A DNA stretch of 64,000 nt from Phototrophicus methaneseepsis. Lineage in GTDB: Bacteria; Chloroflexota; Anaerolineae; Aggregatilineales; Phototrophicaceae. Shown here in pieces: positions 1 to 64,000 of this stretch. Within the stretch, counting starts at the first letter, position 1. Each line of letters starts with the position of its first letter. A program made the translations under genes and the position numbers. Under the pieces are notes generated by a model that worked only from the letters and a program-made list of their open reading frames with translations, ran no database searches and was not told the origin of the DNA. The DNA is taken from positions 1,798,001-1,862,000 of the forward strand of contig NZ_CP062983.1 of NCBI RefSeq assembly GCF_015500095.1. The letters run 5' to 3'.

Positions 1-355
1 GATCCAGTAGTTCCACCACGTAACTTGCGTAAGCGCCCCGCCCTAATTCTTCTCTCAAGGGCAGGTAAGGTTCTGTCATTTCTGCTTGTACGAGGATATC
101 AAGCTCACGCCCTTTGCTGAGCAAGACTTCCGCCCGTGTGAATAACTCCACATGCCCTGTCTTTTTACTGGCAGGCTTACGCGCACCCTTGGCAACAGCA
201 TCGATTTTGCCGTGATCAGGGGTGAGCAAGGTGAGCAAGCGGTCAGCTTCGCCCAGGTTGCGCCGTTTGAGGATAATTGCCTGTGTGCGATAGGTCCGTT
301 GGCGGCGCGTGTTTGGGTTCACATCGGGATTCAAAGCGAATGATCCTTCGCTCAT
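1..355 (-). CDS. recO: DNA repair protein RecO, N-terminal part (cut by window start)
   Basis: The first 118 codons are visible, and the rest lies to the left of the window. After about 20 unconserved residues comes the RecO OB-fold start: a YRTQAIILKRR strand, then LGEADRLLTLLTPDHGKI and AVAKGARKP, then a GHVELFTRAEVLL strand and an ELDILVQAE segment. RecO helps RecR load RecA onto SSB-coated single strands in RecF-pathway gap repair. The C-terminal zinc-finger part is not visible. The chosen ATG at 355 gives a short N-terminal extension, so a later start is possible. The gene is divergent from the MgtC-type gene. Family assignment is from recalled sequence pattern. Confidence 0.88.
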   Translation of the reverse strand, partial: MSEGSFALNPDVNPNTRRQRTYRTQAIILKRRNLGEADRLLTLLTPDHGKIDAVAKGARKPASKKTGHVELFTRAEVLLSKGRELDILVQAEMTEPYLPLREELGRGAYASYVVELLD

Positions 356-481
356 GGCTGAACAAGACACATTGTGCATCCTCACTGTATGATACTGCAA
401 ATTGGGCTATTTCGTAGCCTTCTTCACGTTTTTCTGTAAGTCTGTCTGTGCAGTCTTCTCTCATACAGTATGGAAGCGTTT

Positions 482-624
482 AGGGCATCTGTGCGAGGCA
501 TCTACAGCGGTAACCTGCTGAGGCCGATGGGTTTCCGTCAGGGTCGGTATGGCCGTCTTTAAGTATGAGAGGACCTGATGTTTAGAGAGCTAGCGGGATG
601 TATCGCCATCTGGAAAGCCTCCTA
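482..624 (+). ncRNA. Candidate structured leader upstream of mgtC, M-box-like
   Basis: GAGGC at about 495-499 can pair with GCCTC at 617-621, closing a 125-nt element. Inside it, GGCCGATGGGT...GTCAGG resembles the conserved internal loop of M-box (ykoK) magnesium riboswitches, and GCCATCTGGAAAGCCTC resembles the M-box 3' end. The downstream gene is MgtC/SapB, a family often linked to Mg2+ limitation. The resemblance is judged by eye from memory. No terminator stem is seen after the element, and a promoter lies between it and the gene. It could be unrelated structured DNA. Confidence 0.28.
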
Positions 625-659
625 TACTCTGAAAATATATTGTTTTAATAATAAGTAAC

Positions 660-688
660 TTGACTTGAAATCATATTCCTCATAAGAT
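660..688 (+). promoter_or_regulatory. Promoter for the MgtC-type gene
   Basis: TTGACT at 660-665 is followed by a 17-bp spacer and TAAGAT at 683-688, close to the sigma70 consensus and in AT-rich DNA. Transcription would start near 695, leaving a 40-nt leader with an AAGAGGG ribosome binding site. It would bypass the structured element to its left. Confidence 0.55.
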
Positions 689-734
689 TAAGAACCATTT
701 AACTTTTTAATATATTCTTAACAAGAGGGTTCAT

Positions 735-1283
735 ATGACATCCCTCCTTAGCCTTGAGGAGCAAATAGTCCTTGCGCTCAACCTCACGTTGGCCCTGGTG
801 TTGAGCAGTGTAATCGGGATGAACCGTGACCGTGTGAATAAATCTGCTGGCTTGCGGACGCACATGCTCACAGGGACCGGATCGTGCCTCTTTACGATTG
901 TGTCGATGTATGCTTTCCCAGATGCGGATTCATCCCGTGTGGCAGCCAATATCGTGACGGGTATAGGCTTCCTCGGTGGGGGCATTATTATCCAGCGCAA
1001 AAATGAAACTTATGATGTGACCACTGCCGCAGGTGTATGGGCGACGGCAGCGATAGGGATGGCGGTCGGCGTGGGGGCGTGGTTCCTGGCGATTTATGCG
1101 ACGATCATGGTCTGGGTGACGCTGGCTTTACTGAAACGCGTAAAGACTGTGAAGTTGCCCTTTAACACAGGGCGTGATGAGAATGATGACCTGACCCCAC
1201 TCAACAGTGCGCCGACTGTGATTCCGTCCAGGCCGGAGAAATCGCGTTATTATCGCAAACAAGGAGCGGTCATCAATCAGTAG
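735..1283 (+). CDS. MgtC/SapB family membrane protein
   Basis: This 182-residue protein has the MgtC/SapB N-terminal membrane domain. It contains a first helix at about 10-28, an IGMNRDRVNKSAGLRTHML stretch typical of the family (IGxERExxxkxAGLRTH), the AANIVTGIGFLGGGIII glycine-rich helix near residues 70-87, and a TTAAGVWATAAIGMAVG helix near 105-121. It lacks the extra C-terminal soluble domain of Salmonella MgtC and ends in a short charged tail. Family members sit in the inner membrane. Some act in virulence and Mg2+ limitation, but the transport role is unsettled. AAGAGGG lies five bases before the ATG. The upstream leader may sense magnesium. Confidence 0.9.
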   Translation: MTSLLSLEEQIVLALNLTLALVLSSVIGMNRDRVNKSAGLRTHMLTGTGSCLFTIVSMYAFPDADSSRVAANIVTGIGFLGGGIIIQRKNETYDVTTAAGVWATAAIGMAVGVGAWFLAIYATIMVWVTLALLKRVKTVKLPFNTGRDENDDLTPLNSAPTVIPSRPEKSRYYRKQGAVINQ

Positions 1284-1324
1284 GTCTTCTGTAGGTATCG
1301 CCGCCCTCTTATGAGAGGCCATGT

Positions 1325-1966
1325 TCAGACGTTCTTGCGTTTGCGGCGCAATTTGTTGATTTGCTGTTCTTGCTGCACAGTTGCCCACCACATGCCACAA
1401 GCTAACCCTGTCGCGACCAGAAAATGGATAGACAACACGGTCGTCACCTGGCCAACGAACAGATCTGGCAAGACGGAAAGCGACAGCAGCATCATCAATA
1501 TTGCGACAGCACCGGAGATAACGATCGCTGCCCATGACAGCCAGGGGTGATGCAGCAAACGGCTTGCTTCACGGACGATCTGTTTGGTCTGTGTTGGCTT
1601 GAAGAGCGTCTTGCGGTGGAACCGGAAAGCCAGGATGCCATAAAAGCTCGCCAAGGCAAGCGAAAAGGGCCATAGCGTAAATCCAATTAATGCCTCTAAA
1701 AGCATCGTGACCAGGGCCGCGCCAAGCAGCCAACGACTCGCTTGCTGCGTCATGCGCCTTTTGTCGTTGAGGTAGCCCAGTAACGGCCTGTTGCATAAGA
1801 CAGGGGCTGTTGCAAAGTCATCATAGGCCAGGGCTTGCAGGTCCGTCATAGATACCTGTTCAGGCGCTCTGGCTTGTGACTGCTGAGCTTGCATTTGTTG
1901 GAATAGCAGCAGGGCTTCCTGATAATTCTGGGCATCAAAGACGGCTTGGAGGCGTGCATCTGGCAT
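1325..1966 (-). CDS. Predicted membrane protein, unknown function
   Basis: I do not recognise this 213-residue protein. The first 70 residues are soluble and Gln/Ala-rich (DAQNYQEALLLFQQMQAQQ), suggesting a helical or TPR-like start. Two hydrophobic helices follow at about 75-115 and two more near 140-190, and it ends in a basic tail (NKLRRKRKNV) expected on the cytoplasmic side. It lies 78 bp downstream of the HAD phosphatase gene on the same strand, so the two may be cotranscribed. The stop faces the mgtC stop across a 41-bp gap. A GAG eight bases before the ATG is the only ribosome-site signal. Confidence 0.72.
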   Translation of the reverse strand: MPDARLQAVFDAQNYQEALLLFQQMQAQQSQARAPEQVSMTDLQALAYDDFATAPVLCNRPLLGYLNDKRRMTQQASRWLLGAALVTMLLEALIGFTLWPFSLALASFYGILAFRFHRKTLFKPTQTKQIVREASRLLHHPWLSWAAIVISGAVAILMMLLSLSVLPDLFVGQVTTVLSIHFLVATGLACGMWWATVQQEQQINKLRRKRKNV

Positions 1967-2044
1967 GGCAAATTCTCATGACTACGATCATTTTTATTAT
2001 AAAGTCATATCGCAGTTGCCTGGCTTAAGATATTTATCAGGGTA

Positions 2045-2569
2045 TTACTTTTCCAGTTCGTCCAATAAATCCAATAGTTCCAGTGGGTTATGGAGAGTGT
2101 ACTGGGGTACTTCATTGGCATCGACCGGGATTTTGTTACGACGTGGGGACCAATTTAGCCATACGCTGATGAGGCCAAGTTCATTTGCGCCTTTCACATC
2201 GCGTTCCAGCACATTGCCGACCATCACCACACGCCCATAATCGCCTTCTTCAATGCCGAGCTGCTCTAGCGCACACCGGAACATACGGGCATCTGGCTTG
2301 CTGACGCCGACCGTTTCAGAAATAGCGTAAGCGTCGAACAGATTATAGAGATCATAGGGGCCGAGGTTATTGGTGAAGGTATCACAGGGACCATCTGCGA
2401 CGAGGGCCAACGGATAGCCGCGGGCCTTGAGTGCTTTAACCAAATCCGCTGCGCCTGGGATGAGTTCTGCACGTAAGGAAACGCCTTCAGGTGTTTTCAC
2501 TTCCGTGGCTTCATCGACCAGCGTATCTCCACAGTCGAGGCAAACGGCCAGAATTTTTCGGTTCATCAT
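2045..2569 (-). CDS. HAD-superfamily hydrolase
   Basis: This 174-residue protein has the HAD core. Motif I is CLDCGDTL (nucleophile Asp12), motif II is in YPLALVADG, the motif III Lys is in VSKPDARMF, and motif IV is VMVGNVLERDVKGA. Motif I has the DxGDT form in place of DxDGT, so the second acid sits one residue later. This form occurs in several phosphatase-like HADs. The cap is small. The substrate cannot be told. It begins MMN, so the start may be 2566. It is probably cotranscribed with the membrane-protein gene downstream. Confidence 0.86.
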   Translation of the reverse strand: MMNRKILAVCLDCGDTLVDEATEVKTPEGVSLRAELIPGAADLVKALKARGYPLALVADGPCDTFTNNLGPYDLYNLFDAYAISETVGVSKPDARMFRCALEQLGIEEGDYGRVVMVGNVLERDVKGANELGLISVWLNWSPRRNKIPVDANEVPQYTLHNPLELLDLLDELEK

Positions 2570-2717
2570 TCGTGCTTTCTTTATGGTTACTGTGGGTACA
2601 ACGTTAGCGTAAACCCGTTAAACATCACCCTATTGTAACCAACTTGCGCGCATCCAAAGGGTGAACTTACTCGTTACTTTGCCTATGATTAACCTCTTTA
2701 AGCTTTGTTGACCTGAC

Positions 2718-2746
2718 TTGGCGGCCTTTCTGCAAAGGTGTAAACT
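2718..2746 (+). promoter_or_regulatory. Candidate promoter of ade
   Basis: TTGGCG at 2718-2723, a 17-bp spacer and TAAACT at 2741-2746 lie 40 bp before the adenine deaminase start. Both boxes are off consensus by one or two bases. Confidence 0.4.
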
Positions 2747-2785
2747 GCACGGTTAATTACTGACCAACTACAAGGAGCCATCGAG

Positions 2786-4579
2786 ATGCGCCAACCCTGG
2801 CACGCTGTCGCTCAAAACCTGGTTGATGTCGCCATGGGGCGGCAATTTGCGGAAATGGTCATTCGGAATGGACGTTGGGTCAATGTGCATACACGAGAAG
2901 TCATCCCCAATATAGATATCGCGGTTCACAGCGGGCGTATTGCTTATGTTGGCCCGGATGCTGAATACTGCATTGGCGATGAGACAACCGTCATCCATGC
3001 GGAAGGTGCCTATTTGGTGCCGGGCCTAACAGATGCTCATATGCATGTCGAGAGCAGCATGTGTACGATAACGGAGTATGTGCGGACGGTTTTGCCGCAT
3101 GGTACGACGGCTATCTTCGCAGACCCGCACGAAATCGCGAATGTCTTTGGCCTGGATGGCGTCCGGATGATGGTCGATGAAGCGGCGGAAATGCCGATTA
3201 ACGTCTTCGTACAGATGCCTTCCTGTGTGCCTTCCGCCCCAGGTTTGGAGCGCCCTGGGGCCAGCATCACAGCGGAAGATGTCGCGGAGGCCATGCAGTG
3301 GCCCGGTATCATCGGCCTGGGCGAGATGATGAACTTCCCTGGTGTGTTCAACAACGACCCTGCAATGCATGACATCATGGCAGAGACAGCCAAAGCCGGT
3401 AAAACCATCGGCGGCCATTATGCCAGCCCGGACCTGGGCCGCCCGTTCCATGCTTATATTGCAGGTGGTCCGGCGGATGATCACGAGAATACCCGCGAAA
3501 TGGATGCTATCGAACGGGCGCGGCGCGGTATGCGGCCTATGATGCGGCTCGGTAGTGCTTGGTACGACATCGAAGCACAGGTTACGGCCATCACAGAAAA
3601 AGGGCTGGATCCGCGCAGCTTTATCTTGTGTACGGATGATGTCCATGCCGGGACGCTTGTTGAAGAAGGGCACATGGACCGTGTCCTGCGTCATACGGTG
3701 GCGCTGGGCCTGGACCCCCTGGTTGCGATCCAGATGATGACGATTAACACAGCCCAGCACTTCGGCGTTGATCGTGATTTAGGCAGTATAGCACCGGGGC
3801 GCTATGCCGATATTGTATTGACCGATAGCCTGGAAGCTTTTAAAGCTAAGACGGTCATTGCGGCGGGGCAAGTGGTCGTGGTCGAGGGTGAGCTTGCAAT
3901 TGATTTGCCCCCTTATGCACATGCGGATCGCTTTAAGCAGTCAGTCAACCTGGGGCCGCTGGCCTATGTGCAGCCGGATGCATTTAAAGTGCCTTCTGCC
4001 CATAATCCGACGGTGACCGTGAACGCGATTGGTGTCATTGAAAACCAAGCGCCAACGCGGCATATGCGCGTGGCGTTACCCGTCAAAAATGGTGAAGTGC
4101 TGCCGGATATGGGCCAGAATGTGGCTCGCATCGCCTTGCTTGAGCGTCATAAGGGTACAGGCGACTTGGTTAATGGCTTTGTGCATGGCTTGGGCCTGGA
4201 TGTGCCCTGCGCGATAGCAGCGACAGTTGCCCATGACAGCCATCATCTGATCGTCGTCGGCACGGATACCGGCGATATGGCAAAGGCTGTCGCGCGTTTA
4301 TCGGAAGTCGGCGGCGGGGTTGTCGTCATGCGCGAAGGGGCGGAACTCGCCCTGGTGGAACTACCCATCGGCGGCCTGATGAGCAATGAACGCGCTGAAA
4401 TCGTCGCTCAGAAATCCGCGGCTATGGTGCAGGCCATGCGCGATTGTGGCTGCACGCTCAACAACGCCTATATGCAATTTAGCTTGCTGGCGCTGGTCGT
4501 CATCCCTGAAATCCGTATTTCCGACTTAGGCCTCGTCGATGTGACGCAGTTTAAGCATATTCCGGTGATTGCAGACTAG
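2786..4579 (+). CDS. ade: Adenine deaminase
   Basis: The 597-residue protein matches the length and motifs of bacterial adenine deaminase (adenine to hypoxanthine plus ammonia, purine salvage, cytosol). The amidohydrolase metal motif is DAHMHVESS (His85, His87). FADPHEIANV follows near 111-120, then GLGEMMNFPGV and, after the barrel, MMTINTAQHFGV and GSIAPGRYADIVL. The C-terminal domain ends with the conserved LPIGGLMS...L...NNAYMQFSLLALVVIPEIRISDLGLVDV stretch seen in the family. AAGGAG lies eight bases before the ATG. The gene is monocistronic, with a candidate promoter at 2718 and a strong terminator at 4601. Confidence 0.95.
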   Translation: MRQPWHAVAQNLVDVAMGRQFAEMVIRNGRWVNVHTREVIPNIDIAVHSGRIAYVGPDAEYCIGDETTVIHAEGAYLVPGLTDAHMHVESSMCTITEYVRTVLPHGTTAIFADPHEIANVFGLDGVRMMVDEAAEMPINVFVQMPSCVPSAPGLERPGASITAEDVAEAMQWPGIIGLGEMMNFPGVFNNDPAMHDIMAETAKAGKTIGGHYASPDLGRPFHAYIAGGPADDHENTREMDAIERARRGMRPMMRLGSAWYDIEAQVTAITEKGLDPRSFILCTDDVHAGTLVEEGHMDRVLRHTVALGLDPLVAIQMMTINTAQHFGVDRDLGSIAPGRYADIVLTDSLEAFKAKTVIAAGQVVVVEGELAIDLPPYAHADRFKQSVNLGPLAYVQPDAFKVPSAHNPTVTVNAIGVIENQAPTRHMRVALPVKNGEVLPDMGQNVARIALLERHKGTGDLVNGFVHGLGLDVPCAIAATVAHDSHHLIVVGTDTGDMAKAVARLSEVGGGVVVMREGAELALVELPIGGLMSNERAEIVAQKSAAMVQAMRDCGCTLNNAYMQFSLLALVVIPEIRISDLGLVDVTQFKHIPVIAD

Positions 4580-4600
4580 GTTTCTCGCACATAGCGGCCA

Positions 4601-4636
4601 AAAAAGAGGGATATCATCGTGATGCCCCTCTTTTTG
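4601..4636 (+). terminator. Terminator of ade, probably bidirectional
   Basis: AAAAAGAGGG (4601-4610) pairs with CCCTCTTTTT (4626-4635), and ATCA/TGAT can add a small inner stem. A-runs and T-runs flank it on the two sides, so it could also stop the convergent ThuA gene. Confidence 0.8.
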
Positions 4637-4649
4637 TAACGAGAGCTTA

Positions 4650-4680
4650 TATCCCAACTTTATCCCAAGTATCTGGGATA
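4650..4680. repeat. 11-bp phased TATCCCA repeats
   Basis: TATCCCA occurs at 4650 and 4661, and its inverse TGGGATA is at 4674-4680. The CCC/GGG cores begin at 4653, 4664 and 4675, exactly 11 bp apart. The last two copies form a perfect 7-bp inverted repeat. The same motif and period occur upstream of dnaN. Confidence 0.55.
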
Positions 4681-4707
4681 TATCGCTCAATTTCGGCCTC
4701 TTGATGC

Positions 4708-5352
4708 TTATTTACTGGCCCAAAGCAGGCCGCGACGGACCATTTCCTGTGCTTCGTAGACATCAAAATCGCTGTTAACGTGGCCTACAGAGCTGTAAAA
4801 GACGCGCCCCGCGCCGTATTGCTTGGTCCAGGTTACAGGCATGACGACACCATCTATCCAGGCGGCGTGGTCGCCAGTGAAGGTGGTCGTTGCCAGCACG
4901 TTATTAGCCGGATCTGTGTGCATATAATATTGTTCGGAGTGCATCGCGAAGTCATTCAGGCCAGCCGTGATTTCGTGGTCGTGATTGGTGATCTGCACGG
5001 TATAGTCGATGATATTGCCTGGATGCGCGACCCACTGCCCGCCGACCATGAACTGGTATTCGGTGCTATCGCGGAACGAATCGCCCATGGTGCCATGCCA
5101 ACCAGCCAGGCCCACGCCGCTTTCAATCGCAGCGGTCAAACCCTGGATCTGCTCTTTCTCAATTTTGCTCATCGTCCATACTGGCACGATCAAATCTAGC
5201 CCACGTAGCATATCCACATCCGTGAGCACATCCATGTTATCGTATAGAGCCACCTCATAATCGGCCTGCCGCAGCAGCTCGGCAAAACGGGCGGAGGTGT
5301 CTTTCGGTTCATGGCCTTCCCAGCCACCCACAAACATCAGTGCTTTTTTCAT
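4708..5352 (-). CDS. ThuA-like domain protein
   Basis: The 214-residue protein is a single ThuA-like domain with a class I glutamine-amidotransferase-like fold. Evidence is the start [25 protein letters not shown], the [16 protein letters not shown] segment, [12 protein letters not shown] and the end [10 protein letters not shown]. ThuA was named from trehalose utilisation in rhizobia, and homologues often sit near sugar-oxidoreductase genes. The substrate is unknown. It lies 149 bp downstream of the M24 peptidase gene on the same strand. An AGGAAAGAC-type site precedes the ATG. Confidence 0.85.
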
Positions 5353-5501
5353 AATAGTCTTTCCTTAGTTGTGTTTCTTTAAAAGCCAAATATTTAAAAC
5401 AATGCCAGATCGTGAGCGCGCCCTCATGTGTGTGTCGTATGCTGCTGCCTGATGACACGTGCCGATGAAGGCGCGCTGTGCGATCCATATCGCGATGTGA
5501 T

Positions 5502-6647
5502 TTAGTCGATGACGACTAATTCCTGGAAGCCGGAGGTCAGCGGTTCGCCTTTGCCCTCACGCACGACGACGATGTCTTCTACACGTGCGGAAGGCCCTGC
5601 ATCTTGCAGAATGCTCGGTTCGTCCGTGAACAGCATCCCTGCTTGCAGTGGCGTGTGGTCGCTGGCTGTCAGGAAGGGCGGCTCGTGGACATCCATGCCG
5701 ATGCCGTGGCCCAGACGATGGCGGAACAGCGGCCCCATTCCCGCTTCTTCGATGACACTGCGCGCAGCGGCGTCGGCTTCTGCGGTGGTGTTGCCCACCT
5801 TAAGCGCAGCCATGCCCGCGGCTTGTGCGGCCATCACAAGGCCGTGTACTTTGATAATTTCGTCATTCGGCTCCCCAAACCAGACGGTACGCCCGAAGTC
5901 GTAGCAGTAATCATCCAGGATAGCGCCGAAGTCGAACAGGATAGCGACCGGCGGCTCTAAGACACGCGGCATCGTTTCTAGCCGTTTGCCCAGGACGAGC
6001 GGGTGATTTACGCCGGAGTTATACAGGGAGGTGGTGAAGCTCTCGCCCAGGGAGCCATGCTTACGCAGTTGATAATTGACTTCCGTCATGACTTCAAGCT
6101 CGGTCATGCCGTGCTTCAGATTCTTGATGGTATCCGCGAAGGCGGCCTCTGTGATGGCCCCCGCTTTACGTAGGATGTCAATTTCTTCTTCGCTCTTAAT
6201 GACGCGCCGCTTGCGGGTGATTGTTGTGCCAGAGACGAACTTAACACCAGGGAGCATCTCCTGTAGATGGATGAGCGTTTCGCCATGGGTGCGGTCCCCA
6301 ACGGCGATAGTTGGTGATTCTGGCAGGTCCATCTGCTTGAGGATTTTTGCGACCATTTCCGCCGGGTCACCATGATCACCCAGGACGAGTAGTTCAACAT
6401 CACTGCTGCCGATCAAGCCGCCGAACTCCGCTGTCATACGAGGCAATGTCAGGACAGGGGGTTTGTTCGGGGCGATCCAGCCACCTTCCAGCCATCCGCC
6501 AGGGTGCATCGTCCAACCATAGTTGGGGATGTCGCGAGGTACGCCTGTCAGGTAGTTCAAATCGGCTGAGATGGGGAAAAAGGCCAGGTCCGCCTGCCCT
6601 TCTAGGTCTTGCTGGAATTGCGTCATTCGGGCTTTGTAATCAAGCAT
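5502..6647 (-). CDS. M24 family metallopeptidase (Xaa-Pro peptidase-like)
   Basis: This 381-residue cytosolic protein has the two-domain aminopeptidase P/prolidase layout: a creatinase-like N-terminal domain (about 1-150) and a pita-bread catalytic domain. The dinuclear metal ligands are visible as Asp in LFDFGAILDDYCYDFGRT, His in RLGHGIGMDVHEPP, Glu in MLFTDEPSI and Glu in ARVEDIVVV. The family cleaves X-Pro bonds or hydrolyses related amides. Substrate specificity cannot be read here. The upstream 260 bp hold no other gene. The ThuA gene follows downstream and may be cotranscribed. Confidence 0.9.
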   Translation of the reverse strand: MLDYKARMTQFQQDLEGQADLAFFPISADLNYLTGVPRDIPNYGWTMHPGGWLEGGWIAPNKPPVLTLPRMTAEFGGLIGSSDVELLVLGDHGDPAEMVAKILKQMDLPESPTIAVGDRTHGETLIHLQEMLPGVKFVSGTTITRKRRVIKSEEEIDILRKAGAITEAAFADTIKNLKHGMTELEVMTEVNYQLRKHGSLGESFTTSLYNSGVNHPLVLGKRLETMPRVLEPPVAILFDFGAILDDYCYDFGRTVWFGEPNDEIIKVHGLVMAAQAAGMAALKVGNTTAEADAAARSVIEEAGMGPLFRHRLGHGIGMDVHEPPFLTASDHTPLQAGMLFTDEPSILQDAGPSARVEDIVVVREGKGEPLTSGFQELVVID

Positions 6648-6907
6648 AGTGTGATTTCCTCAAGAGATAGTGCTGGGGGCGATCCCCGACTGTCAACAGA
6701 TTGTTCTGAGTCTACCGGAGCGCTCGTTATTCTGCTATGTCCATATTCGTGTGAATAGGATTGTGTGCCGGTTGATCTGCCAGGGGTATGAATGCCTATG
6801 TTACAAGAACACCGGGATAAATGTGCCCAACGTGTGATTGTGCCGAATCGCGGCCTGGGCTATGCTGGTTTGAGTGATGCCTCAAGGCAAAGGACACGGA
6901 GTAAAGG

Positions 6908-7528
6908 ATGCCGAACATGAAACGATTGATCAGGCTTATCTGTATCGGGCTGATGCTGGTAGGAGGCCCTGTCCTTGCACAGAGTACCTCTCCGACACCT
7001 GTGGCGCCCTCGCCCCAATTCGCCACAGAGGCCACAGTCGCCAGCGTCGATGTCTACCGCCTGAATGTGCGCAGTGCACCATCGACAAATGGCCTGGTGC
7101 TGACGATCATCGAGTATGGCAGCATCTATCCCATTGTGCAGAAAAGCGAAGATGGTGAATGGTATCTGCTGCAGATCGGTAACTTCCAAGGGTGGGTCAG
7201 TGCAGAGTTGGTGATTGCTGCCAATACGGAGGATTTGCTGTCCCTGCAAGAGATACGAGAGCAGCAGATACAGACTGCTGTCGAGAGCTTCCTGGCGAAT
7301 ACGTTTAACACGGTGACGACGACTGGCAACCTGAATATGCGCACAGGCCCCAGCACGAACTTCCCCATTGTTGGGCGCATCCCGGAGGGTGGGCGCGCTG
7401 CTCTGGTGGCTCGTAATGCTTATGGCACCTGGTGGCAGGTGAATTATGGCGGCCTTGTTGGGTGGGTGAGTGGCGGCTTTCTCGTCTTTAGCACCAATAC
7501 GGATCTCTCCCTAGTGCCCGTGCAATAA
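6908..7528 (+). CDS. Secreted protein with two SH3b domains
   Basis: The 206-residue protein starts with a signal peptide (basic MPNMKRLIRLI, hydrophobic core, cut near VLAQS). Two bacterial SH3 domains follow, near residues 38-98 (LNVRSAPSTNGLV...W...GWVSAELV) and 132-195 (LNMRTGPSTNFPIVGRI...WWQVNYGGLVGWVSGGFLVF). A Gln-rich helical spacer lies between them. SH3b domains usually bind peptidoglycan or other wall polymers. This protein has no catalytic domain, so a surface-binding role is inferred. GGAG sits six bases before the chosen ATG. Its stop is eight bases from the stop of the convergent TetR gene. Confidence 0.85.
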   Translation: MPNMKRLIRLICIGLMLVGGPVLAQSTSPTPVAPSPQFATEATVASVDVYRLNVRSAPSTNGLVLTIIEYGSIYPIVQKSEDGEWYLLQIGNFQGWVSAELVIAANTEDLLSLQEIREQQIQTAVESFLANTFNTVTTTGNLNMRTGPSTNFPIVGRIPEGGRAALVARNAYGTWWQVNYGGLVGWVSGGFLVFSTNTDLSLVPVQ

Positions 7529-7535
7529 TCCCTGA

Positions 7536-8213
7536 TTATGTGATGGGCGTGTCATCTCGCTTTTCAGGGATCATAAAGCCTTCTGCCAGCACCGTCGCCA
7601 TCTTTGTGATGGCCTTGCCAATGATCGGCATCAGCAGCAGGGGGCGCAGCATCTTGAGCGCGTCTTCAATGAAATCGATGAGCTTATAAGTGGCGCGTTG
7701 TTGCGGCGTCTGGTCATATAGCCAGAACAGCATAACCAGCACATGCCCTGTCGCTAACATCGTGCCCAGGCTGCCAATCAGGGCGTCTCTGGGGCGGTCT
7801 GTAGCGCCTTCTACCATTGCCTGGAAGTGATGGGTCATCTCACGGCGCATGGCACTGAGGCGCTCCGCTAAAGGCGATTGGCCTTCTTCAAGCGAAGAAG
7901 CAAAGAGGGCGGCTATCGCACTGCGTTGCGGGGCACAGCGGGCAATGCTGGCTTTTAAAATTGTGACGTAGCGCTCTGCTAGAGTCTGGAATGGGAGCTG
8001 TGCCATCTGCTGGAGCATAGCGGCGTTGAGTGCTTCGTAATGGGCAAGGGCAACAGCTTCTTTGCTATCGTAATAGTGATAGACCAGCCCCAGCGAACAG
8101 CCTGCTGTGGTCGCGATTTCTCGCATCGTGGTCTGTGCATAGCTCTGGGCGGCAAAATGCCCCAGCGCTGCTTGTAAGATGCGTTCGCGGGTTTGTTCAC
8201 CTCGGGTCATCAT
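7536..8213 (-). CDS. TetR family transcriptional regulator
   Basis: With the start at 8213 the protein has 225 residues. The N-terminal HTH domain is clear: TRERILQAALGHFAAQSYAQTTMREIATTAGCSLGLVYHYYDSKEAVALAHY. A helical ligand-binding domain with a hydrophobic C-terminus follows. The frame is open upstream to 8315, but AGGAG at 8219-8223 lies five bases before the ATG at 8213 and the TetR domain begins at once, so the shorter form is preferred. The ligand and target are unknown. The divergent neighbour across a gap is the histidine kinase region, and no transporter is adjacent. Confidence 0.9.
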   Translation of the reverse strand: MMTRGEQTRERILQAALGHFAAQSYAQTTMREIATTAGCSLGLVYHYYDSKEAVALAHYEALNAAMLQQMAQLPFQTLAERYVTILKASIARCAPQRSAIAALFASSLEEGQSPLAERLSAMRREMTHHFQAMVEGATDRPRDALIGSLGTMLATGHVLVMLFWLYDQTPQQRATYKLIDFIEDALKMLRPLLLMPIIGKAITKMATVLAEGFMIPEKRDDTPIT

Positions 8214-8404
8214 TTGTGCTCCTGACTGCGCTTGCGCTGTCAATGTCACTGGTGAAGAGGGGGAAGTCCGGTTGGTTGGCGTCTCTGGCACAGAAAGATG
8301 CTCGCAATCTGTCATAGGCAGGTTGCGCTCAATCTAGCACGGAGCATGAGGCGGGTCAAGCAACAGCCTGGGCCAGATGTTACTTCTTCAGCACAGAGGC
8401 CTAC

Positions 8405-10222
8405 TCAACGGGTCAATGTCGTTTCTGGCTCGTCTTCACCTGGTTGATATATGTCGCCAAAAGGTGCGGACCTCTTTTGTGGTGTTTCCGGGGTATAAGG
8501 CATCTTGAGGGTGAAGGTCGTCCCACGATCTACTTCGCTGGTGACGCTGACCGTGCCAAAATGTGCCTCCGCGACGAAGCGTACCAAACTCAGCCCCACG
8601 CCAATGCCCCCTTTATGCACATTCCGAGCTGGGTCTGCCCGATAAAACAGATCAAAGATATAAGGCAGATGCACAGATGCAATGCCTTCACCATCATCGC
8701 TGACGATAAGGGATATGGTGTCCAGTTTACAGACGGCTTCCATCGTGATCGTGCCGCCTGGGCGTGTGTGCATGAGGGCGTTATCCATCAGACTGCGTAG
8801 TGCAAGCTGAATTTTGATGGCGTCCATATTCATGGTGATGTTGCGATCACAATTTTTAACGATGAGAGCAATATGGTGTGCGGCAGCTACAGAGCGATAT
8901 GCGAGCATGATTTGATCGAGCTGGAACGCGACCGAAGCCGGGGCAAAATGCATATCCGCTAGATCTGCGATAGCTGTCAGGCCATCTAGCTGCTTGGACA
9001 TGCGCTGAACATATTGGTGGATTGTATCCATATGTGGTTGCAGGGTTTTCTGTGCGACTGCCTCGCTTTTACGCTCAATAAGATAGCGATTGGTTTCGAT
9101 GTTCGAGAGCGATGTCCGAAAATCGTGCGAGAGTGCATGGACGAATTCCTGCGTTAAGTGCATTCGATCACGCTGCATTTCTAGCAGATGGCTCTGCTCC
9201 TCTGACTTTTTGCGCGATGTAACTTCTCGTCCGACGCCATAAACACGCAGTACCTTCCCTGTTTCAGGGTCGAACTCCGGCTTCCGCGTGACTTCTAACC
9301 AGCCCAATTCTTTGTTTGCTTTGTAATAGCGGACCTGACAAACTGTCGTCTCGCCTTCAAAGGCGCGTTCCAATGCCTCACGCAGAATATGGACATCTTC
9401 GCTGAAAGTGACCTCTCCAGAAACATCTTGCGTGTTGGTGCTTTTTGTTTGGGAATAGCCCGTCAACCGCTCGAAGGAATCCGTTATCCATTCAATATGC
9501 GTACTGCCGTCAGGCTCCCGGCGCATAGAGTACGCATAATCAGATACCAACTCGGAGACTTTACGATAGCGATCTTCACTGATCTGGATGCGCTGGCGAA
9601 TATTACGATCCAGATAATTGCGATGGGCAATGAAGATCATGACGATAGTCGTGATAATGATGTAGTTTGGCAAAATCCATTCTGTGATTTCTGCCGATTT
9701 CGCTGGCAGAGACCCCTGTGCGATGAGCAGAAGCAGTATGACATGCACGACCGCGATGCTGAACACATAACGCATGGGCAAAATGGACGAGGCAAATACC
9801 AGTACGATCAGATAATAGTAAAAGGTATCGGCTTCTATTGTGAATGTCAGGCTGGTTAAGGTGATGATAACCGTTGCCAGGGTAATAGACACAATAATGC
9901 CCAGTTGATAATAGCCCCGCTGCACTAATCGCTGGAAGAATAGCAATACAAAGCTTGCTCCTATGGCGAGGAATACGCGTCTGACAATCAGTTCGTTATC
10001 AGGCAGCACGAGATAACGCAGTGGCAGGCCAACCCCCATGAGGAGAGCCATGCTCAACATACTCGCAGAGACAAAGCGGACGTGACTTCGCTTCATCTCG
10101 TCTTCAATCTTGACAGTAGGTTCACCCCAGCGCTGCCAGAATGCAAATGCACGCTGGTAAACCCAATGAGCGATTTTTCTCAGGAATGGTGGTAATTGCT
10201 CGAATGAAGGTTGTTGCGTCAT
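8405..10222 (-). CDS. Membrane PAS-domain sensor histidine kinase
   Basis: This protein of about 605 residues starts with a cytoplasmic stretch. Six or so membrane helices follow in the first 210 residues, then a coiled linker and a PAS domain with PAC tail (DYAYSMRREPDGSTHIEWITDSFERLTGYS through RVYGVGREVTSRKKSEEQ). The kinase core has the H-box LSHDFRTSLSNIE, N-box LMDNALMHT, G1 DDGEGI, F-box YIFDLFYR and G2 GGIGVGLSLV. It is probably active: the His, Asn and glycine boxes are all kept. No response regulator is adjacent, so it is an orphan kinase. A start at 10270 is also open; 10222 was preferred because AGG lies five bases before it. Confidence 0.92.
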   Translation of the reverse strand: MTQQPSFEQLPPFLRKIAHWVYQRAFAFWQRWGEPTVKIEDEMKRSHVRFVSASMLSMALLMGVGLPLRYLVLPDNELIVRRVFLAIGASFVLLFFQRLVQRGYYQLGIIVSITLATVIITLTSLTFTIEADTFYYYLIVLVFASSILPMRYVFSIAVVHVILLLLIAQGSLPAKSAEITEWILPNYIIITTIVMIFIAHRNYLDRNIRQRIQISEDRYRKVSELVSDYAYSMRREPDGSTHIEWITDSFERLTGYSQTKSTNTQDVSGEVTFSEDVHILREALERAFEGETTVCQVRYYKANKELGWLEVTRKPEFDPETGKVLRVYGVGREVTSRKKSEEQSHLLEMQRDRMHLTQEFVHALSHDFRTSLSNIETNRYLIERKSEAVAQKTLQPHMDTIHQYVQRMSKQLDGLTAIADLADMHFAPASVAFQLDQIMLAYRSVAAAHHIALIVKNCDRNITMNMDAIKIQLALRSLMDNALMHTRPGGTITMEAVCKLDTISLIVSDDGEGIASVHLPYIFDLFYRADPARNVHKGGIGVGLSLVRFVAEAHFGTVSVTSEVDRGTTFTLKMPYTPETPQKRSAPFGDIYQPGEDEPETTLTR

Positions 10223-10393
10223 GAGCGCCTGCTCTAAACTGGTTGAAAAGAGAGAGATGCACAGGCCCATACATACCGTAAAAAATGAATGGGATCGTAC
10301 AGACTCTATAACTGTTTATTATGCGTCATAAATGTATATCCACATGTTGAGATTCTGATGAGACGAGTAGCGGTTCCGTTGACCCTGGGGATA

Positions 10394-10402
10394 TGCTATA
10401 CT
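10394..10402 (+). promoter_or_regulatory. Extended -10 promoter of radA
   Basis: TGCTATACT is an extended -10 element (TGnTATACT) ending 33 bases before the radA ATG at 10436. This places the start codon downstream of the transcript start and rules out the longer open frame beginning at 10289. The same nine bases occur before the Flp pilin gene at 55501. Confidence 0.55.
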
Positions 10403-10435
10403 TTCCGCACAAACGTTCCAATAGTGAGTCGATTT

Positions 10436-11821
10436 ATGCCTAAAACACGCAGCGTATATATTTGCGAAAATTGTGGTTGGCAAGGGCCGCGTGCAATGGG
10501 CCGCTGCCCCAACTGTGGTGAATTCGGTACGATTGTTGAACAGGTCGAAGCAGCACCGCGCAAGAAAAGCGCTAAGCAGGCCAGTCGGCAGGTCGTAGGG
10601 GTGCCGCGCAGCCAGCCGCGCCGCCTTGCAGAAGTCGATATGGCCCAGGAAGATCGCCTCGCTGTGCCGATGCAGGAATTCAGCCGCGTATTAGGTGGCG
10701 GCCTTGTCCCAGGGAGCATTACGCTGTTGGGTGGTGAACCCGGCGCAGGCAAAAGCACACTCATGACGCAGTTCGCCGGGATTATGGCGAATTCGCACGG
10801 ACGCGTCTTGTATGTGAGCGGCGAAGAAAGCGCCCGCCAGATCAAGATGCGTGCTGAGCGGCTGAATATCGAAGCACACGACCTCTTCTTGTTGACGGAG
10901 ACGAATCTCGGGACCATTCTGGAGCATGTCCAGGAGATTGCCCCGGAAATCCTCATTATTGATAGTATCCAGACGACCTATACGGAAGAACTGGACAGCT
11001 CGCCCGGTTTGGTCAGCCAGGTGCGTGAATGTGCCAGCCGCTTGCAAGCGCTCGCCAAGACGACAGGCATTAGCGTCTTCATGATCGGCCATGTGAATAA
11101 AGAGGGCAGCATCGCCGGGCCGCGCGTCCTGGAGCATATTGTCGATACCGTGCTGTATCTGGAAGGCGATCCTTTCCAGACTTTCCGCCTACTGCGCAGT
11201 GTGAAAAACCGCTTCGGCGCGACGAGTGAAGTGGGTGTGTTCGAGATGGTTGGCGTCGGCATGATTGAAGTGCCGAATCCCAGCGAGGCTTTCTTAGCAG
11301 AGCGCGTCATCAATGCCCCAGGGAGCGCAATCGCCGTCACGATGGAAGGCACGCGCCCCTTATTGGTCGAAGTACAGGCCCTGACGAATCCGACAGCCTT
11401 CGGCAATGCGCGCCGCACACCGAATGGCGTCGATATGAGCCGCCTGCTACTGGTCAGCGCAGTGCTGAGCAAGCGCATGGGCTTGCGGCTGTATGAGCAG
11501 GATATCTTCGTGAATGTGGTTGGTGGCCTCAAGGTGAGTGAGCCAGCCAGCGATCTGGCGATGGCCCTGGCAATAGCCAGCAACTATTATGATAAGGCCC
11601 TGCCTGCGGATGTGGCTGTGGTTGGTGAAATCGGCCTGAGTGGTGAAGTGCGCACGGTCAATCAGCTTGGGATGCGCTTGAACGAAGCGTCAAAGATTGG
11701 CTTTAAGCGGGTGTTGATGCCTAAAATGCGCCGTAAGCTTGAAGACGTGCCCAAGGGCCTGGAGCTCATCCAGGTGCGTAACATGGTCGAGGCCTTTAAC
11801 GCCCTAATACCCAGGGACTGA
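10436..11821 (+). CDS. radA: DNA repair protein RadA
   Basis: With the start at 10436 the protein has 461 residues, the normal RadA length. It shows the Cys4 zinc finger (C10, C13, C24, C27), a RecA-like ATPase with Walker A GEPGAGKST (100-108), the RadA-specific KNRFG motif (VKNRFGATSEVG), and a C-terminal Lon-like domain (VVGEIGLSGEVR...KIGFKRVLMPK). RadA drives branch migration of recombination intermediates. The frame stays open to 10289, but the extended -10 at 10394 lies inside that extension. The gene is apparently monocistronic. Confidence 0.96.
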   Translation: MPKTRSVYICENCGWQGPRAMGRCPNCGEFGTIVEQVEAAPRKKSAKQASRQVVGVPRSQPRRLAEVDMAQEDRLAVPMQEFSRVLGGGLVPGSITLLGGEPGAGKSTLMTQFAGIMANSHGRVLYVSGEESARQIKMRAERLNIEAHDLFLLTETNLGTILEHVQEIAPEILIIDSIQTTYTEELDSSPGLVSQVRECASRLQALAKTTGISVFMIGHVNKEGSIAGPRVLEHIVDTVLYLEGDPFQTFRLLRSVKNRFGATSEVGVFEMVGVGMIEVPNPSEAFLAERVINAPGSAIAVTMEGTRPLLVEVQALTNPTAFGNARRTPNGVDMSRLLLVSAVLSKRMGLRLYEQDIFVNVVGGLKVSEPASDLAMALAIASNYYDKALPADVAVVGEIGLSGEVRTVNQLGMRLNEASKIGFKRVLMPKMRRKLEDVPKGLELIQVRNMVEAFNALIPRD

Positions 11822-11880
11822 GCTCTCGGCCCTTTCTCGCATTGGGGAGGGCGTGTTGTTCACGTAGATTTTACACATTG

Positions 11881-12603
11881 TCAGTTCAATGGGCTGATCC
11901 ATGGTATAGGGCTGTGAGGATAACCTTCAGCAACCCAACCTTCTAGTCCATTATCTGTGCTTACCATCCAGGTAACTAATAACCCCTCTTGCCCTCGTTT
12001 GCAAACGGGCCCTCCTGTAATGATTCCACCCCCATGTTCAGGGATATATCCAACGCGAGGCACATTGTTAGGCTCTTCCCATACGGATGTAGAACCATCA
12101 CCGGGCGGAACGTAAAATCTATCGCCAATATAAAAGTGTGGTCCATATGCCCCAGGACATGAAAAACCACTCAATGAGGGAGATAAGTTAGCATTAACGT
12201 TTGAATTATCAGTAGTTATCGGTCCTGAGTTTAGAGGTTCCACTATGAGGAGGAGGTTCCTTCCATCAGATTGGATACTTATTTCTTTATAATAACCCGA
12301 ATGAAATTTTATATCTAAATCTTGCCCATTTAAGTCATAAATGTGGTCTTCTCCGTTGATGCGTATTGTAAGTGTGTTAAGCAAACCTAATTCTTGTGCC
12401 ACGTTTTGATAAACACCAACACGGAATGTTCCAACTAAGAAGGGTAGAGTGAATTCGCCTGAGACGGCAAAATTAATTTGGCCATAGCTATCAATCGTTA
12501 TGGAGAGAACACCGAGACTATATTCAACAAAAGCCCCTGATGATGGGGAGCAGGCGACAAGTAACGTTATAGAAAGTAAGGCCCCTAAAAGGTAACGACG
12601 CAC
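11881..12603 (-). CDS. Lipoprotein with C-terminal SH3-like domain, unknown function
   Basis: The 240-residue protein begins with a lipoprotein signal (RRYLLGALLSITLLVAC, lipobox Cys18). The middle (about 25-150) is beta-rich and matches no family I know. It repeatedly mentions strand-like stretches such as SITIDSYGQINFAVSGEF. The last 90 residues look like an SH3b fold, including GDRFYVPPGD, VGYIPEHGGG and GLEGWVAEGYPH. Its codon use is more AT-rich than the neighbouring radA and dnaN, which could mark a recent arrival, but there is no mobile gene nearby. It is probably anchored outside the membrane. Confidence 0.7.
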   Translation of the reverse strand: MRRYLLGALLSITLLVACSPSSGAFVEYSLGVLSITIDSYGQINFAVSGEFTLPFLVGTFRVGVYQNVAQELGLLNTLTIRINGEDHIYDLNGQDLDIKFHSGYYKEISIQSDGRNLLLIVEPLNSGPITTDNSNVNANLSPSLSGFSCPGAYGPHFYIGDRFYVPPGDGSTSVWEEPNNVPRVGYIPEHGGGIITGGPVCKRGQEGLLVTWMVSTDNGLEGWVAEGYPHSPIPWISPLN

Positions 12604-12685
12604 AGATAAACATCCTATCTATACTCATCGTATACCTATAGTAACAGAAAATACTTACAATCCGAATTTAAAGTTAGTACGTTTT

Positions 12686-12722
12686 TCTCTGTGCCTCTGA
12701 TTCTCTGCGCCTCTGCGTTAAA
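12686..12722. repeat. CTCTGCG-type short repeat
   Basis: CTCTGTGCCTCTG is followed by TTCTCTGCGCCTCTGCGTTA, so the unit CTCTG(T/C)GCCTCTG(C) occurs twice in tandem. It resembles the short CTCTGCGCCTCTGCG interspersed sequences I recall from other environmental bacteria. No other copy was seen in this window. Confidence 0.35.
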
Positions 12723-12750
12723 ATCTGAACCACCATGCCCAATCCACAAC

Positions 12751-12778
12751 AAAAAAGGCGGACCTTCTGGCCCGCCTC
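12751..12778 (-). terminator. Terminator of dnaN
   Basis: On the minus strand AGGCGG/CCGCCT (12772-12777 with 12756-12761) plus an inner GG/CC form a stem followed directly by TTTTTT. It lies 31 bp beyond the dnaN stop. Confidence 0.8.
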
Positions 12779-12808
12779 TCAGTATGCGTTACTCAGCACT
12801 AAAGGACA

Positions 12809-13939
12809 CTACCGGCTCATCGGCATGATGACGTGCACGAAGTCATCGCGGTTTTCAGGACGGATGACGCCGGGGTTCTCGGTGCCGTTGCTCTGGAACA
12901 CCACGCGCTCTTCTTCGATCACGCGCAGGACATCAATCAGATATTTGATATTGAAGGAAATATCCAGCGCTTCACCTTCGACACTGGCATCAATCATCCC
13001 TTCGTTATCGCCGCGCTCTGCACTCTTACCGACGACCTTCACTTCGCCCGGTTCACTGGGACCACTGGCAGGCTTGACGTACAGGCGACCGCTATTGGCG
13101 CTGTCACGGGCGAAAATCTCCGCACGTTTGCAGGCCCGCAGCAGATCATCCGTGTACATCACCGTCTGGGTGACATAGCTCTGCGGGATAATCGCACTGA
13201 AATCTGGGAAGCGACCATCCAGCAGTTGGGAGGAAATGTGTAGGTTGGGGAGTAAGAAGGTCACAATATCGCGCTTTTGCGGTAGAGCGACGCCAATCTC
13301 CTGATCGCTTTCGTCAATCGCACGTGCAACTTCCATCAGCGTCTTGGCTGGGATAACAATATTGACCTTATCCCCAGCATAAGAAGCGTTCAGGCGGCCT
13401 GTACGCACAGCAAGGCGATAGCCATCGGCGGCAGCCATGGTGATGGTCTCGCCTTCAATCTCTGTGTAGACGCCCGTCAGGATGGGGCGGTTCTCTTCCT
13501 GGGCTGCGGCAAAAGCCGTCTGGTTGATCATGCTGCGCAGGACGCCGCCTTCGATCAACAAGTCAGGATTCTCGTGATGCACAATCGGCGGGAATTCATC
13601 AGCGTCGATGCCTTTGATATTGGATTTCGTCGCACCACAGCGAACATGCATGGTGTGTGTGCTAGGGTCTAGCGTCAGGTCTACGCGCTCCGGCGACAGG
13701 TTATTAACCAGGTCAGCAAAGGTCTTGGCAGGCAGCGTAATCTGTCCCGGTTCGGTGATCTTCGCGCCAATCCACATGGTTACGCTCATCTGTAAATTGG
13801 TGGCGGCCACCATAAGTTGGCTGCCTTCCGCGACGAGCAGCACATTCGACAATACGGGGAGCTGCGGGCGTGCATCGACGGCCTTGCCCACTGTGCTGAG
13901 CGCCTTAGCGAGATTTTCTTGCAATACACTGATTTTCAT
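12809..13939 (-). CDS. dnaN: DNA polymerase III subunit beta (sliding clamp)
   Basis: The 376-residue length and the three-domain clamp pattern identify DnaN. It has MKISVLQENLAKALSTVGKAVDARPQLPVLSNVLL at the start, an FADLVNNLSPERVDL strand pair, ENRPILTGVYTEIEGETITMAAADGYRLAVR in domain 2, DGRFPDFSAIIP, and the C-terminal VIMPMSR tail. The ring tethers replicative polymerase to DNA. It is not beside dnaA or recF here, so the window does not hold the canonical dnaA-dnaN origin cluster. The AGGATTGCCTGATG leader gives a ribosome site. The 5' region carries a phased TTTGGGA array that may control it. Confidence 0.96.
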   Translation of the reverse strand: MKISVLQENLAKALSTVGKAVDARPQLPVLSNVLLVAEGSQLMVAATNLQMSVTMWIGAKITEPGQITLPAKTFADLVNNLSPERVDLTLDPSTHTMHVRCGATKSNIKGIDADEFPPIVHHENPDLLIEGGVLRSMINQTAFAAAQEENRPILTGVYTEIEGETITMAAADGYRLAVRTGRLNASYAGDKVNIVIPAKTLMEVARAIDESDQEIGVALPQKRDIVTFLLPNLHISSQLLDGRFPDFSAIIPQSYVTQTVMYTDDLLRACKRAEIFARDSANSGRLYVKPASGPSEPGEVKVVGKSAERGDNEGMIDASVEGEALDISFNIKYLIDVLRVIEEERVVFQSNGTENPGVIRPENRDDFVHVIMPMSR

Positions 13940-13989
13940 CAGGCAATCCTCAGGTGCACTTCAATACTTTTTCGGATAGTTGACACTTA

Positions 13990-14092
13990 TTTGGGATGGC
14001 GGGGCAACCGTTATTCGGGGCATTTGGGTTATATTTCCCAAAGATTTCCCAAATTTATCCCAATATTGGATTAATTAGAACACTTTTCCCAA
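13990..14092. repeat. Helically phased TTTGGGA/TCCCAAA array in dnaN leader
   Basis: The triplet cores (GGG or CCC) start at 13993, 14026, 14037, 14048, 14059 and 14088. Four are exactly 11 bp apart, and the first is 33 bp (three turns) away. The copies at 14033 and 14044 are identical ATTTCCCAAA decamers. The copy at 14056 reads TATCCCAA, as at 4650-4680. All but one lie between the likely dnaN transcript start and its ATG. Confidence 0.55.
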
Positions 14093-14097
14093 TTATA
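14092..14097 (-). promoter_or_regulatory. -10 box of dnaN promoter
   Basis: On the minus strand this reads TATAAT preceded by GGC, about 150 bp before the dnaN ATG. No convincing -35 box was found 16-18 bp upstream, so activation or a weak promoter is possible. Confidence 0.4.
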
Positions 14098-14288
14098 GCC
14101 TATTGTGTTCTATTTGGATAGAAGTCATGGCACTTACGGCGAGTTCGCTTTTTAAGCGGGCTAATTTGTGTGGGGAATTTGCGACGTCATGTATAATAAA
14201 CGCAGTAATAAGCCCATGAGATGAAATAGATATGTATCATATGGGTAGCGTGAAGGCCGGGGGAGCAGCCAGGAAGCGGAGGATCAAT

Positions 14289-14684
14289 ATGAGTATGGAA
14301 GTTGCGCCCCTGCGAGTGGGCCTGATTGGTGAAAGCGTGCAGACCGTCACGGCGGCAGATTGTGCTAACCAGATGGGCAGCGGCTCTCTGGAAGTCTTCG
14401 CCACGCCGATCATGATTGCCTTAATGGAAGCCGCGGCTGTCTCTGCCGTTGATGCGCAACTCCCCGCAGAGCAAGCCAGCGTAGGCATTCACATTGACGT
14501 CCGTCACATATCTGCAACCCCTGTTGGGGAACGCGTCACCGCTATGGCCGAGGTGACGCACATCGAAGGGCGGCGGGTGACGTTGCAAGTGCGCGCCTGG
14601 GATGACCATGAATTGATCGGTGAAGGTACCCACATTCGCTATATCATTGATATTGATCACTTTATGAGCCGGCTGCCTCATTAG
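14289..14684 (+). CDS. Thioesterase-like hotdog-fold protein (FlK-like)
   Basis: The 131-residue protein resembles fluoroacetyl-CoA thioesterase-type hotdog proteins. Evidence is the start GLIGESVQTVTAADCANQMGSGSLEVFATPIMIALMEAAA, the SVGIHIDVRHISATPVGERVTAMAEV strand pair, then RVTLQVRAWDDHELIGEGTHIRYII. In FlK the catalytic Thr/Glu/His triad maps roughly to ATP, EAAA and GTH segments, and those residues appear present. The substrate is unknown and could be acyl-CoA detoxification. GGAGG at 14278-14282 sits six bases before the ATG at 14289, which decides the start against an open extension to 14232. Confidence 0.85.
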   Translation: MSMEVAPLRVGLIGESVQTVTAADCANQMGSGSLEVFATPIMIALMEAAAVSAVDAQLPAEQASVGIHIDVRHISATPVGERVTAMAEVTHIEGRRVTLQVRAWDDHELIGEGTHIRYIIDIDHFMSRLPH

Positions 14685-14751
14685 GAATAAGGCTTGCTTA
14701 GCACAGACGGCTCAACAGCATATATCCCCTCAAATTCCACAATAGACAAAT

Positions 14752-14785
14752 AAAAATAGCAGGCGAACCTGCTATTTTTGTTTTT
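14752..14785. terminator. Bidirectional terminator
   Basis: AAAAATAGCAGG pairs with CCTGCTATTTTT over 12 perfect base pairs with a CGAA loop, followed by GTTTTT. It lies between the convergent thioesterase and FHA-TIR genes and can serve both. Confidence 0.85.
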
Positions 14786-14825
14786 ACCTGTGCTACTATC
14801 GATGTTACTGTCTATGGCGTAAAAC

Positions 14826-15998
14826 TTAGCGGCCAAGCTCGTGCTTCAGTGTCTGGATCAGGCTATTGATGCCCCGATCGTAGTTGAAGCGCACATCGAC
14901 AAACTGATGTGTGATCAAACGTAGTGGAATCGCATCAATAGGGTTGCCGCGCACCAACACCGGGTAAATGCGTTGATCCAGCATTTCAGCCATTGCGAGT
15001 TCCCGCGCTACCCATACGCTCTCTTCAGCATCTGGCGACAAGACAGTGATAACAGCCTTGGCGCTGCTGAGCGCATTCTTGATCTCGCGGTCCCATTCCG
15101 GCGTGCCCGGTTGTAAATCCTGCCAATCGACCCACAGATTAAAGCCAGCCGCTTCCAGGTTTTGCACGAGCTTAGAGACGATTTCTGTATCCCGATGGCA
15201 ATAACTCAGGAAAATATCGTGCCCCATTGGCCGTGATTTTGTATGGATACGCGGTGTTTGATTCACCTTCTTATAGGTCGATGTTTCATTGAGTAAGGAA
15301 GTCATCTGCATACCAGTAGATGTGTCTTCCAAGTCCGATTCCTCTGTTGAAACATGGGGCAGTGGCCTTGGGTCTGGACGATCCATAGGTGCCCGTTCAT
15401 AGGTAATCGTTGTTTCTGGTCCTAATGTGATGACATCACCATCTTCCAGCAGGCGCGGGTTCGTCACCCGGTGCCCGTTGATGAAAGTGCCGTTGGTGCT
15501 GTGCAGGTCTTCGATGGCGTAACCATCTTCTTCCAGCGTAAGCAGCACATGACGGCGACTGATTTGCTTGTCATCGATGACAATGCCATTGCTATGATCA
15601 CGTCCGATACAGGTCTGTGTCATATTGAGATCAATACGATGCCCACTCAGCGGGCCAGTGCGAACACGAAGGAAGTAACCGTATTCAATCCCTGGCCGCG
15701 CACGACCATTCCCGTAATAGATAAGGCGTTGCGTACCCAACTGAATTTCATCACCATCTTGTAACGCGGTTGGTGTATAGATGGGCCGCCCATTAACTGA
15801 GATACCATACCCACTACCTGCATCTTCTAGCACGTAGCCATTATTACGACGAACAAGCCGTGCGTGGTAGTCACTGACGCCTAAATCGCGCAGGACAACC
15901 ATGTTGCCATGATCACGCCCAATCGTAATAGTACTGGTGTGCAGTGTAAATTGTTGTTGGGTCGGTAAGACCAAATATGGTGAATTCGCTAACAACAT
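14826..15998 (-). CDS. FHA-FHA-TIR protein
   Basis: This 390-residue soluble protein has two FHA domains and a C-terminal TIR domain. FHA1 (about 17-95) keeps GRD (27-29), SDYH (42-45) and VNG. FHA2 (about 122-195) is canonical with GRD (132-134), SRRH (147-150) and STNGTFING (167-174). A Thr/Ser-rich linker (about 200-255) follows. The TIR domain (259-390) has DIFLSYCHRD, the WVDWQDLQPGTPEWDREI loop and SVWVARE, where Glu333 fits the catalytic Glu of NAD-cleaving TIRs. FHA domains bind phosphothreonine, so a phospho-controlled TIR is inferred. It may be a defence or stress effector. It has no partner gene beside it. Confidence 0.92.
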   Translation of the reverse strand: MLLANSPYLVLPTQQQFTLHTSTITIGRDHGNMVVLRDLGVSDYHARLVRRNNGYVLEDAGSGYGISVNGRPIYTPTALQDGDEIQLGTQRLIYYGNGRARPGIEYGYFLRVRTGPLSGHRIDLNMTQTCIGRDHSNGIVIDDKQISRRHVLLTLEEDGYAIEDLHSTNGTFINGHRVTNPRLLEDGDVITLGPETTITYERAPMDRPDPRPLPHVSTEESDLEDTSTGMQMTSLLNETSTYKKVNQTPRIHTKSRPMGHDIFLSYCHRDTEIVSKLVQNLEAAGFNLWVDWQDLQPGTPEWDREIKNALSSAKAVITVLSPDAEESVWVARELAMAEMLDQRIYPVLVRGNPIDAIPLRLITHQFVDVRFNYDRGINSLIQTLKHELGR

Positions 15999-16222
15999 CT
16001 CATTTTCCCCACGCCTAGCAGCCTAACCTTAAGATAACATGGTTATTAAAAAAGTCAAACTAAGTAGCGCATGATTTCTTAATACTAACTATATGGGGTT
16101 ATAGCTTTTTTTAAGGGTTCGAAATTTACAAATTCCGTGAAAACACGTAGAAGGTCGGTCCTTAAAAGGCTGTATAGAGCTATAATGAACCCATTAATCT
16201 GCCATTTAATTAACAAATTTTA

Positions 16223-16408
16223 TTACAATTGAGTGATTGTAAGAATGATTTATGAGTGTAAGAAGAGGCAATGTTACAATTTCGGTATGTGGCAATTTAG
16301 TAATGTGACAGAGTTGTAACGTAATTTTTGCTTATGGGTTGCTCAATTTAGTTTGAATTCTGTTATGCCTATAACAATACAATTGTCTTCGAGTTATAAT
16401 TGTTACAA
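16223..16408. repeat. TTGTAA(C)/(G)TTACAA inverted-repeat cluster
   Basis: TTACAAT at 16223-16229 and ATTGTAA at 16236-16242 form a perfect 7-bp inverted repeat with a 6-bp gap. Further copies are TGTTACAAT near 16271, GTTGTAACG near 16313 and TTGTTACAAAT near 16399. This looks like a multi-site operator for the FHA-TIR gene, but AT-richness could produce some of it by chance. Confidence 0.4.
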
Positions 16409-16506
16409 ATATGACGAGTAATAAGTAGAATAAATGAAGTATATAGCTGGTGCGATTGACCTTAATTTTTGTGCTTTTGCCGTAAACTGGTTCGTAATAA
16501 ATGCAA

Positions 16507-16540
16507 GCAAAAAGGCCGGGGATGAACCCGGCCTTTGCAT
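16507..16540 (-). terminator. Terminator of the TIM-barrel-like gene
   Basis: AAAGGCCGGG (16511-16520) pairs with CCCGGCCTTT (16527-16536) around GATGAA. On the minus strand the stem is followed by a short T-run. It lies 23 bp past the stop at 16563. Confidence 0.8.
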
Positions 16541-16562
16541 TTTTTGAGGTATAAAGCTGGCT

Positions 16563-17564
16563 TTAGCTGGCTTGACGCCTTTGACGAGCTAACCACAGCA
16601 CGAGGAGCGTACCAAGTATGACGCGAGGGCGTGCGCTCAGCCAGAGAATGGCTTGCAGGGCTAGGCGCATACGGTCAAAAGTCCGCGCTGATTCCCTTGG
16701 AATGGCGACATCTGCGGCCCAATCAAAATCAATGAGGTTTTCCAGATAGTGCTGTTGGACGCAGCCTTCAAGGCTAAAGACATGAATGTTCGTCGTGTGA
16801 TAAGATGCCAGCCTCAAATCACGCGCGAACTCATCCCAGGAGAGGATGCGTGACGGCAAATCGCCAATTTCGACGCCGCCCCCGGTGCTACCGACGCCAA
16901 TGCTCTGCGCCTGAGATGCATATGACCATAAACCGCCGACGCCATTCTTGCCGAAGAAGCTGGAATACAGCATCAGTACTTCACGGTCAGCAGGTACATC
17001 GACCAATTGGAACAGATGGCTAAGAGTATGAGAACCGGCCCGGCGTTCATCAATGATCGTCGGGATATGATACACATCTACACTAAAGCCATCGGCACGC
17101 ATCTGTGCGACGAGTTGTTCATAGGCAAATTGTGCCCTGACGAGTGCGTCACTTGTGGAAAAAGCCCTTTTTAGCAGGCGGAATACACCCTTCCCGCCGC
17201 TGGAGATCAAAAACTCGATTTCGTTGCGATCTGGCTCAATATCCAGGCCAATCCCGGCCCATTGTAGATTGTGCTTCGCTGACCAGTCTTTAAAGGCATG
17301 GTAACGCTGTTGCGCATAGGGCCAATTGCCTGCGTTAAACCAGTAGCCCTGCTCTTGTGGTAGTAACAGCCACGCAATGACGGGGATATTGGCAGCGTTC
17401 AGGCTGCGCACAATCTCTGCGCGACCATCGCTCATATCGCGGATGCCCATACTCACTGAAGCGCCGATTTCTTCCAGCAGTGTAACGACGCGCCCGCCTG
17501 TGAACATTTCAATTAAGCCAGGTTCATCGAGCTCACAATAAAAGATGAGATTGGGTTTGGGCAT
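16563..17564 (-). CDS. TIM-barrel-like protein with C-terminal membrane anchor, unknown
   Basis: I do not recognise a named family for this 333-residue protein. There is no signal peptide at the start (MPKPNLIFYCELDEPG), yet a hydrophobic helix lies near 308-325, followed by RQRRQAS. The body alternates strands and helices as in a TIM barrel. It includes VIAWLLLP, then a strand end WAGIGLDIEPDRNEIE with two or three acids in the place where glycoside-hydrolase-like barrels carry catalytic acids. FSVDVYHIPTI and VLMLYSSFFG follow. A sugar-related hydrolase-like role is a guess. It stands alone, with its own terminator at 16507. Confidence 0.7.
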   Translation of the reverse strand: MPKPNLIFYCELDEPGLIEMFTGGRVVTLLEEIGASVSMGIRDMSDGRAEIVRSLNAANIPVIAWLLLPQEQGYWFNAGNWPYAQQRYHAFKDWSAKHNLQWAGIGLDIEPDRNEIEFLISSGGKGVFRLLKRAFSTSDALVRAQFAYEQLVAQMRADGFSVDVYHIPTIIDERRAGSHTLSHLFQLVDVPADREVLMLYSSFFGKNGVGGLWSYASQAQSIGVGSTGGGVEIGDLPSRILSWDEFARDLRLASYHTTNIHVFSLEGCVQQHYLENLIDFDWAADVAIPRESARTFDRMRLALQAILWLSARPRVILGTLLVLWLARQRRQAS

Positions 17565-17688
17565 GTTTTATCCGTTCATATGTGACATCAGATCATGCTT
17601 TGAGTGTAACGTAAAATAGGCCCTGCCAACAATGAGATAAGGCCATCAAGAAGCGTGCCAAAAGTGAGGATAGAGGATAAATAAAGCA

Positions 17689-17719
17689 AATGGGGCACGA
17701 TAGATCGTCGTGCCCCATT
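17689..17719 (-). terminator. Terminator of the SH3/excalibur gene
   Basis: AATGGGGCACGA (17689-17700) pairs perfectly with TCGTGCCCCATT (17708-17719). On the minus strand it is followed by a T-rich stretch, 34 bp past the stop at 17753. Confidence 0.8.
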
Positions 17720-17752
17720 GTTGGTGTCAGAGGTTGCGTATAAAGCGAGTAT

Positions 17753-19462
17753 TTAGCGAGGCTGGCAGGCAAGCTCCGCTTCGCACGGTACACCATCTGC
17801 ATCTGCATCTAAGCTGAAGTTACCCGCATCGTAACAGGCGTAAGCCTCACTACAACTCACGAACTGAATGCAGGTAAAGGCCAGCGATGGGCAGACCACA
17901 TCCGGTTGGGCGCCACCACCTGGTGTCAGCAGTGGGTCCGGTGTCGCAGGTGCGGGGCCTAAACCCGCGTCATACAGCGCTTCAGGGTCCGTCGTGAGTT
18001 CAAAGGCGTTCGTATCCGGGTTCCAGATGAGCAGCTCAACGACCGGTGCGAAAGTCGTATCCTGCAAGCGGAAGGCGAACTGCCCAACGCCCGGTGCGGC
18101 ATCACCAAGGTGGGCGATGATCAGGACATAGCGTGTCAGCCGTGGAATGGTGATGTTACTGACGTTCAGGCGTGTATACGGTGCACCTTCACCCAGGGAG
18201 ACGAAGTCCTTTGGTGAATCCAGCGGGCTAATCGACATGAACAACGAGACGCTGCTGCCTGGGACGGGCAAAGCCTGGAAATCAAGGACCTGGCCTTCCA
18301 ACGCGTCGAAGCAGTAGCCCGCGACATTCTTGCGGATGCCAAATTCTTCAAGGTATATCTGGCCGATGCGGATCACGGGTAAGATTTCCGTCCGCCCATT
18401 GAAGTTGAGCAGGCATTCATCAATACCGGGTTCGCCACTCGGCAGCAGGGGCGTAATTCGATCTCTCAGCGAGGCGAATTGACGTTCCGCAAGGTTGATT
18501 GCTTCCAGCGCGCCAGCCGCCGTCGCCTGACCCACGAGATTTTCCGTCCCTGGTTGGTTACAGACTTCGATAAAGAGATCAATCGCAAAGCGAATGTTGA
18601 ACATCGCATCGTTGAAATCGCGCTGAATGGGTTCCAACTCGACGTAATTGGCAGCCAGCAGCGGTTGTGCAATCGCAATATCGCTGGGCCGGGCCGGATA
18701 GCTGGTGCACTGAGCGCGTCCAGTCAGGGCGGCATCCGTCCAACTGGCGCGTATCTGGTCCAACGAAGGCTGTGCCAGATCAAGCCGCTCCAACATCAAA
18801 CGCAGCAGGGCAATATAATCCTCGCCAGAATCCGTAATGATCGGTGGGGATTCCGCGACGATACCATCGACAGGTAAGGCATTAATGTTCCCATCAAGGA
18901 CTTCGACATAGCGCGCGGCGACCCAACCGACAGTGCCATCATACAAAACCTGATACCAGCTTGTATCAGCAAAGCGGCCCGTCAGCATAATGCCTTCGTT
19001 GCGGTTGATATTGCCAATGGTGATATAAGCGCGGCTTGGCCCACTGCGTATCCGTAAGCCGGCTGTCGCGCGCCCTGCCACAGAGGCCCCACCGAAGTTA
19101 TTGAGATAACCGGACCTCGGTGCATCGAAGCCGCCATAAGGGATACTCCGTGGGTCAGCGACGGGTAAGGCCTCCACATCACCTTCTAAGATGAGCAGGG
19201 GCGCAATATTGACCCAACCTTCGTTGCTGGCATAGATCACACGGATCCACTGCGCATCTGCGCTGCGCGCGGTAACCGTCTCGAAGACGTAACCGGCTTC
19301 GACAGTATCCAGGACTTCTGCACCGATGGCTGGTATTAGGCGAATATTGGAAAACTCATTAATCACCACTGCGCGCACACCAAATTGTGCTGAAACCGTA
19401 AACATCACGGTGACGAGGCTGCACACCAGGGCGAAGAGGATACCAAGACGGGGCACACGCAT
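17753..19462 (-). CDS. Secreted protein: two SH3b domains, Cys-pair helical domain, PPC-like and excalibur domains
   Basis: The 569-residue protein has a signal peptide (VPRLGILFALVCSLVTVMFTVSA). Two SH3b domains follow near 30-90 and 125-190 (LRIRSGPSRAYITIGNI, GWVAARYVEVL). Residues about 220-345 form a helical domain with Cys252 and Cys301, 48 residues apart, and an ELEPI motif. The same pattern occurs twice in the protein encoded at 53897. Next comes a PPC-like beta domain (about 365-500). The C-terminus is an excalibur calcium-binding motif (LDADADGVPCEAELAC). It probably works at the cell surface. No enzyme domain is seen. Confidence 0.82.
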   Translation of the reverse strand: MRVPRLGILFALVCSLVTVMFTVSAQFGVRAVVINEFSNIRLIPAIGAEVLDTVEAGYVFETVTARSADAQWIRVIYASNEGWVNIAPLLILEGDVEALPVADPRSIPYGGFDAPRSGYLNNFGGASVAGRATAGLRIRSGPSRAYITIGNINRNEGIMLTGRFADTSWYQVLYDGTVGWVAARYVEVLDGNINALPVDGIVAESPPIITDSGEDYIALLRLMLERLDLAQPSLDQIRASWTDAALTGRAQCTSYPARPSDIAIAQPLLAANYVELEPIQRDFNDAMFNIRFAIDLFIEVCNQPGTENLVGQATAAGALEAINLAERQFASLRDRITPLLPSGEPGIDECLLNFNGRTEILPVIRIGQIYLEEFGIRKNVAGYCFDALEGQVLDFQALPVPGSSVSLFMSISPLDSPKDFVSLGEGAPYTRLNVSNITIPRLTRYVLIIAHLGDAAPGVGQFAFRLQDTTFAPVVELLIWNPDTNAFELTTDPEALYDAGLGPAPATPDPLLTPGGGAQPDVVCPSLAFTCIQFVSCSEAYACYDAGNFSLDADADGVPCEAELACQPR

Positions 19463-19632
19463 AGTGGATTACTCCAGGTTTTGGGCAACAAAAGAGCCAA
19501 ACACATAAAACAGGCATGATCTATCCATGCCCATTGCTGCCAATAATCATGGCGACTATTTCTATTTTACGCAAGCTGCGCGTTTCGACCAACAAAGGCA
19601 TTGGTCCTAAACCCGGCTGCTTGCTGTAACGA

Positions 19633-20772
19633 TCATTCTTGCGATTCTTTTTGTGATGGTTGTTTTTGCGACGGCTGCCTTTGCGATGATGGCCTTTGTG
19701 GCGCTTGCTTCGTTTGCTTTTGCGATACCTGCTTTTGCGACATCTGCTTTTGTGGTGCTTGCTGAGGTGCCGCCCCTGACAGCGCGTCTTCATCGGCGGC
19801 CCCGTTCGAAGGCTGGGCCGCATCCGGCAAAGAGACAGGCGGACGTGTAATCATCGTCGCATCAATATCCTGCTGGCTTCTTTCGCCACCATTTAAGCGC
19901 TCTAGCAGGCCCCTGGGCTGTTCTTGCTCACCGTCCTGGGCAGACCTTGGCGCGTTCTTCGCCTGTGGGCGGCGCTTTTGGAGCCTGTTCAACAACCCTG
20001 TTGTCGTCACTTTGCTATTGAGCATATCCGTTTCTAAGGGTTGGTTATGGGCCAGCGCACGACGCGCTTCTGGGGTGCCGATATGGCGCAGAGCAGCTCT
20101 TACGACTTTACGCATCTCGTTGTTGGGGTCCCGCAGATGCTTGGTCAGTGGGATTATCGACCATTCTGCTTTAAGCTGGCCCAGGATCGCCGCCGTCTTA
20201 TGCCGAGTCTGGACGTTGGAATGTCGCAGCATCTTAAGCAGGGTCTCTTTAACGCTGGTGTCATCCATCTTAAGCAGTGCTTCTGCGATCCCGGCGCGTA
20301 CCTGGATCGAGCGGCCTTCATCGCGCAAAATCTGCATCAATGGCTCAAAGGCGCTGGCTTCTCTTAAATTGACGAGGCTTTGCGCTGCTGCAACAACGAC
20401 ATCTGGGTTATCGTTAGTGAGTTTATCAATTAAGCGATCAACCAGAATCTGGCGTTTATCCATCGCCGTATTGAGCTGGGTTGGCAGTTCCGGGAAGTCG
20501 TCAATGAGGCTGTTCAATGCCGTGACGAGGCCCGTTTTTGTGCTGGTATCCGGCTCGGTTTTAATGACTTCTTGCAATGCGGGGATAGCCGACTTGGCAT
20601 CTAAAGCCAACAATGCCGCCGCCGCACGCTTACGACGCTGAGCACTGGGACTGCGCAATGCTTGGATAAGGCCATCGATATCTTTCTGGGCTTGCAGCCG
20701 CCAGATATCTATTTCTTTTTGGCTCACGGTTTCGTTGCCTGGTTTGTTACGCTCATGTGGATATTGTAACAT
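19633..20772 (-). CDS. HEAT-repeat protein with Gln/Lys/Ser-rich tail
   Basis: The 379-residue protein has no signal peptide. From about residue 30 to 235 it is built of HEAT/PBS-lyase-like repeats: RRKRAAAALLALDAKSAIPALQEVI, NPDVVVAAAQSLVNLREASAFEPLMQIL, VRAGIAEALLKM, and RHKTAAILGQLKAEWSIIPLTKHLRDPNNEMRKVVRAALRHIGTPEA. The following 100 residues are disordered, ending in a low-complexity tail of PQK/SQKQ units (about 330-379). The DNA of that tail is itself repetitive. It is probably a scaffold with a sticky tail; the function is unknown. A GTG start at codon 16 (VSQKEIDIW) is possible. Confidence 0.8.
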   Translation of the reverse strand: MLQYPHERNKPGNETVSQKEIDIWRLQAQKDIDGLIQALRSPSAQRRKRAAAALLALDAKSAIPALQEVIKTEPDTSTKTGLVTALNSLIDDFPELPTQLNTAMDKRQILVDRLIDKLTNDNPDVVVAAAQSLVNLREASAFEPLMQILRDEGRSIQVRAGIAEALLKMDDTSVKETLLKMLRHSNVQTRHKTAAILGQLKAEWSIIPLTKHLRDPNNEMRKVVRAALRHIGTPEARRALAHNQPLETDMLNSKVTTTGLLNRLQKRRPQAKNAPRSAQDGEQEQPRGLLERLNGGERSQQDIDATMITRPPVSLPDAAQPSNGAADEDALSGAAPQQAPQKQMSQKQVSQKQTKQAPQRPSSQRQPSQKQPSQKESQE

Positions 20773-20923
20773 AACTTAGTGGTCATCACGGGGCGATATC
20801 ATCTCTAAGTTGTATGTAGAACCGCACAAAACAAGATGGTTATGGCTTGGCTGTGCCAAATGCTCCCACCACAGGGATTTTACGATGAAATGCCCTGATG
20901 GTAGTTCAATGAATGGAATCGTT

Positions 20924-20956
20924 AAAAAAGTCAGGCACATCCAACCGGATGTGCCT
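20924..20956 (-). terminator. Terminator of the triple-SH3 gene
   Basis: AGGCACATCC (20933-20942) pairs with GGATGTGCCT (20947-20956) around AACC. On the minus strand it is followed by CTGA and TTTTTT at 20929-20924. Confidence 0.85.
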
Positions 20957-20982
20957 GCGCCTATTCATGGGCTATTGCAAGC

Positions 20983-21912
20983 TTAGCGAGGTTCCAGCCA
21001 GTAAGTATTGCCTTGGCCTTCTGCCGTCCAGCCCACGACATCGCCGTAGGAGACCTGCCACCATGCTGTATTATCCGCGCAGTAGGGGCCGCTCATGACG
21101 GTGAACCAACCACCCGCCGGGATCAAACCCAAAGAGGTGTTCGCATAACCGGGCAGCGTGCGGATATGGTTGGGCAGGTTCGGCGTGGTCGTCACGCGTC
21201 CCAGCCCACCTGGGATGAGCCGTGAGACCATGAAGCCTGCACATTGCGGTGCGTTGATGTCAACAGGCTCAACCCAATAGGTGTTGATCCCTTCACCTTC
21301 TGCTGTCCAGCCAACGAGGTCCTGATATTGGACTTCCCACCACCAGCGGCCATCTGTGCCGCACTGCGGGCCATTGAGCACGTTGAAGACACCGCCACCG
21401 GGGATTTCTCCGAGGACGACGCTCCAGTAAGCACCGGTGCTCTGTGTGCCGGGTGCGGAACGGACAACATTAGGTAGGCCGGGCGTCACGCGGCCATTGC
21501 CGCCAACGTTCAGACGATTGGGCAGAGCACAGACCACAGGTGTTGGCCCAGGCCCGACAACGCCGGATGGCTCCAACCAGTAGAGATTCCAACCATTACC
21601 TTCTGCAGTCCAGCCGACGAGGTTGCCATACTGAACACGCCACCAATAAAAGCCTTCTTCGCAGCGCGGCCCTTCAATGACGTAGACTTCAGCCCCCGCC
21701 GGGATCCGCCCAATCACGTTATTACGCAGGGATGGCTCACTGCGCATCCGGTTAGGCAGATTGCTCTGAGTGGTGACGCGTGCATTATAGCCTGCGCTGA
21801 GGCGTGTGGGCTGGTAGCAAGGAATCGTATCCGCTGCATAGGCGGGTTGGATCGACGCGCCAAATAACATGGCGATTGTGGTTAAGACGATGATCATCAA
21901 TTGATGACGCAT
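20983..21912 (-). CDS. Secreted protein with three SH3b domains
   Basis: With the start at 21912 the protein has 309 residues. A signal peptide (MRHQLMIIVLTTIAMLFGASIQPAYA) is followed by three SH3b units of about 90 residues. Each opens with a C..P.RL..G..ARVT...PN..R..PS pattern and closes with W.V.YG(D/N)(L)VGWTAEG...YWLEP. The GWTAEG element is nearly identical in all three. Nothing but these repeats is present, so it looks like a wall-binding module. GGGAGG lies seven bases before the ATG at 21912, which decides the start over 21954. The gene has its own terminator. Confidence 0.85.
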   Translation of the reverse strand: MRHQLMIIVLTTIAMLFGASIQPAYAADTIPCYQPTRLSAGYNARVTTQSNLPNRMRSEPSLRNNVIGRIPAGAEVYVIEGPRCEEGFYWWRVQYGNLVGWTAEGNGWNLYWLEPSGVVGPGPTPVVCALPNRLNVGGNGRVTPGLPNVVRSAPGTQSTGAYWSVVLGEIPGGGVFNVLNGPQCGTDGRWWWEVQYQDLVGWTAEGEGINTYWVEPVDINAPQCAGFMVSRLIPGGLGRVTTTPNLPNHIRTLPGYANTSLGLIPAGGWFTVMSGPYCADNTAWWQVSYGDVVGWTAEGQGNTYWLEPR

Positions 21913-22323
21913 TTGAGTTCCTCCCTCTAAAATTTCGTCAACCTTCTGAATCATTAGACACGGCGACTAAGCGAGGGGTTGCATTTAAAAATAAAAAAGT
22001 TGTAATAATGGTTAGCAGGTGGCTTCGTACAACCTGCACACAATTCCGGGTGCCAGCCTGTTTTCTCTATATTTTTCTATCGAGAGAACGTGACTTATGA
22101 TAAAGTGACGGCGTCAGGGCGGTATGCTGTGAAAGCATCATTGCGGAAGTATCATCTATGATGCAAAAACACAACTTGAGAATGCTCTTTGTATTTAATT
22201 TCGTATTTGATACAGAGCATATTTCATACGATGCGAGATACAGCTCGCCAGGAATTGAGACTTCAAGTGCTATAAATGATGACATGCCTTATGAAAGGAA
22301 CAAAACGCCTTTAAGCGTAATCT
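21913..22323. other. 411-bp divergent gap
   Basis: No gene was found. An imperfect stem joins ATGCTCT-TTGTAT at about 22182-22194 with ATAC-AGAGCAT at 22210-22220, about 100 bp before the epimerase gene. Its role is unclear. The left edge holds the ribosome site of the triple-SH3 gene. Confidence 0.4.
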
Positions 22324-23331
22324 ATGAAGCATATCCTCGTGGTTGGTGGTACCCGCAATGTTGGATACGCACTGACACAAGAATTAGTCAAATACGATCA
22401 CCATATTACCCTGCTAAACCGAGGGAAGGACGGCCTCCCGCTCCCGCCCGGGGTGCATCGGCTCCATGCCGACCGCACAGACCCTCAGCAGCTCAAACGC
22501 GCCTTAATGGCTAAAAACTTCGACGTGGTTGTCGATTTTGCGCTGTATAAAGGGCAAGAGGCTGAAACGATGGTCAATTTATTGACCGGGCACGTCGGGC
22601 GCTACATCTTCATGAGTACGGGGCAGGTCTACTTGGTCCGCGAAGGGGCCAAACGGCCTTTCTCAGAAGAAGACTATGAAGGCCGGGTTATGCCCGCGCC
22701 TAAAGAGCTGACCTATGCCTTCGAAGAATGGGAATACGGCTATCATAAACGCATGGCAGAGGACGTCTTCATTGCAGCCCACGTCGAACGCGGCTTCCCC
22801 TATAACTCTTTGCGCTTGCCTATGGTGAACAGCGAACGGGACCCCTTTAAACGACTGTACAATTATTATCTGCGCATGAAAGATGGTGGCCCTATCCTCA
22901 TCCCGGAAACGCCCAACTTCCCACTGCGCCATGTTTACGGCATGGATGTTGTTAAAGCGCTGATGCTGTTGATTGAAAATGATGCTGCCATCGGACGTGC
23001 CTATAACATCAGCCAGGATGAAACAGTCTCCGTGGATGAATTCCTGGGGCTACTGGGCAAGATTATGGGGATCATCCCGGATATTCGCCGTTACAGCCGC
23101 AGCGAACTAGAAGCTGCTGGCTTTTTGCCGGATTGCTCGCCGTTTACCGAGCGCTGGATGAGTGAACTCACCAATGAGCGCAGCAAGGCCGAGCTGGGTA
23201 TGACGTATACACCGCTGGAAGAATACCTCCAACGGCTGGTGACTTATTACGAGCATACCGAGATCAAGCCCCCGCCAACCTTTAAACGCCGCCATGCAGA
23301 AGTCGAATTTGTGGAGCGCAACCCGTATTAG
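22324..23331 (+). CDS. NAD-dependent epimerase/dehydratase (atypical SDR)
   Basis: The 335-residue protein has a Rossmann start MKHILVVGGTRNVGYALTQEL, the GGTxxxG form of extended or atypical SDRs. Later it has ADRTD, VVVDFAL, MSTGQVY and a long C-terminal substrate domain (RHVYGMDVVKALMLLIEN, AYNISQDETVSVDEFLGLL). The usual YxxxK is represented around EWEYGYHKRMAEDV, with YGYHK as the YxxxK-like motif. This resembles plant and bacterial mRNA-binding CSP41-like or isoflavone-reductase-like SDRs. The substrate is probably a nucleotide sugar or similar but is not certain. The GNAT gene follows in the same direction. Confidence 0.85.
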   Translation: MKHILVVGGTRNVGYALTQELVKYDHHITLLNRGKDGLPLPPGVHRLHADRTDPQQLKRALMAKNFDVVVDFALYKGQEAETMVNLLTGHVGRYIFMSTGQVYLVREGAKRPFSEEDYEGRVMPAPKELTYAFEEWEYGYHKRMAEDVFIAAHVERGFPYNSLRLPMVNSERDPFKRLYNYYLRMKDGGPILIPETPNFPLRHVYGMDVVKALMLLIENDAAIGRAYNISQDETVSVDEFLGLLGKIMGIIPDIRRYSRSELEAAGFLPDCSPFTERWMSELTNERSKAELGMTYTPLEEYLQRLVTYYEHTEIKPPPTFKRRHAEVEFVERNPY

Positions 23332-23391
23332 GGGAACGTTGATTTGGCAGGATAAGGCCCTGCACCAGGATTGATGTTAAGGGAAACGTGC

Positions 23392-23859
23392 ATGATGTCG
23401 GTTCAGGTCACCTTATCGCCAGTTGATGAAGCTGGCCCGGTAGCAGAGCGCATCCTACGTACTCTGCCTGCATGGTTCGGCATTGAAGAAGCCACGCTCG
23501 AATATATCCGCGATGCTCATGCCAACCCAACCTTCGTCGCCGATGATGGCGGCGAGGCGGTTGGCTTTCTCACCCTTGTGGTGCATACAGCCTATGCTGC
23601 GGAAATCCACGTGATGGGCGTCTTGCCGTCTTATCATCGCCAGGGTGTGGGGCGGCAGATGGTCGCTGTCGCAGAGGCTTACCTGCGGCGACAGGGTATT
23701 GCGTATTTGCAGGTTAAAACGCTCAATGATACGCACCCGGATGAGGGTTATGCGCGGACGCGGCAGTTTTATTTAGCCATGGGCTTTCGTCCGTTGGAAG
23801 TCTTCCCGGATTTATGGGGTCCCCATAATCCCTGTTTGCAACTCATCAAAGCGCTGTAA
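23392..23859 (+). CDS. GNAT family N-acetyltransferase
   Basis: The 155-residue protein shows the GNAT fold. The acetyl-CoA motif A is EIHVMGVLPSYHRQGVGRQMVAVAEAYLRRQG (RxGxGxQ/R as RQGVGR), then YLQVKTLND and an end ARTRQFYLAMGFRPLEVF. It probably acetylates a small molecule or protein amine, but the substrate is unknown. AAGGGA lies upstream of the ATG at 23392. An earlier TTG or ATG (23371/23374) is also in frame. It follows the SDR gene by 60 bp and probably shares its transcript. Its stop abuts the stop of the convergent thioesterase gene. Confidence 0.88.
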   Translation: MMSVQVTLSPVDEAGPVAERILRTLPAWFGIEEATLEYIRDAHANPTFVADDGGEAVGFLTLVVHTAYAAEIHVMGVLPSYHRQGVGRQMVAVAEAYLRRQGIAYLQVKTLNDTHPDEGYARTRQFYLAMGFRPLEVFPDLWGPHNPCLQLIKAL

Positions 23860-24342
23860 TTAGTCTGCCTCTTTTTTGAACATCCGGCTGGGCACCCGCA
23901 CAGCGACGGTTTCCGCACGGACGGTTTCCACATCCTGGGCATAAACGCTGCACGTCACGACGATTTTGCGCTCGCCCATCTCTTTGATGCGTGCTTCTAG
24001 CACAAGTTCGACACCCATCGGCGTAGGCTTGAGGTAGCTCACGTTGAGGTTGCCCGTAACACAGGTAATTTCCGGGTCGGTACCAGGGGCGCGCCCCGCG
24101 GCATCATAAGCGGCGGCGATGGCTGTCCCAATGCTGTGGCAGTCAATCAGGCTGGCGATGAGGCCGCCGTAAACAAAACCTGGGAAGGCCGTATGCTCTG
24201 GGCGTGGTGTAAACGTAGAACGCCCGATTTCTCCATCCCAAAATGTCTTGATATGCAGCCCATCCGCATTGTGTTTGCCACAGCCATAGCAAATCGCCAC
24301 GTCGTCTTTGTAAAAATTCTGGATGGGTTGTTGGCTCATCAT
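23860..24342 (-). CDS. PaaI-like hotdog-fold thioesterase
   Basis: The 160-residue protein starts with a CYGCGKHNADGLHIKTFWDGE segment, typical of a hotdog subgroup with an N-terminal CxGCGxxNPxGL motif. The core is HTAFPGFVYGGLIASLIDCHSIGTAIAA, where the hotdog helix carries the likely catalytic Asp/His. CVTGNLNVSYLKPTPMGVELVLEARIKEMGERKIVVTCSVY follows. It probably hydrolyses an acyl-CoA thioester. It starts MMS, so 24339 is equally possible. The divergent neighbour is the PPC-repeat peptidase-like gene, and a TTGGGATAA word sits just upstream. Confidence 0.88.
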   Translation of the reverse strand: MMSQQPIQNFYKDDVAICYGCGKHNADGLHIKTFWDGEIGRSTFTPRPEHTAFPGFVYGGLIASLIDCHSIGTAIAAAYDAAGRAPGTDPEITCVTGNLNVSYLKPTPMGVELVLEARIKEMGERKIVVTCSVYAQDVETVRAETVAVRVPSRMFKKEAD

Positions 24343-24535
24343 AAAAAATACTTTCTACTTGGGATAACGTGTTTTGCAATAAACAGCATGGTTATGTCCT
24401 CGTCATGGAGGCCTTGTCGGTGATTATAGCATCGTGGGGAGGGCGCGTAATGCAATTTTTACAGAATATAATGTATTGTTGCAGATAATCACTGTTAAAC
24501 TCATATAGCTTAACGATAGCGAATTGGAAAAACAG

Positions 24536-27130
24536 ATGAAACGGTATCTATTGTCGTGCCTTTTATTAGGCATATTGACCTTTGGAATAAGTGGGCCTGG
24601 TGTGGGGGCGCAGGATGACCTGGTGCAGGGGGTTCAGCGCTTTGAAGGCACAATTGATTCCGAAGATGGCGTTTACTATGACGTGTTTGGCTTAAGGGCC
24701 GGGCAAACGATTTATGCGTATGCCCAGGGCCTGGATCTGGATACCTACCTCGCTGTCGGCGACTATGATTTTTCTGAAATTTTGAACTACGATGATGACA
24801 GTGGCAATGAAACCGATGCCGCCGTCTCTTACGAAATTACAGAAGATGGTGACTATGCCATCTGGATTGCAGGCTTTGACGAGAGCGAAATCGGCGACTA
24901 TATCTTGTTTATCGGTGTGGATGCGCCGGAAGTGCTGACGGGCGAGGCAGAACCCACGGGGGATACCATCGCTGAACGATACACCGGGGACTTGCTCCCT
25001 GAAGATGCCGATGAGACGGAAGAAGCTGAGCAAACAGCGACGGATCAAGATGGCCTGGTGCAGGGCGTCCAGCATTTTGAAGGTTCTGTCGAATCCGAAG
25101 AAGGCGTCTATTATGACCTCTACGGCTTAAAAGCCGGGCAGACGATCTATGCTTATGCGCTTGGGTTCGATGAATTTGATACCTATCTTATCCTGGGCGA
25201 TATTAACTTCGATGAGCAACTCACTTTTGATGATGACAGCGGCGAAGCGACCGATGCCGCCCTCTCTTACGAATTGACAGAAGATGGCGACTATTCTATC
25301 TGGATCGCTGGCTATGATGAAGAAGCCAGGGGCGATTACCTGCTCATGCTCGGTGTGGATGCGCCAGAGGTGCTTTCTGGCAATGCTGAGCCCACAGGTG
25401 ATGAAATTGCAGTGCTCTATACAGGCGAAGCCATATCGAATAATCCCGATAACATCGCGCTCGACCCTGACATCCCAACAGAGCCTCTCAAGGGTGTTGA
25501 GCATTTTGAAGGCGCTGTTGAAGATGATGACGGGGTTTATTATGACATGTTTGGCCTGCGGGCCGGGCAAACCGTTTACATCTATGCTGTGGGTTACGAT
25601 GATTTTGACCCTTATGTCGCAATAGGTGATATCGACTTCAACGAAGTGTTGGCCTTTGACGATGATGGTGGTGAAGGGACCAACGCGGCCCTTTCCTATG
25701 AAATTCCGGCAGATGGCGATTATTCCATCTGGATTGTGGGCTATGAAGAAGGGAATTTCGGCGATTACTTGCTTATGCTCGGCGTGGATGCGCCGGAAGT
25801 AATGACGGGTGAGGCCGAACCCACGGGCGATGAAATCGCTGAGTTATATTCTGTCGCTATTGAGGTGACAGATTGCAGCGTGCTGCAAGAGCGCCCTGAA
25901 TTGAGCGGTGCTGTCGAGACATATGAGACGGGGCCATTCCTGGTGCATTACACCCTGGAGGGTAGTGATAAGACGACGCGTAAGGTCGTAGATGAATTGG
26001 TGGCCGCGTTGGATAGCACCTGGAATTACTATATTGTGCAGGAAAATTGGCCGGAACCACCTCGTGATTGTGGTGAAGGTGGCGATGACCGCTTTGATGT
26101 GTATGTGATGGAAATCCTGGAAAGTGAAGAACTGCTCGGTTTTGCACAGCCAGAGGGCCTTGTTGGGGATAATCCGTCTTCCGAACTGGTGGAGACATAT
26201 GCAGCTTACAGCTATCTCGTGATTGATAACGATTTCAACGGCATAGAAAATGGTATTTCTCTCATGCGTACAACGGTCGCGCATGAGTTTATGCACAGCT
26301 TGCAATTTGGCTTCGATATCAACGAGACGTTTGGCAGCCTATACGAAAGTTCTGCCGTCTGGATGGAAACACAGGTCTTCCCGGATGACCAGGATGCAAC
26401 GCCTTATGTGAGCGATTATTATTCACTGCCAGATCTCTGCATGGGATATGAGCAGGATGAATTCCGTTACTACTCTGAATGGTTGTTGATCGACAGTCTT
26501 GTGCAGGATTATGGCCCACAGATCATTCGCGAAATGTGGGAGTACCTGGCGACGGAAGAAGGGCTGCCGGGCTTTTATAGCTACCTGGAACAACTCGGTA
26601 CCACGCCGCAAGAGGTTGAAGAGCGTCTGGCGGTCCGTAACTTGCTACGCCGCTATGATCTGGCGTCAGAATTCGATGCTGAGCTCTACATTGAAGGCAT
26701 AATTCTTGAGCCTGGGACGGTGCAGCCTGCGGCAACGGGCGTTCAGCAATTGGGTGCGGATTATGTGCGCATTTCACAGCCGGGGCGCTATGCGCTTAGT
26801 GCCAATGACCCGGACCTGAATCTGGTTGTGGTTGGGATTTATGATGATGGCACGGCAGATGTCTTTGAACTAGGGGATAATGGCGTGGTTGATACAAACG
26901 CGTATCGTTATGCTTACCTCATCCTGATCAATACGCGCGCGCATATGGATCTATCTGAATGTGCAGACATTGATTGGGAACTGACAGTGGCGGAAACGGC
27001 GGACGAACCGGTTGCCTCTACGGGCGAAGTATGGGATGCCACCCAGTTCATCGTTAGCGAGGTGCTGATTGCATCTGATGAGGACCGCAATATTGACCCG
27101 GTCAGTGTGAAGGATCAGCGACGCGGCTAA
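24536..27130 (+). CDS. Large secreted HExxH protein with three PPC-like repeats
   Basis: The 864-residue protein has a signal peptide (MKRYLLSCLLLGILTFGISGPGVGAQ). Three repeats of about 130 residues follow (about 35-140, 175-285, 320-430). Each has FEG.(I/V)....GVYYD.(F/Y)GL(R/K)AGQT(I/V)Y.YA, DDDSG, and DGDY(A/S)IWI.G...GDY(I/L)L..GVDAPEV. The second half carries AHEFMHSLQFGFD (HEFMH at about 583-587) and then LYESSAVWMETQVF, a likely downstream Glu ligand, as in a gluzincin-type zinc peptidase. A beta-rich C-terminal part closes it. The repeats resemble bacterial pre-peptidase C-terminal domains. GGA and the ATG at 24536 decide the start over TTG 24524. Confidence 0.85.
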   Translation: MKRYLLSCLLLGILTFGISGPGVGAQDDLVQGVQRFEGTIDSEDGVYYDVFGLRAGQTIYAYAQGLDLDTYLAVGDYDFSEILNYDDDSGNETDAAVSYEITEDGDYAIWIAGFDESEIGDYILFIGVDAPEVLTGEAEPTGDTIAERYTGDLLPEDADETEEAEQTATDQDGLVQGVQHFEGSVESEEGVYYDLYGLKAGQTIYAYALGFDEFDTYLILGDINFDEQLTFDDDSGEATDAALSYELTEDGDYSIWIAGYDEEARGDYLLMLGVDAPEVLSGNAEPTGDEIAVLYTGEAISNNPDNIALDPDIPTEPLKGVEHFEGAVEDDDGVYYDMFGLRAGQTVYIYAVGYDDFDPYVAIGDIDFNEVLAFDDDGGEGTNAALSYEIPADGDYSIWIVGYEEGNFGDYLLMLGVDAPEVMTGEAEPTGDEIAELYSVAIEVTDCSVLQERPELSGAVETYETGPFLVHYTLEGSDKTTRKVVDELVAALDSTWNYYIVQENWPEPPRDCGEGGDDRFDVYVMEILESEELLGFAQPEGLVGDNPSSELVETYAAYSYLVIDNDFNGIENGISLMRTTVAHEFMHSLQFGFDINETFGSLYESSAVWMETQVFPDDQDATPYVSDYYSLPDLCMGYEQDEFRYYSEWLLIDSLVQDYGPQIIREMWEYLATEEGLPGFYSYLEQLGTTPQEVEERLAVRNLLRRYDLASEFDAELYIEGIILEPGTVQPAATGVQQLGADYVRISQPGRYALSANDPDLNLVVVGIYDDGTADVFELGDNGVVDTNAYRYAYLILINTRAHMDLSECADIDWELTVAETADEPVASTGEVWDATQFIVSEVLIASDEDRNIDPVSVKDQRRG

Positions 27131-27156
27131 GCAGCGCTAAAAAAGCCGATTTGTAC

Positions 27157-27195
27157 ACAGCCTGATCATAACTTTGAACAGGCTGTTTGTTTTTA
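27157..27195 (+). terminator. Terminator of the PPC-repeat gene
   Basis: ACAGCCTG (27157-27164) pairs with CAGGCTGT (27179-27186), followed by TTGTTTTTAAA. It lies between convergent genes and might serve the leftward GNAT too. Confidence 0.75.
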
Positions 27196-27215
27196 AAGCA
27201 TGGAGGCGCACAGGT

Positions 27216-27728
27216 CTAAGATAGCATGCGGTACATAAAGACGGTTGCATCCAGATCGCCATCGGCGTTACGCGCATATTGGGGGATGCTGCCCGCTGTT
27301 GCGTAGCCAAGCTGTGTATACAGCTGCTCGGCAATATCGCCCTGACGTGTATCCAGCACCAGCAGCGTGCGGCCATACTCACGCGCGATGGTTTCCACGG
27401 CTTGCATCAATGCACGTCCAACACCCTTACGACGGTGTTTGGTATGGACCATCAACTTCTGGATTTCTGCCCGGTGGTTACCGTTGGGGCGCGGCTCCAG
27501 ATACAGTTGGACGCTGCCGATAATCTCGTTGGCTTCTTGTGCGATGAGCAGTACCCGGTAAGCATCCAGGTTGTTGAGGATACCATGCCAGTACTCGGTC
27601 GCTTCTTCAGTGGACATCGGCGGCAGAAATCCAATAGATGCACCATCATCGACGGTATTTTTCAGTAAGGCAGCCAGAGCGGGCACCATATTTTCAGCAA
27701 AGTTGGCATTAACACGCACGATTTCCAT
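27216..27728 (-). CDS. GNAT family N-acetyltransferase
   Basis: This is a 170-residue GNAT. Motif A is AEIQKLMVHTKHRRKGVGRALMQAVETIAREYGRTLLVLDTRQG, preceded by IIGSVQLYLEPRPNGNHR. The end GDIAEQLYTQLGYATAGSIPQYARNADGDLDATVFMYRML matches acetyltransferases of the phosphinothricin/amine type. The substrate is not determined. AAGGA lies 11 bases before the ATG at 27728. The ATG at 27737 is only two bases after it and so is less likely. It is the last of three leftward genes (GT4, DinB-like, GNAT) with gaps of 116-127 bp. Confidence 0.88.
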   Translation of the reverse strand: MEIVRVNANFAENMVPALAALLKNTVDDGASIGFLPPMSTEEATEYWHGILNNLDAYRVLLIAQEANEIIGSVQLYLEPRPNGNHRAEIQKLMVHTKHRRKGVGRALMQAVETIAREYGRTLLVLDTRQGDIAEQLYTQLGYATAGSIPQYARNADGDLDATVFMYRMLS

Positions 27729-27864
27729 CGAGGGCATTGTCCTTGTCGGCGGCTATTTTGGGTTCAAGGTTGCGTAAAGCGCCCAATGTACCACATTGGC
27801 GCGCACCGTCAAAAGATAGGCCCTATACACCCTTATTGAAAATAGAATAGGCATTCACGGTAAA

Positions 27865-28554
27865 TCAGGGCTCAGCACGATCTTCAATTTCCCAGGCGTG
27901 GTCGAGTTCATGCCATGCCAGACGGCGGACGAAATACCGGGGCGTCCATTTTTTGCCACCACGCGGGCCTTCAGCGGCAATATCGCCGTTGATCCGGCCT
28001 GAGAGCGTCTCTAGTATGGCCTGACGAATGAGCGCTAAGGCCTGCATGGGGTCGCCTTTATCATCATAGCTGATCTGACCATTCAGGCTTCTGAGATATG
28101 CGGCGTCAACATCTCGGACGTGTTCAACAATCTTCTGTAATGCACGCCCGCCGCCACGCGGCCCCTTGCTGAGCGTCTTGCCCTGGGCTGTTTCTGCCGC
28201 TTTGTCGAATGCTTGCCAGCAGGCCTGTAAGATCGCTTCCCACCGCTTGAGTTCTTCAGGACTGACTGCCTCCGTATCATGAGGCAGTTCCAGGTTTGGC
28301 GCGCCGAAGTCGGTGGTTGTATTGCCTTTTTGCCGCTCGACCACCGTCAGCACATGCAGGTCTTCGGGTTTTTTAAAGGCGATCTTTGTAGGTTTGAGCA
28401 CCTGAGCATAGCGCGTTCTATAGTCGAAGAGGCTTTGTAGGGCGGCGTCTTCGTCACGGCCACTCCGTGCCCAACCGGACCAATCCAACGCCACGGCAAA
28501 TGTCTTCTTCTTACCAGTTTCCAGGTAAACTTCGATGGCCTCTGCTTTTGCCAT
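27865..28554 (-). CDS. DinB-like superfamily protein
   Basis: The 229-residue protein ends RYFVRRLAWHELDHAWEIEDR, a histidine-rich helix seen in DinB/YfiT-like four-helix-bundle proteins. The metal-binding His residues come from this helix and earlier helices (for example IVEHVRDVDAAYLR). The first third has a strand-rich stretch (IEVYLETGKKKTFAVALDWSGWARSGRDEDAAL) that is not typical and may form an extra domain. The family binds a divalent metal and often acts as a thiol-dependent transferase; the reaction here is unknown. AGGAGGG lies seven bases before the ATG. Confidence 0.78.
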   Translation of the reverse strand: MAKAEAIEVYLETGKKKTFAVALDWSGWARSGRDEDAALQSLFDYRTRYAQVLKPTKIAFKKPEDLHVLTVVERQKGNTTTDFGAPNLELPHDTEAVSPEELKRWEAILQACWQAFDKAAETAQGKTLSKGPRGGGRALQKIVEHVRDVDAAYLRSLNGQISYDDKGDPMQALALIRQAILETLSGRINGDIAAEGPRGGKKWTPRYFVRRLAWHELDHAWEIEDRAEP

Positions 28555-28670
28555 GCCACACCCTCCTGATACAAGCTCCTTTTGACTGAGTGTAGCCTAG
28601 CATAGAGAAGACCATCTTGAGCCATCTGTTCAGGAGCATCTCATATGCGGCGATTGCTTGGCGGGTTGTT

Positions 28671-29822
28671 TTAACGATTCGCTACACTGCCTGAGAGGGC
28701 TGTTTCGTAGGCGATGAGCGTCTCAGTTGCTGTTTTGCGCCAGCTGTAGTTCGTGGCCTGGGCCAGCCCCTGGTTGACCATCGTATCGTGGAAGGGCTTT
28801 TGCAGCAGCAGCGCGATGATTGCCCCGGCCATGCTGCGCGCGCTGTCGACGAGATAAGCGCCTTCCTGCAAAATTTCGTCGCTGTAGCTGGCTTCCCATG
28901 CGACCACTGGCGTACCGGAAGCCATCGCTTCCAGCGGCGGCAGGCCAAAGCCTTCGTACACGCTGGGGAACACAAACACATCCGCCAGCCGGTAGATGGA
29001 CGGCTTGTCTTCTTCGTCTACAAAGCCAACCCAGCGCACATAATCCGTGATATTGAGTTGCTCGGCATATTGGCGCATATTCGGGAACAGGGGTTGCCGC
29101 CATTTAGGTTCACGCCCAGCTATCACCAGGGGGATATTTTCACCTTCGGCTTGCCCCACATAGGTATAAGCCAGCAGCAGTTCGTTGATCTGCTTGCGGC
29201 GGTCGAAGGAACCTAGGTAGAGCACAAAGTGCTCTGGCAGGTTGTATTTTTCGCGCACGGCCTTGTCGTGTTCGCGGCCCATTTGGGGATGATACTGCTG
29301 ATCCGGTGCCAGATAAGTCGTAGTGATTTTCTCCGCCGGGATGTGCAGCCATTCTTGAATATCACTGGCGGACGTGTTGCTCAGGGTGATGATGTGATTG
29401 GCCCCACGTGCGCCTGTGCTTACCAGGGAGAGATACAGTCGATTGAAGAAGCCCATCGCGTATTCTGGGTAAATGAGCGGGATCACATCCAATACGGAAG
29501 CGACCATCGGCACTTCTGAAGCCAGCGGTGGCCCCCAATAAGGCACATGGGCAATATCTGCGCCGATTTTAGTGGCCATCCTGGGGAATGTACGCTGCTC
29601 AAACCACACCTTACGGAACTTCCCGGCGCTGCCTCCGTTCCCAGTCGTCACGACTTCGACGCCTTCAGGGACATTTTGAGGGTTGGGGTTATGCGGCGGC
29701 ACGATGAGCGAGAGCTTGAGCGACGGCTCGACACGGCGTAGGGCACGCAGTAAGCGCTCGATATACTGACCACTGCCAGCCGTAGGTGTATCCCAGAACC
29801 AGCCGTTATAAGCGATATGCAT
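28671..29822 (-). CDS. Glycosyltransferase family 4 (group 1)
   Basis: The 383-residue GT-B protein begins MHIAYNGWFWDTPTAGSGQYIERLLRALR with the glycine loop for the acceptor side. It has ADIAHVPYWGPPL, an LYLGSFDRRKQINELLLAYTYV donor-domain entry, and the EX7E motif FVFPSVYEGFGLPPLEAMASGTPVV. This is a retaining transferase of the mannosyl/glucosyl type, expected on the cytosolic membrane face in polysaccharide or glycolipid synthesis. The sugar is not determined. AGGAAAG precedes the ATG. It heads a leftward cluster with the DinB-like and GNAT genes. Confidence 0.93.
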   Translation of the reverse strand: MHIAYNGWFWDTPTAGSGQYIERLLRALRRVEPSLKLSLIVPPHNPNPQNVPEGVEVVTTGNGGSAGKFRKVWFEQRTFPRMATKIGADIAHVPYWGPPLASEVPMVASVLDVIPLIYPEYAMGFFNRLYLSLVSTGARGANHIITLSNTSASDIQEWLHIPAEKITTTYLAPDQQYHPQMGREHDKAVREKYNLPEHFVLYLGSFDRRKQINELLLAYTYVGQAEGENIPLVIAGREPKWRQPLFPNMRQYAEQLNITDYVRWVGFVDEEDKPSIYRLADVFVFPSVYEGFGLPPLEAMASGTPVVAWEASYSDEILQEGAYLVDSARSMAGAIIALLLQKPFHDTMVNQGLAQATNYSWRKTATETLIAYETALSGSVANR

Positions 29823-29966
29823 GGATCTTTCCTGGTGTGCTTCCTGATGATTGAGATGGTGAATGCTGTTTTGTGATGTCGATTGACGATGCGCCTGAAC
29901 AGGTTGGTGCGTCTACTCGCGTGTGATCAACGCTTTTTGAGACGTTAAGTGCCTAGTCGTAAGTGG

Positions 29967-30410
29967 CTAGTCGTCACGATCTGCATCGCGGCAGGCGTCA
30001 CATTGGGCGAAGAACTCCAGCATATGGCCCGTGATATGGACGTGGTATTTTTCCGCCAGGTGTTGGCTGAGTTTTTCCAGCCCGCAGTCCTCAAATTCAA
30101 TGACGCGGTTGCATGTGGTGCAGATGATATGGTGATGATGCCCACCTTCCATCAGCACGTAGTTGGGTGTGACGCTGCTATCGATGAAGGTTGGCCGTAC
30201 AATGCTCAGTCGCGTTAATAAATCCAACGTACGAAAGACGCTGGCCCGCCCGATGCTCTCATCACGCGCCGCGACAGCATCCAGCACTTCGCCTGATGTA
30301 ATATGACCGCCGCTTTCCGCCAGCACATCGAGGACAGTCAGGCGAGCATTGGTGAGCTTGTATCCAGCTTTTTTGAGCCGATTGGCGTAAGGGGTTGCAA
30401 TTCCTGGCAT
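29967..30410 (-). CDS. Fur family metal-dependent transcriptional regulator
   Basis: The 147-residue protein has the Fur winged helix (LKKAGYKLTNARLTVLDVLAESGGHITSGEVLDAV...IGRASVFRTLDLLTRLSIVRP). The dimerisation domain has the metal-binding HHHHIICTTCNRVIEFEDC and the C-terminal FAQCDACRD cysteine pair of the structural zinc site. Fur-like repressors sense Fe, Zn, Mn or peroxide. The GHHHHIICTTC arrangement fits Fur or Zur and does not decide between them. AAGGA ten bases upstream supports ATG 30410 over TTG 30434. No obvious metal transporter is adjacent, so its targets lie elsewhere. Confidence 0.92.
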   Translation of the reverse strand: MPGIATPYANRLKKAGYKLTNARLTVLDVLAESGGHITSGEVLDAVAARDESIGRASVFRTLDLLTRLSIVRPTFIDSSVTPNYVLMEGGHHHHIICTTCNRVIEFEDCGLEKLSQHLAEKYHVHITGHMLEFFAQCDACRDADRDD

Positions 30411-30655
30411 TGCCTGTTTATTCCTTAAGATCAATCATCCCCATGCTGCACAGTGTGTATGATGCGATGCTGAGATGGGCGCAGATGGACAACGATCTCT
30501 TACTCTTTAGCGTTTGTGACATTATGGCAGGCACAACAAGCATCGCGCAAGTGTTATCGGGTGGTTAGGCCACAATCATAGGGTGCATTCAATCAGGGCG
30601 GCCCTAACTGTGTCGGCTGTATGTTCGCGATGCGCTGTATATCAGCAATGCGATG

Positions 30656-30677
30656 AGGGGCATGAGAGCATGCCCCT
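30656..30677 (-). terminator. Hairpin past the oxidoreductase gene
   Basis: AGGGGCATG (30656-30664) pairs with CATGCCCCT (30669-30677) around AGAG, 23 bp beyond the stop at 30700. No T-run follows on the minus strand, so it may be a weak terminator or a transcript-end stabiliser. Confidence 0.45.
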
Positions 30678-30699
30678 GACCATATTTTATCTTCGGAGC

Positions 30700-31677
30700 T
30701 TACAGCGATTCGCGGGCGGATTTCAGCAGGGCATCAATGACCAGCATATTGGCGACACCATCCTGACCCGGATAGCGCGGGGCACGGTCGGAGAGGATCG
30801 CGTCCGCGAAGTCTTCGGCCATGACGGTATACTGGTTGGCCGCGGGTAGGGTCACAATATCCTGTTTGCCATCACGCCATAACTGGATGACGGTGGGTTG
30901 GTCTGCCGCTGGGACGAAGGACGTCTCTACGAGCAAACGTCCGGCTGTGCCGCTGATTTCGTACCAGTTGCGCCCATAGGTGCGCAGGCTGGCATCCAGG
31001 TGCCCTGTAATGCCAGAGGGGAACCCCAGCACGCCGACAATGCGCTCATCCACGCCTGTTTCACTGCCGAATCGGGCAATGGCTTTGCAGGTGTCGGGTT
31101 CTTCTCCGGTGATATGGCGCATGATGTTAATACAATAACAGCCCACATCCATCAGTGCACCACCTGCCAGCTCCGCACTCAGGCGGATATTGTCCTCGCT
31201 GGCAATGTTAAAGCTGAACGCAGATGCGATCATATGCACATCACCCACAACGCCATCATCAATGAGTTCTTTGACCTTTTGTGTGCGCGGGTGGAAGCGA
31301 TACATGAAAGCTTCTGCAAATTTGATGTTGCGTTCTGCAAAGGCATTGACCATTGTCTGGGCTTCTGCGGCTGTGCTGGCGAGGGGCTTTTCGCACAGGG
31401 TGGGCTTGCCTGCTTCTGCACAGGCGATGCTCCATTTGGCGTGTTTGCTGTTGGGCAGTGGGTTATAGATGGCGTCAATATCATCTGCGGCGATGAGTTC
31501 TTCGTAGCTGCCATAGGCTTTAGGGATGCCCAATTCGTCAGCTACAGCCTGGGCACGTCCCAGATCACGGCTGGCAATGGCGGCGACTTCGCCATTGCTG
31601 GATTGCTGAATCGCCGGAATCACGCGCTTGATGCCGATATTCGCGGTGCTGATGATACCCCAACGGATTTTGCTCAT
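30700..31677 (-). CDS. Gfo/Idh/MocA family oxidoreductase
   Basis: The 325-residue protein has the Rossmann start IRWGIISTANIGIKRVIPAIQ, IASRDLGRAQAVADELGI, the family motif DDIDAIYNPLPNSKHAKWSIACAEAGKPTLCEKPLA with the catalytic EKP lysine, and AFMYRFHPRTQKVKELI. The C-terminal half is the sugar-binding alpha/beta domain (ALMDVGCYCINIMRHI). The family oxidises sugars, inositols or their phosphates with NAD(P). This one resembles glucose-fructose oxidoreductase-like or dihydrodiol-dehydrogenase-like enzymes, but the substrate is open. AAAGG lies before the ATG. Confidence 0.93.
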   Translation of the reverse strand: MSKIRWGIISTANIGIKRVIPAIQQSSNGEVAAIASRDLGRAQAVADELGIPKAYGSYEELIAADDIDAIYNPLPNSKHAKWSIACAEAGKPTLCEKPLASTAAEAQTMVNAFAERNIKFAEAFMYRFHPRTQKVKELIDDGVVGDVHMIASAFSFNIASEDNIRLSAELAGGALMDVGCYCINIMRHITGEEPDTCKAIARFGSETGVDERIVGVLGFPSGITGHLDASLRTYGRNWYEISGTAGRLLVETSFVPAADQPTVIQLWRDGKQDIVTLPAANQYTVMAEDFADAILSDRAPRYPGQDGVANMLVIDALLKSARESL

Positions 31678-31798
31678 AGGGTGCCTTTCTGGATTCGTGT
31701 CAGTCTATTTCTAGCTATTAACTGTACCCTATCTGCGGAAAATTGGTCATGAGCGTGTAATAAATGGTATCCGAAGCGGATTTTAGGGGGCATCCATT

Positions 31799-32002
31799 AT
31801 GCCAGTTTCTCAAGAGTCAGCGTATAAACCCAAACGTAAGAACGGTCGCTCTGCCCGGATGATATGGGCTATTATGGGCGTGAGCTTTATCTTGCTATTG
31901 GGCGTCTTTTTGATGTCGCAGGTGCTCGTTGTCGCGCATCCTGATCTGCCACCGCCGACCGCCATCAGCCTGCCGACCCCAAAACCCACCATGACACCGT
32001 AG
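31799..32002 (+). CDS. Small single-pass membrane protein
   Basis: The 67-residue protein has a basic cytosolic start (about 1-20, KPKRKNGRSAR), one membrane helix (about 21-46, MIWAIMGVSFILLLGVFLMSQVLVV) and a Pro/Thr-rich outside tail (PPPTAISLPTPKPTMTP). AGGGGG lies ten bases before the ATG, which supports expression. I know no family for it. It may be a small anchor or regulator for the glycosyltransferase gene that follows 168 bp later, but that is only a guess from position. Confidence 0.6.
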   Translation: MPVSQESAYKPKRKNGRSARMIWAIMGVSFILLLGVFLMSQVLVVAHPDLPPPTAISLPTPKPTMTP

Positions 32003-32170
32003 GGCAATCGCTAGCCTACGTGAGTCCGCTGATCAGAGACGTACTCGCGTTACCTATTGAGAAATGAGTCAGTCGAGACTATAACAGGCGCTCTGGCACC
32101 GTGATTTGATGCTTGTCAAATTTGAATGTTGCCTTTGTCGATTATGTTTGTCTGTTAAAGAGACTGTCTC

Positions 32171-33373
32171 ATGAAATTGCTCTTCGTCGTCTCCTCGCTC
32201 GACCTGACCCAGCCCTTTAGCGCGACCCCTGCCTGGTGGCAACTGTTGAAGGGCCTCTACGAAATTGGCGTGGAGGTTATCGCAGCGCCCTATCAAGGGC
32301 CGGCGATAGAATCGCTGTGGTGGCGTGCAGCGGATAACCCGGCCAAGTGGCAGGGCGATGCTTTTAAATCGGCACGCGATTGGATGCGTCGTATTGCGCC
32401 AGATCGCCAGACGCAGATGAGCGATACAACCCCTGCCGATGAATCACAGACAGAATCCACCAGCGCGAAGCTTGTACGCCAGACAGCCCAGAAGTTCATT
32501 GCGCCGTTGTGGCTGAACCATATTGATACCTTGCTCACGAAAGAGCCGGATATTGATGCTGTCATCTTCCTGACGATTCCACTGAACCAACTCAACGGCG
32601 TGCCAGAAGCGCTCATCGCCAAACACAAGAAGCCTATTTTCTACTTCGACGGTGATGTGCCCGCCAGCTTGCCCAATATGCGCGGCTTCGCAACCGGGTT
32701 TCGCATTTATCAGGGCGCTAATCTGGATGAATACACCGCTTTCATCAGCAACAGCAAAGGCGGTGAGGACTTGCTAAAACAGCTCGGCGCGCGCGAAGCG
32801 CATACCGTCTGGTATGGGGCAGACCCGGACGTCTTCGCGCCAATTGATGTGCCTGAACAGGACCTGGATGTGATGTTTTATGGGCACGGGCGCGAGTATC
32901 GCGGTGAATGGATTGACGCGATGATCCGTGATGCTTCTAACGCACTGCCGGACGCTAAGTTTGCCGTTCGTGGCACTCGGTTGGGGGATATTGGCCGCAC
33001 ACAGCAGTTACCGTATCTCAGCTTTAGCAAACTGCGCGAATATGCCTGCCGCAGTAAGATCAATTTGTGCATCACGCGTGGTGCTCACGCCAGCCTGTAC
33101 GCTTCGGCGTCTTCGCGGCCTTTTGAACTCAGTTCTATGCAGTGCTGTGTGGTCGCCAACCCTTATAACGGCCTGGAATTGTGGTTCGAGCCGGAAAAAG
33201 AGATCATTATCGTCAATAGTGCTGAAGAAGCACTGGAGCGCTATACGTTCCTGCTCAGCCACGATGCCGAGCGCCAACGCATGGCCCAGGCTGCTCGTGA
33301 GCGCGTCCTCAAAGAGCATACCTTCCGCCATCGTGCCCATGATCTGGTGAACATCATACAGGGTTATCTATAG
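32171..33373 (+). CDS. CgeB-like glycosyltransferase (GT-B)
   Basis: The 400-residue protein has a short Rossmann start (MKLLFVVSSLDL). An unusual N-terminal domain of about 150 residues follows, with AVIFLTIPLNQLNGVPEALIAKHKKPIFYFDGDVPASLPN. The C-terminal donor domain has FISNSKGGEDLLKQLGAREAHTVWYGADPDVFAP, DLDVMFYGHGREYRGEWIDAMI, and RPFELSSMQCCVVANPYNGLELWFEPEKEIIIVNSAEEALE. The latter is the nucleotide-sugar site of CgeB-type transferases. It ends with the common ARERVLKEHTFRHRAHDLV helix. The sugar and acceptor are unknown. Confidence 0.85.
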   Translation: MKLLFVVSSLDLTQPFSATPAWWQLLKGLYEIGVEVIAAPYQGPAIESLWWRAADNPAKWQGDAFKSARDWMRRIAPDRQTQMSDTTPADESQTESTSAKLVRQTAQKFIAPLWLNHIDTLLTKEPDIDAVIFLTIPLNQLNGVPEALIAKHKKPIFYFDGDVPASLPNMRGFATGFRIYQGANLDEYTAFISNSKGGEDLLKQLGAREAHTVWYGADPDVFAPIDVPEQDLDVMFYGHGREYRGEWIDAMIRDASNALPDAKFAVRGTRLGDIGRTQQLPYLSFSKLREYACRSKINLCITRGAHASLYASASSRPFELSSMQCCVVANPYNGLELWFEPEKEIIIVNSAEEALERYTFLLSHDAERQRMAQAARERVLKEHTFRHRAHDLVNIIQGYL

Positions 33374-33485
33374 GGCGTTGTTCCATAGGGCATTGTGTGA
33401 ATAGATGGTGTGAATAGAGAGAAATAAGGACTCCTAGCGTTACACACTGGCGAGCAGTTTTAGCGCTCGATTTTAGGCGCTGTCT

Positions 33486-34043
33486 TTAAATCATGCTGCC
33501 CGGTTGGATGGGTGTGGGGGTAGATGGCATTAGCAGGTGATTCACCAGGGGCAGTACGAATAGCAAAATCAATCCGGCGATGATCATCAGCGCGATAATG
33601 AGCCAGATAACCCGGCGGCGCGTCCAGCGTGGTTCGGCTGGCAGGCGCTCATCTTCCGGTATGTAAGGCTCGTGATAGAGGACGAAATCGCCATTTTCTT
33701 GTGCGAAGTGCTCGGCATAGGCATGTTCGTCCTGATAGCCTTCTTCGTACCCCTCGCTGTAGCCTTCACCATAGCCCTCATCGCTATAGTTTTCATCGCT
33801 GTAACCCTCGTCATAAAAAGTGCCCTGTTCAAAGGCTTCCTGGTCATAGTCCTCGCCATAATCCTCTGGAGCATAGCCATCGTCATCATAAATTTCATAC
33901 GCGCTATGTTCGTAAGGCTCGCCATATGCATCATAAGCAGCGTACGAGCTATAGTCGCCTTCGTGATAATCGCCTTCATAGGCGTTATCGCTGGCATCAG
34001 GATCGATTGAGTTGTGGGTGTAAGGGGAGTGAGTGTCTTTCAT
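33486..34043 (-). CDS. Tyr/Asp/Glu/Gly-rich single-pass membrane protein
   Basis: The 185-residue protein has a long cytosolic N-terminal region (about 1-135) made almost entirely of Y, D, E, G and S, with GYSDENYSDEGYGEGYSEGY-type units. A basic stop (RWTRRR), one membrane helix (about 145-168) and a short Pro/Thr tail follow. No catalytic motif is seen. The region should be disordered and very acidic, with aromatic residues spaced every three to five positions, as in condensate-forming domains. That function is only inferred. It lies between two rightward glycosyltransferase genes on the opposite strand. Confidence 0.75.
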   Translation of the reverse strand: MKDTHSPYTHNSIDPDASDNAYEGDYHEGDYSSYAAYDAYGEPYEHSAYEIYDDDGYAPEDYGEDYDQEAFEQGTFYDEGYSDENYSDEGYGEGYSEGYEEGYQDEHAYAEHFAQENGDFVLYHEPYIPEDERLPAEPRWTRRRVIWLIIALMIIAGLILLFVLPLVNHLLMPSTPTPIQPGSMI

Positions 34044-34248
34044 GGCACAAGTATAGCAAGCAATGGCTTATGAGCAGATTAAGGATTTCGGGCGCTTGAA
34101 CGATGAAACCAGCATGTGAAAAGGGTATCATGCACCGTATGCTGAGATTATAATCTCACAAACAGAACATCGATATAGCTTTGCTGGATTTCTAGCAAAG
34201 TTCTACGAAAACGATTATTCATAGTAACCCCACGGCTTGCCTGCGCCT

Positions 34249-35367
34249 ATGCCCAATCTTTTCGTCGCCACTGGGATCTTCCACCCGGAACCAGGTGGTC
34301 CAGCGACCTACTTACACGAAATCTTGCCTGCTCTCCAATCGCGCGGTTGGGATGTTCGTTTGCAGACCTATGGCACAGGCGAGACGGACAGCTATCCTTA
34401 TCCTGTGCTGCGGGTGCCCCGGCAAACATATCCGCTCCGGCTGTTGAACTATGCGCGCGCGGCCCGTGCGTCCCTTAAGTGGGCGGATGTCGTTTACACG
34501 CATACGATTGACCTGCCGCTCATCGGCAAATCAGCCCCACGCGTGATTAAAATCGTCGGCGACCAGGCCTGGGAACGTTGTATCCGTAAGGGGTGGGTAT
34601 CGCCAGCGGAAGACATCGACACATTCCAGCATAAGAGCTATAACGGCCTTGTTGCTCAGCAAAAGCGCTCTCGTAGCAACCAGGTGCAACGGATGGACAG
34701 CGTCATTGTGCCGAGCGACTATCTCAAGCAGATGGTACAGGGATGGGGCATCCCGCCTGAGCGTATCCACGTCGTTTATAACGCGCTGCCAGCCATGCAA
34801 GATGATCGGCTGTCCCAGGTAGAGGCCAGGCAGTTACACGGGCTGGGTTATGGGCCTCTGCTGCTGGCGGCGGGTCGGCTGGAACCCTGGAAAGGGATAC
34901 AGCATATCATCGCGGCCTTAAAGCACGTGCCGGATGTGCAGTTGCTCATCGCCGGGGATGGCCCCATGCGAGAACAATGGCAAGCCATGGCACAACCCCT
35001 GGGTGCACGCGTGCAATTCTTGGGACGCTTACGCCGTAGCGTCTTGTATGAATATATGGCTGCTGCGGATTATTTCATGCTCTACAGCGGCTACGAAGGG
35101 CTGCCCCATTCCGTGCTTGAAAGTTTGCGCGTTGGGACACCTGTCATTGCCAGCCAGAAGGGCGGAAATGTAGAGGTCGTGCAGCATGGCGTTAATGGCC
35201 TGCTGGTGCCTTATGTAGATGTCAAAGCGCTGACTGCGACGATTGAAACCGCCTTTGTCACCGGGCAGCGAGCTGCTTTAGCCCAGAATGCCCATATCGA
35301 CCCGGCGCGCTTCAGCTTTGACAATATGGTCAGTCAGACGGATGCCATCCTCAAGCAGTTTGCATAA
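34249..35367 (+). CDS. Glycosyltransferase family 4
   Basis: The 372-residue GT-B protein starts MPNLFVATGIFHPEPGGPATYLHEILPALQSRGWDVRL, with the glycine loop. A middle IKIVGDQAWERCIRKGW segment follows, then the donor domain LLLAAGRLEPWKGIQHIIAALKHVPDVQLLIAGDGP and the EX7E motif YSGYEGLPHSVLESLRVGTPVIAS. It ends with the usual NGLLVPYVD binding loop. It probably adds a hexose to a polysaccharide or lipid carrier. An in-frame TTG at 34237 is four codons earlier. No clear ribosome site is seen, so leaderless or weak initiation is possible. Confidence 0.92.
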   Translation: MPNLFVATGIFHPEPGGPATYLHEILPALQSRGWDVRLQTYGTGETDSYPYPVLRVPRQTYPLRLLNYARAARASLKWADVVYTHTIDLPLIGKSAPRVIKIVGDQAWERCIRKGWVSPAEDIDTFQHKSYNGLVAQQKRSRSNQVQRMDSVIVPSDYLKQMVQGWGIPPERIHVVYNALPAMQDDRLSQVEARQLHGLGYGPLLLAAGRLEPWKGIQHIIAALKHVPDVQLLIAGDGPMREQWQAMAQPLGARVQFLGRLRRSVLYEYMAAADYFMLYSGYEGLPHSVLESLRVGTPVIASQKGGNVEVVQHGVNGLLVPYVDVKALTATIETAFVTGQRAALAQNAHIDPARFSFDNMVSQTDAILKQFA

Positions 35368-35392
35368 AGCTACAGCGAAGGGTCGTCAGGGA

Positions 35393-36232
35393 TTACTCGC
35401 CCGCGTCTGTTGTTGCTTCGACTGTTGTTTCGGTTATCGCCTCGCCTGTTGTTGGAGCTTCTCCGGCTGTCGTGGCCTCTATTGTAAATGTCGGTACGGC
35501 AATAGCGTTTGCTGTATCTTCAATATGGAACGTGACGGAATCCAAAATAGCCTGGATCTCGTCTTCAGCCGGGCCGGGGATAGCTGTCATCGGCTCTGTG
35601 TAGACGTAGAACATGAAGTTAACGCCTTCCACGTTTAACCCGGCGAACCATCCGCGCGTATCCGGCAAATCTTCCGGGCAATCGACAGCACTATAAACTG
35701 TTCCCAGGGCTGGCATGCCGCCTACAGTGTAGTTACGCTCTGTATCGGTGCCGATGTTGCATTGTGGCTCGACGATATGCTGGCGCAGTAAGCGCAGCCC
35801 ATCGGCCCATATGCTGGTTTCTGTACTGTTACCGCTGGCGATGCTGGCAAAGCCCCACAACAGCACAATGCGCGCCGTGCCCCCAGTGACCGGGCCGCCA
35901 TAAAGCGCGAACGGCAGCATTCCCACATCCGCAATTTCGTTTGAGACCAACGTGCGATATGTGGAACCCCAGCTATCCGGCAAATCAATTTCCAGCGGCG
36001 GGACGATTTCAAGGTCAATAAGCGGATCCAGCAAGGTGACGGTTGGCGTCGCGGTGACGCTGGCCGCAGTGAGGTCAATCGTCGCTGTGGGGATAGGGGG
36101 CAAGGTTGGGCGCGTATAAACGGTTGAAGTCGGTACCGGGCTTGCGGGTTGTTCTGTTGGTGCTGCGTTGCATGCTGCCAGCATCATCATAAGACAGGGC
36201 ATAAAAAACAGCTTAAAGGCAAGTCGCCACAT
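35393..36232 (-). CDS. Lipoprotein with Thr-rich tail, unknown function
   Basis: The 279-residue protein has a lipoprotein signal with lipobox LAAC near residue 21. A Pro/Thr-rich linker (about 22-75) follows, then a globular domain of about 150 residues (IVPPLEIDLPDSWGSTYRTLVSN through GPAEDEIQAILDSVTFHIEDTANA). The last 35 residues are TTAGEAPTTGE/TTVEATTDAGE repeats. The globular part resembles no enzyme I can name. It shows paired Cys residues (EPQCNIG, AVDCPED), and the surface location is clear. It stands 25 bp from the stop of the convergent glycosyltransferase gene. Confidence 0.72.
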   Translation of the reverse strand: MWRLAFKLFFMPCLMMMLAACNAAPTEQPASPVPTSTVYTRPTLPPIPTATIDLTAASVTATPTVTLLDPLIDLEIVPPLEIDLPDSWGSTYRTLVSNEIADVGMLPFALYGGPVTGGTARIVLLWGFASIASGNSTETSIWADGLRLLRQHIVEPQCNIGTDTERNYTVGGMPALGTVYSAVDCPEDLPDTRGWFAGLNVEGVNFMFYVYTEPMTAIPGPAEDEIQAILDSVTFHIEDTANAIAVPTFTIEATTAGEAPTTGEAITETTVEATTDAGE

Positions 36233-36459
36233 AACCTCTCCGTTTCTGGCCTGGGTCCATCCTTGTATCTATGCGTATTGTACTGGTGCTGTATGCATAC
36301 GGCGAGTGCTGGTTGAGGCTTTTGTTATGCCTGTTGTAATGGACGTCTGCTAAAGCCGAAATACCACCCATTATCAAACGCTATGAGGCTGTTAAGCTGC
36401 ATGTATAGAAAGCTCTGTTATGCTAGAAGCAATCTACCCATGCGGAAGAAAGGTAATGC

Positions 36460-37773
36460 ATGATAAGCATGATCAAACAGCATACAACAAGGTCCTTTGC
36501 GGCGGTGACGATGTTGATTCTGCTCTTGATGAGCACGTCTATAGCCTTCGCCCAGGATGATGTCGCGGAAGACGAAGCGACACGCGACGAGACAATTAGC
36601 GATACGCTCTACGAGCAGCTTGAGCTACTTCAGCAATTCACGAGGGAGGCGCGCGGCTTAGAGGAAAAAGGCGCTTTCCAGATTGTTTTCCCGACTCGTG
36701 CGGACCTGGCTCTATATCTTTCTGTGACATTGGAAGAAGAATTGTCGCCGGAAGTCCTGGCGGAAGAGATGGCTTTTTACAGTGCTTTCGATTTTCTACC
36801 GTCGGATTATGCGCTTTATGAAGAATATGAATCGCTCTATATGGCCCAGATTGGCGGCTTTTACGACCCTGAAACCAAAGACATGAACGTCCTGGTGCTG
36901 ACGAGTGATGAACTTGGCGATGAACTGCCTCTCTTCGAGCAGATTATCTACGTCCATGAATATACGCATACGCTGCAGGACATGAACTTCGATCTGACGA
37001 GCTACCTGGATTCAACCGATACGATGAGCACAGATGAGGCTATGGCACGCCTTGCATTGGTCGAGGGGGATGCCTCTAATATCATGAGCCTGTATACCGT
37101 CTTCATTGCGGAAGAAAACCCCTTGGCGACCCTGGCGGAGCTCTTGCTTTCCGGTATGGAAGTGGGCGGACTGACACTCCCTGCTGGCACGCCGGACATC
37201 CTGGGGGCGGAATTGTTATTCCCCTATGAAGCGGGGATGGAATTCGTCACGGCTTTATATCAGGCGGCAGGATGGGCAGGGGTGAACGATGCTTTCTCAA
37301 TGCCACCGATCTCGACTGAGCAGATTTTGCACCCGGATAAGTATCTTGAGGGCGATATGCCCCAGGAAGTGACTTTGCCGGATGTCGGTGCTTTGTTGGG
37401 TGACGATTGGCAGCTTGCCAATGAGGGCCGTATGGGAGAATTCCACTTGCAGCAGTATCTGATCACACAGATTAGCCGCAGCACCTCACGGCGAGCCGCG
37501 GCAGGTTGGGGCGGGGATGCCTATGTTATCTATGAAGATGATGCGGGTAATCAGGCCTGGGTGCTTTCTGTCGTGTGGGATAGCCCTGAAGACGAAGCCG
37601 AATTCAGAGAGGCTTATGCTGATTTTGCCATGATACGCTTCGACGAGGCGGTTGCAGATGCCCCTTGCTGGTCGGATCTTACAAGCGTGACATGCCTCTC
37701 CGTAGAAGGCACAACGCTCGTCAAAGCACCGACGTTAGAAACAGCCCTGGCCCTGTTGAACGGTGGCGCATAG
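36460..37773 (+). CDS. Secreted HExxH metallopeptidase-like protein
   Basis: The 437-residue protein has a signal peptide (residues about 10-32, ending STSIAFAQ) and a Glu/Asp-rich start. The zinc motif is IIYVHEYTHTLQD with His166, Glu167 and His170, and ALVEGDASNIM supplies a likely third ligand at Glu202, as in gluzincins. The rest is a mixed domain with a Cys pair (APCWSDLTSVTCLS). It is probably exported and may digest protein or act on surface proteins, but no substrate is known. AAAGG lies six bases before the ATG. A strong terminator follows at 37806. Confidence 0.8.
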   Translation: MISMIKQHTTRSFAAVTMLILLLMSTSIAFAQDDVAEDEATRDETISDTLYEQLELLQQFTREARGLEEKGAFQIVFPTRADLALYLSVTLEEELSPEVLAEEMAFYSAFDFLPSDYALYEEYESLYMAQIGGFYDPETKDMNVLVLTSDELGDELPLFEQIIYVHEYTHTLQDMNFDLTSYLDSTDTMSTDEAMARLALVEGDASNIMSLYTVFIAEENPLATLAELLLSGMEVGGLTLPAGTPDILGAELLFPYEAGMEFVTALYQAAGWAGVNDAFSMPPISTEQILHPDKYLEGDMPQEVTLPDVGALLGDDWQLANEGRMGEFHLQQYLITQISRSTSRRAAAGWGGDAYVIYEDDAGNQAWVLSVVWDSPEDEAEFREAYADFAMIRFDEAVADAPCWSDLTSVTCLSVEGTTLVKAPTLETALALLNGGA

Positions 37774-37805
37774 CGAAACGCACACATTTCATGATGTTGT
37801 GTATT

Positions 37806-37838
37806 AAAAAGGCCAACCTATCCAGGCTGGCCTTTTTG
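37806..37838 (+). terminator. Terminator of the secreted HExxH gene
   Basis: AAAAAGGCCA (37806-37815) pairs with TGGCCTTTTT (37828-37837), and CCT/AGG extends it inside. It sits 33 bp past the stop. Confidence 0.85.
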
Positions 37839-37969
37839 ATTGGGCGTGCTTCGGCATGCTTTTGGGATGTCGTATGCAATCAATTGGTATGCTAGCTCTC
37901 ACTTGGATGCTGCGAAATTGGGCTATCTAGGGCACAATGGGCCCCTGTATTCAGAAGGACAACGACTCC

Positions 37970-38764
37970 ATGGAACAATTACCTATACTGATCGCTATCG
38001 GCGCTGTAGCTGGTGTTTTATCGGGCATGTTTGGTATTGGCGGCGGCGCGATTATCGTACCTGCTTTGATGCTGTTTATGGGCTTCACACAGACGGCTGC
38101 AAATGGCACCTCATTGGCGGCGCTGCTGCTGCCCGTAGGTGTGTTTGGCTGCATTGAATATTATCGCAATGGCAAGCTTTACATCGGCCCTGCGCTGATG
38201 GTGGCCGTTGGCTTGCTGATTTCGACGTGGTTTGGGGCGTCCCTGGCTTTGCAACTGCCGGAGGATGTGCTCAGGGTTGGCTATGCGCTGCTGCTGCTGT
38301 TTATGGCGTGGCGCTATATTGCCCCGCGCAAATGGTACAGAGAATTACGCGGCCTGGCAGAAGAAGCTGTGATCGAAAATACGGCTTTCGATGTGCGTAG
38401 TCGGCGTGTGCTGCTGATCTGCCTTGCGACGGGCCTCGCTGCGGGCATTTTATCGGGCTTATTTGGCATTGGCGGCGGCGTGGTTATCGTTGGTGCGCTG
38501 ACGATTTTCGTCGGCTTTGACCAGAAGCTGGCAACGGGTACGTCGTTAGGCGCGCTGCTGCTGCCGGTTGGCTTACCGGGCGTCCTGCGCTACGCAGAAG
38601 CGGGGGATGTCGATTTGGGTGTGGCGGCCCCGTTAGCCTTTATGCTGTTGCTAGGGGCCTTCCTGGGCGCACGTCTGACGCTCGCCCTGCCGACTAAGAC
38701 GGTCAAGCGGCTGTATGGCTTTTTCTTGCTGGCGGTTGGTTTACGCTTCTTGCTGGTTGCATAG
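37970..38764 (+). CDS. TauE/SafE family sulfite/anion exporter
   Basis: The 264-residue protein has about eight membrane helices in two homologous halves. GVLSGMFGIGGGAIIVPALMLF and TSLAALLLPVG near the start recur as GILSGLFGIGGGVVIVGALTIF and TSLGALLLPVG in the second half, the known TauE inverted repeat. The family exports sulfite, sulfoacetate or related organosulfur compounds, or takes up small anions. The substrate is not fixed by sequence. GAAGGA lies ten bases before the ATG at 37970, and an in-frame start at 37937 is less well supported. A perfect 13-bp terminator stem follows. Confidence 0.92.
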   Translation: MEQLPILIAIGAVAGVLSGMFGIGGGAIIVPALMLFMGFTQTAANGTSLAALLLPVGVFGCIEYYRNGKLYIGPALMVAVGLLISTWFGASLALQLPEDVLRVGYALLLLFMAWRYIAPRKWYRELRGLAEEAVIENTAFDVRSRRVLLICLATGLAAGILSGLFGIGGGVVIVGALTIFVGFDQKLATGTSLGALLLPVGLPGVLRYAEAGDVDLGVAAPLAFMLLLGAFLGARLTLALPTKTVKRLYGFFLLAVGLRFLLVA

Positions 38765-38796
38765 ACTGGTGTAACGTGCACCTCAATACAGACGAT

Positions 38797-38830
38797 AAAA
38801 GGCCGCTGCTATTTGGCAGCGGCCTTTTTT
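38797..38830. terminator. Bidirectional terminator
   Basis: AAAAGGCCGCTGC (38797-38809) pairs perfectly with GCAGCGGCCTTTT (38816-38828), followed by TT. It is shared by the convergent TauE and xylose isomerase genes. Confidence 0.9.
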
Positions 38831-38852
38831 GTTCCTGATTTAGCAGATGTCT

Positions 38853-40016
38853 TTACCGGGCACCCAGCAGAATTTCGATAGTGAGCTGGTCTAGACGTTC
38901 GTAGGGCAGGTTCCGCGCGCCTAATGCCTGACGGTCGAACTCGGTGCTGCGCAGCTTGCCAACAGCCTCTTTGTTATAGACTTCGCTCAGGTAAGAGAAG
39001 GTACCATCATCGGCATTGATTTCCGCCAGCAATTCCTGAATTTCAGGGTCGGCGTTGAACTGAGCGGCTTTCTCTTTCAGGATGAGGTAGGTGCGCATGC
39101 AGCCCTTGGCGAAGTATTTCACATCTTCATAGTTGCTGCTGCGATACGCATGGGCGTCGTAGTGACGGCTGCCATCATACCCCACGTCTTCCAGGAATTT
39201 GACGAGATAGAAGGCTTGCTTAGGCATCACGCTGCCAAAGCGGAAGTCCTGGTCATAACGGCCATAAAGCTGGTCGTTGAGGTCGATATGGAACAATTTG
39301 CCTGCGTCCCATGCGGCAGCGACACCATGCACGAAGTTCAATCCGGACATATGCTCATGAGCGACTTCTGGATTGACACCAACCATCTCAGGATGATCTA
39401 AGGTAGCGATGAAACCGAGCGCTTCGCCAACTGTTGGCAGGTAGATATTGCTGCGAGGTTCATTCGGCTTGGGTTCAAGAGCGAACTTCAGGTCATAGCC
39501 CTGGTCCTGGACATATTCGCACAGGAAGTTGATGGCATCGCGGAAACGCTTGGTGGAATCCAGCGGGCTTTTAGAGCTATCTGTTTCGGTGCCTTCGCGC
39601 CCGCCCCAGAAGACATAGGTTGTCGCGCCCAGCTCAACGCCTAAATCAATGGCATTGATGGTCTTTTGCAGGGCATAGGCGCGCACGTTGGGGTCATTGC
39701 TGGTAAAAGCGCCATCTTTAAAGGCCGGATCGGTGAACAGGTTGGTGGTCGCCATCGGCACCACAAGGCCCGTTTCATCGAGGGCTTGCTTAAAATCACG
39801 CACGATCTGGTCGCGCTCGGCTGGTGTGGCATCAATCGGCACCAGGTCATTATCGTGGAAGTTCACACCCCATGCACCGACCTCTGCCAGCATATGGACG
39901 ATTTCCACCGGGGAGATGACATCACGTGTAGGATTGCCGAACGGATCACGTCCAACGTTACCCACCGTCCACAATCCAAAGGTAAACTTATGTTCAGGTT
40001 TTGGTTCGTAAGCCAT
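38853..40016 (-). CDS. xylA: Xylose isomerase
   Basis: The 387-residue protein is a class I (actinobacterial-type) xylose isomerase, converting xylose to xylulose or glucose to fructose in the cytosol. The catalytic His is in [22 protein letters not shown] and [11 protein letters not shown] hold metal ligands, and [12 protein letters not shown] and HIDLNDQ give the second metal site (His, Asp). AAGGTG lies before the ATG at 40016. The aldo/keto reductase gene lies upstream on the same strand, but a hairpin with a T-run separates them. A LacI-type operator lies further upstream. No xylulokinase is in the window. Confidence 0.95.
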
Positions 40017-40043
40017 TTTTACACCTTATGATCTAGTAACTTT

Positions 40044-40073
40044 TAAAAAATACTCACGAGGCAAGCCCCGTGC
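40044..40073 (-). terminator. Hairpin with T-run between the reductase gene and xylA
   Basis: On the minus strand CACG...CGTG with inner GGC/GCC (40055-40072) is followed by AGTATTTTTT. A second stem, GGCAGGG/CCCTGCC, lies just upstream at about 40090-40108. Together they could terminate or attenuate transcription before xylA. Confidence 0.55.
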
Positions 40074-40137
40074 CTTTAACAATGGATACAGGCAGGGATT
40101 GCCCCTGCCCGGTATATCCTGTGACTAAAATGTCTCG

Positions 40138-41073
40138 CTAACCCATGGCTTCTTCAATAGCTGCGAGATCGTCTTCATCCAGCTCCACATCGCTCCCGCC
40201 GATGATGCCATCAATCTGCGAGGGACGGCGCGCCCCGACGATAGCGGCTGTGACATTGGGATTGCTCAGCACCCAGGCAATGGCAATTGCGGGTGTAGGC
40301 ACATCGTGCTTCTGGGCGATCTCGACCATCGTATCCGCAATCGCGAGATTTTTGCTCAGCTTTGGCTCCTGGAATTCTGCATTGTTCTTGCGCCAGTCGC
40401 CCTCGGGCATATTCTCCAGGCGCTCGCGCGTCATCTTGCCCGTTAGCAGGCCAGCCTGCATGGGGGAATAGACAATCGTGCCGATGTTATTCGACCCACA
40501 GAATGGCAGGATTTCTTCTGCAACATCTGGGCGCACAGCTGAATAGGGCGGCTGTAACGAGGTGATCGGCGCAATAGCCATAGCACGTTCCATCTGTGCG
40601 ACGCTGAAGTTCGACACGCCGATATAGCGAACTTTGCCTTCTTCTTTGAGCTTTGCCAGCGTCTCCCAACCTTCTTCGATTTCTGCATCCGGGTTCGGCC
40701 AGTGGATCTGATACAGGTCAATCACATCAATTTGTAAGCGGCTGAGGCTGGCTTCAACTTCGCGCCGGAGAGAATCCGCTTTAAGCGAGCGGTCGACATT
40801 GCCATCCTCATCCCAGATGAGCGAACATTTTGTAAAAACATAGGGCTGATGGGATGTGCTCTTGAGGGCCTGGCCGACAACCGTTTCTGAGTGGCCCTGA
40901 CCATAGATGGCCGCTGTGTCGATCCAGTTCATACCTGCATCAAGCGCTTTATGGATCGTCTCAATCGAATCCTTGTCGTCTTGCGGGCCCCAACTGTCGC
41001 CGCCGATTGCCCAGGCCCCCAGGCCGATGCGCGTGATGTCCATGTCACTGTTACCAAGTTGCCGTATTTTCAT
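40138..41073 (-). CDS. Aldo/keto reductase
   Basis: The 311-residue TIM-barrel enzyme has WIDTAAIYGQGHSETVVGQAL with the catalytic Asp and Tyr, VFTKCSLIWDEDG with the Lys, and IDLYQIHWPNPD with the His. The end IAWVLSNPNVTAAIVGARRPSQIDGIIGG is the NADP(H) site. It reduces sugar aldehydes or related carbonyls. With xylA downstream, a pentose-linked role such as xylose reductase is possible but not proved. AGGAAG precedes the ATG. A LacI-type operator at 41266-41287 lies about 200 bp upstream. Confidence 0.92.
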   Translation of the reverse strand: MKIRQLGNSDMDITRIGLGAWAIGGDSWGPQDDKDSIETIHKALDAGMNWIDTAAIYGQGHSETVVGQALKSTSHQPYVFTKCSLIWDEDGNVDRSLKADSLRREVEASLSRLQIDVIDLYQIHWPNPDAEIEEGWETLAKLKEEGKVRYIGVSNFSVAQMERAMAIAPITSLQPPYSAVRPDVAEEILPFCGSNNIGTIVYSPMQAGLLTGKMTRERLENMPEGDWRKNNAEFQEPKLSKNLAIADTMVEIAQKHDVPTPAIAIAWVLSNPNVTAAIVGARRPSQIDGIIGGSDVELDEDDLAAIEEAMG

Positions 41074-41839
41074 GAAGCTTCCTAAATGCTATTGTGAGTG
41101 CTAGGGTGAGTCCGAGTCGCTTTTTTTAAGAGACCGCCCTGAAAACCGCTCCTTGAGCCCGCTTTGCAGATTCATATCAACATAGCGCCTCTATGGATAG
41201 ATCACGCATGGTTCATACTACGATATGAGCTGTATTCAGTCTTTGTAAGGCTTCTCGTCCTCGCTTGCAAACGCTTTCATGAAAGCGTAACTTGGCACAT
41301 AGAGCATGTCAAGCTATTGGCGTTGGTTGGTCCATTGGGTTGGTCCATGATGTATGCTACCCGCGTGCACCGATTGATATTAGTGAAAGACGTCATTGAA
41401 AAACATGTCTCATAGACGTTACCAGTGGACGTTACACCTTTTACACGCCATAACTCGTATGTGTATGTAAAACGCGTCGTCGATAGGTGACGGCAGCGCT
41501 TCAGTGCCATCCTGAGATATGTAGGCGCTGCGAAGGCGTTGTTTGTGTGTTTATGTTTGCGTGTTCATATGCGAGGCATTGTTGATAACGTGCCTCAGAA
41601 AAGGAATCAAAAAAGGGTACCCCAAAATGTATGTAGAAGGCCCTCTCTAGAGCTACAGCGCGAATGACGCGTCAGTAAGAAGTGAGTAACTGTTGATTTA
41701 TCGCCCGGCGTGCGCGATGATGTCCCTTCTGAGACAACCAACCTTAAGTCTGTATGAAGCTGTCTACGCTTACACTACAGAAGATAACTTAGTGTAACAG
41801 ATGGTTATGCACACGCGTGCGAACCATGTGGAGAACCTT
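41074..41839. other. 766-bp divergent intergenic region
   Basis: This is the longest gap in the window, between the leftward reductase gene and the rightward GT2 gene. It holds the LacI-type operator, a GAGGCA/TGCCTC stem at 41573-41596 and TTTTACAC/GTGTATGTAAAA words near 41430-41470. I found no tRNA, SRP RNA, RNase P or tmRNA signature and no open frame with a ribosome site. Confidence 0.5.
41266..41287. promoter_or_regulatory. LacI-family/catabolite-type operator
   Basis: TGCAAACGCTTTCA (41266-41279) fits the TGnAAnCGnTTnCA pattern of LacI/GalR repressors. It overlaps a perfect 16-bp palindrome CGCTTTCATGAAAGCG (41272-41287). It lies 193 bp upstream of the reductase ATG and so could control the reductase and xylA. 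Confidence 0.6.
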
Positions 41840-42622
41840 ATGCAAAAGATATTCGTCGTAAGCCCGACTTACAATGAAAGAGATAACCTGCCGCGCTTAG
41901 CTGCCGGCTTATTTGCTCTCGATAATCCTGGCCTTGAAATCCTGGTTGTGGATGATAATTCCCCTGATGGCACGGCGGAAGTCGCGGAGGAACTGCGAGA
42001 GAAATATGACGAAAAAGTGCACGTGCTGCGCCGTAAAGGCCCGCGTGGCTTTGCTGCCTCTTATTTTGATGGCTTCCGTCTGGCTGCGAAGATGGGTGCT
42101 GATCTCATCGTACAGATGGATGCTGATCTCTCGCATATGCCGCGTCACCTCGCCGAAATGCTGGATATGCTCAATCGTGGCAATTATGATGTCGTCATTG
42201 GCTCGCGTTATGTCTCCGGTGGTGGCGTCGATGTCGATTGGCCCTGGCATCGTAAATTCTTATCGGGGTTTGCCAACCAGGTCTATACCCCTGCTATCCT
42301 CAGCATTCCTATTCATGATACGACCAGCGGGTTTCGCGTCTGGCGGACGGAATCTCTAATGGATATGGATATTGATCGCGTGCAGTCTAATGGGTATGTC
42401 TTCGGCGTTGAGATGATTTATGCTGCCTACCGTATGGGCTATCGCATTGGTGAATCGCCTATTTACTTCCCAGATCGCCAGTATGGTAACAGCAAAATGA
42501 GCAGTTCCATCGCGATAGAAGCGGCTCTGCGCGTGTGGCAAATTTTATTCCGCTACCGCCGCCTGACCCCCGCCATGCGCAAAAAACGTTTTGCACCCCC
42601 AGTTAGCGAGACAGGCCTTTAA
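41840..42622 (+). CDS. Glycosyltransferase family 2, polyprenol-phosphate mannosyltransferase-like
   Basis: The 260-residue protein begins MQKIFVVSPTYNERDNLPRLAAGLF. It has the GT2 motifs LEILVVDDNSPDGTAEVAEEL, GFAASYFDGFRLAAKMGADLIVQMDADLSHMPRHL (DxD) and VIGSRYVSGGGVDVDWPWHRKFLS, then TTSGFRVWR. These match DPM1-like synthases that make polyprenyl-phosphate mannose from GDP-mannose on the inner membrane face. The C-terminal helices of the longer fused forms are absent. GGAG lies six bases before the ATG at 41840, deciding against the open extension to 41801. A terminator follows at 42685. Confidence 0.93.
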   Translation: MQKIFVVSPTYNERDNLPRLAAGLFALDNPGLEILVVDDNSPDGTAEVAEELREKYDEKVHVLRRKGPRGFAASYFDGFRLAAKMGADLIVQMDADLSHMPRHLAEMLDMLNRGNYDVVIGSRYVSGGGVDVDWPWHRKFLSGFANQVYTPAILSIPIHDTTSGFRVWRTESLMDMDIDRVQSNGYVFGVEMIYAAYRMGYRIGESPIYFPDRQYGNSKMSSSIAIEAALRVWQILFRYRRLTPAMRKKRFAPPVSETGL

Positions 42623-42684
42623 AGGCCATTATCAACTCAGCAACAAATATCATTGCAACAAAGATATGCTAACGAAATCATTTT

Positions 42685-42710
42685 AAGAGCGCGTTATGGC
42701 GCTCTTTTTA
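42685..42710. terminator. Terminator of the GT2 gene
   Basis: AAGAGCGC (42685-42692) pairs with GCGCTCTT (42699-42706) around GTTATG, followed by TTT. It ends seven bases before the stop of the convergent phosphatase gene and may serve both. Confidence 0.85.
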
Positions 42711-42716
42711 TGTTGC

Positions 42717-43202
42717 TTAGTCGAGATCATCCTCAATGATGGCGCCGAATATCTTCGGCGTGACCAGCCAGTGGAGCATACTGGCTCGCAAAATCTCCAG
42801 GTCGACTTCGATGCAGGCAATCGCCCCTGTTTTCATGTTGGTATTGACCCCTGTCAGTTGTTGGAGTACATCGCTCATGCTGGGGTTATGGCCCACCAGG
42901 ATGAGATCATGGTCAGGGTCTTCTTGCTCACCGAGGATTTTTTCCAGGGCCTTCAGGTCAAAGTCGAAGTTCAGGCTTTCCTGCGTGGTCACAGTCATAT
43001 TCAATGCTTCTGCAATGATGGCCGCTGTTTGTTGAGCACGCACACGCGGGCTTGCATAGATTGCGGTCGGGGTGATTTCTAATTTAGCCAGCACCTTGGC
43101 GGTACTTTTTGTGCGTTCTTCACCCTTTTGGGTGAGCGGTCGCGCATGGTCGCTATCAGCCATATTGCTGGCCTGACCATGCCGCATTAAATAGAGTTTC
43201 AT
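42717..43202 (-). CDS. Histidine phosphatase (SixA-like)
   Basis: The 161-residue protein starts MKLYLMRHGQASN with the catalytic RHG. It has SPRVRAQQTAAIIAEAL, a likely catalytic Glu within LNFDFDLKALEKI, and the second catalytic His in LILVGHNPSMSDVLQQL. Its short length and pattern match the SixA branch, which in E. coli dephosphorylates His-phosphotransfer domains or PTSNtr proteins. In this genome the target is unknown. The orphan histidine kinase at 8405 could be considered but lacks a nearby link. A start at 43220 is open but has no ribosome site. Confidence 0.9.
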   Translation of the reverse strand: MKLYLMRHGQASNMADSDHARPLTQKGEERTKSTAKVLAKLEITPTAIYASPRVRAQQTAAIIAEALNMTVTTQESLNFDFDLKALEKILGEQEDPDHDLILVGHNPSMSDVLQQLTGVNTNMKTGAIACIEVDLEILRASMLHWLVTPKIFGAIIEDDLD

Positions 43203-43280
43203 CGTCAGAATAACCCCCATCAGTTGGAAATAGATTTGTGGAAATATACTTGATTATAGCGCGAAATAGAGCCACGAAAT

Positions 43281-43306
43281 GAAAAAGGCGACCACGTAGG
43301 TCGCCT
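43281..43306 (-). terminator. Terminator of galE
   Basis: AGGCGACC (43286-43293) pairs with GGTCGCCT (43299-43306) around ACGTA. On the minus strand it is followed by TTTTT, 25 bp past the galE stop. Confidence 0.85.
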
Positions 43307-43330
43307 CTGTTTTGTATAGCTGTTGATGGC

Positions 43331-44317
43331 TTATTCTTCAAAGCCATTGGGATGCTTCTGGTGCCAATTCCAGGCTGTTTCAATGATGACATGCAGGTTA
43401 TCAAATTCTGGTGCCCATCCTAGTTCACGCTTGATACGTGTGCTATCTGCGATGAGGCGGGGCAGGTCACCAGGGCGGCGTTCTGTCTCCACAGTTGGGA
43501 TCGCATGCCCGGTCACCTGACGAGCGACTTCGACAACTTCCTTGACGCTGTATCCTGTGCCACTACCCAGGTTATAGACGCGGCTGGGACCATTGCCGAG
43601 CGCTTCTAGCGCCAGGATGTGAGCCTCCGCCAGATCCAGCACATGCACATAATCACGGACGCAGGTGCCATCCGGCGTATCATAGTCGCTTCCGTAGATA
43701 GCGAGGCTGTCACGCTGGCCCAAGGCAACCTGCAACGTGATCGGAATCAGGTGGGATTCTGGGTGATGGTCTTCGCCAATATGGCCATTGGGGTGTGCGC
43801 CGCAGGCATTGAAGTAACGCAGAGCGCAGTAACGCAGGCCATAGATGCGATCCATCCACATGAGTGTGCGTTCGGCCATGTATTTCGTCTCACCGTAAAC
43901 GCTGCCCGGCTTCAGCGGCTCGTCTTCGCTGATGGGGATGCGTTCGGGATCATCGAATAAGGCGGCTGTCGAGGAGAGAATGAAGCGTTTAACGCCGTTG
44001 GCTGTGGCGAATTCCAGCACATTCCAGATCGCGGCCATATTATCGTTGAAGTACTTAAAGGGCTTTTCCATACTTTCGCCGACGAGGATGTGCGAGGCGA
44101 AGTGCAAAATGCCTTCGAACTGATGCGCGGCAAACAGCTTTTCCAGGTCACCTTTATTGAGCAGGTCGCCGACGACCAGGGTAGCATCTTTGTGGACAGC
44201 GCTGCGGTGCCCGGCGGAGAGATTATCAAAGACGACGACTTCATAACCTTTTTCCACCAGCATTTCGACAACGTGGCTGCCGATATATCCCGCGCCTCCT
44301 GTGACCAAAACTTTCAT
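43331..44317 (-). CDS. galE: UDP-glucose 4-epimerase
   Basis: The 328-residue protein starts [41 protein letters not shown], the GalE NAD-binding signature. It has [58 protein letters not shown] (catalytic Ser and YxxxK), [21 protein letters not shown] and [19 protein letters not shown]. It interconverts UDP-glucose and UDP-galactose in the cytosol and feeds the glycosyltransferases of the window. AAAGG lies ten bases before the ATG. It has its own terminator at 43281. Confidence 0.95.
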
Positions 44318-44495
44318 GCTGTGGCTGCCTTTCTATGGGATAGATTGCTGTTCATAATCGTTTTTCGTGATTGTTTTTGTTACGGCTCTTGATATTGCTT
44401 TTAATATCGCTTGGTTTGCGCATCGGCAAACACGTCTATTCTACACCAAGTATGGGGCGATCTCTCATGAATGAGCACACTGAAAAGAAATGAAA

Positions 44496-44518
44496 AAGGG
44501 CACGCTGAACGTGCCCTT
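44496..44518 (-). terminator. Terminator of the FHA gene
   Basis: AAGGGCACG (44496-44504) pairs with CGTGCCCTT (44510-44518) around CTGAA, followed on the minus strand by TTTCATTTC. It lies 20 bp past the stop. Confidence 0.8.
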
Positions 44519-44537
44519 GTCATACATCTGGGTTCAT

Positions 44538-45395
44538 TTAACAGGTTGGCGGTAAGCCAAACGCGCTGAGGATATCTGTTAGGAATGGAATGCTATTGTA
44601 GAGGCACAACGTATCGACTGCCAGTGCAACCAGGATCGTGATACAGCAGCACAAGACCATCAAGCCAATGCAGCCATAGAGGATCCAGCGTGCTGCACCG
44701 CCGCCTTCTTCATCCCGCACAGCATAAGGGTCATAATCATAACCGGAAGGCGGTGGGCCATAAGTGCCCGGTTGCTGATAGTATGCTTGTTCCCCTGGCT
44801 GTTGGTAGCCTTGTTGATAGGGATCCTGCTGATACGCATCCTGATAGGGCGCCTGAGCGTATGAAGGCTCCTGCGGCTGCTGGTAGGATGGCTGCTGCGG
44901 CTGTTGATAAGACTGCTGAGGTGCCTGGTATGGATTTGAAGGTTGCTGTTGCTGCTGGGGTGGGCGATACGCTTCATCACCTGCAGGCCGCTGCGGTGGC
45001 TGGTAAGATTGCTGCGGCGGCTGCCCGCTGGCGCTGGGCATGGTTGCCCCGCTTGCAGCGTCTGATACCCCGCCAGCACCTTCTGGCCGGGTTAATTCAT
45101 AGCCAAGTGTGACTGTCTCACCCAGGCCAATCATATCGCCATTTTTGAGGGGAGTCGCCCCGGTAATGCGCTTGCCATTGACGAAGGTCCCATTGGTACT
45201 GCCGGAGTCTTCGATGGTATAACCGCTGGTCCCATGCGTAAAACGCAAGTGATGACGGCTGACTTCACGGTCATTAATGACAATATCATTGGTGATGTCG
45301 CGCCCCAGGTTCATAACTTCTTTACTGAGTTCATAAACCTGGTTGGGCTGCGGCCCCCTGCGGACGACCAGCCGATAGCTGTCGTTCCCCTGCAT
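44538..45395 (-). CDS. FHA-domain protein with Pro/Gln/Tyr-rich linker and membrane anchor
   Basis: With the start at 45395 the protein has 285 residues. A canonical FHA domain spans about 10-105: NLGRDITNDIVI (GRD), REVSRHHLRF, EDSGSTNGTFVNGKRI. Residues about 110-230 are disordered, with QQPSYQ/QQPQ and YQQ units. A membrane helix follows at about 242-265, just before a short tail containing Cys residues. The layout suggests a membrane-tethered phosphothreonine reader with a flexible Gln/Pro/Tyr arm. No Ser/Thr kinase is in the window. GGGAGG lies seven bases before ATG 45395; an open extension to 45443 is less likely. Confidence 0.88.
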   Translation of the reverse strand: MQGNDSYRLVVRRGPQPNQVYELSKEVMNLGRDITNDIVINDREVSRHHLRFTHGTSGYTIEDSGSTNGTFVNGKRITGATPLKNGDMIGLGETVTLGYELTRPEGAGGVSDAASGATMPSASGQPPQQSYQPPQRPAGDEAYRPPQQQQQPSNPYQAPQQSYQQPQQPSYQQPQEPSYAQAPYQDAYQQDPYQQGYQQPGEQAYYQQPGTYGPPPSGYDYDPYAVRDEEGGGAARWILYGCIGLMVLCCCITILVALAVDTLCLYNSIPFLTDILSAFGLPPTC

Positions 45396-46066
45396 ACCGT
45401 AACCTCCCTTTTGGCGGCAAACACGGTGCATCTGCTGATGCAAGTTGCATTGGTAAGTATTCGCGCGCCATCTAACGATGAACTGCGCATATGCTACCCA
45501 CTAGTTTACTGTGAATCTACCGATTAGGGAAATAAAGGCCGATAAAAATAGCCAATAAAATAAACGTGTAAACCGGGCTGAAGAGACCCCTCTGGCCTAG
45601 GCGCTTCATCATGATGTTTCTACATGCGGTTTCCTGGGCTCATTGATGCCATCTGGGGTACCGCGTTCTATGATGATAGCAACCATAATCATCGTTCAGG
45701 CCATTATCGCAACGTTAAATCAGGGGCGATTTCAGCGTTAAGATAGCTTGCGCAGTATAGTGATAACGCTTCTCACTGTCAACAGAATGGATTGATCTTT
45801 TAAGGGAGTGTCGTCCCCTTGCAGATGAATGCAGCGCCTGAAAACCATATTTCGCTACGATTAACGGGATGATGGACAAGTCTTTATTTAGCCGTTTGTT
45901 CGTCCTCCTACAAAGACGAAACGTAAATTCTGCATTAACACGCATTGTGGTTTCATAAGCTCTGTGATATTTTGGGGTGATGCATTCATTCATCCTTATG
46001 TGCGTTGATCTTTATAACGCGATATACTGACCGCAGTTAAGGTATATGAATAGTAGGTTTACACAT
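45396..46066. other. 671-bp intergenic region
   Basis: This AT-rich gap divides the leftward FHA gene from the rightward hypothetical gene. A TATACT box at 46023-46028 could be a promoter -10 for the latter. A leftward open frame at 45715-45993 has no ribosome site and no recognisable protein, so I left it out. I see nothing else. Confidence 0.45.
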
Positions 46067-46510
46067 ATGGTGCTCCAACTCGATACAGAGGCGTTTAGCA
46101 GTCCATTTACGCCCGATAAGGCATGGTTCGAACTTAATCGCGATGAAGATGCTTGCGATGTGATCGTGCGCATGGAAGATGGCACGGTCTTTACGGCTAT
46201 GTTTGCGACGATGGATTATATCCATCGCCAGATGAACCTGACGTATGAAATGACGTCGAACTTCAGTGATACGACGCCAGTGCGTTATGCCGCCCTGGAT
46301 ACGCCACATATCATCCTGCCGGAACTGACGGTCGATATTATCGAAGATACAATTGATAACCTGATTGCTCTCGATGTTTTTGAGAGTCATTTTACGCGCG
46401 TCACAGAAGAATCTGAATCCGACCCGGCACGAACTACCAACGACGGCAAACTGGCAACCCAGGAAGTAGCCGCTGTTGTGATTCAAGATGTGCTGGTCGT
46501 TGCGAGCTAA
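46067..46510 (+). CDS. Hypothetical protein
   Basis: I do not recognise this 147-residue soluble acidic protein. It has a globular first part (TPDKAWFELNRDEDACDVIVRMEDGTVFTAMFATMDYIHRQM), with strand-like stretches, then TPHIILPELTVDIIEDTIDNLIALDVFESHF and a short disordered tail. The composition and start suggest a real gene. A TAGTAGG site lies nine bases before ATG 46067, whereas ATG 46046 has AAGG only three bases upstream. A strong terminator follows at 46575. Function unknown. Confidence 0.65.
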   Translation: MVLQLDTEAFSSPFTPDKAWFELNRDEDACDVIVRMEDGTVFTAMFATMDYIHRQMNLTYEMTSNFSDTTPVRYAALDTPHIILPELTVDIIEDTIDNLIALDVFESHFTRVTEESESDPARTTNDGKLATQEVAAVVIQDVLVVAS

Positions 46511-46841
46511 GTTCGCTCGCTGAGCGTGTCGCTCAAGAACCTCTAGCCAGTCGAACTCGATACGGCCTACGAACCGGGGATGCTGTACAGACAGCGATCC
46601 CCGTGTTTTATTTGTGTGTACTTCCGCTTATAATCACCGTCCAGTTTGTTGTCAATTGATCGGATAGCCCGCAGTCGTACGGCTCGCGTGCATTCGTTTG
46701 AGTCAATTTGCTTTCTGATAGGGGCCATTTTTGTGTGCCCACACCGGGCCAAGAGCATGAAGGCCCGCATAGGAATTGATAGAACACGGATAACCTGATT
46801 ACCCAACCTGTACAACCCATACAGAGTAAGGAATGCCAGAA
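46511..46841. other. 331-bp gap holding a terminator and the thrS leader
   Basis: The first third carries the terminator of the preceding gene. TATAAT at 46629-46634 may be the thrS -10, although I see no good -35. This would leave a leader of about 200 nt with a GGGGCC...GGGCC stem near 46715-46760. I looked for T-box signs (AGGGTGGnACCGCG) and found none. Confidence 0.4.
46575..46610 (+). terminator. Terminator of the hypothetical gene at 46067
   Basis: CGGGGAT (46575-46581) pairs with ATCCCCG (46597-46603), and GCTGT/ACAGC extends it to 12 pairs around ACAG, followed by TGTTTTATTT. Confidence 0.85.
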
Positions 46842-48671
46842 ATGCCAGAAGAACGTTATGAGGATAGCCACCTCTACCGAATACGACATAGCGCGGCTCA
46901 TATCATGGCTGAGGCTGTGTTAGAAGCCTTCCCGGAAGCCAAAATTGCCATTGGCCCACCGATTGAAGATGGCTTTTACTATGATTTCGAGCTGCCGGAG
47001 AGTATCAGCGATGAGGACTTGAAGAAGATCGAAAAGCGCATGAAGAAGATCGCAGGCGGTAAGCATGCCTTTACAGTGCGCGAAGTCGGGCCAGAAGAAG
47101 CTCGCGAAATCTTCAAAGATCAGCCTTATAAGCTGGAACTCATTGATGACCTTGTCAATGGTCGTGTGGACGAAAACGGCAATGAAATTGCAAAACCAGC
47201 CGAGAAGCTGACGATCTACACGCAAGATGGCTTCACGGATTTGTGCCGTGGTCCGCATGTGGTCGATACAACGGAAATTGACCCCAAAGCGCTGAGTATC
47301 ACGTTCCGGCCCCCGGCGGGTGCTTACTGGCGTGGTGACGAAAAGAATAAGATGCTGACGCGCATCTATGGGACAGCCTGGGAAACAGCAGATGATCTGA
47401 AGGATTATCTCAATCGCCTGGAAGAAGCCAAACGCCGCGATCATCGCGTATTGGGCGATAAGCTCGACTTGTTCGCTATTGACCCGCTGGTGGGCAAGGG
47501 CCTTCCGTTGTGGCTGCCCCGTGGTGCCGCCCTGCGCGATACGCTGGAGCGCTGGCTGCGCCAGGTACAGATTGACAACGGTTACCTGCCAGTTGTGACG
47601 CCGCACATCGGCAATTTGAACTTGTATAAGACGAGCGGCCACTATCCGTATTACAGCGACAGCCAGTACACGCCGATTGATGTGGATGAAGAGCAGTTCC
47701 TGCTCAAGCCGATGAACTGCCCGCATCATTGCATGATCTATAAGCATCGCCCGCGCAGCTACCGCGATCTGCCGCTGCGTCTGGCGGAATTCGGCACAGT
47801 ATACCGCTATGAGCAATCTGGCGAACTGAACGGCCTGACGCGTGTACGCGGCTTCACAGTCGATGATGCGCATCTTTTCGTGCGGCCAGAGCAGCTCATG
47901 GATGAGTTTAAAGATGTGGTTCGCCTGATCCAGCTCGTGTTCAATACGCTGGGCATGACGGACTTCAAAGCTCGTGTTGGCACGCGTGACCCGGAAAGTG
48001 ATAAGTACGTCGGCGACCCGGCTGCATGGGAAAAAGCGACACAGGCTATCATTGATGCCTGTGAAGACCTGGGCCTAGATTACACGGTTGAATCTGGTGA
48101 GGCTGCTTTCTATGGGCCAAAGCTGGATTTCATCGTGCGCGATGTGCTTAAGCGTGAGTGGCAGCTTGGTACAGTGCAGGTCGATTACAACCTGCCGGAG
48201 CGCTTTGAACTGGAATATGTCGACAGCGACAATGAACGCAAGCGCCCTGTGATGATCCATCGCGCGCCGTTTGGCAGTATTGAGCGCTTCGTCGGCATCT
48301 TGATTGAGCACTTCGCCGGTGAATTCCCGGTATGGCTCGCTCCGGTGCAGGCTGTCGTCATCCCGATCCGAGAAGAGCACAATGCTTATGCGGAACAAGT
48401 TGAGGCCCATCTGAAGGCTGCTGGTATGCGTGTGGAATCCGATACGCGCGACCGCAACATGCGCAACAAGATCAAAGAGCATCGTAAGATGCTGGTGCCT
48501 TACCTGTTGATTGTTGGGGATCGTGATATTGAAGATGGTACGGTCAGTGTGCGTTTACGGACGGATGAAGACCTGGGCGCGATGCCACTGGATCAGTTCA
48601 CACAGATGGTTGGCGATCTCATCAACCAGCACAGTATGGACATAGTCCTCTCGCCAGAAGCAGGCGACTAA
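46842..48671 (+). CDS. thrS: Threonine-tRNA ligase, form without TGS domain
   Basis: The 609-residue class II synthetase begins almost at once with the editing domain (HSAAHIMAEAV near residue 17). The usual N-terminal TGS domain of about 60 residues is missing. Editing motifs DLCRGPHV are present. The catalytic domain has the zinc Cys in LKPMNCPHHC, motif 2 RLAEFGTVYRYEQSGELNGLTRVRGFTVDDAH and motif 3 HRAPFGSIERFVGILIEHFAG. The anticodon-binding domain (VWLAPVQAVVIPI) ends it. TAAGG lies ten bases before ATG 46842 but only one base before ATG 46833. Forms lacking TGS are known in some phyla. Confidence 0.96.
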   Translation: MPEERYEDSHLYRIRHSAAHIMAEAVLEAFPEAKIAIGPPIEDGFYYDFELPESISDEDLKKIEKRMKKIAGGKHAFTVREVGPEEAREIFKDQPYKLELIDDLVNGRVDENGNEIAKPAEKLTIYTQDGFTDLCRGPHVVDTTEIDPKALSITFRPPAGAYWRGDEKNKMLTRIYGTAWETADDLKDYLNRLEEAKRRDHRVLGDKLDLFAIDPLVGKGLPLWLPRGAALRDTLERWLRQVQIDNGYLPVVTPHIGNLNLYKTSGHYPYYSDSQYTPIDVDEEQFLLKPMNCPHHCMIYKHRPRSYRDLPLRLAEFGTVYRYEQSGELNGLTRVRGFTVDDAHLFVRPEQLMDEFKDVVRLIQLVFNTLGMTDFKARVGTRDPESDKYVGDPAAWEKATQAIIDACEDLGLDYTVESGEAAFYGPKLDFIVRDVLKREWQLGTVQVDYNLPERFELEYVDSDNERKRPVMIHRAPFGSIERFVGILIEHFAGEFPVWLAPVQAVVIPIREEHNAYAEQVEAHLKAAGMRVESDTRDRNMRNKIKEHRKMLVPYLLIVGDRDIEDGTVSVRLRTDEDLGAMPLDQFTQMVGDLINQHSMDIVLSPEAGD

Positions 48672-48700
48672 GCTAAGCTTTGCCGCTTTATGCGGCTTAT

Positions 48701-48736
48701 AAAAAGGGCACATGCGATCATCATGTGCCCTTTTTT
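48701..48736. terminator. Bidirectional terminator overlapping the end of the convergent gene
   Basis: AAAAAGGGCACATG (48701-48714) pairs perfectly with CATGTGCCCTTTTT (48722-48735). The right arm and T-run encode the last codons (IKKGT and stop) of the leftward membrane protein. Confidence 0.85.
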
Positions 48737-49167
48737 ATTTGAGAAGGACGGTTTTCGTGCGCAACTTCCGCCAGATGCTCCGCAGGTTGATACTCAGCTT
48801 GATAGGGCTCCTCACTCAGCTTCCCGCTGTACTGCATCGCCTCATCCTCATATTGAGCTTCATACTGAGGTTCATTCCTCATCTGCTGCGCTCTCAGATC
48901 ATCATACACCGCATCGTAAGCCCTTTTTTGTTTGCGTGGTGGCGTTGTTGAGCGCAGCGCCCACCAGATCACCAGGAATGTAATGCCCAGGTTCAGGATG
49001 CGCGACACCCAGGATGCCGTCGCAATGAATGTCCCTATGGTCATATTCAGACTCTCTAAAAGAGCCTCGTTTTCATACGCGGTTAAAATGATGGATTGAG
49101 TTATGAGGTTCATTGCTATTGAAAAGATGAATAAAATCACCGTCGCGATGAGCGCTTTACGCCACAT
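48721..49167 (-). CDS. Small membrane protein with Tyr/Glu/Gln-rich tail, unknown
   Basis: The 148-residue protein has two membrane helices (about 5-30 and 48-72). A basic stop RSTTPPRKQKR and a long acidic cytosolic tail rich in Y, E, Q and A (EPQYEAQYEDEAMQYSG, EEPYQAEYQPAEH) follow. It recalls the tyrosine-rich membrane proteins encoded at 33486 and 44538, although the helices are N-terminal here. GGAGG lies six bases before the ATG. The last codons fall within the terminator shared with thrS, so the C-terminus may be evolutionarily new. Function unknown. Confidence 0.72.
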   Translation of the reverse strand: MWRKALIATVILFIFSIAMNLITQSIILTAYENEALLESLNMTIGTFIATASWVSRILNLGITFLVIWWALRSTTPPRKQKRAYDAVYDDLRAQQMRNEPQYEAQYEDEAMQYSGKLSEEPYQAEYQPAEHLAEVAHENRPSQIKKGT

Positions 49168-49380
49168 GATCTACCTCCAGAAGTTTAACAATCTTATTTA
49201 ATCACATCTCTTTATGACGGGAGTGTATGCCTTTAAATGAGCGCTGAACCAGGGCGTTTTTTTACAGACTTTTATAGTCAAATGTCTATTTTTTACGGCT
49301 TTTATTGAGGTTTTTCAGGTAACGAGGGGCCAATTCTCTTACGATATGCATAACGCATAAGGAGAGAGGAGGCTTTGTTT

Positions 49381-50217
49381 ATGTCTGGTAAACAGCTTCA
49401 TTTGCGGACGACCCTGTTTTTAGGGCTACTGATGATGGCACTGCTGACAGCGTGTGATCTCAACTTCACTTCAGATAACAATCCTGTCAGCAGTGGCAAC
49501 GAAGTTTATGAGTTACTGCGTTGGCGCGATCCTGATGCTGCCATTGACGTAGTATTTGCGCCTGACGACGATTATGGCGACCTGACCAATGATGCCAATC
49601 GTCAGGCTTTCCTGGATGATATTGCAGACTTAATTGACACAGGTTTTTGGCAGAATAACGCCCTGGCAAGCAATATCGCCGCCGTGAACTACTGGTTTAT
49701 GATTGACAGTGGTGATGTGCAGAATGGTACAGGCATTTGCCCGGATGTCGATTGGCCGGACCTCACGAATGCCAACTTTGCCGAAGTCATCGTGCTTGTC
49801 CATCCGAACGCCTTGCGCGACTGCCGCTGGGGCAAGAAAGTCACCACGGAGCCGTTTAGCTATCGCACTGTCGTGCATGAATTTAGCCATGCGGCGTTTA
49901 ATCTGCCGGATGAGTACTGCTGTGACGGTGGCTATCGCAGTTTGCCCCCTGTGATGTATAACAGCCTGAACGCCTGCAATAACGATGCGGCTAATAGCGC
50001 ATGGCGCGATTGTCAGCAGCTTTCCAGCGGTAGCACGACTGTAAACTGGTGGCGCTCGGAAGGCACCAATAATGACATCATGCGAAGTTCGGGCACAACA
50101 GTCTGGGAGTATGGCCCCGCGGATTGGGTGGTTATGAATAACGTCCTGAGCGGGCTCTCCGGCCTTTCTGTACAGACGCCAGATGTATTCGCCCCAGATC
50201 CCTGGGATTGGCCATAA
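49381..50217 (+). CDS. Lipoprotein with M64-like zinc peptidase domain
   Basis: The 278-residue protein has a lipoprotein signal with lipobox LLTAC. The domain has DVVFAPDDDYGD near the start, the zinc motif VVHEFSHAAFNLPDEY (His166, Glu167, His170, and an Asp/Glu pair near 177-178), and CCDGG followed by a Cys-rich loop. HExxHxxxxLxDEY is the pattern of IgA-type M64 peptidases. It is probably an exported or surface-anchored protease, although M64 enzymes are longer, so this may be a minimal form. AGGAGG lies eight bases before ATG 49381. The next gene follows 30 bp later and is a likely partner. Confidence 0.82.
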   Translation: MSGKQLHLRTTLFLGLLMMALLTACDLNFTSDNNPVSSGNEVYELLRWRDPDAAIDVVFAPDDDYGDLTNDANRQAFLDDIADLIDTGFWQNNALASNIAAVNYWFMIDSGDVQNGTGICPDVDWPDLTNANFAEVIVLVHPNALRDCRWGKKVTTEPFSYRTVVHEFSHAAFNLPDEYCCDGGYRSLPPVMYNSLNACNNDAANSAWRDCQQLSSGSTTVNWWRSEGTNNDIMRSSGTTVWEYGPADWVVMNNVLSGLSGLSVQTPDVFAPDPWDWP

Positions 50218-50247
50218 AGACAACGGCAGAGAAAGGAGCGACATATC

Positions 50248-50883
50248 ATGAAAAAGCAGCATCGTTTGATGATCGCATTGGCTGTTGTTGTGCTGGCCGC
50301 CGCCGCACTGGCAGTCGTCACGATGGGGCAGGATGATAATCCGCCACCACTTGAAGAAAAGCCGACCCTCGTTACAGATAAGCTCGTGCCACTGGGCACG
50401 CCGGAGCAGGACTATAAAGAGGTTGCTGTGCTAACGCTGTTCATCGCCTGGGAAGAGGGCGAAAGCGAAGGCAAGCTCAACGTGGAACGCATGAGTGACG
50501 CTTACATTCAGCGCAGTTATGCGCCTAACGTCCTGGGGCGGGTTGGCCCGCTTGAGATGCATCTTCGTGGGGAGCAAGAATTCAGCTATGCGCTGATTGA
50601 TCCACGGCCAGAAGTGGAAAATGAGCGCGCCAATGAAGACAATGTCGAAGACGTGCCCCTGCATCTTGAAACTGAAGGCATCAATCAATATGAATGGGAA
50701 GTCGTTGTGCCGTTGTACCAGGGCGATAAAAGCCTGAATGCGGAGGCGCTCACCATCACCTATGAGGGTGACGTCATCTTCGAGACGGAAATTGATTATG
50801 ACGCGTGGCGTAAGCGTGGTGAAGAACGCCGCAACGAAGCAGAGGACCGTCAGAATGATGAGCAGGACCGCCAGGAACAGTAA
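50248..50883 (+). CDS. Secreted or membrane-anchored protein paired with the M64-like lipoprotein
   Basis: The 211-residue protein has an N-terminal signal or anchor (MKKQHRLMIALAVVVLAAAALAVVTMG). A soluble beta-rich domain of about 140 residues follows, with no match that I know (LTLFIAWEEGESEGKLNVERMSDAYIQRSYAPN, YEWEVVVPLYQGDKSLNAEALTITYEGDVIFETEIDYDAW). It ends in a charged helix of R, E, N, D and Q. It starts 30 bp after the M64-like gene with AAAGGAG before the ATG, so the two are cotranscribed. A substrate, inhibitor or helper role is possible. Confidence 0.72.
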   Translation: MKKQHRLMIALAVVVLAAAALAVVTMGQDDNPPPLEEKPTLVTDKLVPLGTPEQDYKEVAVLTLFIAWEEGESEGKLNVERMSDAYIQRSYAPNVLGRVGPLEMHLRGEQEFSYALIDPRPEVENERANEDNVEDVPLHLETEGINQYEWEVVVPLYQGDKSLNAEALTITYEGDVIFETEIDYDAWRKRGEERRNEAEDRQNDEQDRQEQ

Positions 50884-50924
50884 CTTTGTAGCGGTAACGG
50901 ACTTAGTTTAAAACCTGTGTGATG

Positions 50925-50950
50925 GGGTCGGCTGCGAAGCCGGCCCTTTT
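50925..50950 (+). terminator. Terminator of the M64-like operon
   Basis: GGGTCGGCT (50925-50933) pairs with AGCCGGCCC (50938-50946) with one G-T pair, followed by TTTTG. Confidence 0.8.
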
Positions 50951-50978
50951 GTATAAATTCCCTACTGGGAACATAACA

Positions 50979-51006
50979 TTCACCGCCTTAAAGTTTGCAG
51001 TATAAT
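50979..51006 (+). promoter_or_regulatory. Promoter of the methyltransferase gene
   Basis: TTCACC at 50979-50984, a 16-bp spacer and a perfect TATAAT at 51001-51006. Transcription would start near 51013, which rules out the in-frame start at 51009 and supports ATG 51039. Confidence 0.55.
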
Positions 51007-51038
51007 GGGTGACATATTACGCACATTCGGGGAACCTT

Positions 51039-51911
51039 ATGCCCGCACATAATGATAAGGATTTGGTGCGTCGTCATTACGCCACCGATGACAATTTACG
51101 CATACGCCATGAAATCCACGAGAAATACACAGTGCCCAAGCGCGATTATGTCAGTTGGGTGCTGGAGCGATTATCCTGGGGCGGCCAGGAACGCGTCCTG
51201 GACCTGGGATGTGGCCCGGGTACATACTACAACCGCCTGATTCAATTGCAGCCTCATGTTGAATACGTCGGTATGGATCTGCTACCGACGATGCTTGCCA
51301 AGCATCCGGCTAAGAACAGGCTATCTCTTGGGAATGCAGTCCGCTTGCCTTTTGCAGATCACACATTCGATGTGGTCATGGCTAATCATATGCTGCACCA
51401 CGTGCCCAATATCGGCCATACAATGCGCGAAGTGAGCCGCGTGCTGCGGCCTGGGGGCATCTTCGTTGTGGCGACCAACAGCGTGCAATCTATGCCGGAA
51501 CTGCAAGTATTGATGCGCCGAGCCATTGTCTTACTGACGCGCCACAATGCCGCTGATATTCGTCCGCCTTCCATGCCGAGCGATGGCTTCGCCCTGGAAA
51601 ATGGTACGCGTGTGTTATCTCGCTACTTTTTCTCTGTGGTGCGCCACGATCTGCCAAGCGCGCTCATTTTCCCTGAAGTCGAGCCGGCAATGGCTTATCT
51701 GGAAAGCACGCGTGATATGCGCGAGAGCCAGCTACCAGATGATGTCATATGGGAAGATGTGATGATGATTATGCGCCAGCAGATCAATCAGCTCATCAAA
51801 CACCTGGGAGAACTTGTCATCAATAAACAGTCTGGGGTGTTGCTCGCGACAGATACAGGTGGCCCGATAGCCCAATATCTACAGTTCGCCAATAACGGCC
51901 ACACCAGCTAA
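51039..51911 (+). CDS. Class I SAM-dependent methyltransferase
   Basis: The 290-residue protein has motif I VLDLGCGPGTYYNRLI, YVGMDLLPTML, NAVRLPFADHTFDVVMANHMLHHVPNIGHTMREVSRVLRPGGIFVVATN. This is the UbiE/Methyltransf_11 pattern. The C-terminal 110 residues are helical and lack a named family. The methyl acceptor is unknown and may be a quinone, lipid or small molecule. GGGGA lies before the ATG, and TATAAT at 51001 fixes the start. It is monocistronic, with a terminator at 51949. Confidence 0.92.
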   Translation: MPAHNDKDLVRRHYATDDNLRIRHEIHEKYTVPKRDYVSWVLERLSWGGQERVLDLGCGPGTYYNRLIQLQPHVEYVGMDLLPTMLAKHPAKNRLSLGNAVRLPFADHTFDVVMANHMLHHVPNIGHTMREVSRVLRPGGIFVVATNSVQSMPELQVLMRRAIVLLTRHNAADIRPPSMPSDGFALENGTRVLSRYFFSVVRHDLPSALIFPEVEPAMAYLESTRDMRESQLPDDVIWEDVMMIMRQQINQLIKHLGELVINKQSGVLLATDTGGPIAQYLQFANNGHTS

Positions 51912-52240
51912 TTAAGTACCCACTGCAAGTCAATTTAGAGCGTTGCACAAAGGACGGTTTACCCGTCCTTTTATTTTCTATACGGTTATAAAGCGTGTCT
52001 GTAAGATGCAATGTCACATTGTTTTTTTGTTAAGGCACTATGTAATGACAGATGGCTTTCAATTTTATTACAAGTCTTTATTCTTTCAGGCGTTTATACA
52101 GATATACACTCTTATTATGAGCATCAAATGTATAGAACGTGTCATTATTCACAGAGCTTTAGTTGCTTCTCAAGGCTTCTCTCATACATTTGGTGTAAAA
52201 TCAACAGAAGATGGTGGTGTTCTTTTGGAGACTTTTAACA
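51912..52240. other. 329-bp gap
   Basis: After the terminator at 51949-51977 the gap is AT-rich and contains only unconvincing short frames. The right end may carry the promoter of the 82-residue protein gene. Confidence 0.45.
51949..51977 (+). terminator. Terminator of the methyltransferase gene
   Basis: AAAGGACGG (51949-51957) pairs with CCGTCCTTT (51963-51971), followed by TATTTT. Confidence 0.85.
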
Positions 52241-52489
52241 ATGGCACGTCAATTCCCATGTGAGCTATATATCGGACAGAAAGTCTTAGTGCGTCCTTCT
52301 CCGAGTTCTTACGCGGTTGAATCTCTGGTTATCGCTATCGATGCGATGAAAGGGATTGTGCAAGTCAAGCCTATCGGTTACAACATTCGATGGATCGCCC
52401 GCCCGCGCGCGATAGCAAACTTGGCAGGGCTGTATTTACACTATGAAAATGAACGTTTCTTCTTCGATGTCAAACCCTTCTTCGCATGA
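52241..52489 (+). CDS. Small hypothetical protein (82 aa)
   Basis: The 82-residue protein is basic and beta-rich, with alternating hydrophobic strands (IGQKVLVRPSPSSYAVESLVIAIDAMKGIVQVKPIGY). It has no membrane helix and no family I know. The fold may be a small barrel of SH3 or KOW type, judged only by strand pattern. GGAG lies ten bases before ATG 52241, and a good terminator follows at 52536. Both support a real gene. An open extension to 52211 has no ribosome site. Confidence 0.55.
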   Translation: MARQFPCELYIGQKVLVRPSPSSYAVESLVIAIDAMKGIVQVKPIGYNIRWIARPRAIANLAGLYLHYENERFFFDVKPFFA

Positions 52490-52535
52490 AATAAACAATT
52501 GAAGTAATCAACTAGTTTTTATTGAAAAGAAATTA

Positions 52536-52558
52536 AGAGGGGGCTATGCCCCTTTTTA
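52536..52558 (+). terminator. Terminator of the 82-residue gene
   Basis: AGGGGGC and GCCCCTT pair across a TAT loop (about 52538-52554), followed by TTTTT. It lies about 50 bp past the stop. Confidence 0.75.
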
Positions 52559-52687
52559 GTTTGTAGAGATTCGTTTGTATCGTGCAGGTTGGGCACAGTC
52601 TCTTAACATAGCACGCTATTTACGTGTTTGTATAAGCTCCGCTAAACTAGCTTTTTGAATTCGTCAGCGACAGGTGATAACAAACTC

Positions 52688-53749
52688 ATGCAGCGTACTC
52701 CTTACACCGCGACCAAACCAGATTCTCAACACCAACCATCCGTGCTTTCGCGTTTGTTGATCTTGATCATGGCGGTTTATCTTGTTTTTGTGGTGGCCTA
52801 TAGTGTGCTGCGACTGATCTTTGCGGATCAATTATGGTGGGTGGCCTTGTTGCACAATTTGGCCCCGTACTATTTCCTGCCCCTGGTCGTGGTTTTACCA
52901 CTGGCGCTGCTGTTGCGTGCTCGGCGTTTGGCGGGTGTTGCCCTGATTCTGGCGATTGTCGGCGGTGTGTGGCTGGTCCCTCGTATGCTGCCTGCTGCGC
53001 CGCCTGATGTGCCTTACGGAACTGAATTTGACCTGATTACGATGAATGTGTACCCACATAATGAGCGCCTGGATCGAGTGCTGGATTGGCTGCGCGTACA
53101 GGATGCCGATGTCGTCTTGCTGCAAGAACTCGACACAGAGGCCTCGCCGGAGTTCCTCGCGGCTCTTGAAGATCGCTATCCGTATCAGGCCTTTGATACC
53201 TATAATACGCTGACGCATGGCATCTTATCCAAGTATGAAATCCTGGAACGAGACGAAATTGATCTACAGGGATATACCCACCAGCGTTTTACCATTGATC
53301 TGGATGGGGATGCGGTAACGCTCTTTAATGTGCATTTGTTGATGCCGCAGGCGGAAACCGCGCATATTGACCTGGATGTGCCGCCCAATCTACTGTGGCA
53401 CTATGACGAAACAGAACGCAACGCACAGATTACACAGTTGCTCGCTATGGTTGGACAGGAAGAAAACCCCCTTATCATAGCCGGGGATTTCAACACAAGT
53501 AGTTATTCGCCCATATACGATACTATCAGCGCACAACTAACGGATGTGTACCGTTATACCAGCCTGGGCCTGGGGGCAACGTGGCCGTCAGGGGCTTCTG
53601 AAGAATTACCGGATGTGCTGCCACCGCTTATGCGCCTGGATTACATCTGGACGACGCCACAGCTTGCGCCTTTAAGCAGTGAAGTCGGCCCTCGCCTGGG
53701 CTCTGACCATCTGCCACTCCTCGCAACACTGAAGCTCATAGAGGAGTAG
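52688..53749 (+). CDS. Membrane-anchored endonuclease/exonuclease/phosphatase (EEP) protein
   Basis: The 353-residue protein has three membrane helices in the first 110 residues (around LLILIMAVYLVFVVAYSVL, LAPYYFLPLVVVLPLALLL, GVALILAIVGGVWLVP). An EEP domain faces the outside. Its motifs are DLITMNVYPHN (Asn), VVLLQELDTEA (Glu), LFNVHL, IIAGDFNTSSYSP (Asp, Asn), RLDYIWTT and LGSDHLPLLA (Asp, His). All catalytic residues are present. Such proteins hydrolyse phosphodiesters, for example in nucleic acids or phospholipids; the substrate here is open. A TTG at 52655 is in frame, but the ATG is preferred. Confidence 0.9.
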   Translation: MQRTPYTATKPDSQHQPSVLSRLLILIMAVYLVFVVAYSVLRLIFADQLWWVALLHNLAPYYFLPLVVVLPLALLLRARRLAGVALILAIVGGVWLVPRMLPAAPPDVPYGTEFDLITMNVYPHNERLDRVLDWLRVQDADVVLLQELDTEASPEFLAALEDRYPYQAFDTYNTLTHGILSKYEILERDEIDLQGYTHQRFTIDLDGDAVTLFNVHLLMPQAETAHIDLDVPPNLLWHYDETERNAQITQLLAMVGQEENPLIIAGDFNTSSYSPIYDTISAQLTDVYRYTSLGLGATWPSGASEELPDVLPPLMRLDYIWTTPQLAPLSSEVGPRLGSDHLPLLATLKLIEE

Positions 53750-53896
53750 TTGCCTCTCCGTAGGGAGATGATAGCCCGTATGAATTGCTGGTAATGTTGA
53801 ATTGCCTTATTATTACAGATAGGCTTCTATTGTGCTGAATGCCTTGGTGCAGTCGCAAGCCAGTCACTTTAACGATGCCACGCCGGAGCCAGAGGC

Positions 53897-55336
53897 ATGA
53901 CGGATTTTAATGATGAACTGCTCGCCGGGTTAGATGATGATGCCAGTAAGGCCGCTGCTGAGAGCCGCAGACAAGCTGCCTTCGAAGCCCGCGTCGAGAC
54001 TTATATTCAGGCTGCTCAATCTCCTCGTTTGAGTAAGTCTAAGCGATTGAAGGCTGTCCAATGGCTAGGAGAATCTGGCGAGCCAAAGGCGATACCGACC
54101 CTGGTGCGCATCTATAACAATAGCGATGATGTGAAGATGCGCGAGGCGGCTGAATACAGCCTCGGTATGCTGCGCGCCCTTGATGATGCGATTGATGGCA
54201 CAGACCAGGAACGTGACAAAGCGCTGGACCTCCTTGAAAAGATCGTTCATGAAGGCCACATCGGGAAGCGGGCCAATCCGCGCCCATACTTCATAGCCAT
54301 TGGCCTCTTGCTCCTTACTTTCCTGATTTTTGCAGGTGTCGCAGGTTTGATGGCCGCTGGCATGATTGAGTTGCCAGATGGCCCCGCTGTTGCGCAGGTG
54401 GATCTAACGCCTTCTGCGACGCCACTACCGCCTGATCCAGATCATGTTGGCGCACAACTGCGCTTGATGCATACCAACCTGACGGCTGATGCAGGTCTCT
54501 TGCTTCAGCAGATGCAAGTTGCTAGCCGGGGCCAATCCATTGATTGCAGTTTAACTTTATCTGCAGATCAGCCTTTTGTGATGCCCGCTGGGTTGCCAGA
54601 AGATGCACTTGTAGAGTTAGAACCGATTGCAGAAGCAATCAACGAAGTACAGGCAGATCTTTCTCCTGCGATGACGGCGTTCCAACGCTCCTGCACATCA
54701 CAGACAGCGATTCCACGCCAGGATGCCCTCAACTATGGTGATGATATTGTCGCCATTCAGGTCAGGTTGAGAGAGCTAACACAAATGGTGCTGTCGCTGC
54801 CGGAAGAATTCCCGACCTTGCAGCCAACGCTGACTCAACCGCCTGCGACGCCAACCACGGCAGAGACAGCCACGCCGCGCGTAACGCCAACCCCCGTTGA
54901 GCCGACACCTGCGCCCACATCTGTCATTTCCAACCGGGAACTACAGCAGCAGCTGGTCAGTATGCAGAATATCGTTGATGAGATGACGAACTTGCGTGGT
55001 GGCATTACGGTCCTGGTGCAATACTGGAATGACGTTGATTTTTCAGGCAGTACATTAGGCTGTCGTGAACCCGTGCCGACGATCCCTGAGGACATTGTAC
55101 TTTCAGACGAGATGGCTGCTGCCGCGCCTGAATCTATGTTACAAGCAGTAGAGAACCTCAATCTGGGGTTGAGCTTATCACGGCAAGCCTGGACATCATT
55201 CACGGAGACATGTAACCGGGGTGAGGATGCCTTACGAAATGTAGTTGCCCAGCAAAAAATTGTTGCGACAACTGCTCAGGCCGCCCTCAGCGACGCAGAA
55301 GACCTCATTGCACAAGCTCGAACAGAGTTGCGATAA
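53897..55336 (+). CDS. HEAT-repeat membrane protein with duplicated Cys-pair ectodomain
   Basis: This 479-residue protein begins with a cytosolic helical region containing one HEAT-like repeat (KAIPTLVRIYNNSDDVKMREAAEYSLGMLRAL, about 75-105). A membrane helix follows at about 128-155. Outside are two copies of a helical domain: about 185-305 with Cys217 and Cys266 (48 residues between), and about 350-478 with Cys389 and Cys439 (49 between). A Pro/Thr linker divides them. The same domain is in the protein encoded at 17753. GGAG lies eight bases before the ATG. Function unknown; a surface sensor or scaffold is possible. Confidence 0.82.
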   Translation: MTDFNDELLAGLDDDASKAAAESRRQAAFEARVETYIQAAQSPRLSKSKRLKAVQWLGESGEPKAIPTLVRIYNNSDDVKMREAAEYSLGMLRALDDAIDGTDQERDKALDLLEKIVHEGHIGKRANPRPYFIAIGLLLLTFLIFAGVAGLMAAGMIELPDGPAVAQVDLTPSATPLPPDPDHVGAQLRLMHTNLTADAGLLLQQMQVASRGQSIDCSLTLSADQPFVMPAGLPEDALVELEPIAEAINEVQADLSPAMTAFQRSCTSQTAIPRQDALNYGDDIVAIQVRLRELTQMVLSLPEEFPTLQPTLTQPPATPTTAETATPRVTPTPVEPTPAPTSVISNRELQQQLVSMQNIVDEMTNLRGGITVLVQYWNDVDFSGSTLGCREPVPTIPEDIVLSDEMAAAAPESMLQAVENLNLGLSLSRQAWTSFTETCNRGEDALRNVVAQQKIVATTAQAALSDAEDLIAQARTELR

Positions 55337-55500
55337 GTTACGATAGATTACATATAGACTGGATAGGGCAAAGCTTAATGATTAGCTTGTCCTATCCGCT
55401 ATGAATAAGCCAGCATTTAGATATATGAGTAGAATATAAAGATTTCTATACAAAATTGATTTTAATCTTAATTTTTAGATGCTAGACAATTCAAAATATA

Positions 55501-55509
55501 TGCTATACT
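55501..55509 (+). promoter_or_regulatory. Extended -10 promoter of the Flp pilin gene
   Basis: TGCTATACT is identical to the extended -10 before radA. The transcript would start near 55516 at a GTAGC/GCTAC hairpin (55516-55531) that could stabilise the mRNA. Confidence 0.5.
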
Positions 55510-55570
55510 GAAAATGTAGCAGTTAAGCTACACATCATCTCAAATCATTATAGAGCAAGAGGTAATTATC

Positions 55571-55735
55571 ATGTTGTATCGTCCTCAAAATGAAGAAGGC
55601 CAGGGCCTCGTAGAATACGCGCTGATCCTGGTACTGGTTTCGCTGGTTGTCGTTCTGATCCTCACCGTTCTGGGCCCGGCCATTGGTCAGATCTTCAGTA
55701 ACGTGATGGGTGCTCTGAGCACCACCGGTCAGTAA
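55571..55735 (+). CDS. Flp/Fap-type pilin precursor
   Basis: The 54-residue protein has a short leader (MLYRPQNEEG), then the class IVb pilin pattern GQGLVEYALILVLVSLVVV. Cleavage after Gly10 by a TadV-type prepilin peptidase would leave Glu at +5 and Tyr at +6. The hydrophobic helix continues with ILTVLGPAIGQIFSNVM and ends in a short Ser/Thr tail. It would be the subunit of tight-adherence pili, used for attachment or gliding. No tad secretion genes are in this window, so assembly genes must lie elsewhere. AAGAGG lies eight bases before the ATG. Confidence 0.9.
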   Translation: MLYRPQNEEGQGLVEYALILVLVSLVVVLILTVLGPAIGQIFSNVMGALSTTGQ

Positions 55736-55760
55736 ATCAAGTCAGTTCTAGATTTACGAG

Positions 55761-55786
55761 GGCGGCCTACGGGCCGTCTTTTCGTT
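55761..55786 (+). terminator. Terminator of the Flp pilin gene
   Basis: GGCGGCC (55761-55767) pairs with GGCCGTC (55772-55778) with one G-T pair, followed by TTTTCGTTT. Confidence 0.8.
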
Positions 55787-55916
55787 TAATGGGCTGCTGA
55801 TATATTTGTTATTGTCCATTCATTATTACAAACGCCTGCTATAGTGCCTCCTCTAAGTGAATCCATGTCGGGTATACTCAATAAGATGATTGAACTTATT
55901 TGAGTAAGGACTGACG

Positions 55917-57299
55917 ATGCTGCTGCAATATTTTTACGATGATCGTCTGGCACAAGCTTCTTATTTACTGGCGTGCCCCGCAGGTGGTATTGCCCTAATT
56001 ATTGACCCTTCACGTAACATCGAGCCTTATATCCGCGCGGCAGCCCAACACCAGCTAGAAATTACACACGTCGTCGAGACACATATCCATGCTGATTTTG
56101 TCCCGGGGACGCGTGAACTTGCTGCGTTAACGGGTGCAACAATTTGCCTCAGTGCAGAAGGCGGCGACGGTTGGCAGTATGATTTCCCGGATCAACGTCT
56201 TCAACCGCTGCATGATGGCGACATCTTGCGGCTAGGTGATGTCAAAGTTGAAGTCTTGCATACACCGGGCCACACGCCGGAACATATCAGTTTGTTAGTC
56301 ACGGATACAGCGGTTGGCGAGACACCCGTAGGTGTCTTCACAGGGGATTTCCTGTTTGTGGGTGATATTGGGCGTCCAGATTTGCTGGAAAGGGCCGCTC
56401 ATATCACCGGGACGGCTCAATCAGGCGCATTGCAGCAATATGCAAATATCCAACGCTTTAAATCAATGGGGGATCATTTGCAAATCTGGCCGGGGCACGG
56501 TGCAGGGAGTGCTTGTGGCAAAGCACTGGGGGCATTACCCAGTACGACGCTGGGTTACGAAAAGTTGTTTAACCCGGCTTTTAACCAGCCAGATGAGGCG
56601 ACTTTCGTGCAGTGGCTCCTTTCAGACCAGCCTGAGGTGCCCGCCTATTTCTCACGAATGAAAGAACTGAATAAGCATGGTGCCCCTCTGCTACGAGAAC
56701 TCCCTCAGGCGCAGCATATCCGTGAGATGCCCTCTAAGGATATCGTGCCGCCAGATGCTCTCTTTATTGATACGCGCCCCTTGGGGGATTTTGCTGTGCG
56801 TCATCTGCCAGGAACAATCAATATTCCGGTTAGCAGCAATGACTTTACCACCTATGTGGGGTACTTTGTGGATTATGAAAAGCCAACTTTTTTCATTGCC
56901 TATGAAAATGATGTGCTTAGTGTGCTGGAAGCGCTGTTCTCAATTGGTGTGGATGATGTGCCTGGGTACTTTACAGAGGATGTCATCCACGATGCGGCAG
57001 GGACGATTAACAATATCAGCCCACAACAGGCTAACGCTCGCGGCTTATTGATCCTCGATGTACGCCGAGAGAGCGAATATACCGATGCGCACATTCCTGG
57101 GGCGCTGCATATTCATATGGGCGATATTCTACAGCGCCTGGATGAAATTCCGAGAGATGAAGTTATTGCGGTTCAATGCAGTAGCGGTACGCGTTCCCAG
57201 ATTGTGACGAGTTTGCTGCAAAAAGAAGGTTTTGATAAAGTCCTCAATATGTCTGTAGGGATTACTGGCTGGAAAGAAGCCGGATTGCCCATTGAATAG
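55917..57299 (+). CDS. Persulfide dioxygenase-like MBL-fold protein fused to two rhodanese domains
   Basis: The 460-residue protein has an N-terminal metallo-beta-lactamase fold with ETHIHADFVPG, HTPGHTPEHISL, FTGDFLFVGDIGRPDL and IWPGHGAG. This is the ETHE1/CstB pattern with a mononuclear iron site. Two rhodanese domains follow at about 275-355 and 365-458. The first lacks a catalytic Cys, and the second keeps AVQCSSGTRSQ with the active Cys. Such fusions oxidise persulfides and transfer sulfur, a sulfide-detoxifying role in the cytosol. AAGGA lies six bases before the ATG. The cupin gene follows 14 bp later. Confidence 0.93.
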   Translation: MLLQYFYDDRLAQASYLLACPAGGIALIIDPSRNIEPYIRAAAQHQLEITHVVETHIHADFVPGTRELAALTGATICLSAEGGDGWQYDFPDQRLQPLHDGDILRLGDVKVEVLHTPGHTPEHISLLVTDTAVGETPVGVFTGDFLFVGDIGRPDLLERAAHITGTAQSGALQQYANIQRFKSMGDHLQIWPGHGAGSACGKALGALPSTTLGYEKLFNPAFNQPDEATFVQWLLSDQPEVPAYFSRMKELNKHGAPLLRELPQAQHIREMPSKDIVPPDALFIDTRPLGDFAVRHLPGTINIPVSSNDFTTYVGYFVDYEKPTFFIAYENDVLSVLEALFSIGVDDVPGYFTEDVIHDAAGTINNISPQQANARGLLILDVRRESEYTDAHIPGALHIHMGDILQRLDEIPRDEVIAVQCSSGTRSQIVTSLLQKEGFDKVLNMSVGITGWKEAGLPIE

Positions 57300-57313
57300 A
57301 TTGAGAGAGAATC

Positions 57314-57679
57314 ATGGTCGATAAGATTAACCTGGCACAAAAATTTACCTTATTCGATGATCAGTGGACGCCTCGTATTGTGGGCGAACTCAACGATTTA
57401 CATATTAAGGTTGCGAAAATAGAAGGGGCGTTCATCTGGCATAAACATGATGACAGCGATGAATTGTTCCTCGTGACGCAGGGCACCTTATTGATGCATC
57501 TACGGGATAAAACTGTAGAAGTAAATCCAGGTGAAATCATTGTGATCCCCGCCGGTGTGGAGCATAAACCGGAAGCCTTGAGCGAATGTCAGATTGTGAT
57601 GTTCGAGCGCAAAGGCACGCTTAATACAGGCGATGCTGTTGATAATGAGCGCACAAAGACGGAATTAGAATGGATTTGA
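57314..57679 (+). CDS. Cupin domain protein
   Basis: The 121-residue protein is a single cupin. Its first motif is FIWHKHDDSDELFLVTQGTLLMHL (G(X)5HXH(X)3,4E(X)6G form with His, His, Glu), and the second is VNPGEIIVIPAGVEHKPEAL with the third His. A metal site is likely. It starts 14 bp after the persulfide-dioxygenase-like gene and probably shares its operon. It may help in sulfur or thiol oxidation, although this link is only positional. GAGAGA lies before the ATG. Confidence 0.9.
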   Translation: MVDKINLAQKFTLFDDQWTPRIVGELNDLHIKVAKIEGAFIWHKHDDSDELFLVTQGTLLMHLRDKTVEVNPGEIIVIPAGVEHKPEALSECQIVMFERKGTLNTGDAVDNERTKTELEWI

Positions 57680-57699
57680 GCTAAAGCGAAAAAAACAGG

Positions 57700-57762
57700 A
57701 GCGTAGATTAAACTACGCTTCTTGAGTAAAAATCTTTGGGCGAGCATTCCTCGCCTTTTTTA
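57700..57762 (+). terminator. Double hairpin terminator after the cupin gene
   Basis: AGCGTAG/CTACGCT (57700-57719) is followed by GGCGAG/CTCGCC (57739-57755) and TTTTTT. The second stem is a standard terminator, and it could also act on the leftward gene at 57791. Confidence 0.8.
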
Positions 57763-57790
57763 TTTGAGTTTGTCTTTTAAACGATGACTT

Positions 57791-58117
57791 TTAGGCCGTC
57801 TTACTATCATCTGCTTCGACAATTTCCATACCGAGCTGATGAATCAGGCGACTGACATAGGGGTTCGTCAGGACAGGCATGGACATGGTTTCGCCATCAC
57901 GTTTCAGGTCAAAGCGATAGATCGTAATGGAGCGCATTCCTGCGAACCAATGACGCGTTTCGACACAGCGCAACACTTCCCACCCATTGTGGAGTGCTGT
58001 CATCAGATGATCCCCGCCTGCAAAGGACTCTGATTCAGGGTTCCAGTGCTGGCTGGTGACGTCCAGATACTGCACATGAAAATTAGTAACATTTGTGGCA
58101 AGCGGATTTGCAGACAT
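57791..58117 (-). CDS. Small paralogous protein A (MSAN family), unknown
   Basis: The 108-residue soluble protein is paralogous to the protein encoded at 58358. The shared core is HW(N/D)P.SE(S/A)F(A/T)GGD.L.TAL..GW, then a TIYR/TIYY strand, and MPV(L/V).NP(Y/F)V.RL. I know no family for it. AGAGGA lies before both ATGs at 58120 and 58117; the second has the better spacing and yields the MSAN start shared with the paralogue. It is the downstream member of the pair, 240 bp after it, with a hairpin between. Confidence 0.7.
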   Translation of the reverse strand: MSANPLATNVTNFHVQYLDVTSQHWNPESESFAGGDHLMTALHNGWEVLRCVETRHWFAGMRSITIYRFDLKRDGETMSMPVLTNPYVSRLIHQLGMEIVEADDSKTA

Positions 58118-58251
58118 CATTTTCCTCTTTAAACGCTTTTAATTCTAAATGTAACAAGTTGAATTTAAGGTTGGTTTAAATAATTATGATTTTTATGTTG
58201 ATAACGATTATAGCGACATGAGACGTAGACTCGCAAATGAAGGATGTTACC

Positions 58252-58295
58252 AAAATGCCAGGTGTTGGCCTGTGACAATTGCCTAAACCTGGCAT
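58252..58295 (-). terminator. Terminator between the two paralogous genes
   Basis: ATGCCAGGT (58255-58263) pairs with ACCTGGCAT (58287-58295), and inner TTGGC/GCC can add pairs. On the minus strand TTTTGG follows. It lies 63 bp past the stop of the gene at 58358. Confidence 0.6.
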
Positions 58296-58357
58296 CTTCT
58301 TAAAGTCTATACGTGGTGTTTATCCAATAAGTATAAACAGCCCCCAAGCGGACTGAC

Positions 58358-58729
58358 TTATGCTGGGATGGAAGTATCTGTGTCCTGGGTGACGTTATTA
58401 TAAAATGGCACAGCATCTATAGCCTGCTCGTCAGCTATCTGACGGACTTCAATCTTAAGCTGCATCAAGAGGCGCTCCACAAAAGGATTCGCAACGACGG
58501 GCATGATGCGACGGCGATTCTCCCGAAGCAGCAAGACATAGTATATGGTGGTCGCACGTCCCCCACTCAGGGCGTATTTTTGTTCCAGGACGTGGTTTTG
58601 GAGGGCCCAGCCCGAGCGTAGGGCTGTCAACAGGCTGTCACCACCTGTGAATGCTTCGGATTGTGGGTCCCAATGGCGGGGTTTTTGTGTGTAGTACTCG
58701 TGTGTTTCGTGGTACATATTAGCAGACAT
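58358..58729 (-). CDS. Small paralogous protein B (MSAN family), unknown
   Basis: The 123-residue protein resembles the one encoded at 57791: HWDPQSEAFTGGDSLLTALRSGW, TTIYYVLLLRENRRRIMPVVANPFVERLLMQLKIEV. It has an additional C-terminal tail of about 20 residues (NNVTQDTDTSIPA). AGGGA lies eight bases before ATG 58729; a GTG at 58747 extends the frame but lacks support. The starts MSANM and MSANP agree. A duplication followed by divergence is clear, but function is unknown. The upstream DNA has two TTGAAAAACGA repeats 17 bp apart. Confidence 0.7.
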   Translation of the reverse strand: MSANMYHETHEYYTQKPRHWDPQSEAFTGGDSLLTALRSGWALQNHVLEQKYALSGGRATTIYYVLLLRENRRRIMPVVANPFVERLLMQLKIEVRQIADEQAIDAVPFYNNVTQDTDTSIPA

Positions 58730-59041
58730 GAGTCTATTCCCTAGCACCTAAACGACAACTTGTTTTGAAAAACGACACGAATTGAAAAACGATAGAAATA
58801 AGCCACTGGCGTACGAAGTGTTGGTTGGATGTGACAATTTCTATTTATATTATGCGCTAAAAATTGTAAAGAGTGTGCTAAATTCTCTTGAAGAATTAAG
58901 GAGAACTCTAAGTAATAGGATAACTATTAGGAGAAATGACTAGAAAATTTATCTCAGGCTCATCCCCACCATAGAGACCCGACATGATATAATGACGCTG
59001 TTTGCAATATGGTTACGTTTTTATGAAAAAGGACAGGTAAC
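58730..59041. other. 312-bp divergent gap
   Basis: AT-rich. TTGAAAAACGA occurs at 58765-58775 and 58782-58792, spaced 17 bp, close to the start of paralogue B. The right end holds the asnS promoter. No gene is seen. Confidence 0.45.
58985..58993 (+). promoter_or_regulatory. Extended -10 of asnS
   Basis: TGATATAAT is an extended -10 with a perfect TATAAT at 58988-58993. Transcription would start near 59000, giving a leader of about 42 nt and no room for a large regulatory RNA. Confidence 0.55.
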
Positions 59042-60379
59042 GTGGCGACAGCAATTTATGTGCGCGATATCGCCCAATATGATGGGCAGGAAGTAACGGT
59101 GCGCGGCTGGGTCAAGGCCAAGACCGGTAAGGGTAAGCTGCAATTTGTACGACTGCGTGATGGCACGGGCCAGGTGCAGTGCGTTGCCTTCAAAAAAGAT
59201 ATGGATGAAGCTGTCTTCGAAGCTGTGAAGGGCCTGACTCAGGAGACTTCCGTCATCATCACGGGGACCGTGCGTTCCGATGAGCGGGCACCTGGTTATC
59301 CAGGTGGCTATGAGATTGGCATCACAGATGTTGAAGTGATCCAGATGGCTGAGGAATACCCGATCACGCCTAAGGAACATGGCACCGAATTTTTGATGGA
59401 CCAGCGCCATCTGTGGATTCGTAGCGATCAGCAGTGGGCGATTTTGCGCATCCGTGCGACCATCATTCAGGCTATGCGCAACTGGTTGGACGATAACGGC
59501 TTTATGCTGGTGGATACCCCCATCATCACGCCCGCGGCAGGCGAAGAGACGACCACGCTCTTTGAACTTGACTATTTTGGTGAGCCAGCCTATCTGGCGC
59601 AGACAGGCCAGCTCTACAACGAAGCCAATATGATGGCCTTTGGCCGCGTTTATTGCTTCGGACCGACATTCCGCGCTGAGAAGAGCAAGACACGCCGCCA
59701 TTTGATTGAGTTCTGGATGCTGGAGCCGGAGATTGCTTTCTGCGATCTGGACGAGCTGATGGAAGTCGAAGAACAGATGGTGGGCTATATCGTCCAGAAA
59801 GTGCTGGAGAAGAATCACCAGGAACTGGAAATGATTGGGCGCGATGTGGCAACCCTGGAGAAGATTGTCGCGCCGTTCCCGCGCATCTCCTACGATGAAG
59901 CTGTCGAGCGCTTACAAAAGCTCTACGAAGAGACGGAAGATGCAGAGCAGAAAGACCTGCTCAAGATCGAATGGGGCGAAGACTTCGGCAGTCCGCACGA
60001 AACCGCACTCGCGGAGATGTTCGACAGGCCGGTGTTCGTCTACAACTATCCCAGCAAGGTGAAGGCTTTTTATATGCAGCCTGTAGCGGGCCGCGAAGAA
60101 GTCTGCCGCAGTGTGGACCTGCTCGCGCCGGAAGGCTACGGTGAAATCATCGGCGGCAGTGAACGTATCTATGATGCGGATTTGCTGTTGGAGAAGATCA
60201 AGGCACAGGGCCTGCCGCCGGAGCATTATGAATGGTATTTGCAGCTACGCCGATATGGTAGCGTACCGCACGCAGGCTTCGGCATCGGCATTGAGCGCAC
60301 CGTCGCATGGATTTGTGGCCTGCCGCATATCCGCGAGACCATCCCTTATGCGCGCCTGCTCAATCGCAAATATCCTTAG
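59042..60379 (+). CDS. asnS: Asparagine-tRNA ligase
   Basis: The 445-residue class IIb synthetase has an N-terminal OB fold ([32 protein letters not shown]) and a catalytic domain. [13 protein letters not shown], motif 2 [24 protein letters not shown] and motif 3 [15 protein letters not shown] are clear. The AsnRS-like insert [11 protein letters not shown] and [15 protein letters not shown] favour AsnRS over AspRS. It charges tRNA-Asn. The start is GTG at 59042, with AGGACAGG upstream. An extended -10 precedes it and a strong terminator follows. Confidence 0.93.
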
Positions 60380-60425
60380 TAACCATATATCACTGAATAT
60401 AAACAAGTTATTTCAGTCAGAAGAT

Positions 60426-60457
60426 AGGGCACAGCAAGCTGTGCCCTCATGTTTTTT
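60426..60457 (+). terminator. Terminator of asnS
   Basis: AGGGCACAG (60426-60434) pairs with CTGTGCCCT (60439-60447) around CAAG, followed by CATGTTTTTT. Confidence 0.85.
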
Positions 60458-60479
60458 GGGGATAGTGGTTTTAAGTGCC

Positions 60480-60899
60480 TTACACGCCCAGACGCGCGTG
60501 CTCGACTTTAATACAGCGGTTCATGGCGACGTCGATGCCTGCCTCCAGGGCGCGTTGGCCTGCCGCATTATCAACCACGCCCAACTGCGTCCAGATGGCC
60601 TTTGCGCCGACGTCAATCGCTTCATCGACCACATCCGCCACATATTCCGAGCGCCGGAACACATTGACAATATCAATGGGTTCGGGTACATCTGCCAATG
60701 AGGCATAACTCGGCTGACCGTCGATTTCACGCACTGTGGGGTTGACGGGATAAACCGTATAGCCCGCGTTCCGTAGATAGCGGGCAATCTGGTAGCTGGT
60801 GCGGCCAGGGTTATCACTATGGCCGACTACGGCAATTGTGCGCGCCTGTGCGAGGACATCGCGCATCTGGTTGTCGCTGGTATTCAGGTTCGTTGCCAT
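60480..60899 (-). CDS. CoA-binding domain protein
   Basis: The 139-residue protein is a single Rossmann-like CoA-binding domain: AQARTIAVVGHSDNPGRTSYQIARYLRNAGYTVYPVNPTVREIDGQPSYASLADVPEPIDIVNVFRRSEYVADVVDEAIDVGAKAIWTQLGVVDNAA. This is the YccU-type short family. It probably binds CoA or a related nucleotide; the cell role is unknown. AAGGAG lies eight bases before ATG 60899, deciding against an extension to 61004. It is the third gene of the rsmI-Nudix operon, 70 bp after the Nudix gene. Confidence 0.9.
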   Translation of the reverse strand: MATNLNTSDNQMRDVLAQARTIAVVGHSDNPGRTSYQIARYLRNAGYTVYPVNPTVREIDGQPSYASLADVPEPIDIVNVFRRSEYVADVVDEAIDVGAKAIWTQLGVVDNAAGQRALEAGIDVAMNRCIKVEHARLGV

Positions 60900-60969
60900 C
60901 GTGCCTGCTCCTTCATATGTGTATCCTCCAGACGCGGGCAGACGGTCATCTGTTACCAGGCGGAACGGC

Positions 60970-61437
60970 TTAAGGGGCGAAATATTCCAGATATTGCGCA
61001 TCAATCACGTTCATCTGGCCGATGTCGGTTTGCTTATCCCACAGCATCACACCCACGATATCATCATCGTAAAGCTGAATCGGCTGTAGAATATCCAGCG
61101 GCACGCCGAAGAGCGCCCCATATTCGATGCGATCTTCCGGCTTGAGCTGTAACTTCATCACACCCAGGAACTGCGGCTCCCAATATTCAATGCCAACTGA
61201 TTTTTGCAGGGCATTGACGACGGCTGTACGGGGCGATTCATCCTCATTCATCCGTCCGCCGAAGATTTCCCATTCCCGGCGTTGTGTGCTGTAGGCCATC
61301 AGATACTTATCGTGATGGCGCACCACGACCAACGAATGGGTCAATGGGGCGTCATGGGCGATCTCGTAGATATTTTCTTCGTGGGTCGGGGTAAACTCCA
61401 GGAGTTTATTCCCTCTTGCATCTGTAATGATGGTCAT
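60970..61437 (-). CDS. Nudix-like protein with a degenerate Nudix box
   Basis: The 155-residue protein has the Nudix fold pattern around WEIFGGRMNEDESPRTAVVNALQKSVGIEYWEP. The classic box GX5EX7REUXEEXGU keeps the Gly and first Glu but has NALQKS instead of REUXEE, so two catalytic Glu are lost. It may be inactive as a pyrophosphatase or have changed chemistry. The N-terminal part has a strand pair (LVVVRHHDKYLMAYS). It lies two bases after the rsmI stop, so translation is probably coupled. Confidence 0.8.
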   Translation of the reverse strand: MTIITDARGNKLLEFTPTHEENIYEIAHDAPLTHSLVVVRHHDKYLMAYSTQRREWEIFGGRMNEDESPRTAVVNALQKSVGIEYWEPQFLGVMKLQLKPEDRIEYGALFGVPLDILQPIQLYDDDIVGVMLWDKQTDIGQMNVIDAQYLEYFAP

Positions 61438-61439
61438 TG

Positions 61440-62258
61440 TCAGTCCTCGACACCTAGGGCGTATACATTACTTTTCTTCCAGCCGCTTTCCGCGGCGATG
61501 GCTTTGGCCGCTCGTGAGAGCGATTCCCCTGCATCTGTGCGGCGTTCCAATTCCGCCAGCACGACATCTTTGCTCCATACTGTGCCACCGGGTGCACCAC
61601 CGATGACGAGCGTAATCTCGCCTTTAGGATTTTCCGCCACAAAATGCTGGTGAACGGCCTCGGCTGTACCGCGTACATAATCTTCGAACCGCTTGGTGAG
61701 TTCCCTGCCGACGCAAACGGGCCTGTCGTCTCCCAGGATGGCCCGGATTTGCCCCAGGGTATCCGCCAGTCGATGCGGGCTTTCGTAGGCGACGAGCGTA
61801 CGCTTTTCGTGTTTCAGCGTATGCAGCAGGTCACGGCGTGCATTTTGCTTCTTTGGCAAGAACCCCAGATAGATGAAGCTATCCGCTGGCAAGCCGCTGC
61901 CGACCACCGCCGTGATGACGGCATTGGCCCCTGGCAGGGGCACGATCTCGATATCGCGGGTGATGGCTTCTCGGATGAGCTCATAACCGGGATCGCTGAT
62001 GCCAGGTGTGCCCGCATCACTGATGAGCGCGACATCACCACGAGCTAATGCATCGAAGATGGCGTCTAGCTTAGCGAGCTTATTATGCTCGTGGTAGCTG
62101 GTGAGGGGCGTCTTGATTTCATAATGATCGAGCAGCACGCGCGAGGTGCGCGTATCTTCTGCTGCGATGAGACTGACCTCTTTGAGGATGCGTAAACCGC
62201 GCAGCGTCATATCTTCCAGGTTGCCGATTGGCGTCGGTACGATGTACAAGGTGCCCAT
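61440..62258 (-). CDS. rsmI: 16S rRNA (cytidine(1402)-2'-O)-methyltransferase
   Basis: With the start at 62258 the protein has 272 residues, close to the family size. It begins MGTLYIVPTPIGNLEDMTLRGLRIL. SYHEHNK, GDVALISDAGTPGISDPGYEL, PLPGANAVITAVVGSGLP and FLPKKQNARRDLL are the tetrapyrrole-methylase-fold motifs of RsmI. It methylates C1402 in the decoding centre. GAGG lies nine bases before ATG 62258; an open extension to 62336 has no such site. The downstream Nudix and CoA-binding genes form an operon with it. Confidence 0.95.
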   Translation of the reverse strand: MGTLYIVPTPIGNLEDMTLRGLRILKEVSLIAAEDTRTSRVLLDHYEIKTPLTSYHEHNKLAKLDAIFDALARGDVALISDAGTPGISDPGYELIREAITRDIEIVPLPGANAVITAVVGSGLPADSFIYLGFLPKKQNARRDLLHTLKHEKRTLVAYESPHRLADTLGQIRAILGDDRPVCVGRELTKRFEDYVRGTAEAVHQHFVAENPKGEITLVIGGAPGGTVWSKDVVLAELERRTDAGESLSRAAKAIAAESGWKKSNVYALGVED

Positions 62259-62458
62259 GTATGGATGCCTCGTGTTGCGTGGATTGGCTTCTATTTTACT
62301 GTGTCTGCGGCCCAGATGCGAAGTGTAAGCTGTCACATTAGCTGATGCTCATGGAACCTATTAGCCTTGGATTGGGCTACTTCGGCTGTTGAATGGTGCC
62401 TCTAAATACAGCAAGATTATACAAGACAGCCAATGACGTATTTGATATGGTGATACTT

Positions 62459-63298
62459 ATGAATACGGTAAGCCGTTTGCATCAGCCTATAAAAGAGCAA
62501 ACGAAATTCTGGCGTATGCCGCAGTACGACAATATGGAACTGCTGCATGCGACTTTTATTACGCATGCTTTTACACGCCACTACCACGAGTGGTACGCCA
62601 TCGGCATGATCGAACGGAACCACTATACATTTTATTATCGTGGGGCGATGCACACGATCCATGCCGGGCAGATCGTCGTCATCAACCCTGGCGAGATTCA
62701 TAGCGGCGAAGCCATTGATGAGATCGGCTGGACGTACCGGATGCTGTATCCGGGTATCACCATGATGCGCCAGATTGCTTATGAGGTGACGGGGAAGTTC
62801 TGGGATTTGCCCACATTCCCGCAGGGCGTGATTGACGATTTGGACCTGGCGAGGGCCATACAGCGATGCCACATGGCCCTGGAAGACCCTCATATGCGCT
62901 TGATGCACGATACATTGATTCGGGATGTCTTCAGCATGATGATCCTGCGCCATGCTGAAAATAAGCCAATGCCACTCAGGCTCGGCCATGAACGGCGCGC
63001 CGTCGCGTTGGCTAAGGAATATATGGCCGTTCATTACGCAGATAACATCACGCTGGAAGATTTATCGTCACAGGCGGGCCTCAGTCCGTATCATCTGGCG
63101 CGCGTCTTCCGGGCAGAAACAGGCATGGCACCCCACCAGTACCTCATCAACCTGCGTGTGAACAGGGCACGCGTTCTATTGGAGAGCGGGCTGCCTATTG
63201 TGGATGCCGCCACAATGACGGGCTTTACAGACCAGAGCCACTTATCGCGTTACTTCAAACGTATCCTGGGCATTACCCCAGGGCAGTATTCACTCTGA
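62459..63298 (+). CDS. AraC family transcriptional regulator with cupin sensor
   Basis: The 279-residue protein has an N-terminal cupin-like sensor (THAFTRHYHEWYAIGMIERNHYTFYYRGAMHTIHAGQIVVINPGEIHSG, with possible metal-binding His residues) and a C-terminal pair of HTH motifs (ALAKEYMAVHYADNITLEDLSSQAGLSPYHLARVFRAETGMAPHQYLINLRVNRARVLL...TGFTDQSHLSRYFKRILGITPGQY). GGTGA lies five bases before ATG 62459, although the frame is open from 62393. It is 69 bp before the AzlC gene in the same direction and probably controls it. Confidence 0.9.
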   Translation: MNTVSRLHQPIKEQTKFWRMPQYDNMELLHATFITHAFTRHYHEWYAIGMIERNHYTFYYRGAMHTIHAGQIVVINPGEIHSGEAIDEIGWTYRMLYPGITMMRQIAYEVTGKFWDLPTFPQGVIDDLDLARAIQRCHMALEDPHMRLMHDTLIRDVFSMMILRHAENKPMPLRLGHERRAVALAKEYMAVHYADNITLEDLSSQAGLSPYHLARVFRAETGMAPHQYLINLRVNRARVLLESGLPIVDAATMTGFTDQSHLSRYFKRILGITPGQYSL

Positions 63299-63367
63299 TA
63301 ACCGTTTGGCTGTACTTGATTAGCGACGATTTAGCGATCATCTAATAGTTCAACCGAGTGAGAAGTC

Positions 63368-64000
63368 ATGACAAGTTATGCGGCTGCAAAGCCTGAAGAC
63401 TCTCCACGCCGCGCTTTTTTCCATGGCGCAAAAGATACGGTCCCGCTGATTATTGGCGCGATTCCATTTGGCATCATCTATGGTGCCATCGCTATCAATG
63501 CCGGGTTATCTCCCTGGGCTACGCTTGGCATGTCCCTGTTTGTCTTTGCTGGTTCGGCACAATTCATCGCTGCCGGGTTGGTTGGGCAGGGGGTCGGGCT
63601 GGGATTCATCATCCTGACGACGTTCATCGTCAATCTACGGCATATGTTGTATGCGGCTTCGCTGGCCCCATATCTGAAGGGCCTTCCTCAACGTTGGCTG
63701 GCACTATTGGCTTTCTGGCTGACGGATGAGACTTATGCTGTCGTCATCACGCGTTACCAACAAGCCGAAGGCCAACCACATGCTCATTGGTATCATCTTG
63801 GGTCTTCAGTGGCAATGTATCTCAACTGGCAGCTCTGCACGCTCATTGGCATTGTAGCCGGGACGCAGTTTGAAGGCATTGCCGATCTAGGGTTGGATTT
63901 TGCACTGGTGGTGACGTTTATTGGTATCGTCGTGCCGCTGATTGTATCGCGTCCGATGTTGATCAGTGCGCTGGTGGCCGGGATTGTCGCCTTGCTGACG
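63368..64000 (+). CDS. azlC: AzlC family branched-chain amino acid permease (cut by window end)
   Basis: The first 211 codons are seen. After a short polar start comes [54 protein letters not shown], then [18 protein letters not shown]. The GSAQF and NLRHxLY motifs are typical of AzlC, the large subunit of the AzlCD exporter for branched-chain amino acids and analogues. The rest and a possible small azlD lie to the right of the window. The preceding AraC regulator probably senses its substrate. The gene is intact as far as seen. Confidence 0.93.

What the first reader, a model, noticed from the sequence alone, without database searches (positions are those of the whole stretch)
33486..34043. 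Disordered Tyr/Asp/Glu/Gly-rich domain tethered to the membrane
About 135 residues are almost only Y, D, E, G and S with tyrosine at regular intervals, then a single membrane helix. The regular aromatic 'sticker' and acidic 'spacer' pattern resembles condensate-forming domains, which is rare for a short bacterial membrane protein. The proteins at 44538 and 48721 also carry Tyr/Gln/Glu-rich arms near membrane helices, so several of these may work together at the membrane.
Basis: partly seen in the sequence, partly recalled or inferred. Interest (0 to 1): 0.5.

Follow-up and report, generated by a model that had tools for sequence, protein, structure and literature searches.

The report
Membrane protein with evenly spaced tyrosines
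A deep-sea filamentous bacterium carries a small, so far undescribed membrane protein whose long floppy tail is acidic and studded with evenly spaced tyrosines; shorter-tailed relatives occur in many members of its bacterial family, which makes a loose docking arm at the membrane surface the likeliest role, though nothing has been tested in the laboratory.

Summary
Window 33486-34043(-) encodes 185 residues: an acidic Tyr-rich tail (23 Tyr, 42 Asp/Glu in 139), one membrane helix, a short Pro-containing end. A syntenic same-genus orthologue keeps a Tyr/Asp/Glu tail at 39 identities in 100 aligned positions. In both species aromatics are more evenly spaced than in shuffles.

The anchor defines an undescribed family: a profile matched 46 of 154 order genomes at E<=1e-5, all in one family, 11 of them its own sources. 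All 45 tails read are net acidic, median 35 residues. The long Tyr-rich tail is a genus-level elaboration, known from two species. Pfam and NCBIfam gave no credible match.

Likeliest mechanism, inferred: a cytoplasmic, disordered polyanionic-aromatic arm making many weak contacts at the membrane. Condensation is unproven; net charge near -39 opposes self-association. Phosphorylation by a Wzc-like kinase is possible. Even Tyr spacing also occurs in FHA-protein linkers (7 of 12), so it is not unique. The 48721 protein matches none of 40 other genomes: 'several work together' is unsupported.

The parts
33486..34043 (-). Whole ORF, 185 aa, small membrane protein with a Tyr/acid-rich N-terminal tail
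33627..34043 (-). Residues 1-139: disordered acidic tail, 23 Tyr, 42 Asp/Glu, net charge -39, evenly spaced aromatics
33531..33626 (-). Residues 140-171: conserved anchor, WT-x-x-R motif followed by the membrane helix (model helix 142-171)
33489..33530 (-). Residues 172-185: short Pro-containing C-terminal end, no Lys/Arg, predicted outside the cytoplasm (inference)
34050..34058 (-). Extended -10-like element TGCTATACT, 6 bases before the ATG, inside a 16-base block identical in the sister species; suggests a leaderless transcript
   Evidence: conservation; promoter function inferred; the consensus scan did not list it

Best explanation
A small membrane protein with its N-terminus in the cytoplasm. 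The conserved WTxxR helix and short Pro-rich end anchor it. The disordered acidic-aromatic tail acts as a flexible, multivalent docking arm at the inner membrane surface, making many weak contacts through aromatic side chains and negative charge with basic or aromatic partners. In Phototrophicus a short tail (family median 35 residues) has become 117-139 residues with an even run of tyrosines, raising the number of contacts. Shown by computation: the family, the anchor, tail composition, even spacing in two species, likely disorder. Inferred: that short is ancestral, the cytoplasmic side, multivalent docking, any partner. Whether the contacts reach condensation is left open.
For: The anchor profile matches 46 of 154 order genomes at E<=1e-5, all in family f1 and in 15 of its 24 genera; 11 of the 46 supplied the profile; outside f1 the best E is 0.0012. 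Tails of the 45 members read are all net negative (-1 to -39) with at least one aromatic (the script's choice of start codon favoured acidic tails). Lys/Arg is more frequent before the helix than after it in 32 of 45, equal in 11, fewer in 2, which favours a cytoplasmic N-terminus. Tail disordered in the model, helix confident. Aromatics are even in both Phototrophicus species: CV 0.482 vs 0.848 (p 0.0006) and 0.329 vs 0.845 (0 of 20,000); close pairs 1 against 9.2 and 1 against 6.0 expected; main periods 4.6 (p 0.001) and 4.85 (p 0.029). An Omega-aro-like measure agrees (0 of 3000; 1 of 3000). No DNA repeat was found. The tails share 39 identities over 100 aligned positions against 31 in shuffles, so composition and spacing outlast much of the exact sequence.
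Against: Only two species carry the long even tail. None of 14 other members with tails of 30 or more and five or more aromatics is significantly even (lowest p 0.148; power is low with 5-12 aromatics). Real similarity remains between the two tails (score p 0.001; p 0.006 with Tyr held in place and spacers shuffled), so part of the shared spacing may be inheritance. FHA linkers of these genomes are also even in 7 of 12, so evenness may be a general habit of disordered regions here. No partner is known; neighbours differ between genera.
Confidence: 0.45

Rival explanations
1. Weakly constrained acidic brush: the anchor does the work, and the tail only has to be acidic, soluble and disordered. 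Tyr enrichment in one genus is drift within loose limits.
For: Tails vary from 19 to 139 residues and from 0 to 23 Tyr across the 45 read while the anchor is kept. Even Tyr spacing also occurs in 7 of 12 FHA linkers. None of 14 testable other members is even.
Against: Near-absence of close aromatic pairs in both species (1 against 9.2 and 1 against 6.0 expected) and low CV are hard to get by drift; Tyr-rich composition persists despite low identity.
Confidence: 0.27
2. Tyrosine-phosphorylated membrane switch: the tail is a multi-site substrate of a BY-kinase and tunes polysaccharide assembly, as the Tyr tail of Wzc does in cis.
For: Both Phototrophicus species encode a Wzc-like frame (549 and 551 aa) with an EGKT P-loop and its own Tyr cluster at the C-terminus (layout judged by eye). 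The gene lies between two glycosyltransferase genes, and both are near it in the sister species. In E. [quoted passage not shown]
Against: TIGR01007 is over its cut-off in all 5 genomes searched, short-tailed ones included, and rings in all 14 control genomes (over the cut-off in 5), so co-occurrence does not discriminate. No shared acidic setting of Tyr: Asp/Glu beside Tyr is not enriched (p 0.71 and 0.16), and the enriched neighbours differ between the species. The CpsD-like protein of the genus lacks the GK[ST] P-loop. The divergent glycosyltransferase neighbour is seen in 2 of 30 loci, both of this genus. Tyr gaps of 3-6 differ from the close Tyr cluster of the kinase itself.
Confidence: 0.15
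3. Membrane-tethered condensate scaffold in the strict sense: Tyr stickers and acidic spacers phase-separate on the inner membrane face.
For: Even aromatic patterning; uniformly spaced tyrosine stickers are described for RNA polymerase II CTD phase separation (PMC11502803, abstract and passages seen); Tyr is essential for Lge1 condensates (PMC10406433, passages seen).
Against: Net charge per residue -0.28 and -0.33 with 2-3% Lys/Arg in the tail: mutual repulsion and almost no Arg in cis. It would need cations or a basic partner; none is identified. Lge1 condenses although its Tyr patterning is reported as non-uniform (Omega-aro 0.47, p 0.57), so evenness is neither required nor diagnostic.
Confidence: 0.1
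4. Reverse topology: the tail is outside and binds metal ions or cross-links through tyrosines.
For: Acid and Tyr side chains can bind metals (general knowledge); no direct evidence here.
Against: No N-terminal hydrophobic stretch in the sequence (by eye; no signal-peptide program was run); five Lys/Arg just before the helix and none after it.
Confidence: 0.03

Closest known systems
Tyr-rich C-terminal tail of BY-kinases (Wzc / CapB / CpsD)
   Same: Tyr-rich cytoplasmic segment attached to a membrane protein
   Different: No kinase domain here; the tail precedes the helix; Tyr gaps mostly 3-6 over more than 100 residues rather than a short cluster
RNA polymerase II CTD (uniformly spaced Tyr stickers)
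   Same: Disordered, evenly spaced Tyr separated by short spacers
   Different: Ser/Pro/Thr heptads instead of acidic spacers; not membrane-bound; likeness of layout only, no sequence comparison made
FHA-linker-helix protein of the same genomes (window 44538-45443)
   Same: Disordered Tyr-rich segment next to a single membrane helix; even Tyr in 7 of 12 orthologues
   Different: Pro/Gln-rich rather than acidic, carries an FHA domain, matched in 40 of 41 genomes; anchor similarity not tested
Unnamed second small family (L109, L107, L108; also G054): acidic-aromatic tail plus FWTxxR helix, no Pro end
   Same: Same layout and a similar juxtamembrane motif; weak profile matches, E 4.8e-6 to 0.003
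   Different: Short tail with its own shared pattern, no Pro-rich end, no match in this genome

Membership tests
Acidic-tail WTxxR anchor family defined here (Phototrophicaceae by inference) | Anchor profile A2 match with E<=1e-5 | tested here: met
   E 3.8e-23; circular in part, since the window protein is one of the 11 rows of A2. 35 of the 46 matching genomes did not supply a row. BLAST with the window protein alone had given E 8e-14 to 2e-4 in 8 other genomes.
Acidic-tail WTxxR anchor family defined here (Phototrophicaceae by inference) | Net acidic tail before the helix and Pro-containing end after it | tested here: met
BY-kinase / Wzc | Kinase domain with Walker motifs | tested here: not met
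   No Pfam match of the window protein up to E 1; no GK[ST] in the 185 residues
Prion-like / sticker-spacer phase-separating domain | Evenly patterned aromatic residues | tested here: met
   not a strict requirement, see Lge1
Prion-like / sticker-spacer phase-separating domain | Low net charge per residue (defining status recalled) | tested here: not met
   -0.281
Prion-like / sticker-spacer phase-separating domain | Phase separation shown | not testable with these tools
   needs purified protein or live imaging
Divisome protein SepX/GlpR (NF045516) | Score above the curated cut-off of 160 bits | tested here: not met
   13.3 bits, E 0.055

The most novel reading that the evidence does not exclude
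A bacterial membrane-tethered, phospho-tunable Tyr sticker array: evenly spaced tyrosines in an acidic disordered arm gather basic partners at the inner membrane, and a Wzc-like kinase loosens the assembly by phosphorylating them.
Probability: 0.06. Interest if true: 0.75.

Novelty: new variant of a known kind. Interest (0 to 1): 0.4.

Why it matters
It gives a small, testable bacterial case in which aromatic spacing in a disordered region appears to be kept while much of the sequence changes, with short-tailed relatives on the same anchor as natural controls. If the tail works by multivalent Tyr contacts, the sticker idea could be tested at a bacterial membrane. It also points to a protein family of Chloroflexota for which Pfam and NCBIfam gave no credible match.

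Tried and rejected
Repeat expansion as the cause of even spacing: no tandem repeat found and no excess codon identity beyond what 30 comparisons would give (lowest p 0.01); rejected for recent expansion, not for an ancient one.

Operon partner: neighbours differ: glycosyltransferase in 2 of 30 loci, sdhB type protein in 5 of 30, an unnamed 242-aa protein in 4 of 30, a PIG-L type deacetylase in 2 of 30 (loci of about 1.5 kb each side, so lower bounds; Pfam on one example each of sdhB and PIG-L). The 242-aa protein has a match in 10 of 10 genomes searched but lies about 58 kb away here. No partner inferred.

Divergent tail protein beside the downstream glycosyltransferase in other genera: 2 of 30 loci examined, both of this genus; 30 of the 50 genomes with a match had a locus, and some loci are cut by contig ends.

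More Phototrophicus orthologues in genome contigs: two scans, none confirmed. RNA families in 30000-50000: none. Solved structures: two hits only, a designed protein (E 0.0038) and a short Pep12p chain (E 0.041), taken as chance. Pfam and NCBIfam on 11 members: 16 and 13 families with scattered weak matches, best E 0.0099 and 0.018, taken as chance. PHROGs and PADLOC were not searched. Kinase patterns were too strict and printed nothing; a looser one showed L130 and L134, and one search printed L132 and L133. Literature searches for a comparable bacterial protein: one search returned 0 papers; two searches gave 12 listed of 82 and 1 paper, none on this by title and start of abstract.

Full report
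What is there. The minus-strand ORF at 33486-34043 encodes 185 residues. Residues 1-139 hold 23 Tyr and 42 Asp/Glu and about 2% Lys/Arg; then come a WTRRR motif, one membrane helix and a short Pro-containing end. The window lies in a single-contig genome of 5,631,885 bases, exactly the size given for Phototrophicus methaneseepsis ZRK33 (PMC8941918, passages seen), a filamentous deep-sea bacterium; NCBI taxonomy places the species in Chloroflexota, Phototrophicaceae. That the tools' family f1 is Phototrophicaceae is inference.

Is it more than chance? Among 383 ORFs of at least 100 aa in 464 kb of this genome it has the most Tyr in any 100 residues and the most Y+D+E+G. These ORFs were called by a simple script, and the sample is about 8% of the genome. 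Aromatic gaps are more even than in shuffles: CV 0.482 against 0.848, p 0.0006; Tyr alone p 0.019. That the gene is real is supported by an orthologue in frame, by third-position-biased changes in the anchor (14/6/28 over 46 codons) and by a 16-base upstream block, TTGCTTGCTATACTTG, identical in the sister species while 78 of 129 aligned positions further upstream agree. TATACT lies 6 bases before the ATG (7 in the sister), which suggests a leaderless transcript; this is inference, and the general consensus scan did not list it.

Orthologue. The same-genus genome G001 has the gene in the same place: divergent from the downstream glycosyltransferase (68% identity) and near the same lipoprotein; the other glycosyltransferase (81%) is also near, with a 479-aa ORF in between. 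Its tail has 18 Tyr in 117 residues. Aligned tails share 39 identities over 100 positions against 31 in shuffles, and the score beats shuffles (p 0.001; p 0.006 with Tyr held in place), so real homology persists in the tail. Spacing is even in G001 too: 0 of 20,000 shuffles as even; main periods are 4.6 (p 0.001) and 4.85 (p 0.029). The gap series themselves differ.

The wider family. A profile of the last 60-70 residues from 11 genomes matched 46 of 154 order genomes at E<=1e-5, all in family f1 and in 15 of its 24 genera; outside f1 the best E was 0.0012. Eleven of the 46 had supplied the profile, so 35 are independent. I read 45 tails from the 47 genomes at E<=1.6e-5; two were dropped for stops in the frame. 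All were net negative, median length 35. The start codon was chosen by a rule that favours acidic tails. The Phototrophicus tails are outliers: next longest are 96, 80 and 77 residues, and the next Tyr count is 7. None of 14 other members with enough aromatics was significantly even (low power). So the regular Tyr pattern looks like a genus-level elaboration of a shorter acidic tail. A glycosyltransferase tree joined the two species (100/100); 8 of its 27 inner branches were drawn open.

A control that weakens uniqueness. Tyr-rich linkers of the FHA protein (44538-45443 and 11 orthologues) are also evenly spaced in 7 of 12 at p<0.05, though close pairs are not significantly avoided there. Even Tyr spacing may therefore be common in disordered regions of these bacteria.

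How it may work. Lys/Arg before the helix outnumber those after it in 32 of 45 members, tie in 11 and are fewer in 2, so the tail is probably cytoplasmic. A disordered, highly acidic arm with even aromatics suggests many weak contacts with basic or aromatic partners at the membrane. Strict self-condensation is disfavoured by charge, and Lge1 shows that condensates can form without even Tyr patterning (PMC10406433, passages). Phosphorylation is possible: Wzc-like frames with an EGKT motif and Tyr-rich ends exist in both species, but TIGR01007 matches exist in all five genomes searched and in the controls, and Tyr has no shared acidic neighbourhood in the two tails.

Known families. No credible Pfam or NCBIfam match (the NCBIfam scores of the window protein lie far below cut-offs) and no convincing solved relative. 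I file it as an undescribed small membrane protein family and a new variant of the known kind 'membrane protein with a disordered multivalent tail'. 'Undescribed' rests on these libraries and on literature searches only.

Noticed in passing
L132 and L133 (G000:C1:2769529-2770125; G001:C2:71244-71840): CpsD-like proteins of both Phototrophicus species lack the GK[ST] P-loop (ADDKS, ADEKS) seen as SEGKS in G009 and G022, and end in a single Tyr: possible dead kinases. A further Wzc-like frame in G000 (L154) reads NEGRT at that place.
   Followed up: partly
L109:1977-2198 (also L107, L108, and G054): A second small family with an acidic-aromatic tail and an FWTxxR helix but no Pro-rich end; in 3 of 41 family genomes searched with it, its source included, not in G000.
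   Followed up: partly
window 44538-45443: FHA protein with a Pro/Gln/Tyr linker; a juxtamembrane motif [DE]YDPYA[VIM]R is present in 9 of the 12 orthologues read.
   Followed up: partly
L023:6984-7712: Unnamed 242-aa protein without Pfam match, next to the family member in 4 of 30 loci and matched in 10 of 10 genomes searched.
   Followed up: partly
window 48721-49167: Protein with apparent membrane helices and a Tyr/Glu/Gln-rich C-terminal arm; no match in 40 other family genomes, sister species included.
   Followed up: yes
window 34050-34058: Conserved TGCTATACT just before the ATG, suggesting leaderless transcription.
   Followed up: partly
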